64,000 nt of DNA from positions 1-64,000 of the IMG/VR virus record IMGVR_UViG_3300006919_000043. One strand, given 5' to 3'. A program made the position numbers and the translations under genes. The notes under the pieces were generated by a model. It worked only from the letters and a program-made list of their open reading frames with translations. It was not told where the DNA came from and made no database searches. The stretch is from a virus. Position 1 is the stretch's first letter. Each line of letters opens with the position of its first letter. Positions 1 to 64,000 of the stretch are shown piece by piece.

Positions 1-3000
1 TATCATGGACTCCCAGTTAGATTCGTGATTGAAGCCGTTGCTGGTAGTGGTAAAACAACCCTCCTTAGAATGCTCTTTAGCATCCTTGCCAATGCTCATC
101 ACTGTGGTCGGAAATACTCAATCACAGCCACCGCTTTCAATGGCACAATTGCCAAAGTAATTGTTGAGGCTATGGATGCTGTAAAACCCGATGGTGCCGA
201 CTGGACATCCGGTGGTGGCACTGGAACACTGAACAGTCATGGCAAGAAAACTGTGGTCAAATTCTTCGACCATCCTGTATCGCTGGTAACTGGTGTTGAC
301 CTGTGGTTGAAGTATGCCAAGATCGTTGTCTGTAATGCTTTAGCGAATGAGGATTTGCTTGAGGATTTCACAGCCAATGTCCTAATCAGCCCCAACGGAT
401 TCAAGCGAAGAATGTCCTCATGGTATGCTCTTTGCCGACTGGTTGCCAATGTCACAAAGAAGGCTCTCGGTGCTGGATTCTATGCACCGATTGACTCCAC
501 TGTTGATGCTGAAACATGGGAGAATTTCATGGGTCAAAATTTGGGTTCACTAAGACTGTCCGAACAGCCAATTGGTGCTGTATGGACAGCCTATCTTCAA
601 CAGGCTGTTGAGGACACTATCTCACTCCGAATGTATCACTTAGAGAACCCCAGTGAAGTCGCTGTGGTCAATGCTGATGCACTGCTATGGAAAGGTGACG
701 CACTCAATGGATTCTTCGATACTGCGGAGAACACAATTCAATCGGATCTCGTCAAGATGGGATTGAGGATTGAACCAGTATCAACCAATGCTGGCGACAG
801 CATTCAAGTCATACCATACCATGCTCGTAATTACCGCACTGGCAGGTTCGATGTCAAGCGTTTGGAGATTGTTTGGCCTAAAGGCACATGGGATGAAATG
901 AAGGCTGTTCAAAACGCTTGCTATGCCATGAAAGATGATGATATTTTCACCCCATACAGTGGATTCTCAAACTGTGGTAGCCGCAAGCCGGAAAACTACG
1001 ATAAGCGTTCACAGGCCAAATTCCAAACTGATGAATGGGTATTCTCAATCAAGGATTGTAAGCGTGATATTGATGCGTTCATTCAAGCGGCTACAACAGC
1101 AGGTTTTGACTACGCTGGTGCCTTCGATGGTTCGACACCAATTGCTGGCCAAGAAGAGGCGTTTATCGCTGAAATTAACCACATTGATTGTATCTATGCC
1201 CCAGCATATTTCGACATGCCAGCATGGAGAACATTTGACTTCATGTTCTGTGATGAAGTGCAAGATATGAGTCCACTACAACATGGCCTTCTTGAGCGAT
1301 TGGTGGCTAAGGATGGGAATGTAGTTATTGTCGGAGATAGAAGGCAAAGTTTGTATTTATTTTCGGGTGCTGACAGCCGTTCTATGGACTATGCAATTGA
1401 CACCTATGGATGCCAGTCATTCCCAATGACAGTGTGCTGGCGACAGTCCGATGTGCTTGCCAATGAAGTGGTATCAGCACTGGGATATGTTGACGGTGAA
1501 AAGACGATCTTCGCTGACCACAAATCAGCAAAAACACTGGTCAATTCATGGCGTGATGGATTCCATTCATATCAACACCACATCAGTGATTTGACACACA
1601 ATGTGGAGATTGGCGACATGGTTCTATGCCGCATATCAGCACCACTGGTTCACTATGCTATGGCTACTCTCAAGTCCGGTATTCCGGTTCGATTGGCTGG
1701 TGGTGGCGACCTTGAATCTCAAGTCAAATCCATGTGGTCAAGTAAGAACAAATTGAACATGGAGAACCGCCCAATTGGTGAGATATTCACAGCGATTGAG
1801 GATTACTTGACAGCACTGTTGACACGAATCACAAAGCGGGTAAATGGTGATGAAACACTGGCTCGCCAGCATGATGATTACAAGTCGGCACAGGATATGA
1901 CAACAGCAGTTACAGCATTGTTTGGTCGCTACGGAACCACAGTCTTGACCCATGAATTATCCAGCGATGGATTCCTTGCATGGCTTGAGGATCTCTTCGT
2001 TGACCCAACCGATACTGGCGAAGGATATGTCATGTTCTCCACTGTCCACCGTGCTAAGGGATTAGAGCGTGATACTGTCCACATTATCGTTGACCGCATG
2101 ACCAAAGACAAAGAAGGTAAAGAAACTGTATCACCATGTTTCATGCTTCCGTGGTCAATGAATAACAGTGCTGAAATCCAGCAAGAATTGAACGCTGTCT
2201 ATGTCTGTATCACACGGGCTATGAACACCCAGCGTTTTTACACAAACCACCCACTTGAATCGGGTTCATGTGGTATTGCTGACATCCTGTGGATGCTTGA
2301 CAATGAAGCACCTTCTAATGATGCCCCAGTGGCCTCAAATGTTGAAGTGGTCGAAGAGTCCACCAGTGATGAAGAAGAAGCCATAGAGGCCGTTAAAATG
2401 CCTCAATTCGCATTGTTTGAAGGTGGTGTCTGTGTGTCATTGACTGATGATGCGGATAAGGCCATGAAACATATCATCGAATGTGCTGGTGAGGACTATG
2501 ACATCAGTGAGTATGAAGCGGGAACCTATGTCAATGATAACCGTGTGTATGCTAACCCAAATCACCCATTGATTGACCACGCTGTGTATCTCACAGACCT
2601 CCCAATGGGCAACGATGTTGGAGAGTCCATCAATGAATATCTCAAGGACATGCACGACATCTATGACCACGCTGACCACATCGAATTATTTGGTGCTGGG
2701 ATCCCAACATTCTATTTCCACACAACAGACTTCGCACAGCCAGTGGTTGGTGATGAATTACCAGCACCTTTGGAAAACATGAAAGAAGCCTGTTGTGTCG
2801 CCAAATACAATTTCCCCAACAGAACATGCGATTGTGAAAAAGCACCAGCAAGAACCCGCAAGACAAGTGAGGAACGCTGGCATGATGTCATTGACGCATA
2901 CTTCGCAATCGAGATTAGTGAACAACCCAGCATCAATGCCGAGCGTGAAATTTGTGATGTAGCATCAGTGTGTTATCACAAAGCACTGGCCGAAGAAGCG

Positions 3001-3294
3001 GGAATGTCCGACAAGACATTCAAGCGTGTTCTTGAAGATGCCATAGAAGCCGATTCAAACTGTCAAGGATTGAAGGAAATTGGTGTTGGGTATGTCATAG
3101 GCCACTGGCAAGATGTCATGCTATACACAGTCCACAACGGTGAAGAATTGGAGATACAAGTCACCCGTGAATTTGCTCGATCTGGTGGCGAGATTAACCC
3201 ACCAAAATTGAAGCGTGGTTCACAGATTAGAATTGCCATTCACAATCAAACATACTCATCGAGAACAGCACTGGGATTGAATGAAGAAGAATGA
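1..3294 (+). CDS. UvrD/Rep-like superfamily 1 DNA helicase (5' end cut by window)
   Basis: The frame is already open at base 1; the first in-frame start (GTG at 25) lies directly before the Walker A motif, so the true start is upstream. SF1A helicase motifs occur in order (numbered from the GTG): Walker A AGSGKTT near residue 6, motif II DEVQD near 409, motif III GDRRQSLYLFSGA near 435, motif IV CWRQS, motif V TVHRAKGLE near 673, motif VI YVCITRA near 725. The family unwinds DNA with ATP in repair, recombination or replication. The last ~300 residues are acidic and Cys-containing and unlike the usual UvrD C terminus. I am sure of the family, not of the exact role. It heads the early arm and is followed by a small Cys-rich gene. 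Confidence 0.88.
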   Translation, partial: YHGLPVRFVIEAVAGSGKTTLLRMLFSILANAHHCGRKYSITATAFNGTIAKVIVEAMDAVKPDGADWTSGGGTGTLNSHGKKTVVKFFDHPVSLVTGVDLWLKYAKIVVCNALANEDLLEDFTANVLISPNGFKRRMSSWYALCRLVANVTKKALGAGFYAPIDSTVDAETWENFMGQNLGSLRLSEQPIGAVWTAYLQQAVEDTISLRMYHLENPSEVAVVNADALLWKGDALNGFFDTAENTIQSDLVKMGLRIEPVSTNAGDSIQVIPYHARNYRTGRFDVKRLEIVWPKGTWDEMKAVQNACYAMKDDDIFTPYSGFSNCGSRKPENYDKRSQAKFQTDEWVFSIKDCKRDIDAFIQAATTAGFDYAGAFDGSTPIAGQEEAFIAEINHIDCIYAPAYFDMPAWRTFDFMFCDEVQDMSPLQHGLLERLVAKDGNVVIVGDRRQSLYLFSGADSRSMDYAIDTYGCQSFPMTVCWRQSDVLANEVVSALGYVDGEKTIFADHKSAKTLVNSWRDGFHSYQHHISDLTHNVEIGDMVLCRISAPLVHYAMATLKSGIPVRLAGGGDLESQVKSMWSSKNKLNMENRPIGEIFTAIEDYLTALLTRITKRVNGDETLARQHDDYKSAQDMTTAVTALFGRYGTTVLTHELSSDGFLAWLEDLFVDPTDTGEGYVMFSTVHRAKGLERDTVHIIVDRMTKDKEGKETVSPCFMLPWSMNNSAEIQQELNAVYVCITRAMNTQRFYTNHPLESGSCGIADILWMLDNEAPSNDAPVASNVEVVEESTSDEEEAIEAVKMPQFALFEGGVCVSLTDDADKAMKHIIECAGEDYDISEYEAGTYVNDNRVYANPNHPLIDHAVYLTDLPMGNDVGESINEYLKDMHDIYDHADHIELFGAGIPTFYFHTTDFAQPVVGDELPAPLENMKEACCVAKYNFPNRTCDCEKAPARTRKTSEERWHDVIDAYFAIEISEQPSINAEREICDVASVCYHKALAEEAGMSDKTFKRVLEDAIEADSNCQGLKEIGVGYVIGHWQDVMLYTVHNGEELEIQVTREFARSGGEINPPKLKRGSQIRIAIHNQTYSSRTALGLNEEE

Positions 3295-3336
3295 TAAGCA
3301 CTGGGTAATTGGACACGAAAGCCGGAGGATATGAAG

Positions 3337-3795
3337 ATGAAGCCACACACACTCACCAGCCGTCGTAGTGTCGGCCACTGGCCGGACATGTCCACCAAAG
3401 ATAAGGAGGCTGTCTATGCCACTATTGGTCGGTTCATCAAGGCCAAGCACCCTCAATTCATTGAGGATTCTGTGCGACCAAAATATGAGCGTGTTTTGTT
3501 CTGTAAGCATCATGGTATTGTCGGCTTTTCATCGCAAATCACTGACGCTAAATGTCCATGTGCTGATTCATCAGCACCCTCCAAATCTATCTCACAGAAC
3601 AGCATTCATTTCGCTGTGCTGATGAAGGACAAATACATCGCTGGTTGCACACCAGTCAAAAGAATGCCATACACTCTCCGTGATGATAAGTGGGCTGGGG
3701 CTGATATTCTCCCAGTTACCACAGACCCAGCGAAGGTGTCCTGTGGGGCTTGCCGTGCCAAGATCGAAGCGGCTCTCAAAAGACTCGGAGATTGA
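3337..3795 (+). CDS. hypothetical Cys-rich protein, 152 aa
   Basis: Not recognised. An ATG at 3331 is in frame, but GGAGG at 3324-3328 is only 2 nt from it and 8 nt from the ATG at 3337, so 3337 is preferred. The protein carries an FCKHHG segment, a CPC pair and a C-terminal SCGAC motif followed by a basic helix, which suggests a small zinc-binding fold. It follows the helicase after 42 nt and is the last gene before a T-rich candidate terminator, so the two are probably co-transcribed. Start and reading frame are well supported; the function is open. Confidence 0.65.
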   Translation: MKPHTLTSRRSVGHWPDMSTKDKEAVYATIGRFIKAKHPQFIEDSVRPKYERVLFCKHHGIVGFSSQITDAKCPCADSSAPSKSISQNSIHFAVLMKDKYIAGCTPVKRMPYTLRDDKWAGADILPVTTDPAKVSCGACRAKIEAALKRLGD

Positions 3796-3835
3796 CCACA
3801 AATGACTCATGGTGGGTCGGGCACTATGTTCCACC

Positions 3836-3856
3836 ATGCCCCAAAAAACGGGGCAT
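3836..3856 (+). other. stem-loop after the first operon
   Basis: Perfect 7-bp stem, ATGCCCC/GGGGCAT, closing an A-rich 7-nt loop, about 40 nt after the stop at 3795. No T-run follows directly, so it is not a standard intrinsic terminator. It may stabilise the 3' end of the upstream mRNA. Confidence 0.5.
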
Positions 3857-3892
3857 AAATGTGCCCGCCCGCCACCTTTCAAAATCAAGATC

Positions 3893-3911
3893 CAGTCTTA
3901 TTTTTATTCAA
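3893..3911 (+). terminator. T-rich archaeal-type terminator candidate
   Basis: The stretch TCTTATTTTTATTC on the coding strand lies between the Cys-rich gene and a TATA promoter for the next gene. Archaeal RNA polymerase stops at such oligo-T tracts without needing a hairpin. Position and composition fit; no experimental support. Confidence 0.45.
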
Positions 3912-3915
3912 TATT

Positions 3916-3933
3916 AAAAAAAAGACTATATAC
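3916..3933 (+). promoter_or_regulatory. BRE + TATA promoter of the DUF932-like gene
   Basis: A purine run AAAAAAAAG (3916-3924), suited to TFB binding, lies directly before CTATATAC (3926-3933). This is the clearest archaeal core promoter in the window. Initiation about 25 nt downstream would fall near 3956, giving a ~100-nt leader for the gene at 4056. Confidence 0.65.
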
Positions 3934-3955
3934 TCCCATATTACCTGCGCTGGGA

Positions 3956-4050
3956 GTCGGGCTGACCCGACCTCCGAAATCGCCACCTTCATATACACCC
4001 GATGGTGTGGACAACATGAAGCGGGCAAGAAACCCGCCATAATGAGGTGA
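3956..4050 (+). promoter_or_regulatory. structured 5' leader with three hairpins
   Basis: Three stem-loops lie between the predicted start of transcription and the ribosome binding site: GTCGGG/CCCGAC with a CTGA loop (3956-3971), ACACC/GGTGT with a CGAT loop (3995-4008), and GCGGG/CCCGC with a 7-nt loop (4021-4037). The last ends 6 nt before GAGGTGA (4044-4050). No other leader here is so structured. It could be an RNA element that controls translation or protects the mRNA. It matches no riboswitch I know. Confidence 0.45.
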
Positions 4051-4055
4051 AAAAT

Positions 4056-5891
4056 ATGAATAAGAATACCCCCGAAAATGTAGTAACATCTAACGATAAC
4101 ATAGTTGTCGTTGGAGAAGTAGTTAGCCGAACCCCAACCCATGTTGTTGTGTTGTATCAGTCCATGTCCGGACTACAACAATTGAACATTACCCGCACAG
4201 AATTTGATGTGGGCAACAGCACTGGTGTCAAGTTAGACGAGAGAAGCACTGATACACAGCGTGCATTTGCTGTCAAGCGATGTGAATGCCCAGTATGTAA
4301 CAACAACAATGACGGTGCTGATGAAGTCGTAGCAAACAATGACGATCCCTCCACACTTCGTGGTGAATTACAGGCAATAAATGTCCGAAGGCAAGTCATT
4401 GAAATTGATGGCGAAAGAAGTGTCGTAAAATGCGATACCTGTGCCGGTAAAGGCAAGATTAACTCACTACCACACCACGCTGTTTTCAGTGGTCATACAA
4501 TCAATCTAACACCAGTTATTGACGGTGAATGGGGCGACCTTGTGGAATCCATGAGAGTCGGTGAATTACCAGCAAAGCAAATCAAGCCATTCATGGGTCG
4601 TTTTAGCGGCAAGAGAGCCGGTATTGTTGATGAGTGGGATATTCCTATGTCATACAAGGAATTGACCGTTGACAACATTCATGGTGAAACTGTCGGCACT
4701 GGCAATCACATGGTTATCAATGAAGCCTATGCAAATGAATCCAACAATTTTGTCGGTATGCAAATTGGTCGCACAAAGACCGATGTGTATGCTTTCGCTC
4801 AACACAGTGATGTGCTACCACACTTCATTGACTGGGCTTCACAAAACGGCTTACCATTCCATGCTTATGCAACCAATTTCGGCTGTGATGCTATGGTTGA
4901 CATTCACATCTGTGACCTTCAATCCAAAGAGCAAGCAATTGAATCAATGCGTGATGCAAGGGAAAACGGCACAGGAATTTCAACCACTGGGTTTGAAGCA
5001 TTTGACGATCTTCTCAACCCAGCCAACATGTCATTCGGTGTTCAAATCCGACATTCCTTTGACGGTTCTCTAAGCATTCGTGGTGTCATGCAAAGACTGG
5101 TTTGTGCTAACGGTATGGTTGGCACCCGTGAAATCAATCTAATGGCCGCACAGCACAAGAAGGGTGTATGGGAAACTATCTCTTTCAGTGCTATTGCTGA
5201 AATGGTCATGACACTGGTTGCTGAATTATTCAACCAGTATGAGGCTGTTGAATCCATGAATGAAATCACACTGAACCCAACCGACCTTGAGGCTCTAATT
5301 GCACTACAAGTCGAAAGAGGTATCATGTCTTATCCATCCATTGGACAGGATGCTCAATTGACTGGTGGCCGCCAATACAGACTATTCACACAAGGCTGGG
5401 CTGACCCTAACCAAGCATGGGTATCAGTCGGTGAACAGCACGATGGCTCACAGGCTGGCACACTTTACCAAGCATACCAAAACATGAACGGTATCATCAA
5501 CCACCAACCATCCCTTCGTGATGCACACGGTAGTGTTGATGGTGGCAAGGCTATCTCTTTCTCCAAGACCGAGCAAGATCTTGAGAAGCAACACAGCCTG
5601 TTCATTGAAGTCCAAGAAGATGCTGTCCGTGCTTTCACACAGGCCACTGGTGCCGCACCAAAGGCTGGCGAATTACAGGCTTATGTTGACGAGTATGGAA
5701 TCCCTATGCTCAACATGATGGTCGCACATGAACCACGCACTGAAACAGTTAGCAAAGACCGTGCTGGTAATGTAACTATCCGCCAGTGGAATGCTGGTGA
5801 CATACTACCAACCATCGTCAAGAATGTCGGCTCTAACAATGAAGTCACACGCACACTGAACGCACAATTCAACATGGCGGTGGTTGCCTAA
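4056..5891 (+). CDS. DUF932-like phage protein with zinc-ribbon insertion, 611 aa
   Basis: The start is ATG 4056, set by GAGGTGA at 4044-4050; an in-frame GTG at 4047 lies inside that site and is rejected. The middle of the protein (around residues 325-360, FGVQIRHSFDGSLSIRG then LVCANGM) resembles the core of DUF932, a family common in phages and plasmids whose role is unknown. Two Cys pairs, CECPVC near residue 76 and CDTC near 126, probably bind zinc. The gene stands alone between a strong promoter and a 100-nt gap, so it is likely expressed at high level early in infection. The DUF932 match is from memory of the motif and is moderately sure. Confidence 0.65.
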   Translation: MNKNTPENVVTSNDNIVVVGEVVSRTPTHVVVLYQSMSGLQQLNITRTEFDVGNSTGVKLDERSTDTQRAFAVKRCECPVCNNNNDGADEVVANNDDPSTLRGELQAINVRRQVIEIDGERSVVKCDTCAGKGKINSLPHHAVFSGHTINLTPVIDGEWGDLVESMRVGELPAKQIKPFMGRFSGKRAGIVDEWDIPMSYKELTVDNIHGETVGTGNHMVINEAYANESNNFVGMQIGRTKTDVYAFAQHSDVLPHFIDWASQNGLPFHAYATNFGCDAMVDIHICDLQSKEQAIESMRDARENGTGISTTGFEAFDDLLNPANMSFGVQIRHSFDGSLSIRGVMQRLVCANGMVGTREINLMAAQHKKGVWETISFSAIAEMVMTLVAELFNQYEAVESMNEITLNPTDLEALIALQVERGIMSYPSIGQDAQLTGGRQYRLFTQGWADPNQAWVSVGEQHDGSQAGTLYQAYQNMNGIINHQPSLRDAHGSVDGGKAISFSKTEQDLEKQHSLFIEVQEDAVRAFTQATGAAPKAGELQAYVDEYGIPMLNMMVAHEPRTETVSKDRAGNVTIRQWNAGDILPTIVKNVGSNNEVTRTLNAQFNMAVVA

Positions 5892-5993
5892 GCGGGCTAA
5901 TCATTTGTTCCCTCACCGGTATGACGGCCAGCATAATTGCTTGCTCGACTGGTGATTGGGCACAAATGACCCAGCAAATTTGGAGAGATTATC

Positions 5994-6521
5994 ATGAGCG
6001 CATTGAACCCCCCACAAAGACCGAATGTGAAGGTATGCTTTCGCACATTTATCAAGGCACCAGCCGTAACTGGTGTGCTTGCTGAAATGGCTGGAATAAA
6101 CATACCTAACAGGCAAGTATTTGGCATACTCCCATACACACCCCTTGAAGATGGTTTGAAGGCCAGCAACCATGTTGCTTGCGTCGGATTGAACGGTGAA
6201 AGATTCATTGGAGATTATACCACACTGATTGCTGAAACAAAGCCATCAACCGCACAGGAATTGAAGCCACTAATGAATGAAATGACTCACTTCGGTGGCT
6301 GGGATGTTGAGCCGATCATGGCGACACAAATCAACCACCAATTACGCAAGATGGAGTCGGTAGTTAGCGATGCTCAAGAAGTCGGTGATTCGTCACAGAA
6401 CACCGAAGAAGATGTTGAGATTGTCAAAGAGGACATATCCATTGAGGTTGATGTAGTGAACATTGATGTTGATTCTAATGCTGGATTTGGTGGTAGTGCA
6501 TTCACGGAGGAATGGGCATGA
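5994..6521 (+). CDS. hypothetical protein, 175 aa
   Basis: Not recognised. GGAGAG at 5982-5987 lies 6 nt before ATG 5994. The first ~110 residues look globular; the last ~60 are strongly acidic (EEDVEIVKED and similar), a tail often seen on proteins that mimic DNA or bind basic partners. It follows the DUF932-like gene after a 102-nt gap containing a repeat of a motif also found at 3790. The stop overlaps the next start (ATGA), so it heads the coupled string of small genes. Confidence 0.6.
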   Translation: MSALNPPQRPNVKVCFRTFIKAPAVTGVLAEMAGINIPNRQVFGILPYTPLEDGLKASNHVACVGLNGERFIGDYTTLIAETKPSTAQELKPLMNEMTHFGGWDVEPIMATQINHQLRKMESVVSDAQEVGDSSQNTEEDVEIVKEDISIEVDVVNIDVDSNAGFGGSAFTEEWA

Positions 6522-6697
6522 CACCGGAAATGTCGCAATTGTATTCGGACTTAGAAGCCGCCTGTAATTCAGCACATGCGATGATGAAAACAGGCGAATT
6601 GCCTTTAGTCAAATACCGTCAAATCAACAACACTATCGCTCGCTGGGAGGACATGCTTCGCACAATTAGACTTGACCAAAGGAGTGGATCTCAATGA
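6518..6697 (+). CDS. small hypothetical protein, 59 aa
   Basis: The start is ATG 6518, which overlaps the previous stop as ATGA and lies 7 nt after GGAGG (6506-6510); the ATG at 6512 is only 1 nt from the Shine-Dalgarno. The product is mostly helical with no Cys and no known motif. It is coupled on both sides. Function unknown. Confidence 0.6.
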   Translation: MTPEMSQLYSDLEAACNSAHAMMKTGELPLVKYRQINNTIARWEDMLRTIRLDQRSGSQ

Positions 6698-7011
6698 ATG
6701 ACATACAACAAAGATGGATTGAAAACAACCCTTGCATGTTCTGTGGCAAACCACTGAACAAACCATTCAACCGCTTGAGGAAACATGCACAATACATTCT
6801 ATTGCGAAAGATGGGCAGTGGTGGTTCTCCAAAGACTCACAAGATCGCTAATTCATTAACCGGAAAAGGACTCTATGTTGGTGAATGTTGCTTCCATGTT
6901 TTGACACAAGAAGCGGAGGAATGCACTAACTCACAATGCTATTGTGATGAAGTCGCTGATTGTGAGATATTCAAATCCGATTTAGAGAAAACATTGGAGG
7001 AATCTCAATGA
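6694..7011 (+). CDS. small zinc-finger-like protein, 105 aa
   Basis: Overlaps the previous gene by ATGA. The N-terminal half has CMFC followed by a basic segment with ECC, and the C-terminal part has CTNSQCYC and DC, giving several possible zinc ligands. The central basic patch (RLRKHAQYILLRK) suggests nucleic acid contact. It resembles the small zinc-binding proteins scattered through this arm. Exact family not recognised. Confidence 0.6.
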   Translation: MNDIQQRWIENNPCMFCGKPLNKPFNRLRKHAQYILLRKMGSGGSPKTHKIANSLTGKGLYVGECCFHVLTQEAEECTNSQCYCDEVADCEIFKSDLEKTLEESQ

Positions 7012-7337
7012 CCTGTGAATGCTGTGATTACGAAGAAGTCAGTGTTGGCTATTTCCAGTGTGTCAATGATGATTGCGACCCAGTGGGTGCTGTTGTCATT
7101 GATGTATTTGATTACGGTGAGATTGTATTCCCCGAAGGTATTTCATTCGACCAGCGTGCTAAGATGTTGCCACCACCCCGTGCTGGCTATGTCATGTTCG
7201 CTGATTCAGCACCGGACATCAATGTGCCGCATTTGCTCGCACAGGGAATTTCACCGGAGAAGATCTGTATCACAACAATGGGTGAGGCTGATGCTGTTTG
7301 GCACTTTGTCGCAAACGATGGAGAGGATTCACAATGA
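7008..7337 (+). CDS. Cys-rich N-terminal small protein, 109 aa
   Basis: ATGA overlap with the gene before, and GGAGG lies just upstream. The N terminus has CECC and later CVNDDC, consistent with a small zinc knuckle, followed by a proline- and glycine-containing domain and an acidic C terminus. An overlapping plus-strand frame (7015-7383) is judged a shadow because it breaks the coupling pattern. Function unknown. Confidence 0.6.
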   Translation: MTCECCDYEEVSVGYFQCVNDDCDPVGAVVIDVFDYGEIVFPEGISFDQRAKMLPPPRAGYVMFADSAPDINVPHLLAQGISPEKICITTMGEADAVWHFVANDGEDSQ

Positions 7338-7690
7338 GGGAAATTTACACAGTCCAAGACGGCTGGGGTATTCAGTGCTTTAGCACATGGCGTGCGCTTA
7401 GTAGGTATCTATTTGTGCTTCGTGGCCGCTTCGCTAATCAGCCGAAAACTGGCTACGAAAACGGCCTGTTCTTTGACACAGACAACCCAACATCCGATAG
7501 TCATTCTTATTTTCCACACGGCACACCGGCTACAAGTCATAGAGTCAAGAAGGTTCTCGATGCTGGGTTCCAATGCACGCTGGTTGACGGTGCGAATCGG
7601 CATCCACAACACATCGTCATTACACCAGTGCCGTTATTCACAGCGAATGATATGGATGCCCATTGGCACCATCTTTCGGAGGATTCTTGA
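7334..7690 (+). CDS. hypothetical protein, 118 aa
   Basis: Start at ATG 7334, overlapping the previous stop as ATGA; the longer frame from 7298 lies inside the upstream gene. The product mixes aromatic and His residues (near the C terminus AHWHH) and has one Cys in the N-terminal half. No recognised domain. Its stop overlaps the next start as TGATG, so it belongs to the same coupled string. Confidence 0.6.
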   Translation: MREIYTVQDGWGIQCFSTWRALSRYLFVLRGRFANQPKTGYENGLFFDTDNPTSDSHSYFPHGTPATSHRVKKVLDAGFQCTLVDGANRHPQHIVITPVPLFTANDMDAHWHHLSEDS

Positions 7691-7974
7691 TGTCGGGATT
7701 TGTTGAACAGCAATTCAATGCGCCGCCTAAAGGAAAGGGTCGCCATCGAAAGGTGCGAACCCTTTGGAGGACAGTGAAGCAAACCACAGGCTCACCGCCC
7801 ACACTTATTCACTACATGCCAGCAAGACGCTGGTATGAGATCGATGGTGAGCGAGTTTTCACCGAGCGAGCGACATGGGTGATTCATCACAAAACAGGGA
7901 GGTTCACTTACACTGGCACTTCACCGGAGATTGTTCAACAAATTCACACAGACGGACTTACAGGAGAGGCTTAG
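7690..7974 (+). CDS. hypothetical protein, 94 aa
   Basis: ATG 7690 overlaps the upstream stop (TGATG) and has GGAGG at 7678-7682, 7 nt away. The N terminus is basic (KGKGRHRKVRTLWR), which suggests nucleic acid contact, and the rest is a predicted small beta-rich fold. Not recognised. Confidence 0.58.
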   Translation: MSGFVEQQFNAPPKGKGRHRKVRTLWRTVKQTTGSPPTLIHYMPARRWYEIDGERVFTERATWVIHHKTGRFTYTGTSPEIVQQIHTDGLTGEA

Positions 7975-7975
7975 A

Positions 7976-8167
7976 ATGAGGATGAATGAGCGATTACATG
8001 CTTTGAGAAGGTTCCTTATCTTTGAGGGTCTTTCGTGGCTTGATAGGTGGGGTAATGACGCTGTATTGTATGTCAATGACACTTTCGACAATGAAGGTTA
8101 CAGTTACACACTGGATGAGATCGAGTATGTCAAAAACTGGATTGTAAAGAGGACAGGAGGTTATTGA
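7976..8167 (+). CDS. small hypothetical protein, 63 aa
   Basis: ATG 7976 lies 6 nt after GGAGAGG (7963-7969) and 1 nt after the previous stop. The N-terminal half is a basic amphipathic helix; the C-terminal half is acidic then basic. There is no known motif. An upstream in-frame start inside the previous gene is rejected. Confidence 0.55.
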   Translation: MRMNERLHALRRFLIFEGLSWLDRWGNDAVLYVNDTFDNEGYSYTLDEIEYVKNWIVKRTGGY

Positions 8168-8169
8168 AC

Positions 8170-9552
8170 ATGACCAGCCAAAACCGCACAACAGCGAGCC
8201 AATTTCGCCAGCACATTGATATACACCCGACCCCTATAATAGAGCGAGGGAACCCCAATATGACGATTGACGGAGAAAGAAACGAATGGTATTACAATGA
8301 GAAATACTCATTGATTAATCCAACGAATAAGAATGTGAGAATAAACATCATGGATGTAGCAAAGCACCTGTGCTTGAACACAAACTGGGAGGCACTTGCC
8401 GAAGAAGCATACAATTATGCTATTCGTGAAGGTGAGCGACCAACCAAGAAAAGCACCAGTAACAGTATCAGCAAACACATGTGTGCTATGTGGCAAAAGA
8501 CTGACGAAATGAGAGGTAAGTATCGTGGTGTAAGAGGCACTATTCGCATATCACAAAGCAAGCAAGGTTGTAAGAGCGCACGGGCTTCACCATCGTATGG
8601 TATTACTATGTCCGTGCATGACAAATCAGCATACACATACCGATCTATCTTTGTGCTGTTTCATGAGATTATCCACTGTTCACAATTGTATGGATATGAT
8701 TGCCATAGAGATAAGAAAAAGCGACCACACGACATCATGTTCAACCGTATGATGCTCAAACTAATGCAACCATACTTCAACCTAACAGACGACCAGTGTA
8801 ATGTGTTTGAGCAGGGCTACAAGCGAGGTAATGGATATGCGCCCAGTCGCAAGATTGAGCGTGTTGTTCAACATAAGTTTCAACACGGTATGGCAGGGAA
8901 TCATGCTATCACAAACTTCTTCCATCTTTGGACACGAAAAGCCCAGCATAAATTAAGTGGGAGGAAATCAAAAGATCCCGAGCGCACACATGCTATGAGG
9001 TATTTGACTGACATCGAGAAGCGCATGGAGAATGAGCATGGTGACGACTGGTGTAGCGATGATGAGTATTTCATCAAGTGCCGTGAATACTACGACAGCA
9101 AATTTCCTTTTGACCAGCCACGCATGAGTTGTTTTCGTGGTATTACAGCACACATTGTCAAGAAATTCAAGGCCATGAAGGTAATGCACCTTAGCAAGTT
9201 AGCACAGCCCGAACAGGATGCGTGGTTTGCTATCATGTATGACTGTATGGATGAATGGAATACATGGTCTTACAATACCAGTGATGCACGCTACAATGGA
9301 CTCAAGCGATTGGAGGATTACTTATCCCGTGATTTGACACAAGCCTCCCAGCAAGTAAAACCATTCAGTGAGCATATACCACAGCCACAGGAACCACAGC
9401 CAGTGGTTACATACACATCATGGTTCGATGCCCCAATAGAGGCGATTGTAGCGGCCATTAGACAGGCTCAACCATCAGTGGTGCTGACAGGACATGAATC
9501 AAGATTGGCTCTCATACGAGTCTGTGATAGATACAGGATTGAGTTATCATGA
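8170..9552 (+). CDS. SprT-like zinc metalloprotein (HExxH), 460 aa
   Basis: ATG 8170 lies 9 nt after GGAGG (8156-8160); an in-frame TTG at 8164 is an alternative. The core is HEIIH at residues 165-169 with a further HDIMF near 187, the arrangement of SprT/Spartan-type metallopeptidases (two His and the catalytic Glu, third His downstream). Cellular members digest proteins crosslinked to DNA; viral members are poorly known. About 260 residues follow, with a Pro-rich linker near 410 (PQPQEPQP) and a short C-terminal domain. A role in clearing DNA-bound host proteins or in virion processing is inference. Confidence 0.65.
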   Translation: MTSQNRTTASQFRQHIDIHPTPIIERGNPNMTIDGERNEWYYNEKYSLINPTNKNVRINIMDVAKHLCLNTNWEALAEEAYNYAIREGERPTKKSTSNSISKHMCAMWQKTDEMRGKYRGVRGTIRISQSKQGCKSARASPSYGITMSVHDKSAYTYRSIFVLFHEIIHCSQLYGYDCHRDKKKRPHDIMFNRMMLKLMQPYFNLTDDQCNVFEQGYKRGNGYAPSRKIERVVQHKFQHGMAGNHAITNFFHLWTRKAQHKLSGRKSKDPERTHAMRYLTDIEKRMENEHGDDWCSDDEYFIKCREYYDSKFPFDQPRMSCFRGITAHIVKKFKAMKVMHLSKLAQPEQDAWFAIMYDCMDEWNTWSYNTSDARYNGLKRLEDYLSRDLTQASQQVKPFSEHIPQPQEPQPVVTYTSWFDAPIEAIVAAIRQAQPSVVLTGHESRLALIRVCDRYRIELS

Positions 9553-9707
9553 GGCCATACAGAAACCCAGTCGGTGAATGCGTTGTATGCGGTGAATCCT
9601 ATTATGCAAATAGCCACGATGAAAACGGTGTTCATTATCACGATAAATACGGTGTATGTTCGGGCAAATGCTGGCGAATCAAGAGCAAGAAGGAGGATAA
9701 GAAATGA
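9549..9707 (+). CDS. small zinc-ribbon protein, 52 aa
   Basis: A short gene coupled on both sides by ATGA overlaps (9549-9552 and 9704-9707). The product has CVVC near residues 11-14 and CSGKC near 37-41, a compact treble-clef or zinc-ribbon pattern, with His residues between and a Lys-rich C-terminal tail. Coupling and Cys spacing make it very likely real. Function unknown. Confidence 0.65.
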   Translation: MRPYRNPVGECVVCGESYYANSHDENGVHYHDKYGVCSGKCWRIKSKKEDKK

Positions 9708-10303
9708 ATCTATTTTTCCTCCATCGTTTGGCGTGGCTTGCTGGCATTATGCACTGCGACAAACATGTGCCTAAGATGATTGTTGAAACATGTCAAATGC
9801 TATCAACGGCTCTCATGAAGCACACAGGACTGGGAGAGTTAATGCCGATGCGTGTTGACGGTAAGACCCCCTATTCGGGCAATAGTTATCCACACCATCC
9901 CAGCACTAAGTGGGTGGGCTTGACAAGAGCAAACTACCAGTGGGCTGTCGATCTGGGAATGTCATTACTCAATGAATACGAAAAGAGATTCGGCAAGACT
10001 CATGGTTGCACTGATGCTCTCCATCATTTCGCACAAAACGCTGATTGGATTCCGGACTTGACTGATGGAGTAATTACACCTATGGCACTGGCTATGGCTA
10101 CCCAGTATGATTACATCATTGAGGAACACCAGCACACCGACCGTGTGCAAGCATACCGTGATTTCTATGTCGCTGATAAGATACGATTCGCTAAGTGGGA
10201 AAAGGGCACACCAGCCCCACGCTGGTGGACAGAAGCCCTTGCTATACCACAGCCCACCGAACCCAGCAAACCGTTGGTTAAATACCCCGAACCCACTGGG
10301 TGA
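9704..10303 (+). CDS. conserved phage-type hypothetical protein, 199 aa
   Basis: GGAGG (9692-9696) lies 7 nt before ATG 9704. The N-terminal part contains CDKHVPKMIVETCQMLSTAL, then HP and WVGLTRANYQWA. This pattern recurs in a family of uncharacterised proteins in marine phages that I recognise by its D-K-H-x-x-K-M-I-x-E-T signature. The invariant Asp, Lys, His and Glu suggest an enzyme, but I know no demonstrated activity. It sits after a SprT-like gene and a zinc ribbon. Confidence 0.6.
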   Translation: MNLFFLHRLAWLAGIMHCDKHVPKMIVETCQMLSTALMKHTGLGELMPMRVDGKTPYSGNSYPHHPSTKWVGLTRANYQWAVDLGMSLLNEYEKRFGKTHGCTDALHHFAQNADWIPDLTDGVITPMALAMATQYDYIIEEHQHTDRVQAYRDFYVADKIRFAKWEKGTPAPRWWTEALAIPQPTEPSKPLVKYPEPTG

Positions 10304-10307
10304 TGAT

Positions 10308-10940
10308 ATGGCGAAGAAGAACAATATTCCGAAAGCACACCGAAATCCACCAAAACCAAAGGCGGAAAAGAAGAAGCGAAAGAAAAACCGCTTCGTTGAT
10401 TTAGAACAGATCCGAAGGTTGTTCACCACTAATCATTACGATGAAGAAACGCCCGAAACATTTGTCGTGAGCGAAGTTTTCTCTTGCTACAAACACCCCA
10501 AAGGCAAGCACAAGCCACTGGCATCTTCAATCAAGCAAGCCATCCGAAGAGAATGGAAACGCTGGGAAAAGCCCACATCAAAGGAGAGGCGACAGAAACA
10601 ATACAATCCTTACGACAACCCCGATATTACCCACCACATGAACCCAAGTGATAGGGCAACGATGATGAGGGTTGAATACCCTCAAGGAAAGCATGTTTAT
10701 GATAATTTTCAAAAGCAAAAGAATCCGCACAATGCGCTGGGTAATGTTGATGCTTTAGCACGAAAGATACAGCGAGATCTGACAAAGACAGAACAGCAAA
10801 TCCAGCGACTAAAGAAGGAATTACTTGCGGCTCAAACCAACCAATTGCGACTACAACAAAAACAGGGCAAACTCAACAATTTCCTTCAACATGATATGAC
10901 CGTTGAAGTAATTTCTCTTGTCGAAAACGACCTGCAATAA
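10308..10940 (+). CDS. basic coiled-coil protein, 210 aa
   Basis: The start is ATG 10308, just after the previous stop; the longer frame from 10107 lies inside the upstream gene. The first ~35 residues are very basic (KPKAEKKKRKKNRF), suited to DNA or RNA binding. Residues ~145-200 form a Gln- and Lys-rich coiled coil with Leu heptads. The middle is hydrophilic. It may be a DNA-bridging or scaffold protein, which is inference. Confidence 0.58.
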   Translation: MAKKNNIPKAHRNPPKPKAEKKKRKKNRFVDLEQIRRLFTTNHYDEETPETFVVSEVFSCYKHPKGKHKPLASSIKQAIRREWKRWEKPTSKERRQKQYNPYDNPDITHHMNPSDRATMMRVEYPQGKHVYDNFQKQKNPHNALGNVDALARKIQRDLTKTEQQIQRLKKELLAAQTNQLRLQQKQGKLNNFLQHDMTVEVISLVENDLQ

Positions 10941-10952
10941 GGTGGGTTGTTC

Positions 10953-11297
10953 GTGACAAAACGCAAGCCACTCGATGTCTATGAATCCGATTTTATGGCG
11001 GCTGAAAGACATTACAGGAAAAAGAAAGACGACTGGGAATCAGTCATACAAGAATTACATGCCGATAGAGGATTGCTTCTCGGTTCGACACAATACGGTG
11101 ACTTCACTGGGGTTGAGCGTTGTGAATCATTATCCAAGATCGACACGGCCATTAAAGAAGCACATGAACACATAGCATGGTTGCGGGTGCTTCGTGACAA
11201 AACGGTGAGCATACCTTTCCCATACAAAAATAGAGCGAGGCGTGTTAGAAGGAGAGTGTCGGCACTTAGTGACGAAGCACTGGGGGTGAGTGAATGA
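10953..11297 (+). CDS. hypothetical basic protein, 114 aa
   Basis: GTG 10953 is preferred because AAGGTGG (10939-10945) lies 7 nt upstream; an in-frame TTG at 10947 is too close. The product is helical, with a basic C-terminal segment (RARRVRRRVSAL). The stop overlaps the next start by ATGA. No known domain. Confidence 0.55.
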   Translation: MTKRKPLDVYESDFMAAERHYRKKKDDWESVIQELHADRGLLLGSTQYGDFTGVERCESLSKIDTAIKEAHEHIAWLRVLRDKTVSIPFPYKNRARRVRRRVSALSDEALGVSE

Positions 11298-11572
11298 TAT
11301 TATGGACTGACCCCGAAGATGAACAGCGAGTTTGCTACATCAGCATTAGTGACGCTGACCGTGCTGGCTGGCACGAAGCACTGGTCAAATTCCCCGATGA
11401 AGAGGATTTGGCACTGGCTACAAATATACTCAAAGAACAAGGATATGTTCGACCCAATAATAGGTGGGGTCGCAATTCATGGCACAAGGAGGAATCCACA
11501 TACATGAGGAAAACCGAAACCTATTGGACTATCAAAATGCGTAAAGGTGGTGAGGATGATGGAGATAATTAA
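11294..11572 (+). CDS. hypothetical protein, 92 aa
   Basis: ATG 11294 overlaps the previous stop and has GGGGGTGA about 5 nt upstream. The product has an acidic N-terminal half and a basic middle, ending in an acidic GEDDGDN tail. There is no recognisable domain. It overlaps the next gene by 17 nt. Confidence 0.55.
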   Translation: MILWTDPEDEQRVCYISISDADRAGWHEALVKFPDEEDLALATNILKEQGYVRPNNRWGRNSWHKEESTYMRKTETYWTIKMRKGGEDDGDN

Positions 11573-11738
11573 GACAGAAGGAATAACTGATGTGGATTGC
11601 CCCGATTGTGGGAGTCCTATGTATCGCTGGACTGATGGAGATCATCCAGTTAAGGGAATGACACCAAGACTCAAATGCACACAATGTGGTCGTTGGATAT
11701 ACCACACGCACCGTGTAATGGAGGCGATGGATAAATGA
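11556..11738 (+). CDS. small two-CxxC zinc-ribbon protein, 60 aa
   Basis: ATG 11556 or 11559 follows AGGTGG (11545-11550) at 5 or 8 nt; a GTG at 11547 lies inside that site. The product has CPDC near residue 15 and CTQC near 42, separated by ~24 residues, a standard zinc-ribbon spacing, with aromatic residues around each pair. It resembles zinc ribbons that bind nucleic acid or RNA polymerase subunits, but no family is certain. Coupled to the next gene by ATGA. Confidence 0.62.
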   Translation: MMEIIKTEGITDVDCPDCGSPMYRWTDGDHPVKGMTPRLKCTQCGRWIYHTHRVMEAMDK

Positions 11739-12403
11739 CGACAGAAGTGGATATTGGTGCTTTACCACAGCCCAGTGAAGATGATTTTGTTTGGGCACAC
11801 AGACTATGGAATACCTTAGTCGTTAGTGACGAAACACAGGGTGTTTCGGGTGGCGTTTGGGATATGCCTAATGTTGGCCGTTACAGGAGAACGGGCGTTG
11901 CTGAATTGACACTGATAGAGATTCATGGGAACATGGCGGCTGATAGGTTCGGCATTACGCTATGGCATAAGCATGATTGGATTAGATTACTCGCTGACAG
12001 GATTGGGTGGTTTGTGCATAGTGATAAGGTTGAGAAGGCTGACTTCAATGAAGAAGCACAAGATCAAGACGAACCAGCATTAGAGGACATAGGGCGAGTA
12101 TTTGCTTGCGGTTGTGGCATGGTCTATACTTTACTGGATAATACAGCACAAGAAACGAGGCTCAAGGTGCCCGATGATGGATTGTGTTTGAATCCTAATT
12201 GCGACTTAATTATACCAGCACCGCACGCTGGTGTTCTAAACGCTGTGAATGATACAGCCGTGATTGCTAAAATGCAAGCACAGGAATACATTGAAATTGC
12301 TATGGATGAAGATGAATACCCTGCCCCACCGTTGGACACAAACGACGGGGATTTAGAGGCACTAATTGGCGAGCCGTTCACCGTTTTGAGCGAAGAAGAA
12401 TAA
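11735..12403 (+). CDS. hypothetical protein with C-terminal Cys cluster, 222 aa
   Basis: ATGA overlap with the zinc ribbon before it. The N-terminal ~100 residues are a mixed fold rich in Trp. Around residues 125-160, FACGCGMVY and CLNPNCDLI give a Cx1C plus CxxxxC pattern for one zinc. The last ~45 residues are acidic. Not recognised. It is followed by a TATA-like element. Confidence 0.55.
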   Translation: MTTEVDIGALPQPSEDDFVWAHRLWNTLVVSDETQGVSGGVWDMPNVGRYRRTGVAELTLIEIHGNMAADRFGITLWHKHDWIRLLADRIGWFVHSDKVEKADFNEEAQDQDEPALEDIGRVFACGCGMVYTLLDNTAQETRLKVPDDGLCLNPNCDLIIPAPHAGVLNAVNDTAVIAKMQAQEYIEIAMDEDEYPAPPLDTNDGDLEALIGEPFTVLSEEE

Positions 12404-12411
12404 TCGGCATG

Positions 12412-12419
12412 TTAATATA
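12412..12419 (+). promoter_or_regulatory. TATA-like element, possible leaderless promoter
   Basis: TTAATATA is centred 26-27 nt before the ATG at 12442, the distance expected between an archaeal TATA box and the first transcribed base. The mRNA for the 57-aa protein could therefore begin at or next to its start codon. No strong Shine-Dalgarno precedes 12442, which fits. The BRE is weak. Confidence 0.4.
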
Positions 12420-12441
12420 GGCTACCCTGTGTGGATAGACC

Positions 12442-12615
12442 ATGACAGGAGAGAACCCCCCGATTACAGGATTAAAATGCGTTGGCTGTGGCCGACCTAT
12501 GATAGCAAACCCAACCCGTGCTGATATTGCGAAGCAGGGCGAGAATGACAGTAAAAGATGCACCACTTGTATTGAAGTGGGCGATCTTTTCCTTATACTG
12601 GGGGGAGAGGCTTGA
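12442..12615 (+). CDS. small zinc-finger protein, 57 aa
   Basis: A short gene in the 208-nt gap between 12403 and 12612. The product has CVGC near residues 13-16 and CTTC near 40-43, with a short helix-forming stretch between and a hydrophobic C terminus. The stop overlaps the TTG start of the next gene. The paired CxxC motifs and the coupling support it. The start may be leaderless (TATA at 12412-12419). Confidence 0.6.
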   Translation: MTGENPPITGLKCVGCGRPMIANPTRADIAKQGENDSKRCTTCIEVGDLFLILGGEA

Positions 12616-12851
12616 GCGAAGAATTTACTCATACAATTGTTGCACACCAATATAGAGTTTGGCCGCACGAATACGAAGAAAGATACATTCAACATGGTGT
12701 TCTTGAAGAAACATCCGTTTCCGATGATAATGATGTGGTATATGACGGTGAATGGCGGGATGATGGAGAGCGTATGATGCGTTCTTTCATCGTTGGTTAT
12801 TTGACCGAAGAACAGGCTGATTTGATTAGAAAATGGAAGGTGATTTACTGA
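12612..12851 (+). CDS. small hypothetical protein, 79 aa
   Basis: TTG start at 12612, overlapping the previous stop as TTGA and preceded by the strong G-rich site GGGGGAGAGG (12601-12610). No ATG is present in the first third of the frame. The product is acidic with aromatic residues and no known motif. Its stop overlaps the next start (TGATG). Confidence 0.55.
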   Translation: MSEEFTHTIVAHQYRVWPHEYEERYIQHGVLEETSVSDDNDVVYDGEWRDDGERMMRSFIVGYLTEEQADLIRKWKVIY

Positions 12852-13642
12852 TGAGTAAGAAGAGATTTACAGAATTTGTTGAAGCATTAGATGATGGTCA
12901 AATAGAGTCAATGACTGGCGTTGGGGCAACCTTGCGTGATTTTGGCACATGTCTTGAGGCTGAATGGCTGAAAAGGAACGGTAAATTACTCAATGCTGAT
13001 GAACGCAAAGAGAACGATGGCCGACCTAATGCTGTCGCCAACCCAGTGGTTGATGTCGAAATACCGAATGTAATGTTCGTTACCCTTCAACCATGTGACG
13101 AGAACAATAAGACGAGGGGGCATGGCTATGCTAACGATGTCGGATTGTCGGATAAAGTCAAGACTGGTAATGTTCCACCCACACTGGTAGCGGAGATCTT
13201 GCTTGACAAACTAATTGGTATGCTTAACGGTAAGGTTGCTGACAAAGCACTTACCCAAGTCAAAGAAGCATTGAAGTCGGGTATGACCGTTGACAACGGT
13301 AAATTCAAATTCAACAAAGATGCGGCACCGCCACTAAAGCACGCTGTTGAAGTGGCCGAATGGATGGCTGAATTAAAGACATCATTCGTGGGCACTACCA
13401 ACGGTGCTACACACACCAGCATGGCTGTTGTGCCTATTCCTATGGATTACTCCACTCCACCAATAGCACAAACCGACACGGCAGACATCCCATCCCCTGC
13501 CGATGTGTTATTGCCGATTCCGGCCAACGGGGGTTCGGCTGATGTTTCGGCACAAACAGTGGAGGCAAGCCCCGATGTGGTCGCATCGGGCAATCCACCT
13601 TCTTTTATTGATGTATTTGGACAAATGGAGGGGGTCGAATGA
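12851..13642 (+). CDS. hypothetical protein with Pro-rich C-terminal tail, 263 aa
   Basis: ATG 12851 follows GGAAGGTGA (12835-12843) at ~7 nt; the in-frame ATG 12833 lies inside the upstream gene. Residues 1-185 look globular, with a helical second half. From ~195 the chain is Pro/Ala/Val-rich and probably disordered, ending in a short segment FIDVFGQMEG that could be a docking peptide, for example a PIP-like clamp-binding motif (Q-M with aromatic neighbours). That reading is speculative. Confidence 0.55.
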   Translation: MSKKRFTEFVEALDDGQIESMTGVGATLRDFGTCLEAEWLKRNGKLLNADERKENDGRPNAVANPVVDVEIPNVMFVTLQPCDENNKTRGHGYANDVGLSDKVKTGNVPPTLVAEILLDKLIGMLNGKVADKALTQVKEALKSGMTVDNGKFKFNKDAAPPLKHAVEVAEWMAELKTSFVGTTNGATHTSMAVVPIPMDYSTPPIAQTDTADIPSPADVLLPIPANGGSADVSAQTVEASPDVVASGNPPSFIDVFGQMEGVE

Positions 13643-13917
13643 ACCTTCAAGAAGTAATTGCTAAACTACAATTTATACTCGATGATGAGGAAATTATGTC
13701 TTACATTCACGAAAAAGAAGCGGCGCATGAAGATTTCAATGGTGAAAAACTGGCGTGGAATGAACAGAAAGGCTGGACTGTCCAAGAGGTTCTTGATGCA
13801 CAGGCCGAAGCCTATAATCAATTGAGTGCTGGTAATGAAACCTTAGACAGATCTGACTTCTCCGATGCGGAATGGGCTGAATGGATTGAAGAGATTTTAC
13901 AGGAGGAATCGGCATGA
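13639..13917 (+). CDS. acidic hypothetical protein, 92 aa
   Basis: GGAGGGGG lies just upstream and ATGA couples it to the gene before. The product is strongly acidic and helical throughout, with repeated Glu/Asp and Trp residues. Small acidic proteins of this type in viruses can mimic DNA or act as anti-defence factors, but nothing here is specific. Function unknown. Confidence 0.55.
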   Translation: MNLQEVIAKLQFILDDEEIMSYIHEKEAAHEDFNGEKLAWNEQKGWTVQEVLDAQAEAYNQLSAGNETLDRSDFSDAEWAEWIEEILQEESA

Positions 13918-14303
13918 GTGATTCACCACAAGACACCAACATTTACTATGCCCGTATCAAGAAACTTCAAGAGTCTATTGACGAATTAGAACATGAACAT
14001 CAGCGCATGATTAAATGGATGGAGGGCATTGATGAAAGGCTCGGTGCGGTTGAAACAACCACCCATGATGAACAAATAGAGCGTAAATTAAACACGGCTG
14101 TTTGTGATAAGGTGGGAAAGACCATTGAAGATGCCATAGATGATGCACTTTCTTTTATTGATGTCGGTTCTCTTATGGTTGAAACCGCCAAAGCGGTCGA
14201 GGAATTGCATGAGAAATTGACGGAAAAATATCCCAATATGTATTTCGGCCAAGATCAGTTAGTCCGAAGGATGAATAAATGGAGGCGAGATAGTGTCCGA
14301 TAA
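13914..14303 (+). CDS. coiled-coil protein, 129 aa
   Basis: GGAGG precedes ATG 13914, which overlaps the previous stop. Residues ~12-50 form a long amphipathic helix (KKLQESIDELEHEHQRMIKW) and later parts also look helical, so an oligomeric coiled coil is likely. The C terminus is basic. No family recognised. Overlaps the next gene by 11 nt. Confidence 0.55.
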   Translation: MSDSPQDTNIYYARIKKLQESIDELEHEHQRMIKWMEGIDERLGAVETTTHDEQIERKLNTAVCDKVGKTIEDAIDDALSFIDVGSLMVETAKAVEELHEKLTEKYPNMYFGQDQLVRRMNKWRRDSVR

Positions 14304-14607
14304 TCGTTACAATCAATCCTTGCATGGTAAGATTGAAACATCTTTCAGTGCTGGTGAAGAAGTCCATGTCTTGACACAAGATGCCCATGATAGCCGCATA
14401 ATGAACATTAGAGTCTATCGTGTTGCGCCAAACAGGACAGGTCATGTCGGTTACACAAAGAAGGGATTTTATCTTACAGAAGATGAAGCACTGGAATTGC
14501 GTGACATGCTCAATAAGTTACTAAGCGAGGAAAACATGTCCGAATTGTTTGATAAGACGGACAAAAAAATGAAGCCAGTATCTAACAAATTGGAGGCTAA
14601 AGAATGA
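14293..14607 (+). CDS. possible PC4-like nucleic-acid-binding protein, 104 aa
   Basis: GTG 14293 lies 7 nt after GGAGG (14281-14285). Residues ~35-75 show beta strands then a Lys-Lys-Gly turn and a helix (IRVYRVAP, then KKGFYLTEDEALELRDML), which recalls the PC4/p15 coactivator fold that binds single-stranded DNA. The match is by eye and could be coincidence. The C-terminal ~30 residues are basic. Confidence 0.45.
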   Translation: MSDNRYNQSLHGKIETSFSAGEEVHVLTQDAHDSRIMNIRVYRVAPNRTGHVGYTKKGFYLTEDEALELRDMLNKLLSEENMSELFDKTDKKMKPVSNKLEAKE

Positions 14608-15080
14608 AGCCAAAGGCATTTTCTCAAGAATGGAAAGATTCGTATTTAGAAAAGTGTTACGATCTTGCTAATCACTTAATCGCCAGCGAAGGTTGGCGAC
14701 TGGCACCACCCATTGAAGGGGAATTAGATACATGGGTCGGGATATGCGATACTGCACACGACTTATGGCTGAATGCCGTTGGTCGCATAGGCAGGGCACC
14801 ACAGCCGTTGCTTGTGGATTGCCTGTATATATGTGCTAAACTGTCGGGCAACCGTGTTGGTATCAAGGCCATCAAGCGTGCGACTAAGGATTTGTGGGGC
14901 AAGAGCATAGAGGTATTGCCCCTTGACAGGAGAAGGGATAACAGGCGTTGGGTATGGGCATATCGCTACGAGATACTACAACACTATCCCGATGAAGCCG
15001 CATGGGAGGATTTCGTAGGTGCGTGGAGAGATAAAGTAGTCGATCCTGCATACTTTGATGAGGGTGAAAATCATGATTAG
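14604..15080 (+). CDS. helical protein, faintly TFB/cyclin-like, 158 aa
   Basis: Coupled by ATGA, with GGAGG upstream. The middle segment (LLVDCLYICAKLSGNRVGIK followed by AIKRATKDLWGKS) resembles one cyclin-box repeat of archaeal TFB/TFIIB, where a helix ending in AxxL is followed by a short loop and a recognition helix. There is no zinc ribbon or second repeat, so it would not be a full TFB. It may be an all-helical protein of another kind. Confidence 0.45.
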   Translation: MKPKAFSQEWKDSYLEKCYDLANHLIASEGWRLAPPIEGELDTWVGICDTAHDLWLNAVGRIGRAPQPLLVDCLYICAKLSGNRVGIKAIKRATKDLWGKSIEVLPLDRRRDNRRWVWAYRYEILQHYPDEAAWEDFVGAWRDKVVDPAYFDEGENHD

Positions 15081-15130
15081 AGAATGGTTAGATCTGGTGT
15101 TTCGGCTCATAACATGGGATTGGTGATAGG

Positions 15131-15418
15131 ATGTTAGGTATTGACGAAGATGGATTTGAAATAGGCGCACGATGGGTGAACAATCACACTGGTGATGTAG
15201 CACGAATGGTGGGGGCTAACACTGTATGTATCGGCAATCGTGGTGTTCGTGTCTTTCGCTTAGAGTATGAAGATGGTTCGATATACAAAAGGGAGGCTGT
15301 CAAGTATAAGTTTGATTTTATCAGCAATTACGATGAGGAATCACTAAGAAAACATTTCACACATTTACCACCACTGGCCGAACATCTTGCCAGTATTTTA
15401 CCGGATAGCGAGGAATGA
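15131..15418 (+). CDS. hypothetical protein, 95 aa
   Basis: ATG 15131 is the only reasonable start; GGTGAT (15122-15127) is 3 nt away, which is short. A 50-nt gap before it holds no convincing gene. The first ~55 residues look like a small beta-barrel (SH3-like) with several Gly-containing turns, then a helical tail. Not recognised. Confidence 0.5.
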   Translation: MLGIDEDGFEIGARWVNNHTGDVARMVGANTVCIGNRGVRVFRLEYEDGSIYKREAVKYKFDFISNYDEESLRKHFTHLPPLAEHLASILPDSEE

Positions 15419-15420
15419 GC

Positions 15421-16863
15421 ATGAGCGTCAATTTCCGCCACATCTCCGCTTGCTGTCGCCAAGCATACAATGGTGTTAGGCGACCTGCGGTTGTAGCGGA
15501 ATCAGCGTTTGCGCTCTCTCCCCGTGATATACCACAACTGATAGACTTCTTTTACGAGGATAGTCGCATTGACAGGAAATTGACTGATGAGGATTTGCGT
15601 GAGATATTTTATCATCTCACCGACCTTTACCCCGAAGAATGTCAAGACGATCCCGACATCGTTGATTTATTGTCAAACCTTGCACCAAAGGATAAGGAAA
15701 CGAGAATGACATTTGCTTTTGCATATCAAAGAATGCAAGACATACTAAATGAAACAGACAACCGTATTCGTGCATTTGCTGTTCGTGTTGTGTTGAAGCG
15801 TAGTGAACCTAAAGACGCATACTGGTTCCTCCTTCGTTTGACACGAACCGCCAACCCTTTCAAGAGGCGTGATATTATACACGCACTGGCTAAACACTAC
15901 GACATACCGGCTGAAAGGTTGAAGCGTGAATCAATGTTCACTACATTGAAGGAATTGGCTGTTAGGGCTAATGAGGACAAACTGGTTGGTGTTCCCACTA
16001 TTGGTGAGCGTATGCTATTACCGCTACCAAGAAGGCACACCGACATAGAAAAGCCGTTCTCTAAGATGGCTATGGAGGTAATTCGTGGTGAAAGACTGAC
16101 GCTACATACACACCCGACATTCTATTGTTTGACATACGATCCGCATGGTGAACAAATTGATACTGACGACATAGACACTACACAATTAACAGCGTGCTTG
16201 CCGAATGGAATATACATCGTTGAACACACACCACAAGACGATTTCCCATTGAAAGTGTGTGATGCTTTGCATGTAGTGGACACTGATATTTTCGACAAAG
16301 ACTACAATGCAAGAAGGGAATGGCTTGAGGAAACTGTTTCGGATTTACTACTCAAAGAAATAGAGCGTGTTGATAACATGAAGCAAGTGATAGGTGCCGC
16401 ACCTAAGAATGGCGTTGTTTTCTTGCATAACCTTGAGGCGAACACTACCTTCACTACTTCACCTAATGAAACTGTATTGTTCAGCACAAAACACAGGGGA
16501 GAGGTATTCCGTGTGTTGGGTGGTGTGTGGAGGCATGAGCCAGCCAAAGGTCTTGCATTGACTGGCTGGCGTATTGGTGCCCGTGATGGGATCGATGGTT
16601 ACTATGAGGTTGGAACAATTACAGCCGAGCCGGATGTGCAAAAGCGTCTATTCCGTTTGACTGAAAAATCCACAGCCGCCGAAGGCACAAGGGTGGACAT
16701 GAAAGGTGCTACCTTTGTTGAGGTTGAAATCCATACAACCGACTATGATGAGCGAGGAATACACCTTCAAGGTATTATCACTGATTTAGCACCGAGTATG
16801 GGTATATCCGATGTGGTTGCTGTGGAGGATATTGAGTATTTGGTTGGTGATGTTGATGAATGA
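15421..16863 (+). CDS. degenerate ATP-dependent DNA ligase-like protein, 480 aa
   Basis: ATG 15421 lies 7 nt after GAGG (15410-15413); ATG 15415 is too close. The order of domains matches archaeal ATP-dependent DNA ligases: a helical N-terminal domain (~20-200), a nucleotidyltransferase-like part (~205-335) and an OB-like domain (~340-480, with GWRIGARDG and GYYEVGTIT). The motif I position reads EVIRGERLTLH (~221-231) where active ligases have E-x-K-x-D-G-x-R, so the lysine that takes AMP is absent. Motif IV reads NGVVFLH and motif V also lacks its Lys. It is probably a catalytically dead ligase acting in binding or regulation. The family call is from pattern only. Confidence 0.58.
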   Translation: MSVNFRHISACCRQAYNGVRRPAVVAESAFALSPRDIPQLIDFFYEDSRIDRKLTDEDLREIFYHLTDLYPEECQDDPDIVDLLSNLAPKDKETRMTFAFAYQRMQDILNETDNRIRAFAVRVVLKRSEPKDAYWFLLRLTRTANPFKRRDIIHALAKHYDIPAERLKRESMFTTLKELAVRANEDKLVGVPTIGERMLLPLPRRHTDIEKPFSKMAMEVIRGERLTLHTHPTFYCLTYDPHGEQIDTDDIDTTQLTACLPNGIYIVEHTPQDDFPLKVCDALHVVDTDIFDKDYNARREWLEETVSDLLLKEIERVDNMKQVIGAAPKNGVVFLHNLEANTTFTTSPNETVLFSTKHRGEVFRVLGGVWRHEPAKGLALTGWRIGARDGIDGYYEVGTITAEPDVQKRLFRLTEKSTAAEGTRVDMKGATFVEVEIHTTDYDERGIHLQGIITDLAPSMGISDVVAVEDIEYLVGDVDE

Positions 16864-17224
16864 AAATGACATCGCTTTGTTGTATTTGGCTACAAATGCG
16901 AGGTTTAGAATTGCCTCACGCTTGACCACAAGAAGCCAAACTGGCTACCAAATACGCCCCGAATGCGATATTATGGGAAGAAAGACAATACCCGCTAAAG
17001 TAAGCAAATTACTCAAGTCGCAAGGGCTACCAGTCCAGCAACGCTATACTAAACCCGAACATCTAACGAGGTTATTGCGTTTAGTAAAGCCATTCAAAGA
17101 CTTCACTAAAGATCCCGAAGGCTATGAAAGTGTGGTGAATTGGGAACATTGGGATGAGGAACCTTTGAAAACTCATGCTGATGTGCTTGACATCTTAGGG
17201 AGGTTGGAAAATGAATCTGTTTGA
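16856..17224 (+). CDS. hypothetical basic protein, 122 aa
   Basis: ATG 16856 overlaps the end of the ligase-like gene by 8 nt; ATG 16850 is also in frame. The product is basic in the middle, with a TKPEHLTRLLRLVK helix, and ends acidic. No known domain. It lies between the ligase-like gene and the gene at 17211 with overlaps on both sides, so the three are probably translated together. Confidence 0.5.
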   Translation: MNENDIALLYLATNARFRIASRLTTRSQTGYQIRPECDIMGRKTIPAKVSKLLKSQGLPVQQRYTKPEHLTRLLRLVKPFKDFTKDPEGYESVVNWEHWDEEPLKTHADVLDILGRLENESV

Positions 17225-17780
17225 AGATGAGTCATTGGACACAAACGACTGGTTCTCCGTGTGCCCTAATTCTGTGGATATTATATTTGAGGAAAAGAAG
17301 CATGGTTTGTTTTACACTATGCGCCAATTTATGACAAACTGGGATAGGTTGGAGGTTGCTAAGATGTTGTTGAAAACACAATCAAGCGAGCGCATGATAC
17401 TCGATACCATGAATTGCACAATCCCCAACAATCCAGTAATACAATTTGTAGCAAGGGAATTGACGCTTCGTGTTGACCCTAAGATCTTATTCACTATACT
17501 GGCACTGTCAAACGACGGCACCAGTCGAGGTAAGATATTGTTTCCCGATAAGCAGAAGGCTGTGCCAAAGCACCTGCTGAAAGTGTTTGGGTTGCGGCCA
17601 ACCGAAGGTGAGTGGTTTGAGCCAATTACTGGGAGAATAGAGAATGTTCGGGCTGTCGTTTCACTGTTGAAAGACAGCGATTATGAACACATCATACATG
17701 ATAAACCAACGGTCTTAAATTTTGAAGAAGAACAGGGCACTGCGACCCTGTTTAGCGGTGAATGGGGGTCAAGACAATGA
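17211..17780 (+). CDS. hypothetical protein, 189 aa
   Basis: GGAGG lies 8 nt before ATG 17211. Residues ~70-125 are rich in hydrophobic residues and look like a helical bundle (IQFVARELTLRVDPKILFTI), followed by a mixed segment with several Pro and Lys. Not recognised. It closes the small-gene block; a promoter for the replication cassette follows. Confidence 0.5.
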   Translation: MNLFEDESLDTNDWFSVCPNSVDIIFEEKKHGLFYTMRQFMTNWDRLEVAKMLLKTQSSERMILDTMNCTIPNNPVIQFVARELTLRVDPKILFTILALSNDGTSRGKILFPDKQKAVPKHLLKVFGLRPTEGEWFEPITGRIENVRAVVSLLKDSDYEHIIHDKPTVLNFEEEQGTATLFSGEWGSRQ

Positions 17781-17789
17781 CACCGAATC

Positions 17790-17821
17790 TTTTATACCCA
17801 AGCCCCTATTGGGTTGAACCC
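17790..17821 (+). promoter_or_regulatory. TATA box with two inverted repeats before the replication cassette
   Basis: TTTTATA (17790-17796) is followed at once by CCCAA-N7-TTGGG (17797-17813) and GGGTTGAACCC (17811-17821), two inverted repeats sharing GGG. Transcription from this TATA would begin near 17820, inside the second repeat, where a bound protein would block it. It is a good candidate promoter-operator for the DNA replication genes. Confidence 0.45.
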
Positions 17822-17837
17822 TGCGAGAGATGATACT

Positions 17838-18797
17838 ATGACGCAATTATGGATGAAACACAGACCCGACCGATTGAACGATATGGTTGGGCTTGAGGAA
17901 TTGAAACTTGATGTTCCTAACTGGGTTGTCTATGAGCAAAACAAGCACAAACTCCGATGTGGTGGTGTTATCTTCTTTGGGTCAAGCGGCACTGGTAAAT
18001 CCAGTGGTGCGAGAGCCATAGGTATGGATCTTTTGGGCGATTCATTCTCGCAGAACTTTCACCCCTTCAATGCCTCCGATGATAGAGGAATACAATTTAT
18101 CCGTAACAGGTTGAAGCCTCTTGCTGAACAGCGAGCCGTTGGGCATGATTTCAAGATTATATTCCTTGATGAAGCCGATGGGTTGACTAATGATGCTCAA
18201 GACGCACTTAGAGAAATCATTGAGTCAACGGGCACACATGTCCTTTGGATATTGGCGTGTAACCGTATTGGTCGCATTATCCCAGCCTTGAGGTCAAGGC
18301 TACCTGCATACAATTTTACTCCCTTGAACGGTGATGATGCCGAAGGTTTCATCTTGCGTATCATAGAACAAGAGGACTTGCCTCAAGAATGGCTTGACTC
18401 CGTTCCACAATTGGTGAAGAAATACAAAGGTGATATGCGTGCCTGTTTGAAACTTCTCCAAACTCTCAATCCAAAAGACGCTGATGCTTTGAGTCGAAGC
18501 GTGGAGAAAGATACAGACGGGATTAGAAGTCTTTACTCGGCTATGGCTGGTGCTGGTGAATTGATTGAATTATCAAGCGATTTAGTAATACAGCGAGGTT
18601 ATTCCCGTGATGATATTATTGATGGTATGCACGATGCGATTATCCATCATTACAATGAAGGTGATGTGGGGCAAGCGGTTGCCCTCAAGCACCTTATGAT
18701 ACTGGGTCAGTGGGCGGCAAGATCTTCCGACTGGCTATCAAGCGATGTCCTATTCCTCCAATCAATGGTTGGGGATTACAGACAAAGAGGTTTTTGA
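17838..18797 (+). CDS. RFC small-subunit-like clamp loader ATPase, 319 aa
   Basis: ATG 17838 is preceded by GAGATGAT; the in-frame TTG at 17814 is less likely. The AAA+ motifs are clear: N-terminal KHRPDRLNDMVG, Walker A GSSGTGKSS at ~48-56, FNASDDRG at ~78-85, Walker B FLDEADG at ~109-115, sensor 1 ACNRIGRI and LRSR. RFC loads the PCNA clamp onto primed DNA, and PCNA is encoded three genes on. The usual SRC signature reads SRL. No large RFC subunit is seen, so it either forms a homo-oligomer or joins host RFC. Confidence 0.9.
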   Translation: MTQLWMKHRPDRLNDMVGLEELKLDVPNWVVYEQNKHKLRCGGVIFFGSSGTGKSSGARAIGMDLLGDSFSQNFHPFNASDDRGIQFIRNRLKPLAEQRAVGHDFKIIFLDEADGLTNDAQDALREIIESTGTHVLWILACNRIGRIIPALRSRLPAYNFTPLNGDDAEGFILRIIEQEDLPQEWLDSVPQLVKKYKGDMRACLKLLQTLNPKDADALSRSVEKDTDGIRSLYSAMAGAGELIELSSDLVIQRGYSRDDIIDGMHDAIIHHYNEGDVGQAVALKHLMILGQWAARSSDWLSSDVLFLQSMVGDYRQRGF

Positions 18798-18798
18798 A

Positions 18799-20139
18799 AT
18801 GAGCGAAAATAGAGAATTAGGTAACGAATGTATTGAAGAAGCGAGCAAGATATTGGGTATCAGTGTTGAAGAAGCACGGGCATCCTTTGGTTCGTGGATG
18901 AACGAAACTTTCCCCGATATGTGGGATATGGTCGGTAAAACGATTGATGGTCTTGATGATGATGATTACAATGACTTTGCTGATATGTTCGTTTGTGCAA
19001 ACCGCCCAACAGGCGGTGGCGGTGGTTCCGGTGAGGAATGGGTCGGTGCATTCATTGGTTTTGATAGAAGAATTGACTTGATGAAAAGAAAGCGTGAAAT
19101 GGCTATTGACATAGCCACTGCTGATTTATCGGGTGCTATCAATAACGGTTTCACTTACAATGGTAACAAGGTCGGTATAGGTCGAGCCTTTACTGCTGAT
19201 GGTGTTTGGCGTGCTGAACACAGTGCGGGCACCTTCGTGTCCACTGTGGCTTCCGATACTACACCGGACTGGGTTATCCCTCTCAATGAGAAACTATCTA
19301 TTTGTATGCTCAAGCCGGACAATACCCCACAGCGTGCATCAGCACTGAAATCTGTATGGGCGTTTCATGGCAATACCAAAGAGCAATTCCTTGAGATCGG
19401 TCCGATCACAATCGCTGTTGAGGGTGCCTTTGAGGCCGCAAAGCATGACTGGAAACTATTTACTCCTGTAACCATTAAAGGTAAATTCGATGAAGAAGGT
19501 TGGAAGGGTAGCGGTGCTACTCTCACTGTTTCATCACCAAACGCTGAATATGGCCTTGACTGGGTTCCCGATGGCAAAAAGCGTGAAACCTGTGAAAAAC
19601 TATTCCAGCCCGACCAGTATCTTACTACCACTGGTGAATGCGCTGTGAATGTCAAGGATTTACTACAACACCACTTAGATAACCGAAGGGAATCTTATGT
19701 TGACCGTAATGGTGTTCAGCGATATGATGGTGCTTTGGTTGCTGTTGTGGGTGGTGTCATGGACATCAACCATGAAGGCCGTGAAACCGAATGGGATCCA
19801 ACAGGCCGTGATTACTACTTATCTATCAGCACACAGGTTCTAAGGCGGGAAAATCCAAACGCTCGCATTGGTATCAAAGTCGGTGGATTACTCAAAGAGA
19901 ATCACAATGGGCTATCTGTGCTGAAAGGTGGAGAATGGGTGCCGTTTGCTAAAGGCTCAAGAATTTGGGTTGTTGGCCGCACTGATTCATACATGAACCA
20001 AGACGGTGATGAGGTAGTCAGCATTCAAGCGCAGGGTATCTATGCCATCCCACACAAATCTATTCCAGCACGCAAGCCAAGCGAGGACAGCAACGATCTC
20101 GGCAACCTAAGTGGCTTCGGTGTCGGGGGTGATGAATGA
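18799..20139 (+). CDS. candidate ssDNA-binding (RPA-like) protein, 446 aa
   Basis: ATG 18799 follows AGAGG at 8 nt and lies 1 nt after the clamp loader stop. Residues 1-70 are helical and acidic, then a Gly-rich linker (GGGGGSG), then a long beta-rich region with probable OB folds (~160-270 and ~300-420). Its place between RFC and the RadA-like ATPase is where archaeal viruses often carry an RPA-type protein. No zinc finger is visible. The function is inferred from fold and context, not from a recognised signature. Confidence 0.5.
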   Translation: MSENRELGNECIEEASKILGISVEEARASFGSWMNETFPDMWDMVGKTIDGLDDDDYNDFADMFVCANRPTGGGGGSGEEWVGAFIGFDRRIDLMKRKREMAIDIATADLSGAINNGFTYNGNKVGIGRAFTADGVWRAEHSAGTFVSTVASDTTPDWVIPLNEKLSICMLKPDNTPQRASALKSVWAFHGNTKEQFLEIGPITIAVEGAFEAAKHDWKLFTPVTIKGKFDEEGWKGSGATLTVSSPNAEYGLDWVPDGKKRETCEKLFQPDQYLTTTGECAVNVKDLLQHHLDNRRESYVDRNGVQRYDGALVAVVGGVMDINHEGRETEWDPTGRDYYLSISTQVLRRENPNARIGIKVGGLLKENHNGLSVLKGGEWVPFAKGSRIWVVGRTDSYMNQDGDEVVSIQAQGIYAIPHKSIPARKPSEDSNDLGNLSGFGVGGDE

Positions 20140-21335
20140 TGGGAACAGGATTCTTAGACGGCTTCAAAGAAAAGAAGGGTAACTACGAACCACCAACCAA
20201 AGAGGCTGGTGGTAACAAGAAGGCTAAGGCGAAGCCAAAGGCCAAACCTGCACCGAAGAAGCAAGAGCAAATTCCTATCGAGGCATTGGTTGACGATGCA
20301 CCGCCAGTGGTTGACCACGAACCGGAGGAACCGGTTGAGGAACCTATGCCACAGCCACCTGCAAAGCCTAAACCTTCACCGAAGGCCAAAGGCGACTCTC
20401 ACCTTGACCGTGTTAATTCTTCTATTGCTAACATGATTAGACAGGCAAGAAACAGCGTTCCAATCCAAACCTATGTTATGTGTGGTATCGCTGGTATGCC
20501 TAAGACTGGTAAGACTGGTATGGTTCTTGACAGCCTTACAGAACAAGAAGTGCAAAATGGTGCTGAAATATGGCATATTGATTTTGATTTGGGTGGAGAA
20601 ACTACAAAGGCGGCTCACCATCAAGACAAGATGGACAACCTTGTGGTGCTTAATCCGTGGGTTTTCAATTACGGACAAAGCCGTGTGCCTTACGATTTCC
20701 CAGCCACATTCCAACAGACTATTGACATACTAAAGACAGCACAGGCTCAAATGCAAGCACAGAATGATTACTATGCTGAACATGGTAAGATGCCTAACCC
20801 GTATCTAAAGACTGTCGTGTTCGATGGTGCCGACCATTGGTTACATATCACTGAAACCTGTATGAAGGTGGATGATTTGGATTTGGGTGTTGACGGTATT
20901 GCTGTATCAAGCAAGAAGGCTACTACACAGATCGGTCGTTTCAATTGGAATATCCGTGCTACACGATACCAAACCGCTATGGTTGCTCTCCGTGAGTTAT
21001 GTCGTGGTGGTGTTCACTGTTATGTCATTACACACATGAAGCCAGCATACGATTCATCGGGTAATGAATTATCCGGACAGCATTCTCCAAAGTGGCTCAA
21101 AGATACCGAAGGACATCTTCAACAGGTTATTCATACCGAGTTAGAAGAAGAAAGGAATGAGCAAGGTGAATTGACTGGTGTAGTGCGTGGCTACGCTGTT
21201 ATTGTTGCCGACAGGACTTCACTGCAAGCCAGTGGTCGTGTTCTGTTGTTTGAGCGCAACCAAGACGGTGGTGTTTGGCACGGATGGCAAGGACTCAAGA
21301 CTGGCGATTTCAATGTTTTAAGGGGCGATGAGTGA
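20136..21335 (+). CDS. RadA/Sak4-like recombination ATPase, 399 aa
   Basis: ATG 20136 overlaps the previous stop. The first ~90 residues are a disordered Lys/Pro/Ala- then Glu/Pro-rich arm. The RecA-like core follows: Walker A GMPKTGKTG at ~120-128, Walker B TVVFDGADH at ~226-234, and a strand-end motif CYVITHMKP near 298. Sak4-type phage proteins and archaeal RadA use this core to bind ssDNA and promote annealing or strand exchange. There is no N-terminal HhH domain of cellular RadA, so Sak4 is the closer model. Confidence 0.75.
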   Translation: MMGTGFLDGFKEKKGNYEPPTKEAGGNKKAKAKPKAKPAPKKQEQIPIEALVDDAPPVVDHEPEEPVEEPMPQPPAKPKPSPKAKGDSHLDRVNSSIANMIRQARNSVPIQTYVMCGIAGMPKTGKTGMVLDSLTEQEVQNGAEIWHIDFDLGGETTKAAHHQDKMDNLVVLNPWVFNYGQSRVPYDFPATFQQTIDILKTAQAQMQAQNDYYAEHGKMPNPYLKTVVFDGADHWLHITETCMKVDDLDLGVDGIAVSSKKATTQIGRFNWNIRATRYQTAMVALRELCRGGVHCYVITHMKPAYDSSGNELSGQHSPKWLKDTEGHLQQVIHTELEEERNEQGELTGVVRGYAVIVADRTSLQASGRVLLFERNQDGGVWHGWQGLKTGDFNVLRGDE

Positions 21336-22129
21336 TGGTGGTTGCTGTAACTTTACATCAACACACAATCAAGCATTTCCTAAATGCGTTCAAAGGCATG
21401 GATGATTTGGTTATCAGCATAGGTGAAAGCGGTATTAGTGCGGCTGGAACAATGGACAAAGCATACTTTGTATCTCGCCACTTTCAATATCGTAACGAAG
21501 AAGAATGTCACACTGCTGGTGACATAGCACTGGGTCAATTGTCCACCTTTGCCGCACTTGTTGAAGAATGTGGTAATGGTGGTGAATTGGTTAAGATCTC
21601 CTTAGACGACAAAGGCGTGTTAAGGGTGGTTGGTGACAGTCAAGATTTCAAAATGCCGACAATCCAAACCGCTACATCACAGGCCGGTGTATCAGTAATC
21701 AAAAAACAAATTGCCCTGTCAGCCGACACGGAATACAAGACATTTGGTAACGATGAAATACCGTTTGACTTTGGTATGTGGTTTTGGGCACATGACTTTA
21801 CGACTTTACAGACGACTGGTAAATCAATACAGAACGGTGCATTGTTTTGCCTATCGGTCGAAAGCGACAACACACTCAATCTCGGTGTTCAGCGTGATTC
21901 TATCCGTATGAATGCCAACCTTGAACCCGAACCTCCACACACTGTGTTAAACGACACAGTAATGTGGTTTGGAAAGTGGCTGATGGATGCTCTTAGGGCT
22001 ATGCCTAAGACTGGGGTAATCCATTTGCACGGTGGTAACAATACGCCTTTGCTCATAAGACATGAGTTAGACGGCATCATGTCCACCACCGCTATCATCG
22101 CACCCCGCCAAGAGGAAAGCGGGGAGTAA
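21335..22129 (+). CDS. PCNA-like sliding clamp, 264 aa
   Basis: ATG 21335 overlaps the previous stop (TGATG); GTG 21332 is an alternative. The length fits archaeal PCNA (~245-250 aa) with a small extension. The N terminus is a strand-helix unit (LHQHTIKHFLNAFKGMDD then VISIGESGI), and the C terminus has a helix (FGKWLMDALRAMP) and the closing strand LLIRHELDG, as in the second PCNA domain. It would trimerise around DNA and tether PolB, encoded directly after it. Overall identity to PCNA looks low, but context is strong. Confidence 0.82.
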   Translation: MVVAVTLHQHTIKHFLNAFKGMDDLVISIGESGISAAGTMDKAYFVSRHFQYRNEEECHTAGDIALGQLSTFAALVEECGNGGELVKISLDDKGVLRVVGDSQDFKMPTIQTATSQAGVSVIKKQIALSADTEYKTFGNDEIPFDFGMWFWAHDFTTLQTTGKSIQNGALFCLSVESDNTLNLGVQRDSIRMNANLEPEPPHTVLNDTVMWFGKWLMDALRAMPKTGVIHLHGGNNTPLLIRHELDGIMSTTAIIAPRQEESGE

Positions 22130-22131
22130 TT

Positions 22132-24459
22132 TTGATTGTCACAACATACGATACCGAAGATCAAGATTGTCCTTCAATCCACATTCGTTTCCGCAACCAA
22201 GACGGAAAGGTGATGGAGAAGGTTGTGGATAAATACTATCCATACTTCTCCATTTCAGCCGACAGTGATATGGCACATATCACCCAACTCTTTGACGAAA
22301 GGTGTCATGGTTGGTATGTTGGTGCTGTTGAGGCAAACTCACTGCCCACGAAGGAATACCCCGAAGGGAGGAAATTGATACAGGTGGTTGCACCCGACTT
22401 GAAGGCACTGAAACAGATGCGAGATGTTTGTGATGAAACATGGGAGGCAGACATTGGTTATGCCGACCGGTATTTGATAGATGAGATCGCACCCGAAGAT
22501 TTCCCCGACTGGTTTCCGAACATGGTTCGTGCCGGTGGCCTTGACTTAGAATGGAATAAAGACGGTGAGATTACTGCTATGGGTTTCACCACAGATGGTG
22601 TGGTTGTAAAGCAGTGGGCGTGGCATCCAACTATGCCCGAAGTCGGTCTTATGCGATTTTCGCCAACCGATGATGTAGCCAGCGTGTTCTCTAATGAAAG
22701 GGATATGCTGGTTTCTTTTGCCAACGCATTTCAAGAATTAGACCCCGACCTAATTACAACATGGTCGGGGAACCGTGCCGATTGGCCTAAGATATACGAA
22801 AGATACAAACACCATGACATCGGTTTAGATTGGATTTCGCCGTTGGCTGGGGTCAGTGCTTCGCCACCAATGATGCACTTGCCGAGAGATGGTCGCTACA
22901 ATGATGGTAGCCAAATCATACTCGGTCGCATGGTTTTAGACTTAGCGGATCGAAATCATGGTTTTGAGCGTGTATGGAAAGACAGTGGCAACGGCCAATT
23001 ATCCGACAGGCGTTTAGGTGCTGTTGGTAAAGTGGCGTTCCCTAATAATCCCGAATTGTGGAAAATAGATACGGGTGGTTTTACGCATCACGAATTGTGG
23101 CTTGACCACTTTGCTCACTTTTTGAAGTATCACCGTGCCGATGTTTTACTAACAGACAAATTGGATAGAGAGTATCATGTAGCACGCTTCTTCATGGCAT
23201 TACAACGAGTATGTGGCGTTTCTTTCTCATCAGTATTTACTGTCAGCAAATTCGCAAGAGGACTATTGCGAAGGCGTGCCACATGGGCGGCACCCACTGG
23301 AACATACAAGAAGGGCGTTGGTGATTCATACGGTGGTGGCTTTGTTCCGCACCCAAAGACTGGGCGTTTCTATGATGTAGCCTGTTTCGATTTCCGAGCC
23401 ATGTATGCTGAAATACAACGTGGTAACAACATCAGCCCCGAAACCATACGCTTTGGCACAGGAGATGGAATCCGTGAATTGGGTAATGGCACTTATTGGT
23501 ATCAAGATGAGCGTGGGGTATTGCCCCAACTGCAAATGGATCTTGCCGATGCGAGGAATGCCGCCAAAGCGGAGATGAAAAAACATGCACCGGAATCATC
23601 CGAGTATGCCGGTTTCAACACACTACAATTGGCCTTCAAGCGTGCCGCGGCGAGCGTATATGGCCTAATGGGTCATACTGGGCACGGTGAGTCGCACAAG
23701 ACTGTTGCCTCAACAATTACCTATGTGGGTCGCCAATTGACATCACGCTTGATGGAGATATGCGAGGACATGGGTTTTGAGCCATTGGCTGGACATACCG
23801 ACAGCGCATACATACAAATTGGCGATAACGATGGTGAGAATATCGCTGATGCTTTGACACAAACCATACAGAAGGAGTTTGACTCCGATAGGTTTGTTGT
23901 CGAGTATGAGAAGCACATGAGGGCGTGGGTAGCGGCTAAGAAGAATAGAAACTTTGGCTGGGTTACTTGGCCGAAAGAAGGACTACACTGCACAGGCTTT
24001 GAGATGAAAAAGTCAAATGCGGCACAGATAACAAAAACAATACAAGAAAATTCCTTTGAGGCTATGTGTAAAGACAATGCCGATGAGTCATACATACAAG
24101 GGCTGGTCAATGATGCAATCGCTGATGTCCGAAATATGAACCGCAAGGATCTTGTTATGCGCTCTCGCTTAGGTGCGAAAGCCGAATCATATTCACAAAA
24201 CGGTGGTTTTCAAGGTGCCGCTAAGAAATACAACCGCTTGAACCCCAACAATCGCTTCGACAAAGGCGATGGTGTTCCTCATGTATATACCACAAAGGGC
24301 ATTGAAGCGTTCAAGACCGACGAAGAATTAAGCAAATTAGACATAGATTTCACCACAGTGATAGAAAAGCAAATTATAGCACCCGTTTCCCTTATCTTTG
24401 AGGCGATGGGTTGGCGTTTGCCGTCAGCCGATGGTGCTAAACCACAGGAGTGGTGGTAA
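22132..24459 (+). CDS. polB: family B DNA polymerase with 3'-5' exonuclease, 775 aa
   Basis: TTG 22132, with GGGGAG 5 nt upstream and no ATG nearby. Exonuclease motifs: Exo I LDLEW (~137), Exo II NRADWP (~216), Exo III YHRAD (~336). Polymerase motifs: A CFDFRAMY (~418), B KRAAASVYG (~503-511), C GHTDS (554-558), D KKNRNFG (~603). Motif C has both key acidic residues. Motif A reads RAMY where SLYP is usual and motif B has Ala in place of the usual Asn, so it is a divergent branch. It is the replicative polymerase of the virus. Confidence 0.95.
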   Translation: MIVTTYDTEDQDCPSIHIRFRNQDGKVMEKVVDKYYPYFSISADSDMAHITQLFDERCHGWYVGAVEANSLPTKEYPEGRKLIQVVAPDLKALKQMRDVCDETWEADIGYADRYLIDEIAPEDFPDWFPNMVRAGGLDLEWNKDGEITAMGFTTDGVVVKQWAWHPTMPEVGLMRFSPTDDVASVFSNERDMLVSFANAFQELDPDLITTWSGNRADWPKIYERYKHHDIGLDWISPLAGVSASPPMMHLPRDGRYNDGSQIILGRMVLDLADRNHGFERVWKDSGNGQLSDRRLGAVGKVAFPNNPELWKIDTGGFTHHELWLDHFAHFLKYHRADVLLTDKLDREYHVARFFMALQRVCGVSFSSVFTVSKFARGLLRRRATWAAPTGTYKKGVGDSYGGGFVPHPKTGRFYDVACFDFRAMYAEIQRGNNISPETIRFGTGDGIRELGNGTYWYQDERGVLPQLQMDLADARNAAKAEMKKHAPESSEYAGFNTLQLAFKRAAASVYGLMGHTGHGESHKTVASTITYVGRQLTSRLMEICEDMGFEPLAGHTDSAYIQIGDNDGENIADALTQTIQKEFDSDRFVVEYEKHMRAWVAAKKNRNFGWVTWPKEGLHCTGFEMKKSNAAQITKTIQENSFEAMCKDNADESYIQGLVNDAIADVRNMNRKDLVMRSRLGAKAESYSQNGGFQGAAKKYNRLNPNNRFDKGDGVPHVYTTKGIEAFKTDEELSKLDIDFTTVIEKQIIAPVSLIFEAMGWRLPSADGAKPQEWW

Positions 24460-24460
24460 G

Positions 24461-25408
24461 ATGATAACATATAGAGAACCCCGACCATATCCCGTGCCCG
24501 ACCATGACGATTTATTCTCATGTTACAACTGGCACCCCGATATGCCGGACAATGTTATTCTCCGTGCGAGTAAATCATCGGTGGGTGACTTTACCTTCTG
24601 TAAGCAACAATACGCAATCAGCAGGGTTCTCGGCATGAAAGAGCCACAGAATGAGAACATGCTACGAGGAACAAATGTCCACGATAGTGTCGAATTGTTT
24701 TACCAGCGTGTTGATGTTGACAAGGCAAGTGAAGAACACGACCTTGAAAGATACTTTCGTGATTGTATTCCACATTCCAGTGAGATACGCTCGGCTCAAG
24801 ATAATTTCTTCTTAGAAGAGGACTTACACATTGACAGATTCTTAGAGAAAGAGATTCAGCGTTTTAACGCAAGCGACCCACAACACTTCTTACCAACTGG
24901 CAACGAATTGGTAATTAACCATGTTCATGAAATAGAAGTGGATGGTATATCACAAAGGGTGCATTTCACCGGTATCATAGATAGGATATTTACCAACCCC
25001 GATGGGTCATTACACATACACGAATTGAAAACTGGTGCATGGAAAGATAGCGCAAGTAAATTTAGAAACATGAGAAAGGAAATGGCTTTCTATGTATGGT
25101 TGCTAAGAAAGTCCGACCCAACCAATGCAATCACACACTGGGGTTGGGATCACACTAAAGGTGTCAAGAATACCGACACCTTTGACGCTGAAATGTTCCG
25201 TTATGTTGAGGCTGTCCGTGCAAAAGAGATAGGCGAAATGCTGGGCGACATACAGAATCTAATCCGCACGCACAGGAAATACAAAGGTGATGATGATATT
25301 AGCATGTTCCCCTTGTTACCATCGGGTGCCCAATATATGATATGCGATCCGTGGTGTGGCTTGAAAGAATTTTGCCCACGCTACCACCAACACATAGGAG
25401 ATGAGTAA
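24461..25408 (+). CDS. Cas4/RecB-like PD-(D/E)XK nuclease with Fe-S cysteines, 315 aa
   Basis: ATG 24461, 1 nt after polB. Core: SKSSVGDFTFC near residue 38-48 (first Cys), RGTNVHD near 69-75, GIIDRI near 166-171 (Asp), HELKTG near 181-186 (E-x-K) and MAFYVWL near 205. The C terminus has CDPWCGLKEFC, which with the N-terminal Cys can hold a 4Fe-4S cluster, as in Cas4 and AddB. Such nucleases trim DNA ends in recombination and replication. There is no cas1 or cas2 nearby, so it is not part of CRISPR adaptation here. Confidence 0.82.
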   Translation: MITYREPRPYPVPDHDDLFSCYNWHPDMPDNVILRASKSSVGDFTFCKQQYAISRVLGMKEPQNENMLRGTNVHDSVELFYQRVDVDKASEEHDLERYFRDCIPHSSEIRSAQDNFFLEEDLHIDRFLEKEIQRFNASDPQHFLPTGNELVINHVHEIEVDGISQRVHFTGIIDRIFTNPDGSLHIHELKTGAWKDSASKFRNMRKEMAFYVWLLRKSDPTNAITHWGWDHTKGVKNTDTFDAEMFRYVEAVRAKEIGEMLGDIQNLIRTHRKYKGDDDISMFPLLPSGAQYMICDPWCGLKEFCPRYHQHIGDE

Positions 25409-25409
25409 T

Positions 25410-26621
25410 ATGACACGAAACACGGACAAGGACTTCGGACATGGCAAGCATATTGACATTATGGTTGGCGATTGTGTTGAAAGCATGAAATCACTACCGG
25501 ATAAGAGTGTGCAAACTTGTATCACCAGCCCACCATACTGGGGGTTGCGTGATTACGGTCATGAAAAACAGTTAGGTATGGAAAAGACACCCGAAGAATT
25601 TGTGGCTAATATGGTCGAAGTGTTCCGTGAAGTGAGGCGTGTCTTGCGTGATGATGGCACGCTATGGCTCAATCTTGGAGATAGTTATGCCAGTGGTAAA
25701 GCAAGATATTCCACGAAAGAGCAATCATTTCTTGGTGGTAAAAGAAATGACGCTAAGTTAGGGGCACTGCAAGACGGTAAGCGTGCTTGTGTTAAACATC
25801 ACGATTACTTGAAGGATAAAGATCTTGTTGGCATACCGTGGCTTGTGGCGTTTGCATTACAGCGTGATGGCTGGTGGCTAAGACAAGATATAATTTGGCA
25901 TAAGCCAAACCCAATGCCCGAATCGGTAAAGGATAGATGCACTAAATCTCACGAATACATTTTCTTGTTGACCAAATCGCCAACATACTACTATGATGAT
26001 GAAGCGGTCAAAATTCCAGTCAATGACCCAAGCCGAAAAAACTACCAAAGTGGTGCGAGGACTAACGGTTTCAATTTAGATAGGAATGATAATGACATGG
26101 CCGAGCGCATGAAAGGCGTAATCTTCGACAAAAAGAAAAAGCGTTCTGTATGGTCGGTAAAAGTAAAACCATTCAAGGAGGCGCACTTTGCCACTTATCC
26201 CCCCGAATTGATTGAGCCGTGTATATTGGCATCAACATCGGAACACGGGTGTTGCGCTGAATGCGGTGCCCCTTATGTTAGAGAAATAAAAACCACTTAC
26301 CCTAAGATGAGAGGTATAGAAGCAAGAGATGTGCCGGGTCAAAACAAGCATGGCTCATTTGGTGCCACAAGGTTTGACGACCCAATAGTAACCGAAACTA
26401 CGGGTTGGAAACCATCGTGCGATTGTAATGCTGAAATATCAAGATGCACCGTATTAGATCCGTTTGGTGGTTCGGGAACCACTGGGGCGGTTGCGCTAAA
26501 GCATGGGAGAAAAGCAATACTGTGTGAGTTAAACGAAGAATATGCAAAGATAATACCAAAGAGGATAGAATCTATCACTGGTTTGTCGGCAACACAAAAG
26601 ACATTCGATGATTGGTGGTGA
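25410..26621 (+). CDS. beta-class DNA methyltransferase (N4-cytosine or N6-adenine), 403 aa
   Basis: ATG 25410 lies 9 nt after GGAG (25397-25400). The catalytic motif TSPPYWG (~38-44) comes before the SAM-binding motif DPFGGSGTTG (~350-359), the beta-class order. An inserted segment has GCCAECGAPY and CDCN, likely one zinc site, as often in phage enzymes of this type. It methylates DNA bases in a short target. There is no restriction nuclease partner here, so it probably protects viral DNA or marks it. The target base cannot be told from sequence. Confidence 0.9.
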   Translation: MTRNTDKDFGHGKHIDIMVGDCVESMKSLPDKSVQTCITSPPYWGLRDYGHEKQLGMEKTPEEFVANMVEVFREVRRVLRDDGTLWLNLGDSYASGKARYSTKEQSFLGGKRNDAKLGALQDGKRACVKHHDYLKDKDLVGIPWLVAFALQRDGWWLRQDIIWHKPNPMPESVKDRCTKSHEYIFLLTKSPTYYYDDEAVKIPVNDPSRKNYQSGARTNGFNLDRNDNDMAERMKGVIFDKKKKRSVWSVKVKPFKEAHFATYPPELIEPCILASTSEHGCCAECGAPYVREIKTTYPKMRGIEARDVPGQNKHGSFGATRFDDPIVTETTGWKPSCDCNAEISRCTVLDPFGGSGTTGAVALKHGRKAILCELNEEYAKIIPKRIESITGLSATQKTFDDWW

Positions 26622-26625
26622 TACA

Positions 26626-26862
26626 ATGACAATGAGTGACCATCAAGACAGTGAGCATTTTGCCGGTGTGCGAAATGAAGATGCTATTCTTAAAATGCTG
26701 GACAAGGCCGAGCGCAAGCAAAATATACACTACACTAAAATGCAAGACGGGAGAAGATCCGAGCGCATTTTTCACATGAGAAACTACAAAGCGTTGGAGG
26801 GTGTGGTCAAAGCCCTGCGATGGACATTAGGTGATAAAGAAATAGACCATCCGTTGGAGTGA
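26626..26862 (+). CDS. small hypothetical protein, 78 aa
   Basis: ATG 26626 (or 26632) follows GGTGGTG (26614-26620). The product is mostly helical and highly charged, with no Cys. It sits between the methyltransferase and the primase with only a few nt on either side. No family recognised. Confidence 0.55.
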   Translation: MTMSDHQDSEHFAGVRNEDAILKMLDKAERKQNIHYTKMQDGRRSERIFHMRNYKALEGVVKALRWTLGDKEIDHPLE

Positions 26863-26867
26863 ATGAA

Positions 26868-27932
26868 ATGGCGCACATGTTTAGACACTTTCCCCGTGAG
26901 ATAGACATGCGTAAGCGTAAGGTGGTTCATTCAATGGATGAATTACAGCACTATGTTACAGCAACAAACGGTGCTGACAATCTAACCACTACTGTGTATG
27001 GCTTTAGACAATTGAAGCCGAATGGTCATAGAGGGGAATACAACACTGCTGTGATACCACACTTTGTCATGGACTTTGACTATGAACGGGCACTGAATGA
27101 AAATACATCAGCGAAGCAAGCAGGTGAAGAGTGTTTCAAGCAAGTCTATGCTTTGCATCAGCATCTTGTGTCAAACGACTGGCGACATGCTATGTTCTTC
27201 ACTGGGGGCGGTGTCCACATTTGGGTTAGCCTTGACAAGACATACGAGCCTACACCGGCTGAATTGGGCGACTTCTTATTCAGTGGGCGTAAATTGATTG
27301 AGAAGTGGGTCAAGACATGGGATTTGACCACGCTTGACCCTGTTGTTTCTTTCCGACCCGACCGGCACATTCGTATTCCAAACACATACAATTTCAAGCG
27401 TGGGCTTTGGGGTATGCCTCTTTCGACACAAGACATAGAGCAGGGCTGGGAGTATGTATTGAAGAAGGCTCAAGAACCACATGGTGGTATGACCATGTAT
27501 GGCAAACATGGCATGGCTATGAAAGTCAAGAAGCGTGATCCTAACCAGCCATTTGCGGCTGAAAAGATTGATGTGAACATGAAGCGTATTGGTAAAATGA
27601 CAGTGTTACCCTGTTTGGCATCAGCCGCATGTGAGAAAGGTAGTAACCCCACCCATGAAGCAAGGGTGTATTTGGTTCAGTATCTTCAAGACAGACTACG
27701 CTCATTTGCACGCCCTCCTTCTTCGTCACCAATTACCAAGTCAAGTATCAAGAATACAATCGCATCTTTCATAGCCGACTTACAATGGTCGGACTACAAT
27801 GAGGAAACTACACGGGGCTACATCGAACACAGCGTCAACAGGGCATACATCACACCCTCTTGTCGCACCCTCTATGAGAAGGGGTATTGTATAGGGAGAT
27901 GTCCGTTTTACGACAGGAGTGGTGGACAGTGA
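26868..27932 (+). CDS. archaeo-eukaryotic primase, PriS-like with PriL-type Cys tail, 354 aa
   Basis: ATG 26868 lies 8 nt after GGAG; an in-frame GTG at 26859 is less likely. AEP motifs: MDFDYE (~67-72, the metal-binding Asp pair), GGGVHIWV (~113-120, with the conserved His) and RIPNTYNFK (~168-176). The C-terminal third (from ~245) has LPCLASAACEK and, at 333-346, CRTLYEKGYCIGRC, a four-Cys set like the Fe-S domain of PriL. One chain thus seems to join the catalytic and Fe-S parts that cells keep in two subunits. It would make primers for PolB. Confidence 0.85.
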   Translation: MAHMFRHFPREIDMRKRKVVHSMDELQHYVTATNGADNLTTTVYGFRQLKPNGHRGEYNTAVIPHFVMDFDYERALNENTSAKQAGEECFKQVYALHQHLVSNDWRHAMFFTGGGVHIWVSLDKTYEPTPAELGDFLFSGRKLIEKWVKTWDLTTLDPVVSFRPDRHIRIPNTYNFKRGLWGMPLSTQDIEQGWEYVLKKAQEPHGGMTMYGKHGMAMKVKKRDPNQPFAAEKIDVNMKRIGKMTVLPCLASAACEKGSNPTHEARVYLVQYLQDRLRSFARPPSSSPITKSSIKNTIASFIADLQWSDYNEETTRGYIEHSVNRAYITPSCRTLYEKGYCIGRCPFYDRSGGQ

Positions 27933-27933
27933 A

Positions 27934-27992
27934 TTTTTCAATTGGAAATTTGATTTTTCAATTGGGAAATTCAATATCAATTTCCAATTGGA
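27934..27992. repeat. CAATTGG repeat cluster (operator candidate)
   Basis: Two near-identical 20-nt direct repeats, 27934-27953 and 27954-27973, each with TTTTTCAATTGG, are followed by an inverted copy TCAATTTCCAATTGGA (27977-27992). Each copy contains the palindrome CAATTG. They fill the gap after the primase and before the small gene at 28015. The spacing is what a dimeric DNA-binding repressor would use, and the region is AT-rich enough to act as a promoter as well. Confidence 0.6.
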
Positions 27993-28014
27993 TAATGAAA
28001 AAAAGGTGAAAAAT

Positions 28015-28137
28015 ATGGCGAGATTAACAGCAAGATTTTGTGTGAAGAAGGACTGTAATAAAATAGCATTAAGCGGATTCCGTAAGTGCGGTGATTGTAT
28101 GTTTGGGAGAACCAAAAAGGTCGGTGAAGAAGAATGA
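28015..28137 (+). CDS. small zinc-binding protein, 40 aa
   Basis: ATG 28015 has AAAGGTGA (28002-28009) upstream; the leader AGGTGAAAAATATG is identical to that of the gene at 4056. The frame also runs back through the repeat cluster from 27919, but that part lies before the Shine-Dalgarno. The product has CVKKDC near residue 9 and CGDC near 25, in a basic chain. It may be the repressor or cofactor for the repeats next to it, which is inference. Confidence 0.5.
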   Translation: MARLTARFCVKKDCNKIALSGFRKCGDCMFGRTKKVGEEE

Positions 28138-28454
28138 GTGAAGATATAGAGAAGATCCGTGCTGAAAAGATAGCGGCACTACAAGCAAAGATGAAGAAGG
28201 CTGATGAAGAAAACGAAGAAATAACCGCCATGAAGCAAGAATTTACATGGTCGGATTTCGGATATGAAGAACCACCATTCGGTTTCCGTGAAAGCGAAGA
28301 AATGGCGGGTGCATTCGATATTTGCCAAGAGCGTCAATCCGTTGCCATAACTGGCGACCCAAGATTCGCTATGCTTGTTACGGACTTACTGAACAGGGCT
28401 AAGAAAGAAGAACTCATCGTTAACCACAAAGCAGGGGAGATAAAGGATGAGTAA
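28134..28454 (+). CDS. coiled-coil hypothetical protein, 106 aa
   Basis: ATGA overlap with the small zinc protein. The first ~37 residues are a charged helix (KIRAEKIAALQAKMKKADEE), then a Phe- and Glu-rich stretch and a helical C terminus. It overlaps the nuclease gene by 8 nt. Possibly a partner of the XPF-like nuclease; nothing recognised. Confidence 0.55.
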   Translation: MSEDIEKIRAEKIAALQAKMKKADEENEEITAMKQEFTWSDFGYEEPPFGFRESEEMAGAFDICQERQSVAITGDPRFAMLVTDLLNRAKKEELIVNHKAGEIKDE

Positions 28455-29151
28455 GATACTATACATTGACAACCGTGAAAGGTCGGGTCTTGAACAGGCA
28501 GTGAAAGATAAGGCCGACAAAGCCGGTATCAAGTGGGAAGTAAATCAAAATCTTATCACTGATTACTCATACGGGCAAATTGGCATTGAGGCCAAAAGCA
28601 TAGATGATTATTTTTCCTCACTACAAGGCGGGCACCTTGCCAGTCAATTAGCGAGCATGGATGAAAACTACAACCACATGATACTGGTCATTCACGGTAA
28701 GTTAGACGCTTACATATCCCGTTTGAAGAAGCGTGGTAATAGAACACCATACGCACGCATACAGGCTCAATTTGTGGGTTCGCTTGCGAGGCTTGATGTG
28801 GACTATGATATGACCATCATGCACTTTCCTACGCCCTCCACAGCCGCCTATTGGATTGTTCAGCGTTGTGCTAAAGACGGCACACTGGGTAGTATATCCA
28901 CATACAGAACAATGAGGCGAACATCAAGCGAGGATATACGCATTGATGGGCTAAGGGCACTTGGTTGTAGCGAAGCGATAGCGAAGCGGTTGCTCAAGGA
29001 GTTTGGTTCAATCACCGAGATCGCTGGTGCTAATGCAAAGGAATTGATGGCTCTTGAAGGCATAGGAAAAATCCGTGCTAAGGCAATTGTAAATGCTCTA
29101 AATAGTGAGTCGGCTGTGTCAAAAGAGAAGGTAAAAATCACCAACGCCTAA
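28447..29151 (+). CDS. XPF/ERCC4-type nuclease with HhH, 234 aa
   Basis: ATG 28447. The N-terminal nuclease domain has DNRERSG (~8-14) and GIEAKSIDDYFSSL (~46-59), corresponding to the V-D-x-R-E and E-R-K-x-x-x-D motifs of ERCC4 nucleases, with Ala in place of the Arg. Residues ~165-225 hold a tandem helix-hairpin-helix (SITEIAGANAKELMALEGIG). The size matches the short archaeal XPF without helicase. Cellular forms cut branched DNA and, in Sulfolobus, need PCNA. Here it likely resolves replication or recombination intermediates. Confidence 0.85.
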   Translation: MSKILYIDNRERSGLEQAVKDKADKAGIKWEVNQNLITDYSYGQIGIEAKSIDDYFSSLQGGHLASQLASMDENYNHMILVIHGKLDAYISRLKKRGNRTPYARIQAQFVGSLARLDVDYDMTIMHFPTPSTAAYWIVQRCAKDGTLGSISTYRTMRRTSSEDIRIDGLRALGCSEAIAKRLLKEFGSITEIAGANAKELMALEGIGKIRAKAIVNALNSESAVSKEKVKITNA

Positions 29152-29164
29152 GCGTTGATATATG
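29142..29164 (+). promoter_or_regulatory. hairpin and TATA box between nuclease and ATPase genes
   Basis: CAACGC/GCGTTG (29142-29157, 6-bp stem, CTAA loop) spans the nuclease stop and may mark its mRNA end. It is followed at once by ATATATG (29158-29164), a TATA-like box. Transcription would begin near 29188, close to GGAGG at 29190-29194, giving a very short leader for the gene at 29202. Confidence 0.4.
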
Positions 29165-29201
29165 AGAGGCAAATAGGGCAAAGTCCAACGGAGGTAGTGA
29201 G

Positions 29202-30740
29202 ATGGGAATATCAGTTAATAGTGACATGAATGATATAATGGCGCAACAAAGACAGTGGGATGATTACCAAGTCGTAGCAAGTGAAAACGAAGGTTCAAGG
29301 TTTATTCGTGGATATATTGAGCGTTTCAATACTGTATCGTTTTTCAACGAATACGCTGGCCTGTTGTCCTTCTTTTTCGTCATGGGTCAATTGTGTGCCC
29401 CATACATGAGAATACCCATACACGGCACTTTCATTGATTGCAGGGTGCATATTTATTGGATTCAACAATCAAGGACTGGTAAATCAATTGCATGGGAATT
29501 TACGGACAGGTTGTTAGATGCTTGCGGTATTGAGAGCGATACTTTCACCGCAGGTTCGGATGCTAAACTCATAGGAACAGTCCAGCAAACACCCGTTGTT
29601 GATGAGAATGGTCGCCCAACGGGTGAAGTCAATCACATCACTGTGCCGGGTTTGCTGAACGGCTACAAGACACTACTGTTCGATGAGGCTTCTATATTGT
29701 TAAATGACTCAAAAGCGCACTTTTCCGATAAGATCCTTTACCTTCAACAAGCGATGGCACCTTTAGGTTCACGAACCAATGTATTGGTTAAGCACCTTGT
29801 TGGTGGCGATGTGAGAACACCATCGGGTGTTTCACTGTGGATGACAACATTCCCGCCAAAAGACATCATGGCACATGTGCTGGACAAAGGTTTCTTTCAG
29901 CGTGTATTCTTATTCCAAAACGACATATCCAGTGAACAGCGACAAACCACCAGCGAACACCGTGTGGGTGGTGCTTATGTCCGTGTGCGTGAGGAAATCA
30001 TGGACTACGGCAATTTGGCTGAATATCTTACAGCGTGTGTCAATGATGTAAGAGAACGCCTGTTTGATGCTATGGGTCTTTCGTGGCAAACTGTGGAGAT
30101 TAGAAACGAAGAAGGCGAGTTAGAAGAACGCCGTATAAGCCGTGAAGATGTGTGGGCACAGATGGAAGATGGTGAGCGTGAGCAAGCCGCTATGAGGCAC
30201 GCACACGACATATTCACCGTATCATCGGGCTACCACCCAGCGATACTCAACGCTGTTGACGATTACTATGGCTTGGTCAACAACATAGCCAGTGAGAATG
30301 TCCGTGAAACAGCACTGTCATTCTTGCCTAACATAGAAAACTATACTATGATTTTCTCCAACTTGATTGCGGTTCTCATGCGTTCACCACAAATAACTGA
30401 AGATCATGTGATGATGGCGAGCGAGATAATCTTCGATAACTTACACAATCTAACTATTTGGCTTGAACAAAAAGAATCGGCTAAGGATAGAAAGAAGGTT
30501 AGTGCCGAGCGTGCGTCATGGATGGCCGCATTCCGCCAGTGTCAAAAGTATGTCAATGAGGCTGATGGTATCGAGAGAGTCATGCAATCCGATCTTCTCA
30601 AGGTGTATGCGGCACAACAATCGGTTGCCGATATAACAGCACAGCGAAGATACAACGCACTGCGTAAAGGTGGGCAGGTTGAGGTTGTCAAGCAAGGAAA
30701 AGGCGGTCGCAATTATGTATCTTTCAAGTGGGGGAATTGA
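29202..30740 (+). CDS. P-loop ATPase, candidate replicative helicase (DUF3987-like), 512 aa
   Basis: GGAGG lies 7 nt before ATG 29202. Walker A reads QQSRTGKS (~88-95), with Gln at the usual first Gly, and Walker B TLLFDEAS (~156-163). Later, LWMTTFPP fits a sensor strand and GFFQRVFLF an arginine-finger helix. This order resembles the DUF3987-type helicases of phages and mobile elements more than MCM. The C terminus (~440-512) looks like a winged helix (ITAQRRYNALRKGGQVEVV). It lies in the replication cassette, which otherwise lacks a ring helicase. Confidence 0.6.
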   Translation: MGISVNSDMNDIMAQQRQWDDYQVVASENEGSRFIRGYIERFNTVSFFNEYAGLLSFFFVMGQLCAPYMRIPIHGTFIDCRVHIYWIQQSRTGKSIAWEFTDRLLDACGIESDTFTAGSDAKLIGTVQQTPVVDENGRPTGEVNHITVPGLLNGYKTLLFDEASILLNDSKAHFSDKILYLQQAMAPLGSRTNVLVKHLVGGDVRTPSGVSLWMTTFPPKDIMAHVLDKGFFQRVFLFQNDISSEQRQTTSEHRVGGAYVRVREEIMDYGNLAEYLTACVNDVRERLFDAMGLSWQTVEIRNEEGELEERRISREDVWAQMEDGEREQAAMRHAHDIFTVSSGYHPAILNAVDDYYGLVNNIASENVRETALSFLPNIENYTMIFSNLIAVLMRSPQITEDHVMMASEIIFDNLHNLTIWLEQKESAKDRKKVSAERASWMAAFRQCQKYVNEADGIERVMQSDLLKVYAAQQSVADITAQRRYNALRKGGQVEVVKQGKGGRNYVSFKWGN

Positions 30741-30741
30741 T

Positions 30742-31287
30742 ATGAAAGGAATGGCTGTATTGTATGATTTTGAATTTGAAGATGGCTACCGTAAAGATGC
30801 CGATATTTGGCTCATCGCCACATGGGATGGCAACAAAGCGGTTGTTTATACCGATGCGTCTATGAGCGAAAAGATCCTAAAGGCTGAATTAAAAGACTTA
30901 TCGGAATGGGATATTAATGATGATGAATATGTTGGTCACAATTTGCATAGCCTGTTTGACGGCAAGGCATTTGATATTCTCAAAGCAACCAAACAGGCCA
31001 GTGCGCCTGTGCTTCAAAATGAAGGTAAGCGTTTTCAATTATATGATTTAGCAAGGTGGAACGGTGTGCGTGGCATACCCATTGAGTTTGTTACACGAAT
31101 GAGGAAAGCAACCGCATGGTTTAGAGGCCAGCACATAAAGTCGGCAAGATGGGCAATCGAAGATGCCATAATGTGTCATGACCTGTTCAATAAAGTGAAA
31201 AGGAAAGGACATGTTAGATTTCTTGACGCAAAGACCGGCAAACGGCCTTCGGCCAGTGTTTCGTGGTCAATTGCAGAAGAGGAATAG
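30742..31287 (+). CDS. DEDD-family 3'-5' exonuclease-like protein, 181 aa
   Basis: ATG 30742 lies 7 nt after GGGGA and 1 nt after the previous stop. Motifs fit an RNase H-fold exonuclease: YDFEFED at ~8-14 (Exo I, D-x-E), GHNLHSLFD at ~66-74 (Exo II, N-x-x-x-x-D) and ARWAIEDAIMCHDLF at ~135-149 (Exo III). It is short, with no extra domains. It could proofread, degrade host nucleic acid or trim primers. I judge the fold likely, the substrate unknown. Confidence 0.55.
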   Translation: MKGMAVLYDFEFEDGYRKDADIWLIATWDGNKAVVYTDASMSEKILKAELKDLSEWDINDDEYVGHNLHSLFDGKAFDILKATKQASAPVLQNEGKRFQLYDLARWNGVRGIPIEFVTRMRKATAWFRGQHIKSARWAIEDAIMCHDLFNKVKRKGHVRFLDAKTGKRPSASVSWSIAEEE

Positions 31288-31289
31288 GA

Positions 31290-31514
31290 ATGCCTTACCA
31301 ATGGTGGGAATGTGGCACCAAGAAGTGCGACAAGAAAAAAAAATGGTCAATTGCTAAAAGGCCGGGATGCCGAAACTGTGGTCGAAAAAAGAATATGGAG
31401 ATAATGGAACCTCAACCTCCACCACCGAAAGACTTTTTCAAGCAAGACCGTATAGAGGCCGCAGATCGTGTGTTAAAGGGCTGGATTGATACCTTCAAGG
31501 GTCGCTCAAAATAG
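31290..31514 (+). CDS. small zinc-ribbon protein, 74 aa
   Basis: ATG 31290, 2 nt after the previous stop, with GAGGAATAGG upstream. The N-terminal half has CGTKKC and CRNCG with many Lys residues between, fitting a zinc ribbon that contacts nucleic acid; the rest is a Pro-rich linker and a helix. It is the last gene of the plus arm, and its end overlaps the end of the minus-strand methyltransferase by 9 bp. Confidence 0.6.
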   Translation: MPYQWWECGTKKCDKKKKWSIAKRPGCRNCGRKKNMEIMEPQPPPPKDFFKQDRIEAADRVLKGWIDTFKGRSK

Positions 31515-32861
31515 ACGCTGTTGTAGTGTAGTCGGCATTTGTAGTCCTTTCAACCCGAACATCTCCACCTGTGGGAATTTGTTTGATTTTGGCTTACGAA
31601 GCCACGGATATAAAGTGTAGCCACTGTCTAACGCATCTTTGATATATTCCTCTAATGGTTGGTTCTTATCCTTAGCATACATGTAGTTAGACAGTATAGA
31701 TGGTCCGGAATGTTCCCTGCCTAAGCGCAAAATACCACGCTGGAAATCATCGTATGTTCTCCCCAACTGCTGTAAGCCCGTAGCACCATAATCCATATCA
31801 CGGGATATGTAAGGCGGATCTAGATACAACAGGTCGGTGGGTCGTAACAAATCACCGATGTCTAACGCATTACCCTGTGTAATATCCACGCCTTTGTAGC
31901 GTGGTGCGTAAGCATCGAGATTTATTTTACGACTCATAAAAGGAAAAGCACGGAAGTCCTTTGCTTTCTTTTTCTCCGCTTCACTGAACCCATCCCACGA
32001 ACCCTGTGCGTGGTATCTGTTGAATTGTTCCATAGTGGCTTGACTGTTATCTCGGAATTTTTGGTTGGGGTATCGGCCTTCTGTATATGGCACACGATAA
32101 TCGCCTTCAAAATTCTTCATGGGCACTTCTTTGCCTTTCTCGTTCATTTCGGTGCGACCCTGCCAATCTGTGCCTCTCCAATCGGTGCGGAAACTTGCTA
32201 AGTTATTTCCTACAAACAAGCGAGCCATTCTCAACATTTCCTCATCGGTCATGTCCTCTCCATGCACATCACGCCTCATTCTCAAATGGTTCAATTCGGC
32301 AAAGTTATCATCTAACTCCTGTTGATTTTGAGGAATTACTACATCACCCATGCCTCTCTTGGCCTGTCTATGTATGTTCACTATATCGGGATTCATGTCA
32401 TTAATCAGCCCAGTGCCACGATTCATACCTAACACGAATGAACCACTACCACCCATAGCCTCAACGGGTCTATCCCATTCACCTAACTTTGATGCCATTA
32501 CACGAAACTTAGGCATCTCACTGGTCTTACCCCCCTCCCAATTGATGAAACTTGTGAGCATATTGTTTTCCGAATCAGTAAATCCTCTCATAGCATCAAA
32601 GATAGGTTGAGGGTCTTGTCCGGCCAGCACTGCGTTACGCATAGCCATGAGGGGCGTTCCCTCACGCCTACCAATAGAACCCTCTCTTTGCGCCTTTGTG
32701 GGCTTGAAAGGCGGGGCTGGTAGTGCTTGCCCTTCTTCTGTGAGTAAGCGCAAGGATTCGACAATCATAGGGTCTAATTCGTCTATGTCCTCATACTCAA
32801 CTCCGTTGAATACAATACCTTTCATGATCGACCACGCTTCGGAGAACGCATCACGATTCAT
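31506..32861 (-). CDS. Dam-like (D12 class) DNA adenine methyltransferase, 451 aa
   Basis: The start is ATG at 32861, with GTGAGG 9 nt upstream; an in-frame GTG at 32876 is the alternative. The SAM-binding motif AMGGSGSFVLG (~134-144) comes well before the catalytic LYLDPPYIS (~346-354), the order of D12/Dam N6-adenine methyltransferases. A ~100-residue stretch between them is longer than in Dam and may hold the target-recognition domain. It is the last gene of the late operon. With the beta-class enzyme at 25410 this gives two DNA methyltransferases and no nuclease. Confidence 0.82.
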   Translation of the reverse strand: MNRDAFSEAWSIMKGIVFNGVEYEDIDELDPMIVESLRLLTEEGQALPAPPFKPTKAQREGSIGRREGTPLMAMRNAVLAGQDPQPIFDAMRGFTDSENNMLTSFINWEGGKTSEMPKFRVMASKLGEWDRPVEAMGGSGSFVLGMNRGTGLINDMNPDIVNIHRQAKRGMGDVVIPQNQQELDDNFAELNHLRMRRDVHGEDMTDEEMLRMARLFVGNNLASFRTDWRGTDWQGRTEMNEKGKEVPMKNFEGDYRVPYTEGRYPNQKFRDNSQATMEQFNRYHAQGSWDGFSEAEKKKAKDFRAFPFMSRKINLDAYAPRYKGVDITQGNALDIGDLLRPTDLLYLDPPYISRDMDYGATGLQQLGRTYDDFQRGILRLGREHSGPSILSNYMYAKDKNQPLEEYIKDALDSGYTLYPWLRKPKSNKFPQVEMFGLKGLQMPTTLQQRLF

Positions 32862-32872
32862 AAACCAACGCC

Positions 32873-33034
32873 TCACTTTTTCGTATGCCTAAGACCCGAC
32901 CAGCATATCTCTTGTAATTCGGCATCATCTTCAAAGATAGTGAAATTCAATTCATCGGTGTTAATTGTATCATAAGCAATCCAAGTCACAATAAAGCCAA
33001 CTATCATTCCACCTACAAACAAATATCCTATCAT
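32873..33034 (-). CDS. small single-pass membrane protein, 53 aa
   Basis: A short gene between the methyltransferase and the basic protein. ATG at 33034 overlaps the previous stop (ATGA), and its TGA overlaps the GTG at 32876. Residues ~3-20 (YLFVGGMIVGFIVTWIAY) form one clear membrane helix, followed by an acidic tail with one Cys. Its place late in the virion operon suits an egress or membrane-disturbing role like a holin, but nothing specific shows this. Confidence 0.6.
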   Translation of the reverse strand: MIGYLFVGGMIVGFIVTWIAYDTINTDELNFTIFEDDAELQEICWSGLRHTKK

Positions 33035-33306
33035 CTATCTCTCGCCACCCTTTGTCCACCTGCACCTAATTGCCTTCGCATCTTAGGTCTTGCGCCCGAA
33101 CCGCTACCTCTCTTCTTACTTCTCTTGTATCGGTTCGCTGTTCGCTTGGATTTGTTCTTGCGTGATACACCCCACGCCCTTCTTTTTGCCTGTCGTTCAG
33201 CACGGCCTGTGAGAGTATTCTTAGAATAACCTCTAAAATTGCCTTTAATTACTGACCATCCGACATCTGCGGCACGCTTTTCAACTTGGGATTTGCGTTC
33301 CGCCAT
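33031..33306 (-). CDS. highly basic protein, 91 aa
   Basis: ATG at 33306 with GGTGAT just upstream. The product is rich in Arg and Lys, especially residues 30-75 (SRKNKSKRTANRYKRSKKRG), with no acidic patch after the first ~15 residues. It probably binds DNA or RNA; in a late operon a DNA-condensing virion protein is plausible. Its first 58 nt overlap the end of the zinc ribbon gene in another frame. Confidence 0.6.
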   Translation of the reverse strand: MAERKSQVEKRAADVGWSVIKGNFRGYSKNTLTGRAERQAKRRAWGVSRKNKSKRTANRYKRSKKRGSGSGARPKMRRQLGAGGQRVARDR

Positions 33307-33485
33307 ATATCACCGCACGATGGACATTCCCATAAAAATATCCTATCACGACTACCCGCATAGAACCCATTTATGCGTATTGCCAGCACTTCGGAATTAC
33401 AGGATTTGCATACTTGTGTTACCTTAGACTTGTATGTTCGTGACTTTATACCAATCAAATCTAAATCCACTTCAATACCCCGCAT
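33249..33485 (-). CDS. zinc-ribbon protein, 78 aa
   Basis: The product has CKSC near residue 26 and CPSC near 54, a zinc ribbon with 24 residues between the pairs. No good Shine-Dalgarno precedes ATG 33485, but its start overlaps the end of the tail gene by 14 nt, so coupling is likely. The tail overlaps the basic protein by 58 nt. Role in the virion or in transcription unknown. Confidence 0.55.
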   Translation of the reverse strand: MRGIEVDLDLIGIKSRTYKSKVTQVCKSCNSEVLAIRINGFYAGSRDRIFLWECPSCGDIWRNANPKLKSVPQMSDGQ

Positions 33486-34587
33486 GTGTGTAAGTTACTT
33501 GAACCAATTGGGATGGCATATTCACCAGCGTAGTTATCACTTTACCCGAAACGGAATAGTCAACTCCTTCGGTCAAAAGCCCACCGGAAAAAGGGTCGGG
33601 ATTTTCTATTGAAATTAAATGTAAATTGTTGACTTGAGATAATAGTGGTTCAAAGGCCAGTGGTGCTATCGGACCGGCTTGAGCAGGGGTGGTAATGTGT
33701 TCCTTTTCCATTCGATGAACCGGTGTTATTTGATACGAACCACCATTACCTACACCCACCGCTTGGTCGGACTGGAAAAACAAATGCGTTTGCCCAGCCC
33801 CATGTGGTTGAGTATTGCTTGGTGAATGCCCTGTCGGATCTCTCGTATAGAACATACCAAGTCCGGCTATCGGTAAGTTTCCAGCGTTCAATGCTGGTGT
33901 CAAAGAATAATCATTCAATGGATCTGTTCCAGCACCGCCAGCATTCACCAACTTAGTCAACGGTATCGGACCACCACGAATGAACATGCGCTTATCTTCT
34001 ATGGCGGCTACATTCAAAGGATTAGCAAAGGTAACACGCACTGCACCCAACACAACTGATTGTTTGACAAGGTGTGAATACGGCATCTGTGGATATACAC
34101 CAGTGCTTATGTCAACAATATCTCCACAAACCAAACCAATGTTGTTGCTGTTTTGTATTTCGGGGTCAACTATCACAAGAACCCAGCATTCTTGGTTTGC
34201 TTGTGTTGGTAAAACCATACCTGCGGCATTGAACCGTGAATTGTAATAACTCGCTGTGTCAATGTTGAAAGCGTTAGCCGAGCCAACATTGTAAAAACAG
34301 CCGTCAAGACAAGCCACACCTTGATCGACAAAGATTGAGTTAGTGCCACCACCACTGTTTGGTCTTACCACACAATTTCCAACAAGTGGATTATTCCTAT
34401 CACTACCACCACTATCTTGAGAATAGTTTGTTAGCGTTATGGGCACAACCCCGTTGTGAATACCACGCTCAACCATGTTGGTTAGTGTGGCTGATGATAG
34501 GACATCTGTATCTCGCAAGCCATCGGCTTGCCATGTAGCACCTGTTCCCGTCTTTTCGTGCCCTTCATTCAGTCCTGTCGTGCCCAT
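33472..34587 (-). CDS. tail/baseplate-associated structural protein, 371 aa
   Basis: ATG at 34587 with AAGTGAGAT upstream. The sequence is Gly/Asn/Thr-rich with many beta-forming stretches, as in phage fibre and baseplate proteins, and it follows the giant tail genes in the same operon. No catalytic motif. A region around 140-190 (WVLVIVDPE, GAVRVTF) resembles the collar part of baseplate wedge proteins only in general character. Function inferred from place and composition. Confidence 0.5.
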   Translation of the reverse strand: MGTTGLNEGHEKTGTGATWQADGLRDTDVLSSATLTNMVERGIHNGVVPITLTNYSQDSGGSDRNNPLVGNCVVRPNSGGGTNSIFVDQGVACLDGCFYNVGSANAFNIDTASYYNSRFNAAGMVLPTQANQECWVLVIVDPEIQNSNNIGLVCGDIVDISTGVYPQMPYSHLVKQSVVLGAVRVTFANPLNVAAIEDKRMFIRGGPIPLTKLVNAGGAGTDPLNDYSLTPALNAGNLPIAGLGMFYTRDPTGHSPSNTQPHGAGQTHLFFQSDQAVGVGNGGSYQITPVHRMEKEHITTPAQAGPIAPLAFEPLLSQVNNLHLISIENPDPFSGGLLTEGVDYSVSGKVITTLVNMPSQLVQVTYTHAGY

Positions 34588-34928
34588 TATCTCACTTCCA
34601 TTACTACATCTATTCTTACTTCATTGGTAGCGTTCTTACTTATTGGTATGAAAGAGGATCTAAACGCTGGGTCGTCTAACGGTGTGCTACCGTGTATCAC
34701 GACTTCTTTGATTGATTGCGAAGATACTTGGTCGGTTCCAAATATTGCATTGACCGATATGGTTCTATCATCAACACGCTGAACCACAGGCGTTTTAGTC
34801 AATGCAACATTACCTACACCGTTGTTCCTTCTTGACGCTTCTCCACCTGTTGTTCCAAGACTCATGTTTTTCATAAGAGTCTGTAAATGGTCTGTTAATT
34901 TTGCTTTTATTGAATCTAATATTGGCAC
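34587..34928 (-). CDS. small baseplate-type protein, 113 aa
   Basis: GTG start at 34928, overlapping the stop of the giant gene as TAGTG, with a perfect GAGGTGAGAT upstream. Helical N terminus, then a beta-rich half with VQRVDDRTISVNAIFG. It may be a tail-tip or baseplate assembly protein. Not recognised. Confidence 0.5.
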   Translation of the reverse strand: MPILDSIKAKLTDHLQTLMKNMSLGTTGGEASRRNNGVGNVALTKTPVVQRVDDRTISVNAIFGTDQVSSQSIKEVVIHGSTPLDDPAFRSSFIPISKNATNEVRIDVVMEVR

Positions 34929-37900
34929 TATCTCACCTCGTAAAACACCGACTTAGAATGACCCAGTGGGTCTGCCCTGTTAGAACTTACCCTAAATTCT
35001 GCCCCATCGGGTATGGTTACTAAATTATTGGCTGTAAGCGTGAATTGAAGAACCGATACTGGGTCAACTGCTACCACCCCAACAAATTGCCCATCGGTCA
35101 AATACACACGGTCATTGGCTTTTATTCGTGTTCTCACATCAACACCATTGACCGCAATAAACGGTGTTGTATTAGCGTTTATACCACCGTTCTTTAGCAC
35201 ACCAGTAAGACCACCCTTGACACCAATAGCACCCAACTGACTGGTTTGCTCGGTGTTTCGCCACCTACCACCAATCAACAGCCTGTTGTTAAGGACAAGC
35301 CTTGTCAATATTCTTTGTGCTGATAGTATGCGAACAGTGTCCGACATACTTACTGATACTTGTTCACTAAATTCTCCCGTTGGTTTCTCACTGGTGGTTT
35401 GTAATGAAGATAATATATCCGCCAACAATCCTTCAATACCCTTTTCATACTGTCCTATGACCATAGATGTCATTCCGGTAGTGCTATCGTGCGTTGTTTC
35501 AAACACAGCGAACAGTCCTTTGATACCTTCATTTGTAAAGTCCACCGCTATGATTTCACCGGGTTCAATATGGCTGGCACTTACTAAACCATCAACCTTA
35601 ATGAGCGAAGCACCTTGCTCACTTCTATTCATAATTCTCTTAGCCATTTTCTTTGCTACGGAGTTAGATGTCAAACCGGCTACAATATTTGTTGAAGTCC
35701 TTGTTACGCCTTCTTCATTACCAGTGCCGCCCATTTGTTTTATTTTCTCTAAATCTTTTATCTCGGAACGCACCTTTTCATTCTCCGCCAACCTTTCACC
35801 TTCAACAATAACATGGTTAGCCATTTCTAACATAGCACTTATCTCTATGTTTTGAGGACCACTACTTGTTCCAAGTCGCTTCTCCTTTGCTACAAAGGCA
35901 TCGTTTGAATACAATATAATTCCGTTGCTATCCATTACCAACTGCTTGTCGTCAAACTGGGATAGCGTTCTCAAAACCTCCATCAAACCAACACCATTGA
36001 CATCTCGATCTGTAAATACACTGCTATGTTCAACGGTGGCATACAATGAAGGGTGTGCGTTCAAATACGCTTCTTGTGATTGTCCACCCATAGACCCACC
36101 CAAATCAGTAACAAGAGCATTTTCAACAACCTTTTGCGATAATACCGACTCATAAGGTAGTAAATCGGCACCGGCAATTGTTTGTTCAACATCTTTCAAT
36201 AACATCAAAGCGGCATCACTGGTTCTTACACCAACGCTCATGTAGTGTGCAAGCCTAACATATCCATCTAAAGAAATACCGGAGTCTGCCAGTGAGTTTT
36301 CTTTTAGGTTACGGAATTTCAATGTGTTGTCAACAGCACCCGATACTCTCCACCGGTTTCTTGCGGCATCGAGTAAATATGGGGAGAAGTGATTTGACGA
36401 AAGAGCCTTACCATCAACATATACAGTGGTTAAACCGCCTGTTCCCGGCTTGCGTATGTAAGACAATGAACCCTCTTTGTTTCCATCGTTTAGCACAAAA
36501 CGCTGGGGAGTTAGCATTGTGAAGTCCGAAGGTTCGTAATGACCCAAAGCACGATATGAGAGTGCTGTGGATATTGGTGTGTCATTAAGTGTGTTTGTCG
36601 CCTCCCACTTTTCAGCCTCATAACCAGCCATCGTGATAGCATTATCAACAAACGAAGGCAACACTACCAGCGAATGCCTTGATGGATATGTATTCGCTAT
36701 TGTGGATTTTACAGTAATTGATGCGTTCTTTCCAAATATTACCTCCCTACCGGACAAGTCGTTAATCGAAAGACAATCTCCGGTTGAATTATAAACAAAG
36801 AAATGGTTTTCATCTCGGCTGTTGTAAAATAATGACCCACTCAAACCAATAATAACCAGTGAACCCGAATATGGGAAGCCTGTTGCATCTTCAACAACTA
36901 ACATATTCCCAGCATCAACTTTGATGGTAGTCCTTGAGCCAAGCGTAGTCATTGTATGATCTGGTTGGGCACGCACAGCAATCTCATCGTTTGCCATTCT
37001 CAAATACGGTCGCATTCTCTTGAATTGATTTGTATAATTCAATCCCGTTTGCACTTCTGTTTGTGATACAATATCACCACCACCGGGGTGTGTGCTTTGA
37101 GAATATCTTGCATCAATCTTGGTGTCTAATTGTCCGTCTTGATTTCGTCTTGCCGCATCGGATTTGAAGTGTTGAAGCATGTTAGCACTGGGTATTAGAT
37201 GCCAAACTTCATTTCGATTGTTCCCATCCGGCCATGTCATGACTGGTGATCTATCTTCACTTGCTGTAATAGGTTCAATGTTACCATAGGTTTTGTTGCT
37301 GTTTAACTCAAACATGCCGTATCTCTTATCACGGGTGAATGGCTGGTGGGTGTTACCCGTTTGCGACAGTGTGCTAAACCCACCAAGCAACCATCCGTCT
37401 TGACCCAAATCAATGCCACCACCTTGTTGCCTTGACGACCAGCCAAAGACTTTCAATGGCCTTACCATACGCATGATGTAGTGTGCTTCTTTACGCACTG
37501 GTTGTAAAGTCGCTGACGACTGTGGTGCATTGAATCCAGTGTTGCTAAGGGCACCGCTTATATCTCCAACTGGCGTAATTGAGCGAACCCTGTTACTGTT
37601 TTCTTCATACTCTAACCATTCTCGCTTCAAAATATACACACCACCCCACGGTGGTAAATCACCACAGCCTCTTACAGCCCAATGGTCTTTTATGTATTCA
37701 GTAAAGTTAGATACTGTATCGCTCAATGTTGGACTACCTAGATCGGCTTTACCATTCAAAATCCATTCGGGATAAGATGTCCTTTGGTTAGTGCCCAATC
37801 CATCCGGACCTCCGTATGTTCGTTCAAAGGTCGAAGCATTGGTTCTTGATGAACCAGCGTTCTTTGACATAACAGTTTCAGTAACATAAGATGGAGTCAA

Positions 37901-40900
37901 TGGGAATTGCTGTCCTACCGCTAAATCACTGTGTAAAGAAACAGCCTTTGTGCTGGTAACAAGATATTCTTCATTCTTGTTGTCTTTCCTTTCGCTATTA
38001 GTTTCGACAACCATACCAAGTCTTGGCGATAAGTCGGATTGGACTTGTCTGTGATCGGCTATCTCGGATAATGGAATTGGCATTACGCCTCTTTCAGCAC
38101 TTGTTCCGCCCGTAGCGTCTTTCATGTTTAATGACCGACCCCAATTGTTGGCTGGATAGTGGATTAAATCTCCACTGCTTTGAGCATTGTCTGTTGGGTG
38201 TGCGTTGATATGCAGGTTGTTTCCTTTAGGTGTGGCTTGACTAATTGGATCGGAACCTTTATTCAACACTTTAGCATGTAAGAATTTAGCATTCGCACCT
38301 GTTAAATCCGTTTTGTTTGTTCTTTCAGCAGTGATTATACCTGCTGGCATCGCTTTGGGAGATACCATACCTAAACTTTCAATTTCTAATGTCCTACCCA
38401 TACCGACCTTTCTTTCCTTTGGAGTCCACTTATCGTTAGACAACCTTGTGTAGCCTTGTAAATCAAATGCTTCGTTAGTGTGTTCGCTCATTACTACACC
38501 AATAGGAACGGTTCTATGTATTCCATCATTCAGTGCTGATGTTTGCCAATCGCCACCAACAGGCAATTTGTTCATGGTGTCATGTATTCCTCCGTCAAAC
38601 CTACCCGAAGCCTGTATCTTTTGTTGATTGACGGCATCAACATTGGGCTTACCGGCAAGCATGTTCAAAGCATCGCTACCGCTTCGGAAACCAAAGGCTC
38701 TTACTGGCAACCTACGACTCCAATCAACAGCAACCATAGGATTTCTTACTGATGTTACCTCATTCCAAACATCATTGTTTTGACTATTATCCATGTCCAA
38801 AATAGAACGGAGAATGTTCTTTGTTGGGTTTAAGCCATCACCTATGCCCTCACCACGACTCTTTCTCCTTGTGTAACCGTAGTAAGAAAAGTGTGGTCGC
38901 AATTCAAGTGTTCCTTCGGCTTCATTAATACCATCATGCCCCATCAAAACTGCACCTGCGGCTCTTTGACCCAAAACACTGCCGTGCCCTGCGGCAAGGA
39001 GTCCGTTGTAGCCGTAATTCTGTAACCACTGGAACGCATATAGCCTCTCAAACGGCATAGAAACCTTTGGTGTTCCTTCTTGTTGGTTTCCACCCGCCTC
39101 AACATTTGCATTTCTTAACATCAAGCCCCGTAGTGGAGGACTGTTGATACCCTTCGGCATACCTGCACTTCTATACCGGAATGTCATGTAATGCTCACGG
39201 CTTGTGCCAAACAGTGCAGGGTGGCTATACTCCGCAAGCCATGTGCATAGGAAAGCATCGGGGGTAGCACCGGAGTTAGTGCCATCAGCCTTGACTAAAG
39301 CCAAGTCATTGTGTTCAGCATTTCTATCAAAATCACTTGACGATGCCAAGACTTGTCTTTTTGGTATTGGTGAAGCGGAGGCATTCACAAGATCTGGGTC
39401 ATGTGCTATAAGAGGCGGCACCGTTCCTAACTCCGTTCCTACACGGGGTTGTAACCAACCAGCAGGGTGTCCATAATATGTGTTAGTGCATCGGATTTGC
39501 AGACCGCCGCTTTCTTTCTTTTGGAAGTTTTGTAAAGAAGGCTGTGGGCGACCGCCCATCAATAAATACTGACTTACGATAAAGCCATTTAATGTAAATT
39601 CTTCACCTGCGTTGTGTCTATTTCCTACAACTCTTGATGTTGCTAAATCTAAAGCCACAGCCGCATTGTGAGAGGCATTACCATACCCACCAAAATTCTG
39701 TAATTCTTTTCCTATAACGCCTTGAACAAAGTGTTGTTGTTCTTTAGCACCTTCTGTGTTAGTGTGTTCTTGACCCGGTGCGAATAAAATGTCATAGTTA
39801 TCTTTTGGCGCACTACCGAAATACTGATGATGGCGAGGCAAAGTGTTATTTTTGATTTCACCATGTGGTAATCCATCAGCCGAGAAAGAACCTGCGTTAG
39901 AAGAATGACCCCTTACTTCTAATGTATCAAGATAATAAGATGTTGCACCTTGATTGCTATTTGCTGATTGGAAGCCCCAGTGTTTGTTCTCGGACTCGGC
40001 TTCAAACATCAAGGAATAAGCCGAACCACTTGACCGATGCAATTGCCTACGCATAGAAATTGGTGTTCCTCTTACCGTCATTGGCGTTACGAATGAATGC
40101 CCCTGCCTACCAAATCTAATTCGGTGGTGTGCTAATTTGTATGGTGCTAAACCTGCATTACCATCAAGCACTGAACCCCTTTCCACATGATCTGATAATC
40201 TATGAGATGCAAACAGTCGTGTGGTGCCGCTTGGTTTAGCACCGGGTGTATTGTTCAAGTCTAAACCAAATTTGCTGGTCAAAGTATCGTGAAGAATACG
40301 AACAGGATGGAAATGGAGAACCATATCGTTTGTGTCAAACTGTGAGGCTTCGTCTATTGTTGAATATGGACTTAGCCCAGCCTCAATTACCCCCGCTTTA
40401 TCGGGTCTTGGTATGCTCAAACCACCCATTCCCCAAGATAAGTGTCGCCATGCTTGCACCCTATCATGACCGGAATATACAATTATGTTACCCGGTATCT
40501 CATCTTGACTTGGCAAGCGCAATTGCAGGTTCGATTCTATACCACTGTTTGGAGATGAAGGCAGTGTAGTTTCTTGTTTGGTTGCAGGATCTATTCGTGA
40601 TTGTTTGTAATTGTAATCTCTAATGACTGTGCCAAAAGGTGAGCCACCTTCAAGAATTAACTGGGCACCAGTATCGTCAACTACTGGTAGTGAATCAAAG
40701 ACCATTTCTTCATTTGGTATCTGTAATCCTTTGATTTGTTCAGTGTTGACATCCCTTACAATTCTATATGGCCTATGCACATACCCAGCGTTAAGGTGCG
40801 GTTGTCCGTTTGTTGATGTTAATGTTGACAAAACGCCCGATTTCAAACTATATTGACGCAGTGCTTGATGTTTGTCTATATCACCCGTTGTCATGTTTGT

Positions 40901-43900
40901 AAATTCGGTGTGTTCATCAGCGTTTCCGTCACGCAACTCGGAGAATCGTGAATCTAAAACCCCACCATCTTCAAACGCAACTTTCCATTTACTCGTTTCT
41001 TTACCTTTGAAAAGCATCTCACCGTGTCGAAGCGTGGTGGCGACATTTTGGGTTAATGTTATTGTCGGTGTCGCACGGAACAAAAGTGTGTCTGTTGGTA
41101 TATCTTCAACAAGACTGGAAAACAGTAATCGTGAAAATGTAACACCGTTGACTACTCTTTCATCTAACACACCACTAATGACACCATACAATTTACCTTG
41201 AGAATCAACTAATTGACCCAAATTCCCTACGGTTCGGTTGACATAATCCGTCAATTCCATGTCGCCGCCAAAGGTTTGATTGTCAATACTTTTGATACCT
41301 ACACTGGATTTCACAACCAAATGTCTGTTAGTCGTAGCGTGTTCAGTGGTATAGGATTGTAATGTGCTTGTAGCATTTTCATAATCCATCGTTGGCTTAT
41401 ACAATGACATCCCTTTAGTCAAACTTGTTTGGTTAGTGCCGGGTGTTAGGTTCTCAAGGTTGGCGGGATCGCCAAATGTAAGTGACTGTGGCGTAAGTGA
41501 TTCTCCGTATATTGGTTCACCGGGTGTTAATCTTAAATTAACATTTTCAACACCACTCATTCTGTAAGTATGGGTGCTGGTGCTTAGGTTGCTTGCTAAT
41601 GATATTGTCCATTGACTGGTTTTTCTTGTTCTAAGACCAAACTGATAAGGCACTATTGTCAAACCAATTTGGTTTTGTTCAGCAAGGGTTATTCGTGTTT
41701 TTGTTACGCTTGATACCGTGCCCACTTCCGTTCCAGTATTTGTTTCTAAGATAGCACCCGGAACAACCCCTATTTGCCTTAAATCTTGCATAATTGTGTT
41801 AGGCTCAAATTCCAACTGTGTGGTTGACAACTGCGGAACAACAGTGCCCGCACCTAAACCCATAGAAGCCTGTGACATAAAAGCGTTAAGAGGCCGAGAA
41901 TAAGATGTTTGTTGAATTTCCGATATTGTTCCAATGTATGCCGGTGTGTATAACACTTGACCATTAGCCAAACCTTGATTGGTTGCTGAATGTAGCACTA
42001 TTGTTGTAGTGTTGACGCTTTTCACAATTCCTAACAATATGTTGGTTTGACCTGCGACTTTGTATAGAGGTTCGCCTACCTTGATACGGTCGCCATACTG
42101 ACCTGCTGATGTTGGATCAGTGGTTCCGAAACCAGTGTTCACTGTAATTGTGTCCGAGCCGTTAAATGAATTGACTGTAACGCCTGTGCTATACAATGTG
42201 TGTGTTGAATATATCCTTTCACCTTCATGAAACAACAAGTTAGGATCAGTGTTCGCCACTGCTATGGTGTTTATGTCTTGCTGACTACTTGGCTCTATCG
42301 CATTACCGGATTCTGCATAAATTAGACAACCATTATTCGATATACCCGGTGCGTATCGCTTTACAATATTTGTTATAGGTATTGTTCCAATTAAAGCATC
42401 ATTATCCTTTCTAACTTCATCTCCTTGATTGAAAACAGCATTCGCTTCACCACCTTCTTGGTCGGCCACTATTGTGCTTAAATCCCCAACTGAATGGCTA
42501 TTACCGCTTGGGTTTGGGTTGAATGTTCTGCCTTGTGTTCGGTAATGATGAGTGCCGACATTCATACTACTGTCTATGTTTTTCGGTCCTACTGCTCTTA
42601 AACCCGTTGGTGTAATTTCGCTAATAGATGATATTGTTCCTATTTCAACAGCATCGGAATTGTAAATTTTGTCGCCATCTTCAAAATGGGCTTTGATGGT
42701 GGTTGAAGGTGTTAAGACTGGAATACTTGTGCCGGTTGTTATGTTGGCATTGGCAGAAACCACACAGTTTGTGCTGAACGGTCCGGCTGTGTCCAATTCG
42801 GTGCCGTGTTCATTGTCTGTAATATACAAGGCATCGTTATTGATAACTGCGTTATCTGCTTGATTGGTTCCTCGCCATTGATACGGATCGATTTCGCTTG
42901 AACCCATGATATTGGGTCCGTCGAATGGCATATCGGGTGGTGGCATGTCGGGCATAGTGCATGAGTTAAGACCCTCTATGGAGAATCGAGAATATCCATG
43001 CCCTACGCTGTGAGTTTGAGGCTGTGCCCCCCTTGAATCAGCATTTACATTTGGCAACCCCATGTTGCCTCCATCCATTGGCTTTGCTGTCAAATGCCAT
43101 ACTGGTAAATCAACACCAAGACCTTGAACAATCGGACCTCCGTTTGCTGTTCCCCAATATCCACCACCTGTTGGAGTATCTTGTTCCCATGAAACGACAA
43201 CAGTGTGTTGTTCACTGGTTTCATTATCAATCAAGAATACTGGTTGTGAAGATCCTATATTGATGTGTTCGACATTTCCTACTACTCCGGTAGTCGTTTC
43301 TATTTTCGTAATGTTGAATGAAATGGTTGTTTCGCTGTCTATTTCATATCCATCGTATGTTAGCGTATAGACACTAACTGGTTGACCACCATCATCTTGA
43401 ATTGGTGAATTAGGATTACCTCTAATCGTGCCACGCTTAGGAATGTCGGTTGGCATATTAAGATTGTAACCTGTAAATGTTCGCCTGTTGGGGGTGCCTA
43501 TTTGTAGCATACGCAATAAGCCGCCTCTAACCGGTTGAGCGTTGCTCAAATCCACTGCAATCGGCTCATAGAACCTAATTTCTCCACCTTGTATTTCCAT
43601 TATCTTTCCTATGTATTCATTGTTTAGTGTATATAGGCTGGTGTTTGGTGACAAATAACCACCAATACCGTAATTGAAAGTTAATGTTGTTGTTGAACCA
43701 GCAACATGGTTTCCGCTTACCTGTAATACACCTTGACCAACATCCAAACCAGCACCCCATACCTTAATCGGTGCATTTCCAATACCGCTACCATACGCAC
43801 CATATTGCTTATTGCCGGACATTTTTGTATATCTTGCTCTAAGATACCTACTGACAGAATGCTGGCCTATTTGCCTGTGCCTACTTGAATTGATATGTGA

Positions 43901-44281
43901 TGCGATAAGTCGTGCCGCTTCTTCTGTTCCTAAATTAAATGTTTTTGCTGGTATGGATGAACCGTTTGCTCTTGCTGTTGCGTTAGCCTCCGCCGCCCTT
44001 TTCAAATCAATCAACTGAAAGTTTGTTCCATTCCTGTTGTCCTCTCCATTAGTTTGACCAGCAGTGCTGTCATTTGCTAAAGGTGTTCTAATCAAGAAAT
44101 TAATACCCAACTGATTGGTTCCGTTCTTAGCGAATGTCATGTCGGTTGGATCTTCATACGCAGTATCGGGATAAGTGAAATGGAGGCTGAAATAACCACT
44201 GGCCGTAACACCATTGTCTGTTCCTACTGCTGTCAATTCAGCCGGAAACTCCCGCTTCATGAAAGACAGTCTTTCGCCCAT
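34928..44281 (-). CDS. giant tail protein with C-terminal hub-like region, 3117 aa
   Basis: ATG at 44281 follows GGTGAT and lies 5 nt after the previous stop; ATG 44305 lies inside the upstream gene. It is by far the largest gene. Residues ~550-1150 hold degenerate repeats of a short beta unit (variants of IGTISSI, IGTIPITNI, VGTVSSV after D-x-I-Y), a probable stack of small barrels. The C-terminal ~400 residues, with a helix (MLEMANHVIVEGERLAENEK) and a PGEIIAVDF turn, resemble baseplate hub proteins of the gp27/gp44 type. It probably builds the tail tip and side structures. The middle, rich in His, Asn and Gly, is not recognised. Confidence 0.65.
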   Translation of the reverse strand: MGERLSFMKREFPAELTAVGTDNGVTASGYFSLHFTYPDTAYEDPTDMTFAKNGTNQLGINFLIRTPLANDSTAGQTNGEDNRNGTNFQLIDLKRAAEANATARANGSSIPAKTFNLGTEEAARLIASHINSSRHRQIGQHSVSRYLRARYTKMSGNKQYGAYGSGIGNAPIKVWGAGLDVGQGVLQVSGNHVAGSTTTLTFNYGIGGYLSPNTSLYTLNNEYIGKIMEIQGGEIRFYEPIAVDLSNAQPVRGGLLRMLQIGTPNRRTFTGYNLNMPTDIPKRGTIRGNPNSPIQDDGGQPVSVYTLTYDGYEIDSETTISFNITKIETTTGVVGNVEHINIGSSQPVFLIDNETSEQHTVVVSWEQDTPTGGGYWGTANGGPIVQGLGVDLPVWHLTAKPMDGGNMGLPNVNADSRGAQPQTHSVGHGYSRFSIEGLNSCTMPDMPPPDMPFDGPNIMGSSEIDPYQWRGTNQADNAVINNDALYITDNEHGTELDTAGPFSTNCVVSANANITTGTSIPVLTPSTTIKAHFEDGDKIYNSDAVEIGTISSISEITPTGLRAVGPKNIDSSMNVGTHHYRTQGRTFNPNPSGNSHSVGDLSTIVADQEGGEANAVFNQGDEVRKDNDALIGTIPITNIVKRYAPGISNNGCLIYAESGNAIEPSSQQDINTIAVANTDPNLLFHEGERIYSTHTLYSTGVTVNSFNGSDTITVNTGFGTTDPTSAGQYGDRIKVGEPLYKVAGQTNILLGIVKSVNTTTIVLHSATNQGLANGQVLYTPAYIGTISEIQQTSYSRPLNAFMSQASMGLGAGTVVPQLSTTQLEFEPNTIMQDLRQIGVVPGAILETNTGTEVGTVSSVTKTRITLAEQNQIGLTIVPYQFGLRTRKTSQWTISLASNLSTSTHTYRMSGVENVNLRLTPGEPIYGESLTPQSLTFGDPANLENLTPGTNQTSLTKGMSLYKPTMDYENATSTLQSYTTEHATTNRHLVVKSSVGIKSIDNQTFGGDMELTDYVNRTVGNLGQLVDSQGKLYGVISGVLDERVVNGVTFSRLLFSSLVEDIPTDTLLFRATPTITLTQNVATTLRHGEMLFKGKETSKWKVAFEDGGVLDSRFSELRDGNADEHTEFTNMTTGDIDKHQALRQYSLKSGVLSTLTSTNGQPHLNAGYVHRPYRIVRDVNTEQIKGLQIPNEEMVFDSLPVVDDTGAQLILEGGSPFGTVIRDYNYKQSRIDPATKQETTLPSSPNSGIESNLQLRLPSQDEIPGNIIVYSGHDRVQAWRHLSWGMGGLSIPRPDKAGVIEAGLSPYSTIDEASQFDTNDMVLHFHPVRILHDTLTSKFGLDLNNTPGAKPSGTTRLFASHRLSDHVERGSVLDGNAGLAPYKLAHHRIRFGRQGHSFVTPMTVRGTPISMRRQLHRSSGSAYSLMFEAESENKHWGFQSANSNQGATSYYLDTLEVRGHSSNAGSFSADGLPHGEIKNNTLPRHHQYFGSAPKDNYDILFAPGQEHTNTEGAKEQQHFVQGVIGKELQNFGGYGNASHNAAVALDLATSRVVGNRHNAGEEFTLNGFIVSQYLLMGGRPQPSLQNFQKKESGGLQIRCTNTYYGHPAGWLQPRVGTELGTVPPLIAHDPDLVNASASPIPKRQVLASSSDFDRNAEHNDLALVKADGTNSGATPDAFLCTWLAEYSHPALFGTSREHYMTFRYRSAGMPKGINSPPLRGLMLRNANVEAGGNQQEGTPKVSMPFERLYAFQWLQNYGYNGLLAAGHGSVLGQRAAGAVLMGHDGINEAEGTLELRPHFSYYGYTRRKSRGEGIGDGLNPTKNILRSILDMDNSQNNDVWNEVTSVRNPMVAVDWSRRLPVRAFGFRSGSDALNMLAGKPNVDAVNQQKIQASGRFDGGIHDTMNKLPVGGDWQTSALNDGIHRTVPIGVVMSEHTNEAFDLQGYTRLSNDKWTPKERKVGMGRTLEIESLGMVSPKAMPAGIITAERTNKTDLTGANAKFLHAKVLNKGSDPISQATPKGNNLHINAHPTDNAQSSGDLIHYPANNWGRSLNMKDATGGTSAERGVMPIPLSEIADHRQVQSDLSPRLGMVVETNSERKDNKNEEYLVTSTKAVSLHSDLAVGQQFPLTPSYVTETVMSKNAGSSRTNASTFERTYGGPDGLGTNQRTSYPEWILNGKADLGSPTLSDTVSNFTEYIKDHWAVRGCGDLPPWGGVYILKREWLEYEENSNRVRSITPVGDISGALSNTGFNAPQSSATLQPVRKEAHYIMRMVRPLKVFGWSSRQQGGGIDLGQDGWLLGGFSTLSQTGNTHQPFTRDKRYGMFELNSNKTYGNIEPITASEDRSPVMTWPDGNNRNEVWHLIPSANMLQHFKSDAARRNQDGQLDTKIDARYSQSTHPGGGDIVSQTEVQTGLNYTNQFKRMRPYLRMANDEIAVRAQPDHTMTTLGSRTTIKVDAGNMLVVEDATGFPYSGSLVIIGLSGSLFYNSRDENHFFVYNSTGDCLSINDLSGREVIFGKNASITVKSTIANTYPSRHSLVVLPSFVDNAITMAGYEAEKWEATNTLNDTPISTALSYRALGHYEPSDFTMLTPQRFVLNDGNKEGSLSYIRKPGTGGLTTVYVDGKALSSNHFSPYLLDAARNRWRVSGAVDNTLKFRNLKENSLADSGISLDGYVRLAHYMSVGVRTSDAALMLLKDVEQTIAGADLLPYESVLSQKVVENALVTDLGGSMGGQSQEAYLNAHPSLYATVEHSSVFTDRDVNGVGLMEVLRTLSQFDDKQLVMDSNGIILYSNDAFVAKEKRLGTSSGPQNIEISAMLEMANHVIVEGERLAENEKVRSEIKDLEKIKQMGGTGNEEGVTRTSTNIVAGLTSNSVAKKMAKRIMNRSEQGASLIKVDGLVSASHIEPGEIIAVDFTNEGIKGLFAVFETTHDSTTGMTSMVIGQYEKGIEGLLADILSSLQTTSEKPTGEFSEQVSVSMSDTVRILSAQRILTRLVLNNRLLIGGRWRNTEQTSQLGAIGVKGGLTGVLKNGGINANTTPFIAVNGVDVRTRIKANDRVYLTDGQFVGVVAVDPVSVLQFTLTANNLVTIPDGAEFRVSSNRADPLGHSKSVFYEVR

Positions 44282-44285
44282 GTTA

Positions 44286-47200
44286 TCACCAAGTGTTCCT
44301 CGCATTATAGAGATTGGTGACTTGTTGTGATGTCATACCGTAATTCCACATAGCCATCTCACTAAGCACACCTTTCCAATATCTTGGGTCGTCATTACCA
44401 TTACCTGTGGTTCCTTTATAGTAACCCGGAAATGATGTCGGGTGCAAAAGATCTATACCAACACAGTGCATGTATGAGGCTTTACCAAAAAGACCACTTG
44501 CTAACGCATTACCGACACCAATAGTTTGTGGCAAGTGCCTTCCACTATCCAACCCTAACGGTTCCGATAAAGTCCACGGTGCATCTGCTGGAATTGCGCC
44601 GTTAACATAAAGGATAGCCTGTGCTGATGTCGGACTTCTTGTGATAACTATGTGTTGATATTCGTCTTTTGGTCTATCAGTTATTTCGGCTGATAGCCTA
44701 ACAGTGGTGCCGTTAGTATGCGGTGTCATTACTATAACACGATAAGAAAATACCCCACTTGAAGAACCCTGCTTTGAAAGTATTGACACACCTAACCCTT
44801 TGTAATCGGTTGCCCCTGTGTTAATAAAACCGTGATACACCGGACCGTTACCCCATGCTTGATTAGACCAATTGCCAGTGTTACCCGGCTTGAAAAAGAA
44901 AGAAAAGGTATATTGTGATTCCGTATTGTCAACCCATTCTCTTTGCATGGGCACTAAACTTGGCACTTGAACCGTGTTAGAATTATTATTCGTTACCAAG
45001 TCTTTGTCGTGCAAAGCAATTGCGAATGCTGATGTGTGACCGTTGGATAACACCCCTTTACAACTCGGATCTGCTGTTGGTCCGGCCACTAATGCAACAC
45101 TGTCGCTTCGATTGACATACACTTTAGAGCCATGAATTGTGTCTATGGCTAACTTCTTTCTTGCCTGTGGCTGTCCTAATTCCTCTTGGCTCATTGGCAA
45201 ATACCAAACACATGTATTCCTTGCATCTAATTTATTGGCGGCATCGGGCAAAGCCCCAGTGACAACTGTGTTCACTTGATGGTGCATCCCACGATATGTG
45301 TTGGAATTTACAGTATCTTCATTCTTCAACTCACTAAAGTCAAGCACTGCGGCTGATGTTTGCACACCTTCTAAGTTTTGGAAACCACTGTGCCCAGCCG
45401 GACCTTTAGAATAGTGGTGTGTATAGAAGTCGCTGTAATCATTATCGGTTCCGTCGCTAATGTCGAATGTTACGCCAGTGTGCCCACCACCAAAGAATAG
45501 AATACCATTAGCATCAACAAGTGGGTTCAATAGTTTGATAGGCACTTCTTTCAATGCCCCTGTGTTATCGTAAAACAAATCTTTCCACTTCTTGCCTAAT
45601 GTTTTATCCAAAGGCTGTGTATTGAACAAACCAATACAAGAACCAACTCCGGAAACTTTGCTGGGTGGGTTGTTTTGAACACCTGTAACTATACCATCAA
45701 ACTCTCCTAAATATTCATTATCAACTAAAATCAACGCTTTACGCTCTCTTGTAATTTTTCCTTTGATTCTATACAATATATCCAGTGCTTTGCGCTCAAC
45801 CATGAGAGTCGGTTGCGATTCGGGGTCATACAACGGCATTGGATTGCCATTTTCAAATTTCGGCAAAGCCACTGTATTGAAACTAAACTCTTGTCCTACA
45901 CCTTCATAGGTGCGAAGATTGTTGTCGCTATCACTTACTGCCCCATGCACACCGCCTTGAAATGTGGTTATTGGTATATGCGTTTCTCCATCCATTCCTA
46001 ACGGTAATGGCGCAGGGAATGAACCTGCTTGATAAGAACGGCTGTTGGTAGCCAATAGTCCACCATGCCCTACTGCTTGTATTGGCCTATATGGGTATGG
46101 GCTGTTGTTATTCAACCACACTGCAAAATTTCGCCCCGATGCACCCGGCACGGTGCTATGAATTACAATTGACAATCCTTCTTCACCATCCCTGCTTTCA
46201 ACACCTTGTCCTAAGAATGCTCTCAAATACCCCATGTGAGAGCCAGTGTCAACACTTGCTGGTGCGTCATGATTACCTTTTGCGTTAGTGAACAATGGCG
46301 GTGGGTCGAATGCACTACCGCCCTGTAAATTCTTTGCGTTAGGATGTCCGGCTTGGTTTATGCGCCTTATCAATTCATTAACAGCATCTTCAAACTTGCT
46401 TACCGTTCCAGCACTTGCTACATCACCTAATTTAATCTTCATTGGCCTAACCCAATCAAGACTAATGCCGTCGCTTCTTTTACCTTTTAATGACAAATAA
46501 CCACTGCGGCATTCAACGGGCGGAACCAATGGTTTGGTATCTTGCGAATATAGATAATGTCCGGGGTCGAAGGCGAAACCCTCCATATTCGGACCATCAT
46601 ATATTAATACGGTATTTGGGTCATTGGGATCGAGATGTATTCCGCTTCTATCCACCACACCGTTTGTTGTTGTTTTACCAAGTGCAAATGTTTTTTCTAA
46701 CGGTCCAATAAAAGACTGTGCTACGGTGCTTTCCGTGCTGTTCGCACCTACTGGACCAGCGTTTAGTGCGCTAAAAGTGCCTTCAAGCAAAGTGTTAGTA
46801 TTAGGAATAACATAATTAAGTGGCGGAAAACCTACTCCAATACCACCTGCGTTAGTCAACCAACTACCCATAACAACAGGCAATCCAGCCGTAATAATAC
46901 TCTTCAACCCAGCATAATTTAAGTTATCATCATCAAAGTCTTGGTATGCGTTAAAGTATAATCTGCTTTCGGTGCCGACTGTTAGTGCTTGATGTATGTG
47001 TAATCGTATGCCTTTTTCACTGATGATGCCCTCCCCTACGGTTACTACAAAACCCGTATTGTCAAATGGTTCTGTTGCTAAGGGGGCAGTGACATAATTC
47101 CCACTGGTAGTGCCGTCAAATCCACCTTCTCCATGCAAATTGCCTTGTATGAAAGGTAAGATTGAGTCAACTAAAAGGTATGTGCCAAAGTGCGAAAAGT

Positions 47201-49613
47201 CGGCATTGTTGTTACCTCCACCAAGCACAACTTGTGTGTCGCTGGCCGCACCACTGTATGATGCGGCACGGGTGAAAGTGGATGATGATTCACGCATGGC
47301 TCTTATCCAAAAACCACTTACAACTTCATTGATGGTTAATGCTTGGACTTTATTTTTAGCCCCCCAATCAATAGCGTTTCGGCTTTCATAGTCTTTCATC
47401 TGTGGTCTATTCATAGCCGTCATTGTGGCATCCAACACCAATTCCATAGATCTGTTAGCGGGTAATGGTGAACGCTTTTTAGTGCTGGTCGCTAAACGCT
47501 GTTCAACATCGAAAAACATTGATGGGAATAGTGGCAACTCAACTAAAGCACGGGTGGATGCGTAATAGGTTGATGTTTGCTTATCATTTCGCACCGATGG
47601 GTTATCCGCACCAATCACCTTATCTTTCCATACAGGCAAGAAAGAATGCTCGGTTCTATCGGGCTTGATGTCAATACCACCTTGCCCTAACCCAGCCATC
47701 GTTAGGCTCACTGACGGTGAACCCAAATCACCTATCTCCTTGATAGCATACCCATCAGTCAATCCAAAATCTCTTTCGGCTATTCTATCTGTTATGTCCA
47801 TCAATTGTGATTTACCACGAATTAATACACCACCAGTGTTAGACTCACTGTTTGGTGCTATTTCCTCAACACGCCCTTTCATTGTAAGCAACTTGACTTG
47901 ACATACATGTGGACTATCGCTATTTTGTGTAGTGGAAAGCGATTTGAGAATACCACTTCGTTTGCGGTTCTTGGGGTGTATTAATAATAAATTCAAATCA
48001 TTATCTTTAACATTGTCAATGATGTCAAATTGTTCAAAGGCTACTGCTCTTACGGATGTTCGGGTTCTATTTATGGGTTGAACAGGGTGATTGCCGTCAA
48101 CATTACCCGTTGCGGCTGGCACTTTTTCTTTCTTAGGTGAAAGAACGGACAGTGTATGATATGACGATTCACTTTTCTTTACCGGACTAATGGTATTTGC
48201 TATCGCTTTCGGTCGCCCGTATGCACTAAACTTAGGATTCAGTTTTACATCTCTTTGGTTTTGAAAGAAAAAACTGTCGTAAATAATTGTGTGAGGGCAA
48301 TTAGATATGTCAATGAATGGAGAAAGTGTTTGGTCGCCTGTTGGGTTGACCCTCATAACATGGTCTTGAGGGGGCTTGTTGAAATTTGCGGAGGGTAACG
48401 ATATAAGCCCACCGGGTGCTTCGATGCGAAGAATATCGGGCAACGGTATTGTTGATTCAGGATCGGTTGGGTCGCCCCCGTCTGCGATAAAACGGGCATC
48501 TGTGAACGGTCGTTTCAACCAATCAGCAAGTGTTCTATTGCGGATTGCTTGTGTTGAAGTATCTGTAAAAACAGTGTTTGAGTCCGGCACTGTCTTTTCG
48601 ACAATCAACCAAGATGGTCTTTTCTTGTAAAAACGCTGTGAAGAATTGATACTTACGATGTCATTATGAGCATTTTGAAACTGTGTCCATATTGTTGGGT
48701 CAACAATTGTTAGCCAATCCGGTGCATCTTTGTATGCGGCCATCACTTCACCGGTCAAATCTATGGCATTGTAGTGAACCTCAACCACTTTTGGCAAACC
48801 GCCTCCAAATTGACATTCATCGGGAATAAATATTTTGGCGATTCTTGACTTCTTTTCGGGTGTCAAGTGTCGTATGTATTCTTGGTTTGTGGGTTTTGTT
48901 GGGTCGTTTGTGTCAAACAACGCAGTGTGTTCTGTGTCAAGACCCTTTAACAAAAACGGCCTTATGTCCTCAACAGCGATTGCCAAAATCGAATCAGCAG
49001 TGCTTGAAGGATAACTACCGGTTTGGTCGGTAAGTCCTTGACCACCCTGCACAATTATTGATGAAGCATTCTGTCCATTGAGGCTTTCATAACTTGATAC
49101 AATACTTTCAGTAATCACATCTAAAGCCTCTCCTTGATATACTGTTTCAGTAACATTGATTTTATCGTTTAATGAAACAACACTACCAATAGAAGCATCT
49201 TCATAGGTTGACTCAAATCTATCAGCAATACCTTGAACCGTGCGTGTAACCACTTCTTTGTTAGGCTGGGGTAATTGTGCTAAGAAAAAGTGCCCTTCGA
49301 CCTTATTGTATGTGGTGAAACCACATTGTCCGGCAAAATCGCTAACTGGTTCGGGTAATGTCGTAGCCATACTAAAAGCCGAACCTTCACCAGCCCGCCT
49401 TTGTTGGTTGCCCCCATCAACTCCACCCCAATTCAAACCTTGACCCGGTCGTGGTTCTTCGGGTCTTTCGGGTTCTTCGGGTGGTCTTTCGGGTTCTTCG
49501 GGTGGCCTTTCCGGTTCTTCTTCTCTCGGCCTTTCCGGTTCTTCTTCGGGCGGTCTTTCCGGTTCTTCTTCTCTTGGCCTTTCCGGATCTTCTTCATGCT
49601 CATGCTCGGACAT
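44286..49613 (-). CDS. large tail fibre-like protein with charged repeat and lectin-like end, 1775 aa
   Basis: The start is ATG 49613, overlapping the upstream stop (TGATG) after GGGGGA; ATG 49625 lies inside the gene before. Residues ~9-56 are an EPERPxEE repeat, probably an extended charged stalk. Then comes a very long beta-rich body. The last ~230 residues look like a concanavalin/LamG sandwich (YTFSFFFKP early, ILYVNGAIP in the middle, LSEMAMWNYGMTSQQVTNLY at the end), a fold that often binds sugars. It is a candidate for host surface binding. Confidence 0.62.
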   Translation of the reverse strand: MSEHEHEEDPERPREEEPERPPEEEPERPREEEPERPPEEPERPPEEPERPEEPRPGQGLNWGGVDGGNQQRRAGEGSAFSMATTLPEPVSDFAGQCGFTTYNKVEGHFFLAQLPQPNKEVVTRTVQGIADRFESTYEDASIGSVVSLNDKINVTETVYQGEALDVITESIVSSYESLNGQNASSIIVQGGQGLTDQTGSYPSSTADSILAIAVEDIRPFLLKGLDTEHTALFDTNDPTKPTNQEYIRHLTPEKKSRIAKIFIPDECQFGGGLPKVVEVHYNAIDLTGEVMAAYKDAPDWLTIVDPTIWTQFQNAHNDIVSINSSQRFYKKRPSWLIVEKTVPDSNTVFTDTSTQAIRNRTLADWLKRPFTDARFIADGGDPTDPESTIPLPDILRIEAPGGLISLPSANFNKPPQDHVMRVNPTGDQTLSPFIDISNCPHTIIYDSFFFQNQRDVKLNPKFSAYGRPKAIANTISPVKKSESSYHTLSVLSPKKEKVPAATGNVDGNHPVQPINRTRTSVRAVAFEQFDIIDNVKDNDLNLLLIHPKNRKRSGILKSLSTTQNSDSPHVCQVKLLTMKGRVEEIAPNSESNTGGVLIRGKSQLMDITDRIAERDFGLTDGYAIKEIGDLGSPSVSLTMAGLGQGGIDIKPDRTEHSFLPVWKDKVIGADNPSVRNDKQTSTYYASTRALVELPLFPSMFFDVEQRLATSTKKRSPLPANRSMELVLDATMTAMNRPQMKDYESRNAIDWGAKNKVQALTINEVVSGFWIRAMRESSSTFTRAASYSGAASDTQVVLGGGNNNADFSHFGTYLLVDSILPFIQGNLHGEGGFDGTTSGNYVTAPLATEPFDNTGFVVTVGEGIISEKGIRLHIHQALTVGTESRLYFNAYQDFDDDNLNYAGLKSIITAGLPVVMGSWLTNAGGIGVGFPPLNYVIPNTNTLLEGTFSALNAGPVGANSTESTVAQSFIGPLEKTFALGKTTTNGVVDRSGIHLDPNDPNTVLIYDGPNMEGFAFDPGHYLYSQDTKPLVPPVECRSGYLSLKGKRSDGISLDWVRPMKIKLGDVASAGTVSKFEDAVNELIRRINQAGHPNAKNLQGGSAFDPPPLFTNAKGNHDAPASVDTGSHMGYLRAFLGQGVESRDGEEGLSIVIHSTVPGASGRNFAVWLNNNSPYPYRPIQAVGHGGLLATNSRSYQAGSFPAPLPLGMDGETHIPITTFQGGVHGAVSDSDNNLRTYEGVGQEFSFNTVALPKFENGNPMPLYDPESQPTLMVERKALDILYRIKGKITRERKALILVDNEYLGEFDGIVTGVQNNPPSKVSGVGSCIGLFNTQPLDKTLGKKWKDLFYDNTGALKEVPIKLLNPLVDANGILFFGGGHTGVTFDISDGTDNDYSDFYTHHYSKGPAGHSGFQNLEGVQTSAAVLDFSELKNEDTVNSNTYRGMHHQVNTVVTGALPDAANKLDARNTCVWYLPMSQEELGQPQARKKLAIDTIHGSKVYVNRSDSVALVAGPTADPSCKGVLSNGHTSAFAIALHDKDLVTNNNSNTVQVPSLVPMQREWVDNTESQYTFSFFFKPGNTGNWSNQAWGNGPVYHGFINTGATDYKGLGVSILSKQGSSSGVFSYRVIVMTPHTNGTTVRLSAEITDRPKDEYQHIVITRSPTSAQAILYVNGAIPADAPWTLSEPLGLDSGRHLPQTIGVGNALASGLFGKASYMHCVGIDLLHPTSFPGYYKGTTGNGNDDPRYWKGVLSEMAMWNYGMTSQQVTNLYNARNTW
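49446..49589 (-). repeat. EPERP-coding tandem repeat
   Basis: Six imperfect copies of a 21-24 nt unit coding EPERPxEE (residues 9-56 of the 1775-aa protein). On the plus strand it reads as repeated GGTTCTTC and GGTCTTTC words. Unit number probably varies between related viruses by slippage. Not a CRISPR: units are contiguous and in frame. Confidence 0.7.
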
Positions 49614-52390
49614 CAAATCCCCCACTTATCTTCAATGTATTGTCTTACATCTGCTATCTCAACATTAGTCAATTCCTTTTTGTAAAACAAAATTTCATGA
49701 ATTAAAAAGCCACTTGGGGCAGTGCCTTGAAAGCCAAATTCTCCCCTTCCCCTGCTGGCAATAGAACCAAATAAGTTTATTCCAGCATTAAATACTTCGG
49801 AGAATGATTGAGGGTTTCCTGTCGGCCAATTGCCTTGCGGATCTTCTAAAACAGGGTGAAACTTAAATTTACTTTGACCGGGATTGCCAGCAAAAAAAGC
49901 ATTAAAAACTGCCGGATTACCACCTGCTTCGGTATAAAAACGCCATTCACCGGAAAGATTTGTTTGTTGTGGATTACACCGAATAGCGACCATTGTTGGT
50001 GTTCCGGCTACTGGTGTTCCAGCCGATGGTAATGCAACCGGACCGAAACCATCAGTCGTCAAGTCCGGACCTGCGTTAGCGTTAGGAAATCCAGCGTTTA
50101 TTTGCTGGGTTCTCGCACTCAAATCGGGCGTTGTGGAATTATGGAGATTTGACGGTGTTTGGTCGCTGTAAGGCGATGGTGTTATGACAAAAATGAATGT
50201 GTATTCACCGTTGGTGTGATTTACTTCATGGTGAAATGCACTAAACTGTTGCTTTCCTTGAGGCACTAACGCAGGGAGGCTTGGAATATAGCCATAATAG
50301 CCATTTGGATTATTGGGATCGAACGGTGTCATACCAAATCTGCTACCAAACTTGTTTATCCAACCACTAAGCGCACCTGCACCCCTTCTAATTCTCGGTG
50401 GGATCCACATTAATGGGTTTTCATCGGGTTGTAGTGGTGGATTTTCTTCGGAAAATTCATCCGCCCATGCTGAAAGCATCTCATTACTGTGTAAAAAAGG
50501 CACATTAGGTTGTCCGTTTTGATTACTGGTGTAATCGCTTAACGCCGCCGCTTTGAGCGAACCCAATCCGTTAGTGGAGGGGTTGTTAGGCACAAAGATC
50601 CACGGAAACATAAACATTGGACCGGAATAGAACACTACTTCGGGGTGAAGCGTTGATTTGCTTTTCCACCATGATACTTCATTTACTTGCTTTAGAACAG
50701 TTTGACCTTGAGCGTCAAACATATATCGTGGGTCATTACCGTCTAACCAAAGAATCAACTCATCCATAAAAGGTGCGGTGACATCGGCAGGGTTGAATAT
50801 ACCAGTCTGTGCTGTCGGGGTTGTCCTATTTGCTTCCGTGTTTCGTGATGTTTTACTGACCCAATACGCATCGTTTCCAAAGCCCGACTTATCAGTAAAG
50901 AATTGACCTTGAGTAAATCTCGCTCTTGTCATTTGGCCTTTCTTTCTCAACTTACCACCGTTGTCAATAATCAAATCGCCATTACCTAATGTGAACCAAA
51001 CAAGTGTGTTATCGGTATGCTCAAACAAGAAGCCTTGAGTATGAGGTTCAGCATCGGTATCAGCATCACGCAATATACTGTTTTGCACAATTACCAATCC
51101 ATTAAGAAAATCCAGTGCTACGATTCTCACCCTTTCGATAGGATTTCCTATTGGCTCTAACGATATTCCACCATCGGTATCATCATCAATAGGGTTGTAA
51201 GAATATGAAGTGAAGGGCAAACCGGTGATAGGGTCGGTGCCCGATGTGTTGACTATTGCATTTAGGTTGGTCACTGGCAAACCATCTGTATGATAAGTGG
51301 CCTTTGTCACAATGGTGCCGATGTCTAAAATTTTACTGTTCCACCAAGTTTGAAGCGGCAATTCTTCGACGGGTATTTTCAACAAGTAAGATGCAATCAA
51401 TTCTAAAGCGGTGGCTTTGCCGGAAAAATGATTTCTTATTTTGAATGTTCCATAGTCCATACCTGTGGCTAAAGATATGGGGTTGGTTATCGGCTGTGTT
51501 ACTGATATATTGGTGAAGTCGTAAGCCACGCATACCATCGGTATTGGCATATTGCTATCCTCATCACCTGCCCCATCAACAAGTGGTGTGCTAAAAGCCG
51601 GTGCTTTGTTATTGTAAAAATACAAGTCCGGAACATCAATTTCATCTTCAAAATCCCATAGTCCTATCGTATCTTGTGTTTTAGTAAATGGTTGTAAATT
51701 CGGTGCAACAATACCCCTGCTAATACGGACACTTTCAATAATTCCTCTATACTGTCCTCCTGTTCCACCAATGTAAAGATCTGATGAGAAAGACTGTGTG
51801 GTTCGTGTTTCTCCGCCAAAATCCAATTCACCAAACAACTCACCGTTGACAAATACTCTTAGCCCATCCCCTGTAAATTGAGCATTGATGTAATACATTG
51901 GGTTTTCACTTAAAGCCAAATCATGGGGCATAGTGCCCCCATTGTTGTAACCGACTACACTATATTGGTCTGTTCTTGGCGACCAAAGGTGCGGAATTGT
52001 TAATGTTTCAGTGACTTCATTATTCCCAGCGTTTCGTGTCAAAACACTGAAAATAAGATTATCGCTTTGTCGTATGCTACCGAATTTCAGTGTATAGCAA
52101 CCCTCTTTATGCACTATGACACCACCACTATCGGGTATAACATAGGCTTCTATGGTAAATGCACCAATCAAATTGTTTAGCGGATTACCTTCGTTTGGTA
52201 TGTGTCTTTGTCCTATCTTTGGCTCATCGCTGTTATACGAAGTAACCTTGTTAGTCAAGCCCTTTTTTTCCGGATGGCGACTTGAAAATAAATCAACACC
52301 GGTTTCTCTAAATGACCCAGTGGGAACCACTATACCATCGGTATAACCGTTTAGCCTAACGGCCTGTGTTTTTACCTTCTCCACCGCCAT
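49613..52390 (-). CDS. tail fibre/adhesin with two lectin-like domains, 925 aa
   Basis: ATG at 52390. Residues ~70-235 look like one LamG/concanavalin sandwich (FTIEAYVIPD, then LRVFVNGELFGELDF and GIIESVRISRG). The C terminus (~790-925) looks like a second one, ending in IHEILFYKKELTNVEIADVR, a closing helix common in such domains. The middle (~280-700) is not recognised. Its place after the tape measure and distal tail genes, before the largest fibre genes, fits a receptor-binding protein. Confidence 0.6.
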   Translation of the reverse strand: MAVEKVKTQAVRLNGYTDGIVVPTGSFRETGVDLFSSRHPEKKGLTNKVTSYNSDEPKIGQRHIPNEGNPLNNLIGAFTIEAYVIPDSGGVIVHKEGCYTLKFGSIRQSDNLIFSVLTRNAGNNEVTETLTIPHLWSPRTDQYSVVGYNNGGTMPHDLALSENPMYYINAQFTGDGLRVFVNGELFGELDFGGETRTTQSFSSDLYIGGTGGQYRGIIESVRISRGIVAPNLQPFTKTQDTIGLWDFEDEIDVPDLYFYNNKAPAFSTPLVDGAGDEDSNMPIPMVCVAYDFTNISVTQPITNPISLATGMDYGTFKIRNHFSGKATALELIASYLLKIPVEELPLQTWWNSKILDIGTIVTKATYHTDGLPVTNLNAIVNTSGTDPITGLPFTSYSYNPIDDDTDGGISLEPIGNPIERVRIVALDFLNGLVIVQNSILRDADTDAEPHTQGFLFEHTDNTLVWFTLGNGDLIIDNGGKLRKKGQMTRARFTQGQFFTDKSGFGNDAYWVSKTSRNTEANRTTPTAQTGIFNPADVTAPFMDELILWLDGNDPRYMFDAQGQTVLKQVNEVSWWKSKSTLHPEVVFYSGPMFMFPWIFVPNNPSTNGLGSLKAAALSDYTSNQNGQPNVPFLHSNEMLSAWADEFSEENPPLQPDENPLMWIPPRIRRGAGALSGWINKFGSRFGMTPFDPNNPNGYYGYIPSLPALVPQGKQQFSAFHHEVNHTNGEYTFIFVITPSPYSDQTPSNLHNSTTPDLSARTQQINAGFPNANAGPDLTTDGFGPVALPSAGTPVAGTPTMVAIRCNPQQTNLSGEWRFYTEAGGNPAVFNAFFAGNPGQSKFKFHPVLEDPQGNWPTGNPQSFSEVFNAGINLFGSIASRGRGEFGFQGTAPSGFLIHEILFYKKELTNVEIADVRQYIEDKWGI

Positions 52391-52394
52391 ATCA

Positions 52395-53654
52395 TCAAAT
52401 CCCTATCAACTGTTCAACTGCGGCAAATCCTATGTTAAATGTATATACCGAATCACCTGCCGCATAGGCTGGGGTGAAAGTCTGTATTACACCGGGTATT
52501 GCCACCTTTTGCCGGAAAAAGGGATTCGGTCTATTCGGCACGCCTCCTTCAACAGTAATAGGATCAAAGGGTTCGGTGTTTTCTTCGGAGGGATAGTCCG
52601 TGCCCGGTCCGGAAGGTATGATAAATTGCCTCAAAACCTCACCACTTGCCCCAGCAGTTATCATGGATTCGTAAGGCACCCTTAAACCAACGATATACTT
52701 CTTTACCGATGCGGATTCATCTATGTTTAACAATTTAGAAACATCTAACGATGATAGCGAATCGGGCAATTCAACTAAATCACCAGTCAAGGCTTGCGGA
52801 GAAATCATACCACCACCAGCCGAAGCGTTCATGGTCATGTTTAGTAAATCTTGAACCTTATCGCCTTTGCTTTTTCGTGAACCGCTTACACCGCCAGTAA
52901 AAGCCGATACAAAGAATGAGTCAGTCCACACGCTGGTATTTGCTATCGTTACATCAGCCCTCTTTATCACTGGCCTATTGCCCTTTTCGCTTTTTACCTT
53001 ATTTGTGATAGTGACCTTAGCGTTGCCCTGCCCTACTGAAAAATTGTTGCTCAATATTTGGTTTGCACCTGCGTTTATTGACACATCAACAAGGGTGTTT
53101 ATCGCTACTCCCCCTCCATTGACAAGAACATTTGAAGCACCACCAAGAGCCGTTTGTATGGCTGTGGCAACAGCCCCTATGTTATTGGCCGCTTGTATGT
53201 TGATAGGGATCATAGATTCATTACCAACTACCGGTGATATTGCGCCAGTCTTGTCGAACCTCAAAACAATTGATTCGCCATTCCCTGCATCAACTTGACC
53301 AGCAGTGCTGAACACTATTTCTTTACCATGCAATTCATCTCTCAAATTTTGCCCAGTGGGAGATGTAATCGAAAGTGTGTTGCTCAATTGTGAAGCCCAT
53401 GAAGTGTAATTACCTGTTGCTCTTGTCATATCAACAACGCATGATGCGGCACTACCAGCCGAAGCAAACTCATCATCAGTAATTATACCATCAATGGTAA
53501 TCGCCAGCATATTACTATTGAGATCTAATGCGGCACGGGTGGCAACAATCGGTATAGGCCATGTCGCTACACCCCTTGTAACAGCAAAGGATATTGCCGA
53601 GGCTTTCAATTCAATAACTTGCCCATCTTTACGAATCAATTGTATCATTGGCAT
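52395..53654 (-). CDS. distal tail / baseplate protein, 419 aa
   Basis: ATG at 53654 follows GGGGATT; the upstream stop is 3 nt away. Beta-rich throughout, with a mid-part of Asn/Ala/Gly-rich strands (~150-215) and no catalytic motif. Directly after the tape measure gene, phages of this type place the distal tail protein (Dit) or an equivalent ring. The call rests on order, not on a signature. Confidence 0.5.
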   Translation of the reverse strand: MPMIQLIRKDGQVIELKASAISFAVTRGVATWPIPIVATRAALDLNSNMLAITIDGIITDDEFASAGSAASCVVDMTRATGNYTSWASQLSNTLSITSPTGQNLRDELHGKEIVFSTAGQVDAGNGESIVLRFDKTGAISPVVGNESMIPINIQAANNIGAVATAIQTALGGASNVLVNGGGVAINTLVDVSINAGANQILSNNFSVGQGNAKVTITNKVKSEKGNRPVIKRADVTIANTSVWTDSFFVSAFTGGVSGSRKSKGDKVQDLLNMTMNASAGGGMISPQALTGDLVELPDSLSSLDVSKLLNIDESASVKKYIVGLRVPYESMITAGASGEVLRQFIIPSGPGTDYPSEENTEPFDPITVEGGVPNRPNPFFRQKVAIPGVIQTFTPAYAAGDSVYTFNIGFAAVEQLIGI

Positions 53655-53656
53655 GA

Positions 53657-55231
53657 CTAAATCCCCCTACTAAATCCACCTTGTCTTGAACGGTTCTTGA
53701 ACAATCGCCCAACTTCTTCGCCCACCATTCGTGCTATCTTACGGGGGTCGCCATTCGCACCGCTTACATTGATGTTGACTGTGGTTTCTCCGCCTCCCAA
53801 GCCGCCCGCACTTTGTATTGTCACAGGTATGGTTCGACCATCGGGTAGTGGCACTACTGCTTCTGTGCCGTGCAATTCAGCAGGGTAGCCGGACTTAGGA
53901 CCACTTACCACACCACCTTTTGCCAGTTTGAGTCCACCGATGTCAATTTCCGGAATATCCTTAAACGGATTGATTTTGTTAAATACACCAATTACTTTGT
54001 TCAATAACTTCAATGCTGGTGAAACAAAGTCAATTATGCTGTTAATAAATTGCTTGAAGAATGCTTTGACTCCGCCTAATACATCTTTCCAAACATCACC
54101 AATTGATATTAGAATCTCCTTGACCTTACCAAAGTCACCACGCAGTAATGCTACAAACGCACTAACAAGTTTCATGGCGGTTCTAACAATACCCATGAAT
54201 ACGGTCAGTATCATACCAAATGCGGCCATCAGCATTTTGTAGTAAGGTGCAACATACGGATATACGAAACGCACGATCCTAATTACAATAGAAATGATAG
54301 CCGCCGCAAGGAACACTACGGTTGCTATAATCTCACTTACTAACTGGATTATGTCACCTATGAAAGCAAATATGCCGGAATTGACCAAGAAATCCATAAG
54401 ATATTGGAATAATCCGACAACCATATCGAAGAATTGTTGAACACCACCGTCACCAAGCGCACCCATTATCATATCCCATGCGTCAGCAAACCCTTCGTAA
54501 ATTGTAACAATTCCGTCAAGCACTGCTTGTAAGAAACCGGACTCGGCTAATGCTGTAATTAAAGACATGATAACTTCGCTTATCATTGTCCAATAACCCA
54601 TAAACAATTCAACCACAAATGTTAGCCCCTCAACAACCTTATCCACTACTGTTTGGAAATCAAGACCTTCGGGCAGTGTTAAATTGTCTTTGAGGGTTTG
54701 CCATGTTTCCTTTATTCTCGCAATAGCATCATCAATTGCACCCATCAGTCCACCGATGATTGGCAGATCTTCCAACCACTTTCTAAGTGAACCTCCACCT
54801 GTATCGAAAGCGGCGACGAGTAACATAACGACACCTACCACCCCCATCATTAGCCCCATAAGCGGTAGTATAGACATCAATAACCCCTTGAAGAAACCAC
54901 CAACCCCTTTGACTACACCGCCAAGCAACAAAAATGGTGCGGCAAGGACTGTGGCCGCTACACCCATGCGCTCACTGGAATCTTCGGTTTTGTCAGCCGA
55001 TTCTTCCATAGTGTTGCCTAAATCTTGTGCTGGCTTGTTGGCATCTGTGAAGGTTGAGGTTAGACTCTTTACGGCCATATCCACTTTCATATATGTTTTC
55101 ATCAAAGGACCGAATACTTTGAGCAATACACGGGTTTTGTCCGGTAAAACTGTCAAGACATCGTTAAATTCTTGATAGGTAGCAATCAAATCCGCCATAG
55201 CGTAATTGTTTTGCTTTAACGAATTAGCCAT
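53657..55231 (-). CDS. tape measure protein, 524 aa
   Basis: ATG at 55231 overlaps the chaperone gene by 8 nt. The protein has the classic plan: a helical N terminus (~1-85), very hydrophobic Gly/Leu/Val-rich segments (~92-143, 290-375), and a C terminus with GGVVSGPKSGYPAELHGTEA near 435-455, the G-x-E-A-V-V-P-L element of tail tape measures. It sets tail length and may help DNA entry through the membrane. At ~1.5 angstrom per residue the tail would be about 75-80 nm; the protein is short for the class. Confidence 0.88.
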   Translation of the reverse strand: MANSLKQNNYAMADLIATYQEFNDVLTVLPDKTRVLLKVFGPLMKTYMKVDMAVKSLTSTFTDANKPAQDLGNTMEESADKTEDSSERMGVAATVLAAPFLLLGGVVKGVGGFFKGLLMSILPLMGLMMGVVGVVMLLVAAFDTGGGSLRKWLEDLPIIGGLMGAIDDAIARIKETWQTLKDNLTLPEGLDFQTVVDKVVEGLTFVVELFMGYWTMISEVIMSLITALAESGFLQAVLDGIVTIYEGFADAWDMIMGALGDGGVQQFFDMVVGLFQYLMDFLVNSGIFAFIGDIIQLVSEIIATVVFLAAAIISIVIRIVRFVYPYVAPYYKMLMAAFGMILTVFMGIVRTAMKLVSAFVALLRGDFGKVKEILISIGDVWKDVLGGVKAFFKQFINSIIDFVSPALKLLNKVIGVFNKINPFKDIPEIDIGGLKLAKGGVVSGPKSGYPAELHGTEAVVPLPDGRTIPVTIQSAGGLGGGETTVNINVSGANGDPRKIARMVGEEVGRLFKNRSRQGGFSRGI

Positions 55232-55565
55232 CTTGATACCCCAGTTTTGCGTTCATGCGTTCAAAGAAGTCAGCGTCACTTGTTGTTTTTACGCTACGCC
55301 CCTTATTACCGCCCACATCGTTCTCACGCTTTAATTTCTCCATCTCATTGGCTTCGATTTCTTTATATGTGGACAAAATATAGTAATCCATGATTACCTG
55401 TTCGGGTGGCATGTTATCCCACGCTTGTGGAGAACACTTGAAAAAATGGGCGAGAAAAAACACTGGTAATCTGTGTGCAATCACTGGGATTTTGTATTCA
55501 TCAATTGGCGAACCGCCCTCTCCATCCCAAGTCATGAATGACCGAACATCGTCAAGGGTTATCCC
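55224..55565 (-). CDS. tail assembly chaperone, -1 frame extension (GT-like)
   Basis: This frame is read by a -1 shift from the gene at 55559-55921. Between the slip site and the first internal ATG (55535) it stays open and gives GITLDDVRSF, which looks like normal protein. No Shine-Dalgarno lies before ATG 55535. The full fusion would be about 232 aa. In phages such as lambda (gpG/gpGT) the long form recruits tail tube protein to the tape measure while the short form coats it. The gene directly before the tape measure is the expected place. Confidence 0.75.
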   Translation of the reverse strand, partial: GITLDDVRSFMTWDGEGGSPIDEYKIPVIAHRLPVFFLAHFFKCSPQAWDNMPPEQVIMDYYILSTYKEIEANEMEKLKRENDVGGNKGRSVKTTSDADFFERMNAKLGYQDG

Positions 55566-55921
55566 AAAGGGGCTGAACCGCCCGCAATACCACGCATCAA
55601 ATCCTCAAACGAAGGCAGTAAAGATTGTAATGCTTCACCGACTTCGGGCTTGATGTTTAGCAATTGAGATGTTGTCAATGATGGTTCGGTCTTTTCAATA
55701 CATGTTGTAATTACGAATTTCCAATACCCACCAAAGTCAATTTTTGGTGTCATATCTCCACCATCAGCACTAATACTAACGAATTTTGTCAAAGCGTTTT
55801 GACGCTCAAGCCAAGTCAATTGCTTGACCCACACTTTCATTTCGCCAAATGGCGTTTCAATTGTATGTTCGTCTGCTTCGTTTCCAATCAATAAATCATT
55901 CGCTGTCGCTTTCTCCGCCAT
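55559..55921 (-). CDS. tail assembly chaperone, short form (G-like), 120 aa
   Basis: ATG at 55921 has GGTGA upstream; an in-frame GTG at 55930 is the alternative. The product begins with a helix, then the strand-rich FGEMKVWVKQLTWLERQNAL, and ends in a Gly/Ser/Pro tail exactly over the slippery heptamer, as gpG does. It overlaps the SAP-domain gene by 26 nt. Most ribosomes would stop at 55559; a fraction would shift and make the long form. Confidence 0.75.
   Translation of the reverse strand: MAEKATANDLLIGNEADEHTIETPFGEMKVWVKQLTWLERQNALTKFVSISADGGDMTPKIDFGGYWKFVITTCIEKTEPSLTTSQLLNIKPEVGEALQSLLPSFEDLMRGIAGGSAPLG
55565..55571 (-). promoter_or_regulatory. programmed -1 frameshift site CCCTTTG
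   Basis: Read on the minus strand, C CCT TTG in the zero frame fits X XXY YYZ and re-pairs as CCC TTT. The zero-frame stop (TAA, 55559-55561) is one codon further. The -1 frame then runs without a stop into the downstream gene. Site, order and frame agree with the conserved frameshift in tail assembly chaperones of long-tailed phages. Confidence 0.72.
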
Positions 55922-56261
55922 CTGTTTCACCTTCGGTTACTGGCTCGGCTTCACCTGCATCATCTTCGCTCAAGCGAGCGATAAGATCTGCTTTCAGTCC
56001 GGTAGTATCAAGACCACGCTGGCTACACAAGACCTGCAATTCGGTCTTGTTCATATCGCCATATTCTTTGCTCTCCACTACCGGTGCCTCAACAGCCACT
56101 TCCGGTGATGATGTCGGTTCAACAACAGGAACAGTGCTTGCGGAAACTTCTATGCCTTGTGCTGAAACACCAACGCCTTCAATAATCCGGCCATTGGCAA
56201 TAGTCCAATTCAAAAATTCCCTGCGCCCTGCGATTTCAACATATCCTGTTAGCCTTACCAT
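55896..56261 (-). CDS. SAP-domain-like tail protein, 121 aa
   Basis: ATG at 56261 follows GGTGAG by 4 nt; ATG 56279 is in frame but has no site. Residues 1-40 are beta-rich (MVRLTGYVEIAG, then REFLNWTIANG). After a Val/Pro/Glu linker, MNKTELQVLCSQRGLDTTG and KADLIARL form a SAP/HeH helix pair, and the end is acidic. SAP domains bind DNA or act as small protein-binding modules. It lies between the tail tube and chaperone genes. Confidence 0.58.
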   Translation of the reverse strand: MVRLTGYVEIAGRREFLNWTIANGRIIEGVGVSAQGIEVSASTVPVVEPTSSPEVAVEAPVVESKEYGDMNKTELQVLCSQRGLDTTGLKADLIARLSEDDAGEAEPVTEGETDGGESDSE

Positions 56262-56298
56262 TATTCTCACCCTTGTCATGCTTGTTAATTAACTTTAT

Positions 56299-58569
56299 TC
56301 AAATGATGTAATACGGGTTATGCTCTTGAACCTTTAGATGTCGGACAGCAAACTCCACGCTTGCAGTTACCGGTCCTTTATCGTCGGGCATTGGATGTTC
56401 CGCTTTCATCAAAGTATAATCTTCAAGTGTAATTGTGCCTCTTTGTCTTGTGCCAGCCGAGCCGGGTTTGTTCAAAACCAGTGTGCAATCGTTTGTATTT
56501 ATGTTGTGCTTACGGGTTCTTAATTCCTCAAAGAACCTATCATCTTCAACCAGTGCGGTGAATGTGAATGTGTATTCTCTTGCCGCCTCCGTGATTTCCG
56601 AAGCATACTGTGTAGCGGCTTCTTGCACCTGATCTGCATCAGCATACGCACCATCTGTGCCTCTAATGTAAAACTGTGCGGTGTTACCATTAGCAATACT
56701 GATGTTGACATCTTTTGCTCGCAATACGGTAGCACCAAAGGCACTGAATAACATGTGCTGGAATAGGTATGGCTTTTCGCCATTGACAGCGATACCGGAC
56801 ACACTACGCTTGGTTATGTCATTTGCAGTGTTCTCAAACATACGGTGCGGTGTAATGAATTGGTTGTTGGTGTCTTTGAACATGCGTGTTGCTTCAAAGT
56901 TAGTGGTCATTTTTAACTCACCTTCACTGTCAGCAGTTAGACTCAAATCACTCACTTTACAACCGGAGAACACCCGTAGCATTTGGTTTGTGCCCGGTGT
57001 TGTATCGGTGGTGCGGAATGATTGCTCAAAGCAAAAGGTCGGTAGTGTAGTGTAACCAAAGAAATTATGCTCAACACCATTCTTTAATTCGCCAGTGGAC
57101 AATAGTGCTGGTGAGCCACGCTCATGCGCTACTGTGCCGTCAAGAGTATATTGTAGTCTTTCCACACCACATGATGCGGCTACATGGTCGAATAAGAATG
57201 GTTCTTCGACATAGATGTAGCCATGATCTTGACCGTTAGCACTACCCTTTCCGATAACCCTACGGATTTCATGTTTGTTTAATGTGGGTGCTGTAACATC
57301 AGCACCCGGCACTTGAACAGTATCTTTGTCGAAGATTTGAATGTAATCACCAAGAGTAAATTTGTCGGCATTGGTTGTTGAAAGTTTGATGCGTATATCG
57401 CCAGCAGTTACAGCAAGGGTTGGTTGAGCCAGTAAGTAAAGTGGCACACCGACAGTCTGTGCCCTTAGTTTAGCATCTGTATCAATGTCAGCCAAGCCAT
57501 CTATTTGTGCGTTAGCCAGTGATGTATATGAGCCAAGTAAAGGCGCACCTGCGGCACTTAGCACCTTGAACAGCCCTGCGGCTGGTGCATCTTCAAAGAT
57601 TGAAGCAAAGCCAGTGATGTTTCCACCAGCAGTGCTGATTTGTGCATCGGTAGCACCTGCCGCCGCAACGGTCAATCCACCTATCAATACATCTTTGCCA
57701 ACATGTCCAGCAGTGTCAAGACCTGCTACACCTGTTCCAGCATTGTCAATAGCCGTTATAGTGGTGTCAAGAACCGGTGTGTCAAATGTGTTTTGTGCGG
57801 CGTATGTCATGTCGGTGACATTTGTTTTGAGATTTAATGGGGTTGCTGTTATAGTTTCCGAAGCATCACAGTGAGCAAACTCACCTACGCTCTTTGCAGT
57901 GTGCCCACCCAAAGCATATTTCCACATCTTCAATGAATGTGCATTCAAGTCCATAGAACCACCAGCAAGAGTTTCCTTGCCCGATGTTAGAACATTCACA
58001 TCACGCCCCATGCCGATGATGTGTTGCTTTCTAACATCTATCTCCGGTTCGGGTAGTGTGAATGAGTTAAGCAATCCTAAGAATTGGTCGGTTTTGACTC
58101 TTTCATCGCCACCACTTGCTACTGCACCTGCTGTGCAATTGTGGTCGTATGTTGGAACACGCAGTGAATCAATAATGAAGAAATCGCCTGTGTTTGCAGT
58201 GGCCGGATTGGTTGCCAATCTCGGTGTGACGGTTATGGTAGCATCATCGTTTGCAGTGATGTAGTATGTTCGCTTTGTTGTTGGAAAGTGATCGGCAGTG
58301 AAAGCGTTGCTACCGCCCGATGAATAGATACGCAGTGTAGCACCAATCAACATACCATTGGGCACCATCATGTGCCCATCGGTGTCAACCCAATACATGG
58401 CTTCACCGATAGTAATTATACTACTGTTCTCGGTGTTGCCGTTGGCTGTTGACCAGCCCGATGTGGCACTACCTCCGCCCGCTACATTGGTTCCTTGTCC
58501 TACTAATCCGGTTTCTTTGCCCATAGATATTTCAATTAAATCTCCCTTGAATACTTGATTTACTGGCAT
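56299..58569 (-). CDS. major tail tube protein with large insertion, 756 aa
   Basis: The preferred start is ATG 58569, 4 nt after GAGATGAT; ATG 58578 is also possible. The C-terminal third has FSGCKVSDLSLTADSEGELK then MTTNFEATR, close to the strand pair found in tail tube proteins of siphovirus type. Length is about twice normal, the extra part being Ala/Gly/Thr-rich (~240-400), perhaps a decoration domain on the tube surface. It lies three genes before the tape measure, the expected place. Confidence 0.7.
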   Translation of the reverse strand: MPVNQVFKGDLIEISMGKETGLVGQGTNVAGGGSATSGWSTANGNTENSSIITIGEAMYWVDTDGHMMVPNGMLIGATLRIYSSGGSNAFTADHFPTTKRTYYITANDDATITVTPRLATNPATANTGDFFIIDSLRVPTYDHNCTAGAVASGGDERVKTDQFLGLLNSFTLPEPEIDVRKQHIIGMGRDVNVLTSGKETLAGGSMDLNAHSLKMWKYALGGHTAKSVGEFAHCDASETITATPLNLKTNVTDMTYAAQNTFDTPVLDTTITAIDNAGTGVAGLDTAGHVGKDVLIGGLTVAAAGATDAQISTAGGNITGFASIFEDAPAAGLFKVLSAAGAPLLGSYTSLANAQIDGLADIDTDAKLRAQTVGVPLYLLAQPTLAVTAGDIRIKLSTTNADKFTLGDYIQIFDKDTVQVPGADVTAPTLNKHEIRRVIGKGSANGQDHGYIYVEEPFLFDHVAASCGVERLQYTLDGTVAHERGSPALLSTGELKNGVEHNFFGYTTLPTFCFEQSFRTTDTTPGTNQMLRVFSGCKVSDLSLTADSEGELKMTTNFEATRMFKDTNNQFITPHRMFENTANDITKRSVSGIAVNGEKPYLFQHMLFSAFGATVLRAKDVNISIANGNTAQFYIRGTDGAYADADQVQEAATQYASEITEAAREYTFTFTALVEDDRFFEELRTRKHNINTNDCTLVLNKPGSAGTRQRGTITLEDYTLMKAEHPMPDDKGPVTASVEFAVRHLKVQEHNPYYII

Positions 58570-58579
58570 ATTTATCATC

Positions 58580-59011
58580 TCATAATGTTGGTAATGGTTG
58601 GGCGAAAATTATACATTCGGCTTGCATCGTGTATCGGAACAACCTCTTGCTACGGTCCGACAAGTCGGTTCGGGTCTTGAAGATTACCCTATCAAAGTTA
58701 ACATTATCGCCCTTTCTCACCAAATGTAGTATGCGCCGAACCTCATCTCTAAGCGTGCTAAGACGCTTACGACTTTTTACGGTGCGTATGTCAATGGTAA
58801 GATTGATGTGTTCATTAACGAAGTCAAACAGCAATTCCGGCTGTGCTTCGTTATGTGCTGTTTCAAAGACACGAATAATGTCATGATCTTGTAGTCGTGT
58901 TCTTTTACCCTCGCCAGCCTCAAGGGTAGCAATATCCAAGATAGAAGGCTTGGGCGAAACATTCCAATTACTGTTCAAAGCAGTAACAATACCATCAATA
59001 GCATCGGTCAT
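58580..59011 (-). CDS. tail completion / head-tail joining protein, 143 aa
   Basis: ATG at 59011 overlaps the upstream stop (ATGA) and has GGAGG 9 nt before it. A helix (TDAIDGIVTALNSNW) is followed by strands containing LTIDIRTVKSRKRL and a final strand MQAECIIFAQPL, the build of small tail-terminator proteins that cap the tube at the neck. Its place just before the tail tube gene fits. Confidence 0.58.
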   Translation of the reverse strand: MTDAIDGIVTALNSNWNVSPKPSILDIATLEAGEGKRTRLQDHDIIRVFETAHNEAQPELLFDFVNEHINLTIDIRTVKSRKRLSTLRDEVRRILHLVRKGDNVNFDRVIFKTRTDLSDRSKRLFRYTMQAECIIFAQPLPTL

Positions 59012-59286
59012 TGTTTCATCGCCTCCATAAATTTAGACTCGGCGGCCTTTACATCAAGTGCGAAAGGGCTTGCCTTTTTATGTGCCTCCATTACAACCGC
59101 TAATTCTTCTTCGGATTTAGGTTCAACGGTTTCAGCATCTTCACTATCCATGTTCTTTTCTTCTATCATTAGCCTCTCAAGGTGTGCTGGCTCACTGGCC
59201 TCTTGTGTTCGCATAGCGACAAGCAACTCTTTCAGTGCTTTACCAGCATCGTCACCAAACTGTATGAGATCTTCCACATCAACCAC
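59008..59286 (-). CDS. small head-tail region protein, 92 aa
   Basis: GTG start at 59286 (or GTG 59277, 5 nt after GGTGG). The product is helical and acidic in the middle. It lies between the adaptor and completion genes and overlaps both. It may be a second connector subunit; not recognised. Confidence 0.45.
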   Translation of the reverse strand: MVDVEDLIQFGDDAGKALKELLVAMRTQEASEPAHLERLMIEEKNMDSEDAETVEPKSEEELAVVMEAHKKASPFALDVKAAESKFMEAMKQ

Positions 59287-60922
59287 CCATACCTGCTACA
59301 ATAATTGACTCTTGGAACGGCACCAATAACTTAGCAACCTCCGCTTCTAACTTTTGGTGCTTGGTGTTAATGTCCATGTTTGATGTTCCTTCGGGGAATA
59401 GCACCGAATAATCATCGGACATCAGTATATCCATGACTACCAATTTGGTGCAAGCCTCTTGTATTGAACCCTCAACATATCTCTCACCGTAAATATATGC
59501 ACATCTCAAAGAATGGTTTTCAAAGAAAGGATATTCATTGTTGAATGCAATCATGCCGTTCTCTTCGATAGACCACCATGACTTTTGCCTTTCTTCGTCT
59601 GTGATGTCGCACTTGAATCTATTTTGCCTAATTACTACATCTTGAATTAGTGTGGCCGCATTGTCAAAGTCATTTTGTTCATCATTGACAATAGTGAATG
59701 TGTTGCCACTGCGAGTTACCAACGCTATCTTATTTTGATTTCCTACCGTATAATACACCAATGAATGACCCTTGACGAACCCTGTTCCATCGTCAACAGT
59801 AAATGATGTAACCGGATTTCCTGTTACTGAAACAACCTTGCTTTGTTTGGTGGTCGTTAGTCTTGCATCAATGACCACTGCTGTGTCGTTTGTGACAGCC
59901 AGTGTGGCATTTTCTCCACCTTCAGTGCTACGCATACTGCTAATCTCAATTACACCATCTCCCATATCGCTGTTAGCAAGTCCTAAAAATTCATTATGAA
60001 CATTCAATGTGCTGTCGGAGGCTGATTCCGATTCAACGGTCAAACTACCTATTGGAACAGCCGCCTTGCTAAACGCAGGGTCTTTATTGACCAAAGCCGA
60101 TAGGTTTTCAGCCGCACTTTTGTTATCAAAGTCGGCTCTCCATTTTGTTTGTGCATCACTGCCTTCGGTTAGGGTGGCTACACCATTAGCACCCGGACAT
60201 AGCAGTATTGATTCGCCAACCATAGCCGTATGATCGTTGAATCTTAATGCCGCACGGGCACCAGCCATCTCACGATAATAGTCGCCTTGCCAAGCCCCCA
60301 ACTTCAACACACGCTGGATAGCCCCCCTTTTCATGAATACTGCACCTACATAATCAGTATAGTATCGCCTTCGGAATGGCTTGAAAGTGGTAAAGTTTTG
60401 ATATTCTTCGGCCACCAATCGGGGTCGCCATGAATGTCTTGTAACCTTGTCAATGTAATCTTGCCTGTTAGCAATTAAGTGCTTCACATGGTCAAGTTTT
60501 ATGCCACGCTCATTACTGTTAGTGAACGCTGATTGGTGTTGAACATAGGCTTGGTTGTTTGTGGTAAAGGACTCCGGTGTTGTTTGGTCAGCCGCAACAG
60601 CCACCAAATATACCTGTCCGGCTGAACCGACTGATTCAATCCCTGTCAATTTGTATATGTTGCCGACAGCGTTTGCATTATCATACACAAGAACGCTCTC
60701 CCCTGCCGCATAGCCCCAGCGTCTAAAGTCAGCACCGGTTATTGGAAATTTGATGTAGTCCACTGTAAGGACTGTGGCAACAACAGTATCACCTGCTAAG
60801 GCCACAGGATCCGGCAAAGGCAATTGAAGATACTCGCTAACCTTTTCCGGTGTTGTATATACCGTTTCATAAGGGTATAACGGTGAATCGGGTCTATGTC
60901 CGGGTGAAAAGGACTTTGGCAT
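59279..60922 (-). CDS. head-tail adaptor-like protein, 547 aa
   Basis: ATG at 60922 overlaps the upstream stop (TAATG) with GGGGG before it. The N-terminal part has TTPEKVSEYLQLP, and further on IKLDHVKHLIANRQDYIDKV with TRHSW, a pattern seen in connector proteins of archaeal tailed viruses. Near the end, CAYIYGERYVEGSIQEACTK is the long helix by which adaptors bind the portal. Residues ~220-420 are a beta-rich insertion. Adaptor function is inferred from these and from order. Confidence 0.6.
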   Translation of the reverse strand: MPKSFSPGHRPDSPLYPYETVYTTPEKVSEYLQLPLPDPVALAGDTVVATVLTVDYIKFPITGADFRRWGYAAGESVLVYDNANAVGNIYKLTGIESVGSAGQVYLVAVAADQTTPESFTTNNQAYVQHQSAFTNSNERGIKLDHVKHLIANRQDYIDKVTRHSWRPRLVAEEYQNFTTFKPFRRRYYTDYVGAVFMKRGAIQRVLKLGAWQGDYYREMAGARAALRFNDHTAMVGESILLCPGANGVATLTEGSDAQTKWRADFDNKSAAENLSALVNKDPAFSKAAVPIGSLTVESESASDSTLNVHNEFLGLANSDMGDGVIEISSMRSTEGGENATLAVTNDTAVVIDARLTTTKQSKVVSVTGNPVTSFTVDDGTGFVKGHSLVYYTVGNQNKIALVTRSGNTFTIVNDEQNDFDNAATLIQDVVIRQNRFKCDITDEERQKSWWSIEENGMIAFNNEYPFFENHSLRCAYIYGERYVEGSIQEACTKLVVMDILMSDDYSVLFPEGTSNMDINTKHQKLEAEVAKLLVPFQESIIVAGMGG

Positions 60923-61254
60923 TACCTAAGCCCCCTACTCAAACCATGACTACCAAGATTGAATCCCATAGGCGCACCACACGCACCACACTGGGGTGTC
61001 CAACAAAAGTGTAAGCAACCGCAAGTTAAGCACCGTGTTCCGGAACCTATGTTCTGTATGTCTTTGCGATCTTTGGATTTGAGCATAATACGCTTTGTTG
61101 TAGCATGTTTCATGTTTTCTTTGGAGAAAGGACTCTCCGATTCATGGATAGATGATTTGTTTGCATTGGCGATTTCCGCCATACGGACACGCCTACGCTT
61201 TTCAATGTCAATGACTTCTCCTAAGTCAATGTCCTCAATTTCCATGCGTGCCAT
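60922..61254 (-). CDS. zinc-ribbon protein in the capsid operon, 110 aa
   Basis: ATG at 61254, 7 nt after GGTGG. The N-terminal half is acidic then basic and helical. The C-terminal part has CLTCGCLHFC and CGACGAP, four or more Cys for a zinc ribbon, and ends in a Gly/Arg-rich tail. A zinc ribbon amid capsid and connector genes is unusual. It may be a minor virion protein or a late regulator. Confidence 0.55.
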   Translation of the reverse strand: MARMEIEDIDLGEVIDIEKRRRVRMAEIANANKSSIHESESPFSKENMKHATTKRIMLKSKDRKDIQNIGSGTRCLTCGCLHFCWTPQCGACGAPMGFNLGSHGLSRGLR

Positions 61255-61278
61255 TTGATGCCACCCCTTGAGGCAACA

Positions 61279-61656
61279 TCAGCGACCGCCAGTAATAATG
61301 ATTTCAGCCGTTGCACCGTCTAAATCACTGCTGTTGTTGGCTAATTGAATCAAAGCAAGTCCACCTGCCGCCGCCGCAGTGGGCTTGTCAACAGCGTTAC
61401 CACTGGCTTCTGTGCTACTGGCAAACGCCATTATTTTCTTATTTGCATAATCGTATCTTAGTAAGAGTCCACCAATTCCTTTGTTTGGTATGGTTTTTAC
61501 AATAATATCAACGCTATCGGGCGTTCCGACATACGCTGTTGCGTCAAATTCTTCTCCGCCTGTTGGATAAGAATTGTCAAATGTTACATTAACAAAAGAG
61601 GTAATTCTAGATCCTACTACATTGTTTCTTTTCGACTGTGTGATAGTTAGTGCCAT
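61279..61656 (-). CDS. capsid-associated beta protein, 125 aa
   Basis: ATG at 61656 is preferred; a TTG at 61665 is in frame. Strand-rich, without Cys or catalytic residues, and hydrophobic/Gly/Thr-rich, as in capsid decoration proteins. Two more genes of like character follow upstream. The role is inferred from context only. Confidence 0.5.
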   Translation of the reverse strand: MALTITQSKRNNVVGSRITSFVNVTFDNSYPTGGEEFDATAYVGTPDSVDIIVKTIPNKGIGGLLLRYDYANKKIMAFASSTEASGNAVDKPTAAAAGGLALIQLANNSSDLDGATAEIIITGGR

Positions 61657-61699
61657 GTTGCTCAACTCAAGGGAATGTGTCAGTGGTCATAAAGGTTGC

Positions 61700-62275
61700 T
61701 CAAGAATAAAGGATTGTCATACGGATTGCACCAGTGTCAGCCGCCCATGCGGCTTGACACGCAATAGTGAAACCAACTTTACCACAGACCCTACCAGTCC
61801 ACGGTTGATTTTTGTTAATTACGGTTGCCGTGCCGCCTGTGTTAGTAACCTTTGGTGCGGCTGGTGTGCTATGTCCACTTAGTCCAACTGATACGGATAA
61901 AGCATGTTCCATAGTGCCTTGAGCCGCACCTTCATTGGTTTGAAATTTATACACACGGTTTGAGCCTTTGTTGGTAAAGTCCAGTGATGTAATAACATTA
62001 CAGTATAGGTTTGAACCCCCGCTTAGAAGGGTGTAGTCTTTGTTGTCAATACCAAAAGAACCTTTTACAGTGTCAGCGTCATTGTTAGAAGTCAGTTTAG
62101 ATTGACTCACATCTAAAATTACCATGTGTATGTCGCCATTCAAATTAACTTGTGCTGATGCGGTGGTGTTACCAGCAAGATCTTCTTGTGTGAAATCATA
62201 GACCAATCTATTGACACGGGTTCGACCAGCGTATCGTGCTTCGCCATCAAAGATAGTAAAGTCGCTTTGACCCAT
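61700..62275 (-). CDS. capsid-associated beta-sandwich protein, 191 aa
   Basis: ATG at 62275, overlapping the upstream stop (TAATG) with GGGTGAG upstream. Strand-rich throughout (VNLNGDIHMVILDVSQSKL), ending in ITILYS-like hydrophobic residues shared in style with the gene at 62759. Candidate decoration or minor capsid protein. Confidence 0.5.
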   Translation of the reverse strand: MGQSDFTIFDGEARYAGRTRVNRLVYDFTQEDLAGNTTASAQVNLNGDIHMVILDVSQSKLTSNNDADTVKGSFGIDNKDYTLLSGGSNLYCNVITSLDFTNKGSNRVYKFQTNEGAAQGTMEHALSVSVGLSGHSTPAAPKVTNTGGTATVINKNQPWTGRVCGKVGFTIACQAAWAADTGAIRMTILYS

Positions 62276-62742
62276 TACTGCTCACCCGCCGCATTTTCAA
62301 GAAGGGCGTGAGCCATTTCGGTGATTGCGGCCTTTGTAGCAGATCTTGGAACGCTTTGTCCTCTTGCTTTCATCCACTTGACCATCTCATTTCGTGTCCA
62401 AGATTCATTGAAAGCGGAGTCAGCACTGCTTGAATCGTCATTCGCTATGGCTTCGACCATTTGCTCGGACTTTTCAACTTCAACCACTGGTTCTTCAACC
62501 ACTGGTTCCTCAACTACCGGTTCCTCAATCACTGGTTCAACTGCCTCAACCATCTTTTTGGTTTTCTTTTCAGTTTCAGTTTCTTCAAGAATAACTTTCC
62601 ACTGCGGGTAGTTATCTCCTTTGAATCTGTCAGCCAATTCTTGAGGCACTTCTTGTATGGTTCCTCTTGCGAAACCACGCATTGTGCCGTTAATGGGAAA
62701 TTCCACATACGCCCTGTGGCCTATGTATTGCAGTTTAGGCAA
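62275..62742 (-). CDS. capsid-region protein with VVEEP repeat and HeH-like end, 155 aa
   Basis: TTG start at 62742 after GGGGGG. Residues 1-50 form a small beta domain (YIGHRAYVEFPINGTMRGFA), followed by an acidic Pro/Val/Glu repeat (~65-90) and a helical C terminus (TRNEMVKWMKARGQSVPRSA) that looks like a HeH/SAP module. The plan, globe, acidic stalk, small helical domain, matches the SAP protein at 55896. Possibly a head protein with a tethered DNA- or protein-binding domain. Confidence 0.55.
   Translation of the reverse strand: MPKLQYIGHRAYVEFPINGTMRGFARGTIQEVPQELADRFKGDNYPQWKVILEETETEKKTKKMVEAVEPVIEEPVVEEPVVEEPVVEVEKSEQMVEAIANDDSSSADSAFNESWTRNEMVKWMKARGQSVPRSATKAAITEMAHALLENAAGEQ
62481..62540 (-). 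repeat. 15-nt tandem repeat (VVEEP)
   Basis: Four contiguous 15-nt units, on the plus strand close to CAACCACTGGTTCTT, code EEPVV on the minus strand. The first two differ by one base, so the array arose by recent duplication. It lengthens the stalk of the protein above. Confidence 0.75.
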
Positions 62743-62758
62743 CTAAAGCCCCCCAGCA

Positions 62759-63178
62759 TCAAGCACTTGGTCCGTAGTATAACAGTGTAATTCTGTGAAC
62801 ATCATCAGCAACCGAAGCATCGTTAGCGGTCTTGAATAATACTCTTGCCGCCGCATGACCCACTTCTGTTGGTGGGTGGTCGTTTTGTGTGGTGTTGACG
62901 ACTGATAGAACGGATAGAACACTACCGCCCAATCCGTCAGCACCAGTTATTGCGTTGTTGTCAACTGCACCATTTTTATCTGCAAGGTCGAATACTGTTG
63001 CGCTGTTGTGAGAACCAACTACTACATCAACCACAAGCATTTGAAGGCCGCCTGTTGGGGCGTTAGAGCCAATTGGTGCTTGTAGCCAAGAAGTGTTATC
63101 GGTGTTGTTAGACCCCGACCACATTCTAATTACGCTTACGATTTTACTGCCTGTTCCTTTTACATTTGTGTTAGCCAT
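62759..63178 (-). CDS. capsid-associated protein, 139 aa
   Basis: ATG at 63178 after a strong AGGTGAT. Directly follows the major capsid protein gene, where HK97-type viruses often encode a decoration protein. Beta-rich with Gly/Ser/Asn loops and a strand near the end (VHRITLLYYG). No recognised family. Confidence 0.55.
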   Translation of the reverse strand: MANTNVKGTGSKIVSVIRMWSGSNNTDNTSWLQAPIGSNAPTGGLQMLVVDVVVGSHNSATVFDLADKNGAVDNNAITGADGLGGSVLSVLSVVNTTQNDHPPTEVGHAAARVLFKTANDASVADDVHRITLLYYGPSA

Positions 63179-63210
63179 ATTATCACCTACTTATTATCTC
63201 CTATTTAACC

Positions 63211-64000
63211 TCAACTCAAGTCACGGATTTTACCGCTTGACTTGAAGAACGCTTGCCATAATTCACCCATTGTGTGGAACATACCCATTTGACCGAGCCT
63301 GTTGATTCCGAATGGATCGCCTGTTTCAATACCGGACTCATGGTAAAGTGTTGGTTTTGCAGTGCAGAACCACATGTAGTCAGTATCAAGGAAATATAGT
63401 CTTGAAGAACCGCCAGTGCCCTTGTGGACATCCTTAGATGGGATAATTGGAACACCATTGTATGTTGCTACCATGAATCCACCTTGAATACCCGGAACAC
63501 CTTTGACACCATTGACACCCGGCACAACTCTCTTCATTTCCATAAAGCGTTGTTGAGGCTGTAACAATTGTTGGATTGTTTCAAGAGTATCGTAGCCAGT
63601 TAAGATAACCTTTGGCTGGCCTCCGGCTTCCCAAATTTGACGGAACATTCCGTCAAGAATATTGAGAGTTAGTGGCCTATCGGTTCCGTTGCTTGCACCT
63701 GCATCAACTTGAGCATCATACCATTGAGCCGAACCTGCACCTGCACCATCTCTTGTTAGGTTGTAAATGTTGTGAACGCTTGCCCCATCAATGTCACCGA
63801 AAGCACTTGTTTCAGTAAATGATGAAGAAGTGATACGGTCAAGAGATTCAAAGTCATTTCCAGCCACAGTGTTAACATCGCTAAGAAGCATCTTGTTGAT
63901 GTGTTCTGTGTGGTGTTTTGCCATTTCCATCTTCATGACAGCCCTTGCATCGCCAAGTCCATCGTCTTTGTCAGCAAGGAACATAGCAGTTTCAGTCAAG
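63211..64000 (-). CDS. HK97-fold major capsid protein (5' end cut by window)
   Basis: The frame runs off the right edge; the TTG at 63999 is only the first possible start inside the window. The ~263 visible residues have the C-terminal features of HK97 capsid proteins: a spine-like helix early (MKMEMAKHHTEHINKMLL), and near the end GGFMVATYNGVPIIPSKDV with LYFLDTDYMWF, the P-domain and A-domain strands. It would self-assemble into the icosahedral head. Portal, protease and terminase genes probably lie upstream, outside the window. Confidence 0.82.
   Translation of the reverse strand, partial: LTETAMFLADKDDGLGDARAVMKMEMAKHHTEHINKMLLSDVNTVAGNDFESLDRITSSSFTETSAFGDIDGASVHNIYNLTRDGAGAGSAQWYDAQVDAGASNGTDRPLTLNILDGMFRQIWEAGGQPKVILTGYDTLETIQQLLQPQQRFMEMKRVVPGVNGVKGVPGIQGGFMVATYNGVPIIPSKDVHKGTGGSSRLYFLDTDYMWFCTAKPTLYHESGIETGDPFGINRLGQMGMFHTMGELWQAFFKSSGKIRDLS

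Follow-up and report, generated by a model that had tools for sequence, protein, structure and literature searches.

Replicative DNA ligases are regarded as enzymes first. The locus described here raises the question of what a protein of the ligase fold contributes to a virus when the residues of ligase chemistry have gone. The window, i.e., the whole stretch of DNA that was analysed (64,000 nucleotides), forms part of a virus record of 77,726 bases, and the carriers of the inactive ligase are a group of marine, putatively archaeal viruses. A preliminary description, made from the letters alone, had placed a ligase-like reading frame at 15421-16863. The frame and its end were correct, while the start was not: position 15421 is the second in-frame ATG, and the ORF opens at 15415. 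The gene and the parts of its product are as follows.

15415..16863, + strand: inactive LigI-type DNA ligase homologue, 482 aa (ORF, AlphaFold2 model, Foldseek and hhalign matches)
15415..15990, + strand: DNA-binding-domain-like helical part, residues 1-192 (domain identity ratios, Arg conservation)
15580..15603, + strand: family signature L-T/S-D-E-D-L/F-R-E, residues 56-63 (invariant D58, E59, D60, R62 and E63; absent from live ligases)
15991..16494, + strand: nucleotidyltransferase-like part, residues 193-360, acidic and least constrained (charge, identity ratios)
16075..16107, + strand: motif I remnant EVIRGERLTLH, residues 221-231, with Gly and His kept and the nucleophile Lys lost (alignment)
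16495..16860, + strand: OB-fold part, residues 361-482, with motif VI lost (AlphaFold2 model, alignment)

Single-sequence searches of Pfam, PHROGs, NCBIfam and the PDB with the window protein gave no significant ligase match. The curated Pfam cut-offs of PF01068, PF04675 and PF04679 were not reached; the only signal, to PF04675, came from 2 of 23 members at E 0.09. Weak matches to HEAT_2, DED and antibody chains were rejected as identities, being due to chance or to helical repeats. Relatives were collected by scanning viral contigs with growing alignments, which gave 33 and then 63 loci, some of them repeating the same contig. The working set consisted of 38 non-redundant sequences, including that of the window, all from viral contigs; the other 37 members are 24-64% identical to the window protein. 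No relative was found in cellular genomes, and tblastn gave no match in INPHARED. One relative, at locus L034 (909-1790), contains an in-frame TAA after ∼294 codons, which is either a sequencing error or the mark of a truncated copy.

The fold was assessed by structure prediction and by profile comparison. With only three sequences, AlphaFold2 returned a pLDDT of 36; the model used instead was built on the alignment of the 38 family members, without any live ligase, and reached a pLDDT of 88.1 and a pTM of 0.59. In a Foldseek search of the PDB with this model, the top match was the LigI of Pyrococcus furiosus (2cfm, E 1.9e-20), the best 50 matches were all ATP-dependent DNA ligases or ligase-containing complexes, and most of these alignments run full length. 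Full-length TM-scores to the PDB ligases are ∼0.5, with high rmsd, which is read as a predicted arrangement of the three domains that differs from that of the PDB ligases. A viral structure library searched with the same model yielded mostly viral DNA ligases. Independently of the model, hhalign aligned the inactive family with 40 LigI sequences, taken from contigs of archaeal genomes and, in a few cases, from bacterial bins, over 459 columns in order. The match covers all three domains with a probability of 95.9% (E 6e-9), against 0.1% for the reversed profile and ≤0.9% for 40 column shuffles. The product is thus predicted to fold as an archaeal LigI, with its architecture of DNA-binding, nucleotidyltransferase and OB-fold domains kept, and the domain order and fold proposed in the preliminary description were borne out by both routes.

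The catalytic motifs were then compared in an alignment of the 38 inactive members, 40 cellular ligases and 23 live ligases of viruses (that of HGTV-1 and 22 found on IMG/VR contigs), in which the live ligases carry the motif residues. The one-residue gap in motif I can be placed in two ways, as MEVIRGERLTLH or as EVI-RGERLTLH against EYKYDGERVQIH; under either placement the lysine is present in none of the 38 members, the window protein included, confirming and extending the loss described for the window. At the aligned column the motif III Glu is likewise missing throughout (0/38), as are the Glu, Gly and Lys of motif IV (0/38 each) and the Arg and Lys of motif VI (R-x-D-K; 0/38). The preliminary description also had motifs IV and V without their Glu and Lys. 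Motif IV conforms to this; of the two motif V lysines, the first is found in 1/38 members and the second in 15/38, among them the window protein (K359). The disappearance of the motif I Lys, the motif III and IV Glu and the motif IV Lys is therefore common to every homologue. A lysine shifted into the neighbourhood of motif I was not found; only one lysine, K314, is invariant, and by sequence position it is some 90 residues further downstream. Given the known ligase mechanism, and because the catalytic residues are lost, lysine adenylylation (step 1) and metal binding should be impossible in this family.

Other residues of the ligase framework persist. The Gly and His of motif I are found in 38/38 members and its Glu in 35/38; the Asp and Arg of motif IIIa and the Arg of LRxG in the DNA-binding domain are each kept in 38/38, and K314, D283 and R300 are invariant as well (38/38). 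The motif I Arg is present in only 18/38 and the OB domain has lost most of its basic residues, so that a closed clamp of the ligase type is unlikely to form. No PIP box (the PCNA-binding motif) was detected in the family at the LigI position by alignment. Compared with P. furiosus LigI (2cfm), the window family thus shares the three-domain order and fold, Gly and His in motif I, Asp and Arg in motif IIIa and the arginine of the DNA-binding domain, but is without the nucleophile, the metal-binding Glu residues, motif IV Lys, motif VI and the PIP box at its usual place. The annotated ligase of HGTV-1, a structural neighbour, was rejected as a family member: since it has the lysine (QRKVDGYR), it is a live ligase outside the inactive family, and hhalign of the family against the single HGTV-1 sequence was unsuccessful. 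Live and dead ligases are ∼15% identical. No description of an inactive viral or archaeal DNA ligase was found in the open-access papers searched.

The origin of the gene is suggested by its neighbours in the window, which are listed below.

16811..17224, + strand: ORF137, small, between the ligase and ORF189 (no family match)
17211..17780, + strand: ORF189, related to the P-loop protein of live-ligase viruses (gene order, profile comparison)
17814..18797, + strand: clamp loader, RFC small subunit-like (AAA, phrog_168)
18745..20139, + strand: ORF464, phrog_4477-related (after the inactive ligase in 37/38 loci)
20136..21335, + strand: RecA-fold, Sak4-like protein of the ssDNA-annealing family (phrog_124, gene order)
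21332..22129, + strand: putative sliding clamp (position and size only; no family match)
22132..24459, + strand: family B DNA polymerase, PolB (PF00136, phrog_262)

Viral contigs carrying a live LigI (EYKYDGARYQIH) were collected by means of a ligase query. In these, the ligase is followed by small ORFs and then by the genes of an ORF189-like P-loop protein, RFC, an ORF464-like protein, a RecA-fold protein, a putative clamp (256-258 aa) and PolB. The gene order of the window is the same (the clamp by position only), and the inactive protein occupies the ligase slot. ORF464 matches its live-virus counterpart in a profile comparison (94.4%). When the inactive-family profile, built without live ligases, was run against 86 ORFs, the seven live ligases ranked first (E 1e-10 to 3e-8; next 0.13). 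Given the shared slot, the ORF464 match and this ranking, the most plausible reading is that the gene is this virus group's own ligase gene, apparently inactivated in place and kept.

A PF01068 search of 33 dead-ligase records, of which many are partial, detected no LigI, and no dead ligase was detected with the inactive-family profile in seven live-ligase records. Live and dead ligases were therefore mutually exclusive in all records searched, which, since the records may be fragments, does not prove the lack of a live ligase for each genome. In a tree of the Sak4-like protein (unrooted, with long branches), the live and dead viruses are split by one fully supported branch, a pattern in keeping with a single loss. 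An ATP-dependent ligase has been published for Magrovirales, and the live-ligase contigs resemble that group in having such a ligase together with a split PolB. The split PolB (with its N- and C-terminal parts on separate ORFs, following the naming in the Aoguangviridae profile) occurred only in live-ligase records; the PolB of the window is one 775-aa ORF and so lacks this Magrovirales trait. Another trait of that order is a Poseidoniales host. The magrovirus-like live ligase is accordingly the counterpart of the window gene in its slot in the replication operon and as the best profile match within those genomes, but it differs in having EYKYDGARYQIH and the other catalytic residues, and in the records searched it was never found with the inactive gene.

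A second ligase-type domain was observed in the same virus, just past the window, in a 1167-aa head-module protein (record positions 65741-69244, - strand, in G000; locus L025:3742-7245) whose gene lies between those for the portal and the prohead protease. It seems unusual for a head module to include a ligase. This nucleotidyltransferase domain keeps the motif I Lys (QKKPEGKR) and has lost the residues of motifs III, IV and V. Its counterpart in the magrovirus-like loci L231-L234 has intact motifs (VVQEKYDGMR, AEGVVIKD, WIKWKK; PF01068 E ∼1e-30); the viruses of these records (G034, G036, G035 and G038) have two ATP-dependent ligase domains that look live, the first in the replication operon and the second in a capsid-module protein of ∼750-865 aa. 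With both the replication-cluster ligase and the head-protein domain altered, both ligase-type proteins of the window lineage look degenerate.

Loss of chemistry has not been accompanied by loss of selection. In pairwise comparison with the nearest relative (97% identity), the dN/dS of the ligase is 0.048, versus 0.119 for PolB, 0.069 for RFC and 0.099 for ORF464. The frame is open over 482 aa, and the suggestion that its integrity reflects selection was upheld, also in the comparison with PolB. The domains have not been treated alike. The ratio of domain identity to whole-protein identity is 1.04 for the DNA-binding domain of the inactive family versus 0.84-0.86 in live ligases, and 0.94 for the catalytic domain versus 1.04-1.09. 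Among live ligases, conservation is lowest in the DNA-binding domain and above average in the catalytic domain, and the inactive family shows the reverse; by these ratios, constraint appears to have shifted away from the catalytic domain and onto the DNA-binding domain. The mean net charge of the catalytic domain is -8.5 in the inactive family, compared with +3.1 for live ligases of viruses and +5.7 for those of cells, while that of the DNA-binding domain is +0.7 versus -3.5 in live viral ligases. Five arginines, R15, R62, R119, R141 and R151, are invariant or nearly so, and all lie in the DNA-binding domain. The protein is acidic overall (pI ∼5.3), as are most replication proteins of the same virus.

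The gene neighbourhood was further analysed across the family. The RecA-fold protein, which matches phrog_124 (best E 9e-7) in 11 of 21 members, comes next after ORF464 in nearly all 38 loci. In most relatives RFC, the clamp and PolB are missing from the block, yet the inactive ligase is still present. A large sister group (L073, L077, L080, L089, L094, L096, L101, L103, L104, L111 and L112) has retained ORF464 and the Sak4-like gene along with the inactive ligase; in the loci inspected, the block contained no RFC, ORF189 or clamp. PolB-less records of this group span 67-108 kb, and neither PolB nor PolA, the latter sought as a replacement, was detected in PolB-less relatives (0/11 records tested). 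As the ligase is kept without a polymerase, its steady association is with ORF464 and the annealing protein rather than with the polymerase. Elsewhere in the window are a pyrimidine dimer DNA glycosylase-like protein (9704-10303; a weak match just under the Pfam cut-off), two DNA methyltransferases (25401-26621 and 31506-32876; classes N6_N4_Mtase and D12) and, in the minus-strand half, a 3125-codon ORF (34928-44305, - strand). No tRNA or Rfam family was detected within the window.

With the catalytic residues lost and the gene nevertheless intact and conserved in a replication/recombination cluster, the protein probably works by binding DNA or partner proteins rather than by sealing breaks. 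Our preferred reading, to which we assign a probability of roughly 0.6, is that the retained pseudo-ligase would serve as a non-catalytic DNA- or partner-binding scaffold in recombination or replication. The DNA-binding domain and the altered surfaces may hold nicks, ends or annealed strands or duplex; the protein would gather ORF464 and the Sak4-like protein, plus RFC and PolB where present; and nick sealing would be left to the host ligase. A working parallel, by analogy, comes from end joining, where DNA ligase IV has a structural role even when inactive: repair is promoted by inactive Lig4 (PMC9638927), and DNA binding by Lig4 builds the synaptic complex (PMC10858965). In both cases a ligase-shaped protein would aid DNA joining without catalysis of its own, but Lig4 is ordinarily an active enzyme and works together with XRCC4/XLF in NHEJ, whereas the window family, of which Lig4 is not a member, is viral and inactive throughout. 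A narrower version, in which the pseudo-ligase synapses ends or nicks for Sak4-driven recombination-dependent replication, is kept even without a polymerase of its own and has seen the capsid-module ligase domain decay in parallel, is put forward tentatively, at somewhat under even odds.

Most of the family-specific invariant residues, those of LSDEDLRE, have no counterpart in live ligases, which counts against the binding reading and might indicate that the protein contacts other proteins and binds little DNA. The strongest of the rival explanations, although in our view an unlikely one, follows from this: DNA binding would be lost too, and the ligase shell would only hold replication and recombination proteins together. 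The signature found in this family only, the acidic catalytic and OB domains and the constant ORF464 and Sak4-like neighbours all suit such a pure protein scaffold, whereas the LRxG Arg in 38/38 members and the further invariant arginines of the DNA-binding domain speak against it.

A second rival, distinctly less probable, is a dominant-negative blocker that occupies nicks or PCNA and delays sealing by the host ligase. Such a protein would need the shape of a ligase without its chemistry, and with the virus's own live ligase lost, self-inhibition would be irrelevant; but a virus without its own ligase needs that of the host, the PCNA-binding box is lacking at the LigI position, and the gene sits among replication genes. 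The binding or scaffold role in recombination is favoured over blocking, because constraint and basic residues appear to have shifted to the DNA-binding domain and the Sak4-like neighbour is steady.

We consider it very improbable that the protein is still an enzyme, with another residue as nucleophile or a different nucleotidyl reaction. Strong selection and the invariance of K314, D283 and R300 would fit, but no member retains either metal-binding Glu or the lysines of motifs I and IV, constraint is weakest in the catalytic domain, and K314 aligns outside motif I. A decaying pseudogene or a sequencing artefact, which the stop in L034 might suggest, is refuted by the low dN/dS and by reading frames that stay intact in almost every homologue extracted, even at 24% identity.

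The window-type protein is thus a variant on the known LigI architecture in which the chemistry has been discarded. In practical terms, motif I of ligase-like genes in archaeal viral genomes should be checked before these are counted as self-sufficient replication machinery. A viral lineage that drops the chemistry and keeps the protein under strong selection provides a natural case of separation of function, and the inactive family raises the question of which roles LigI may have besides sealing, for which its gene neighbours point to annealing and recombination.
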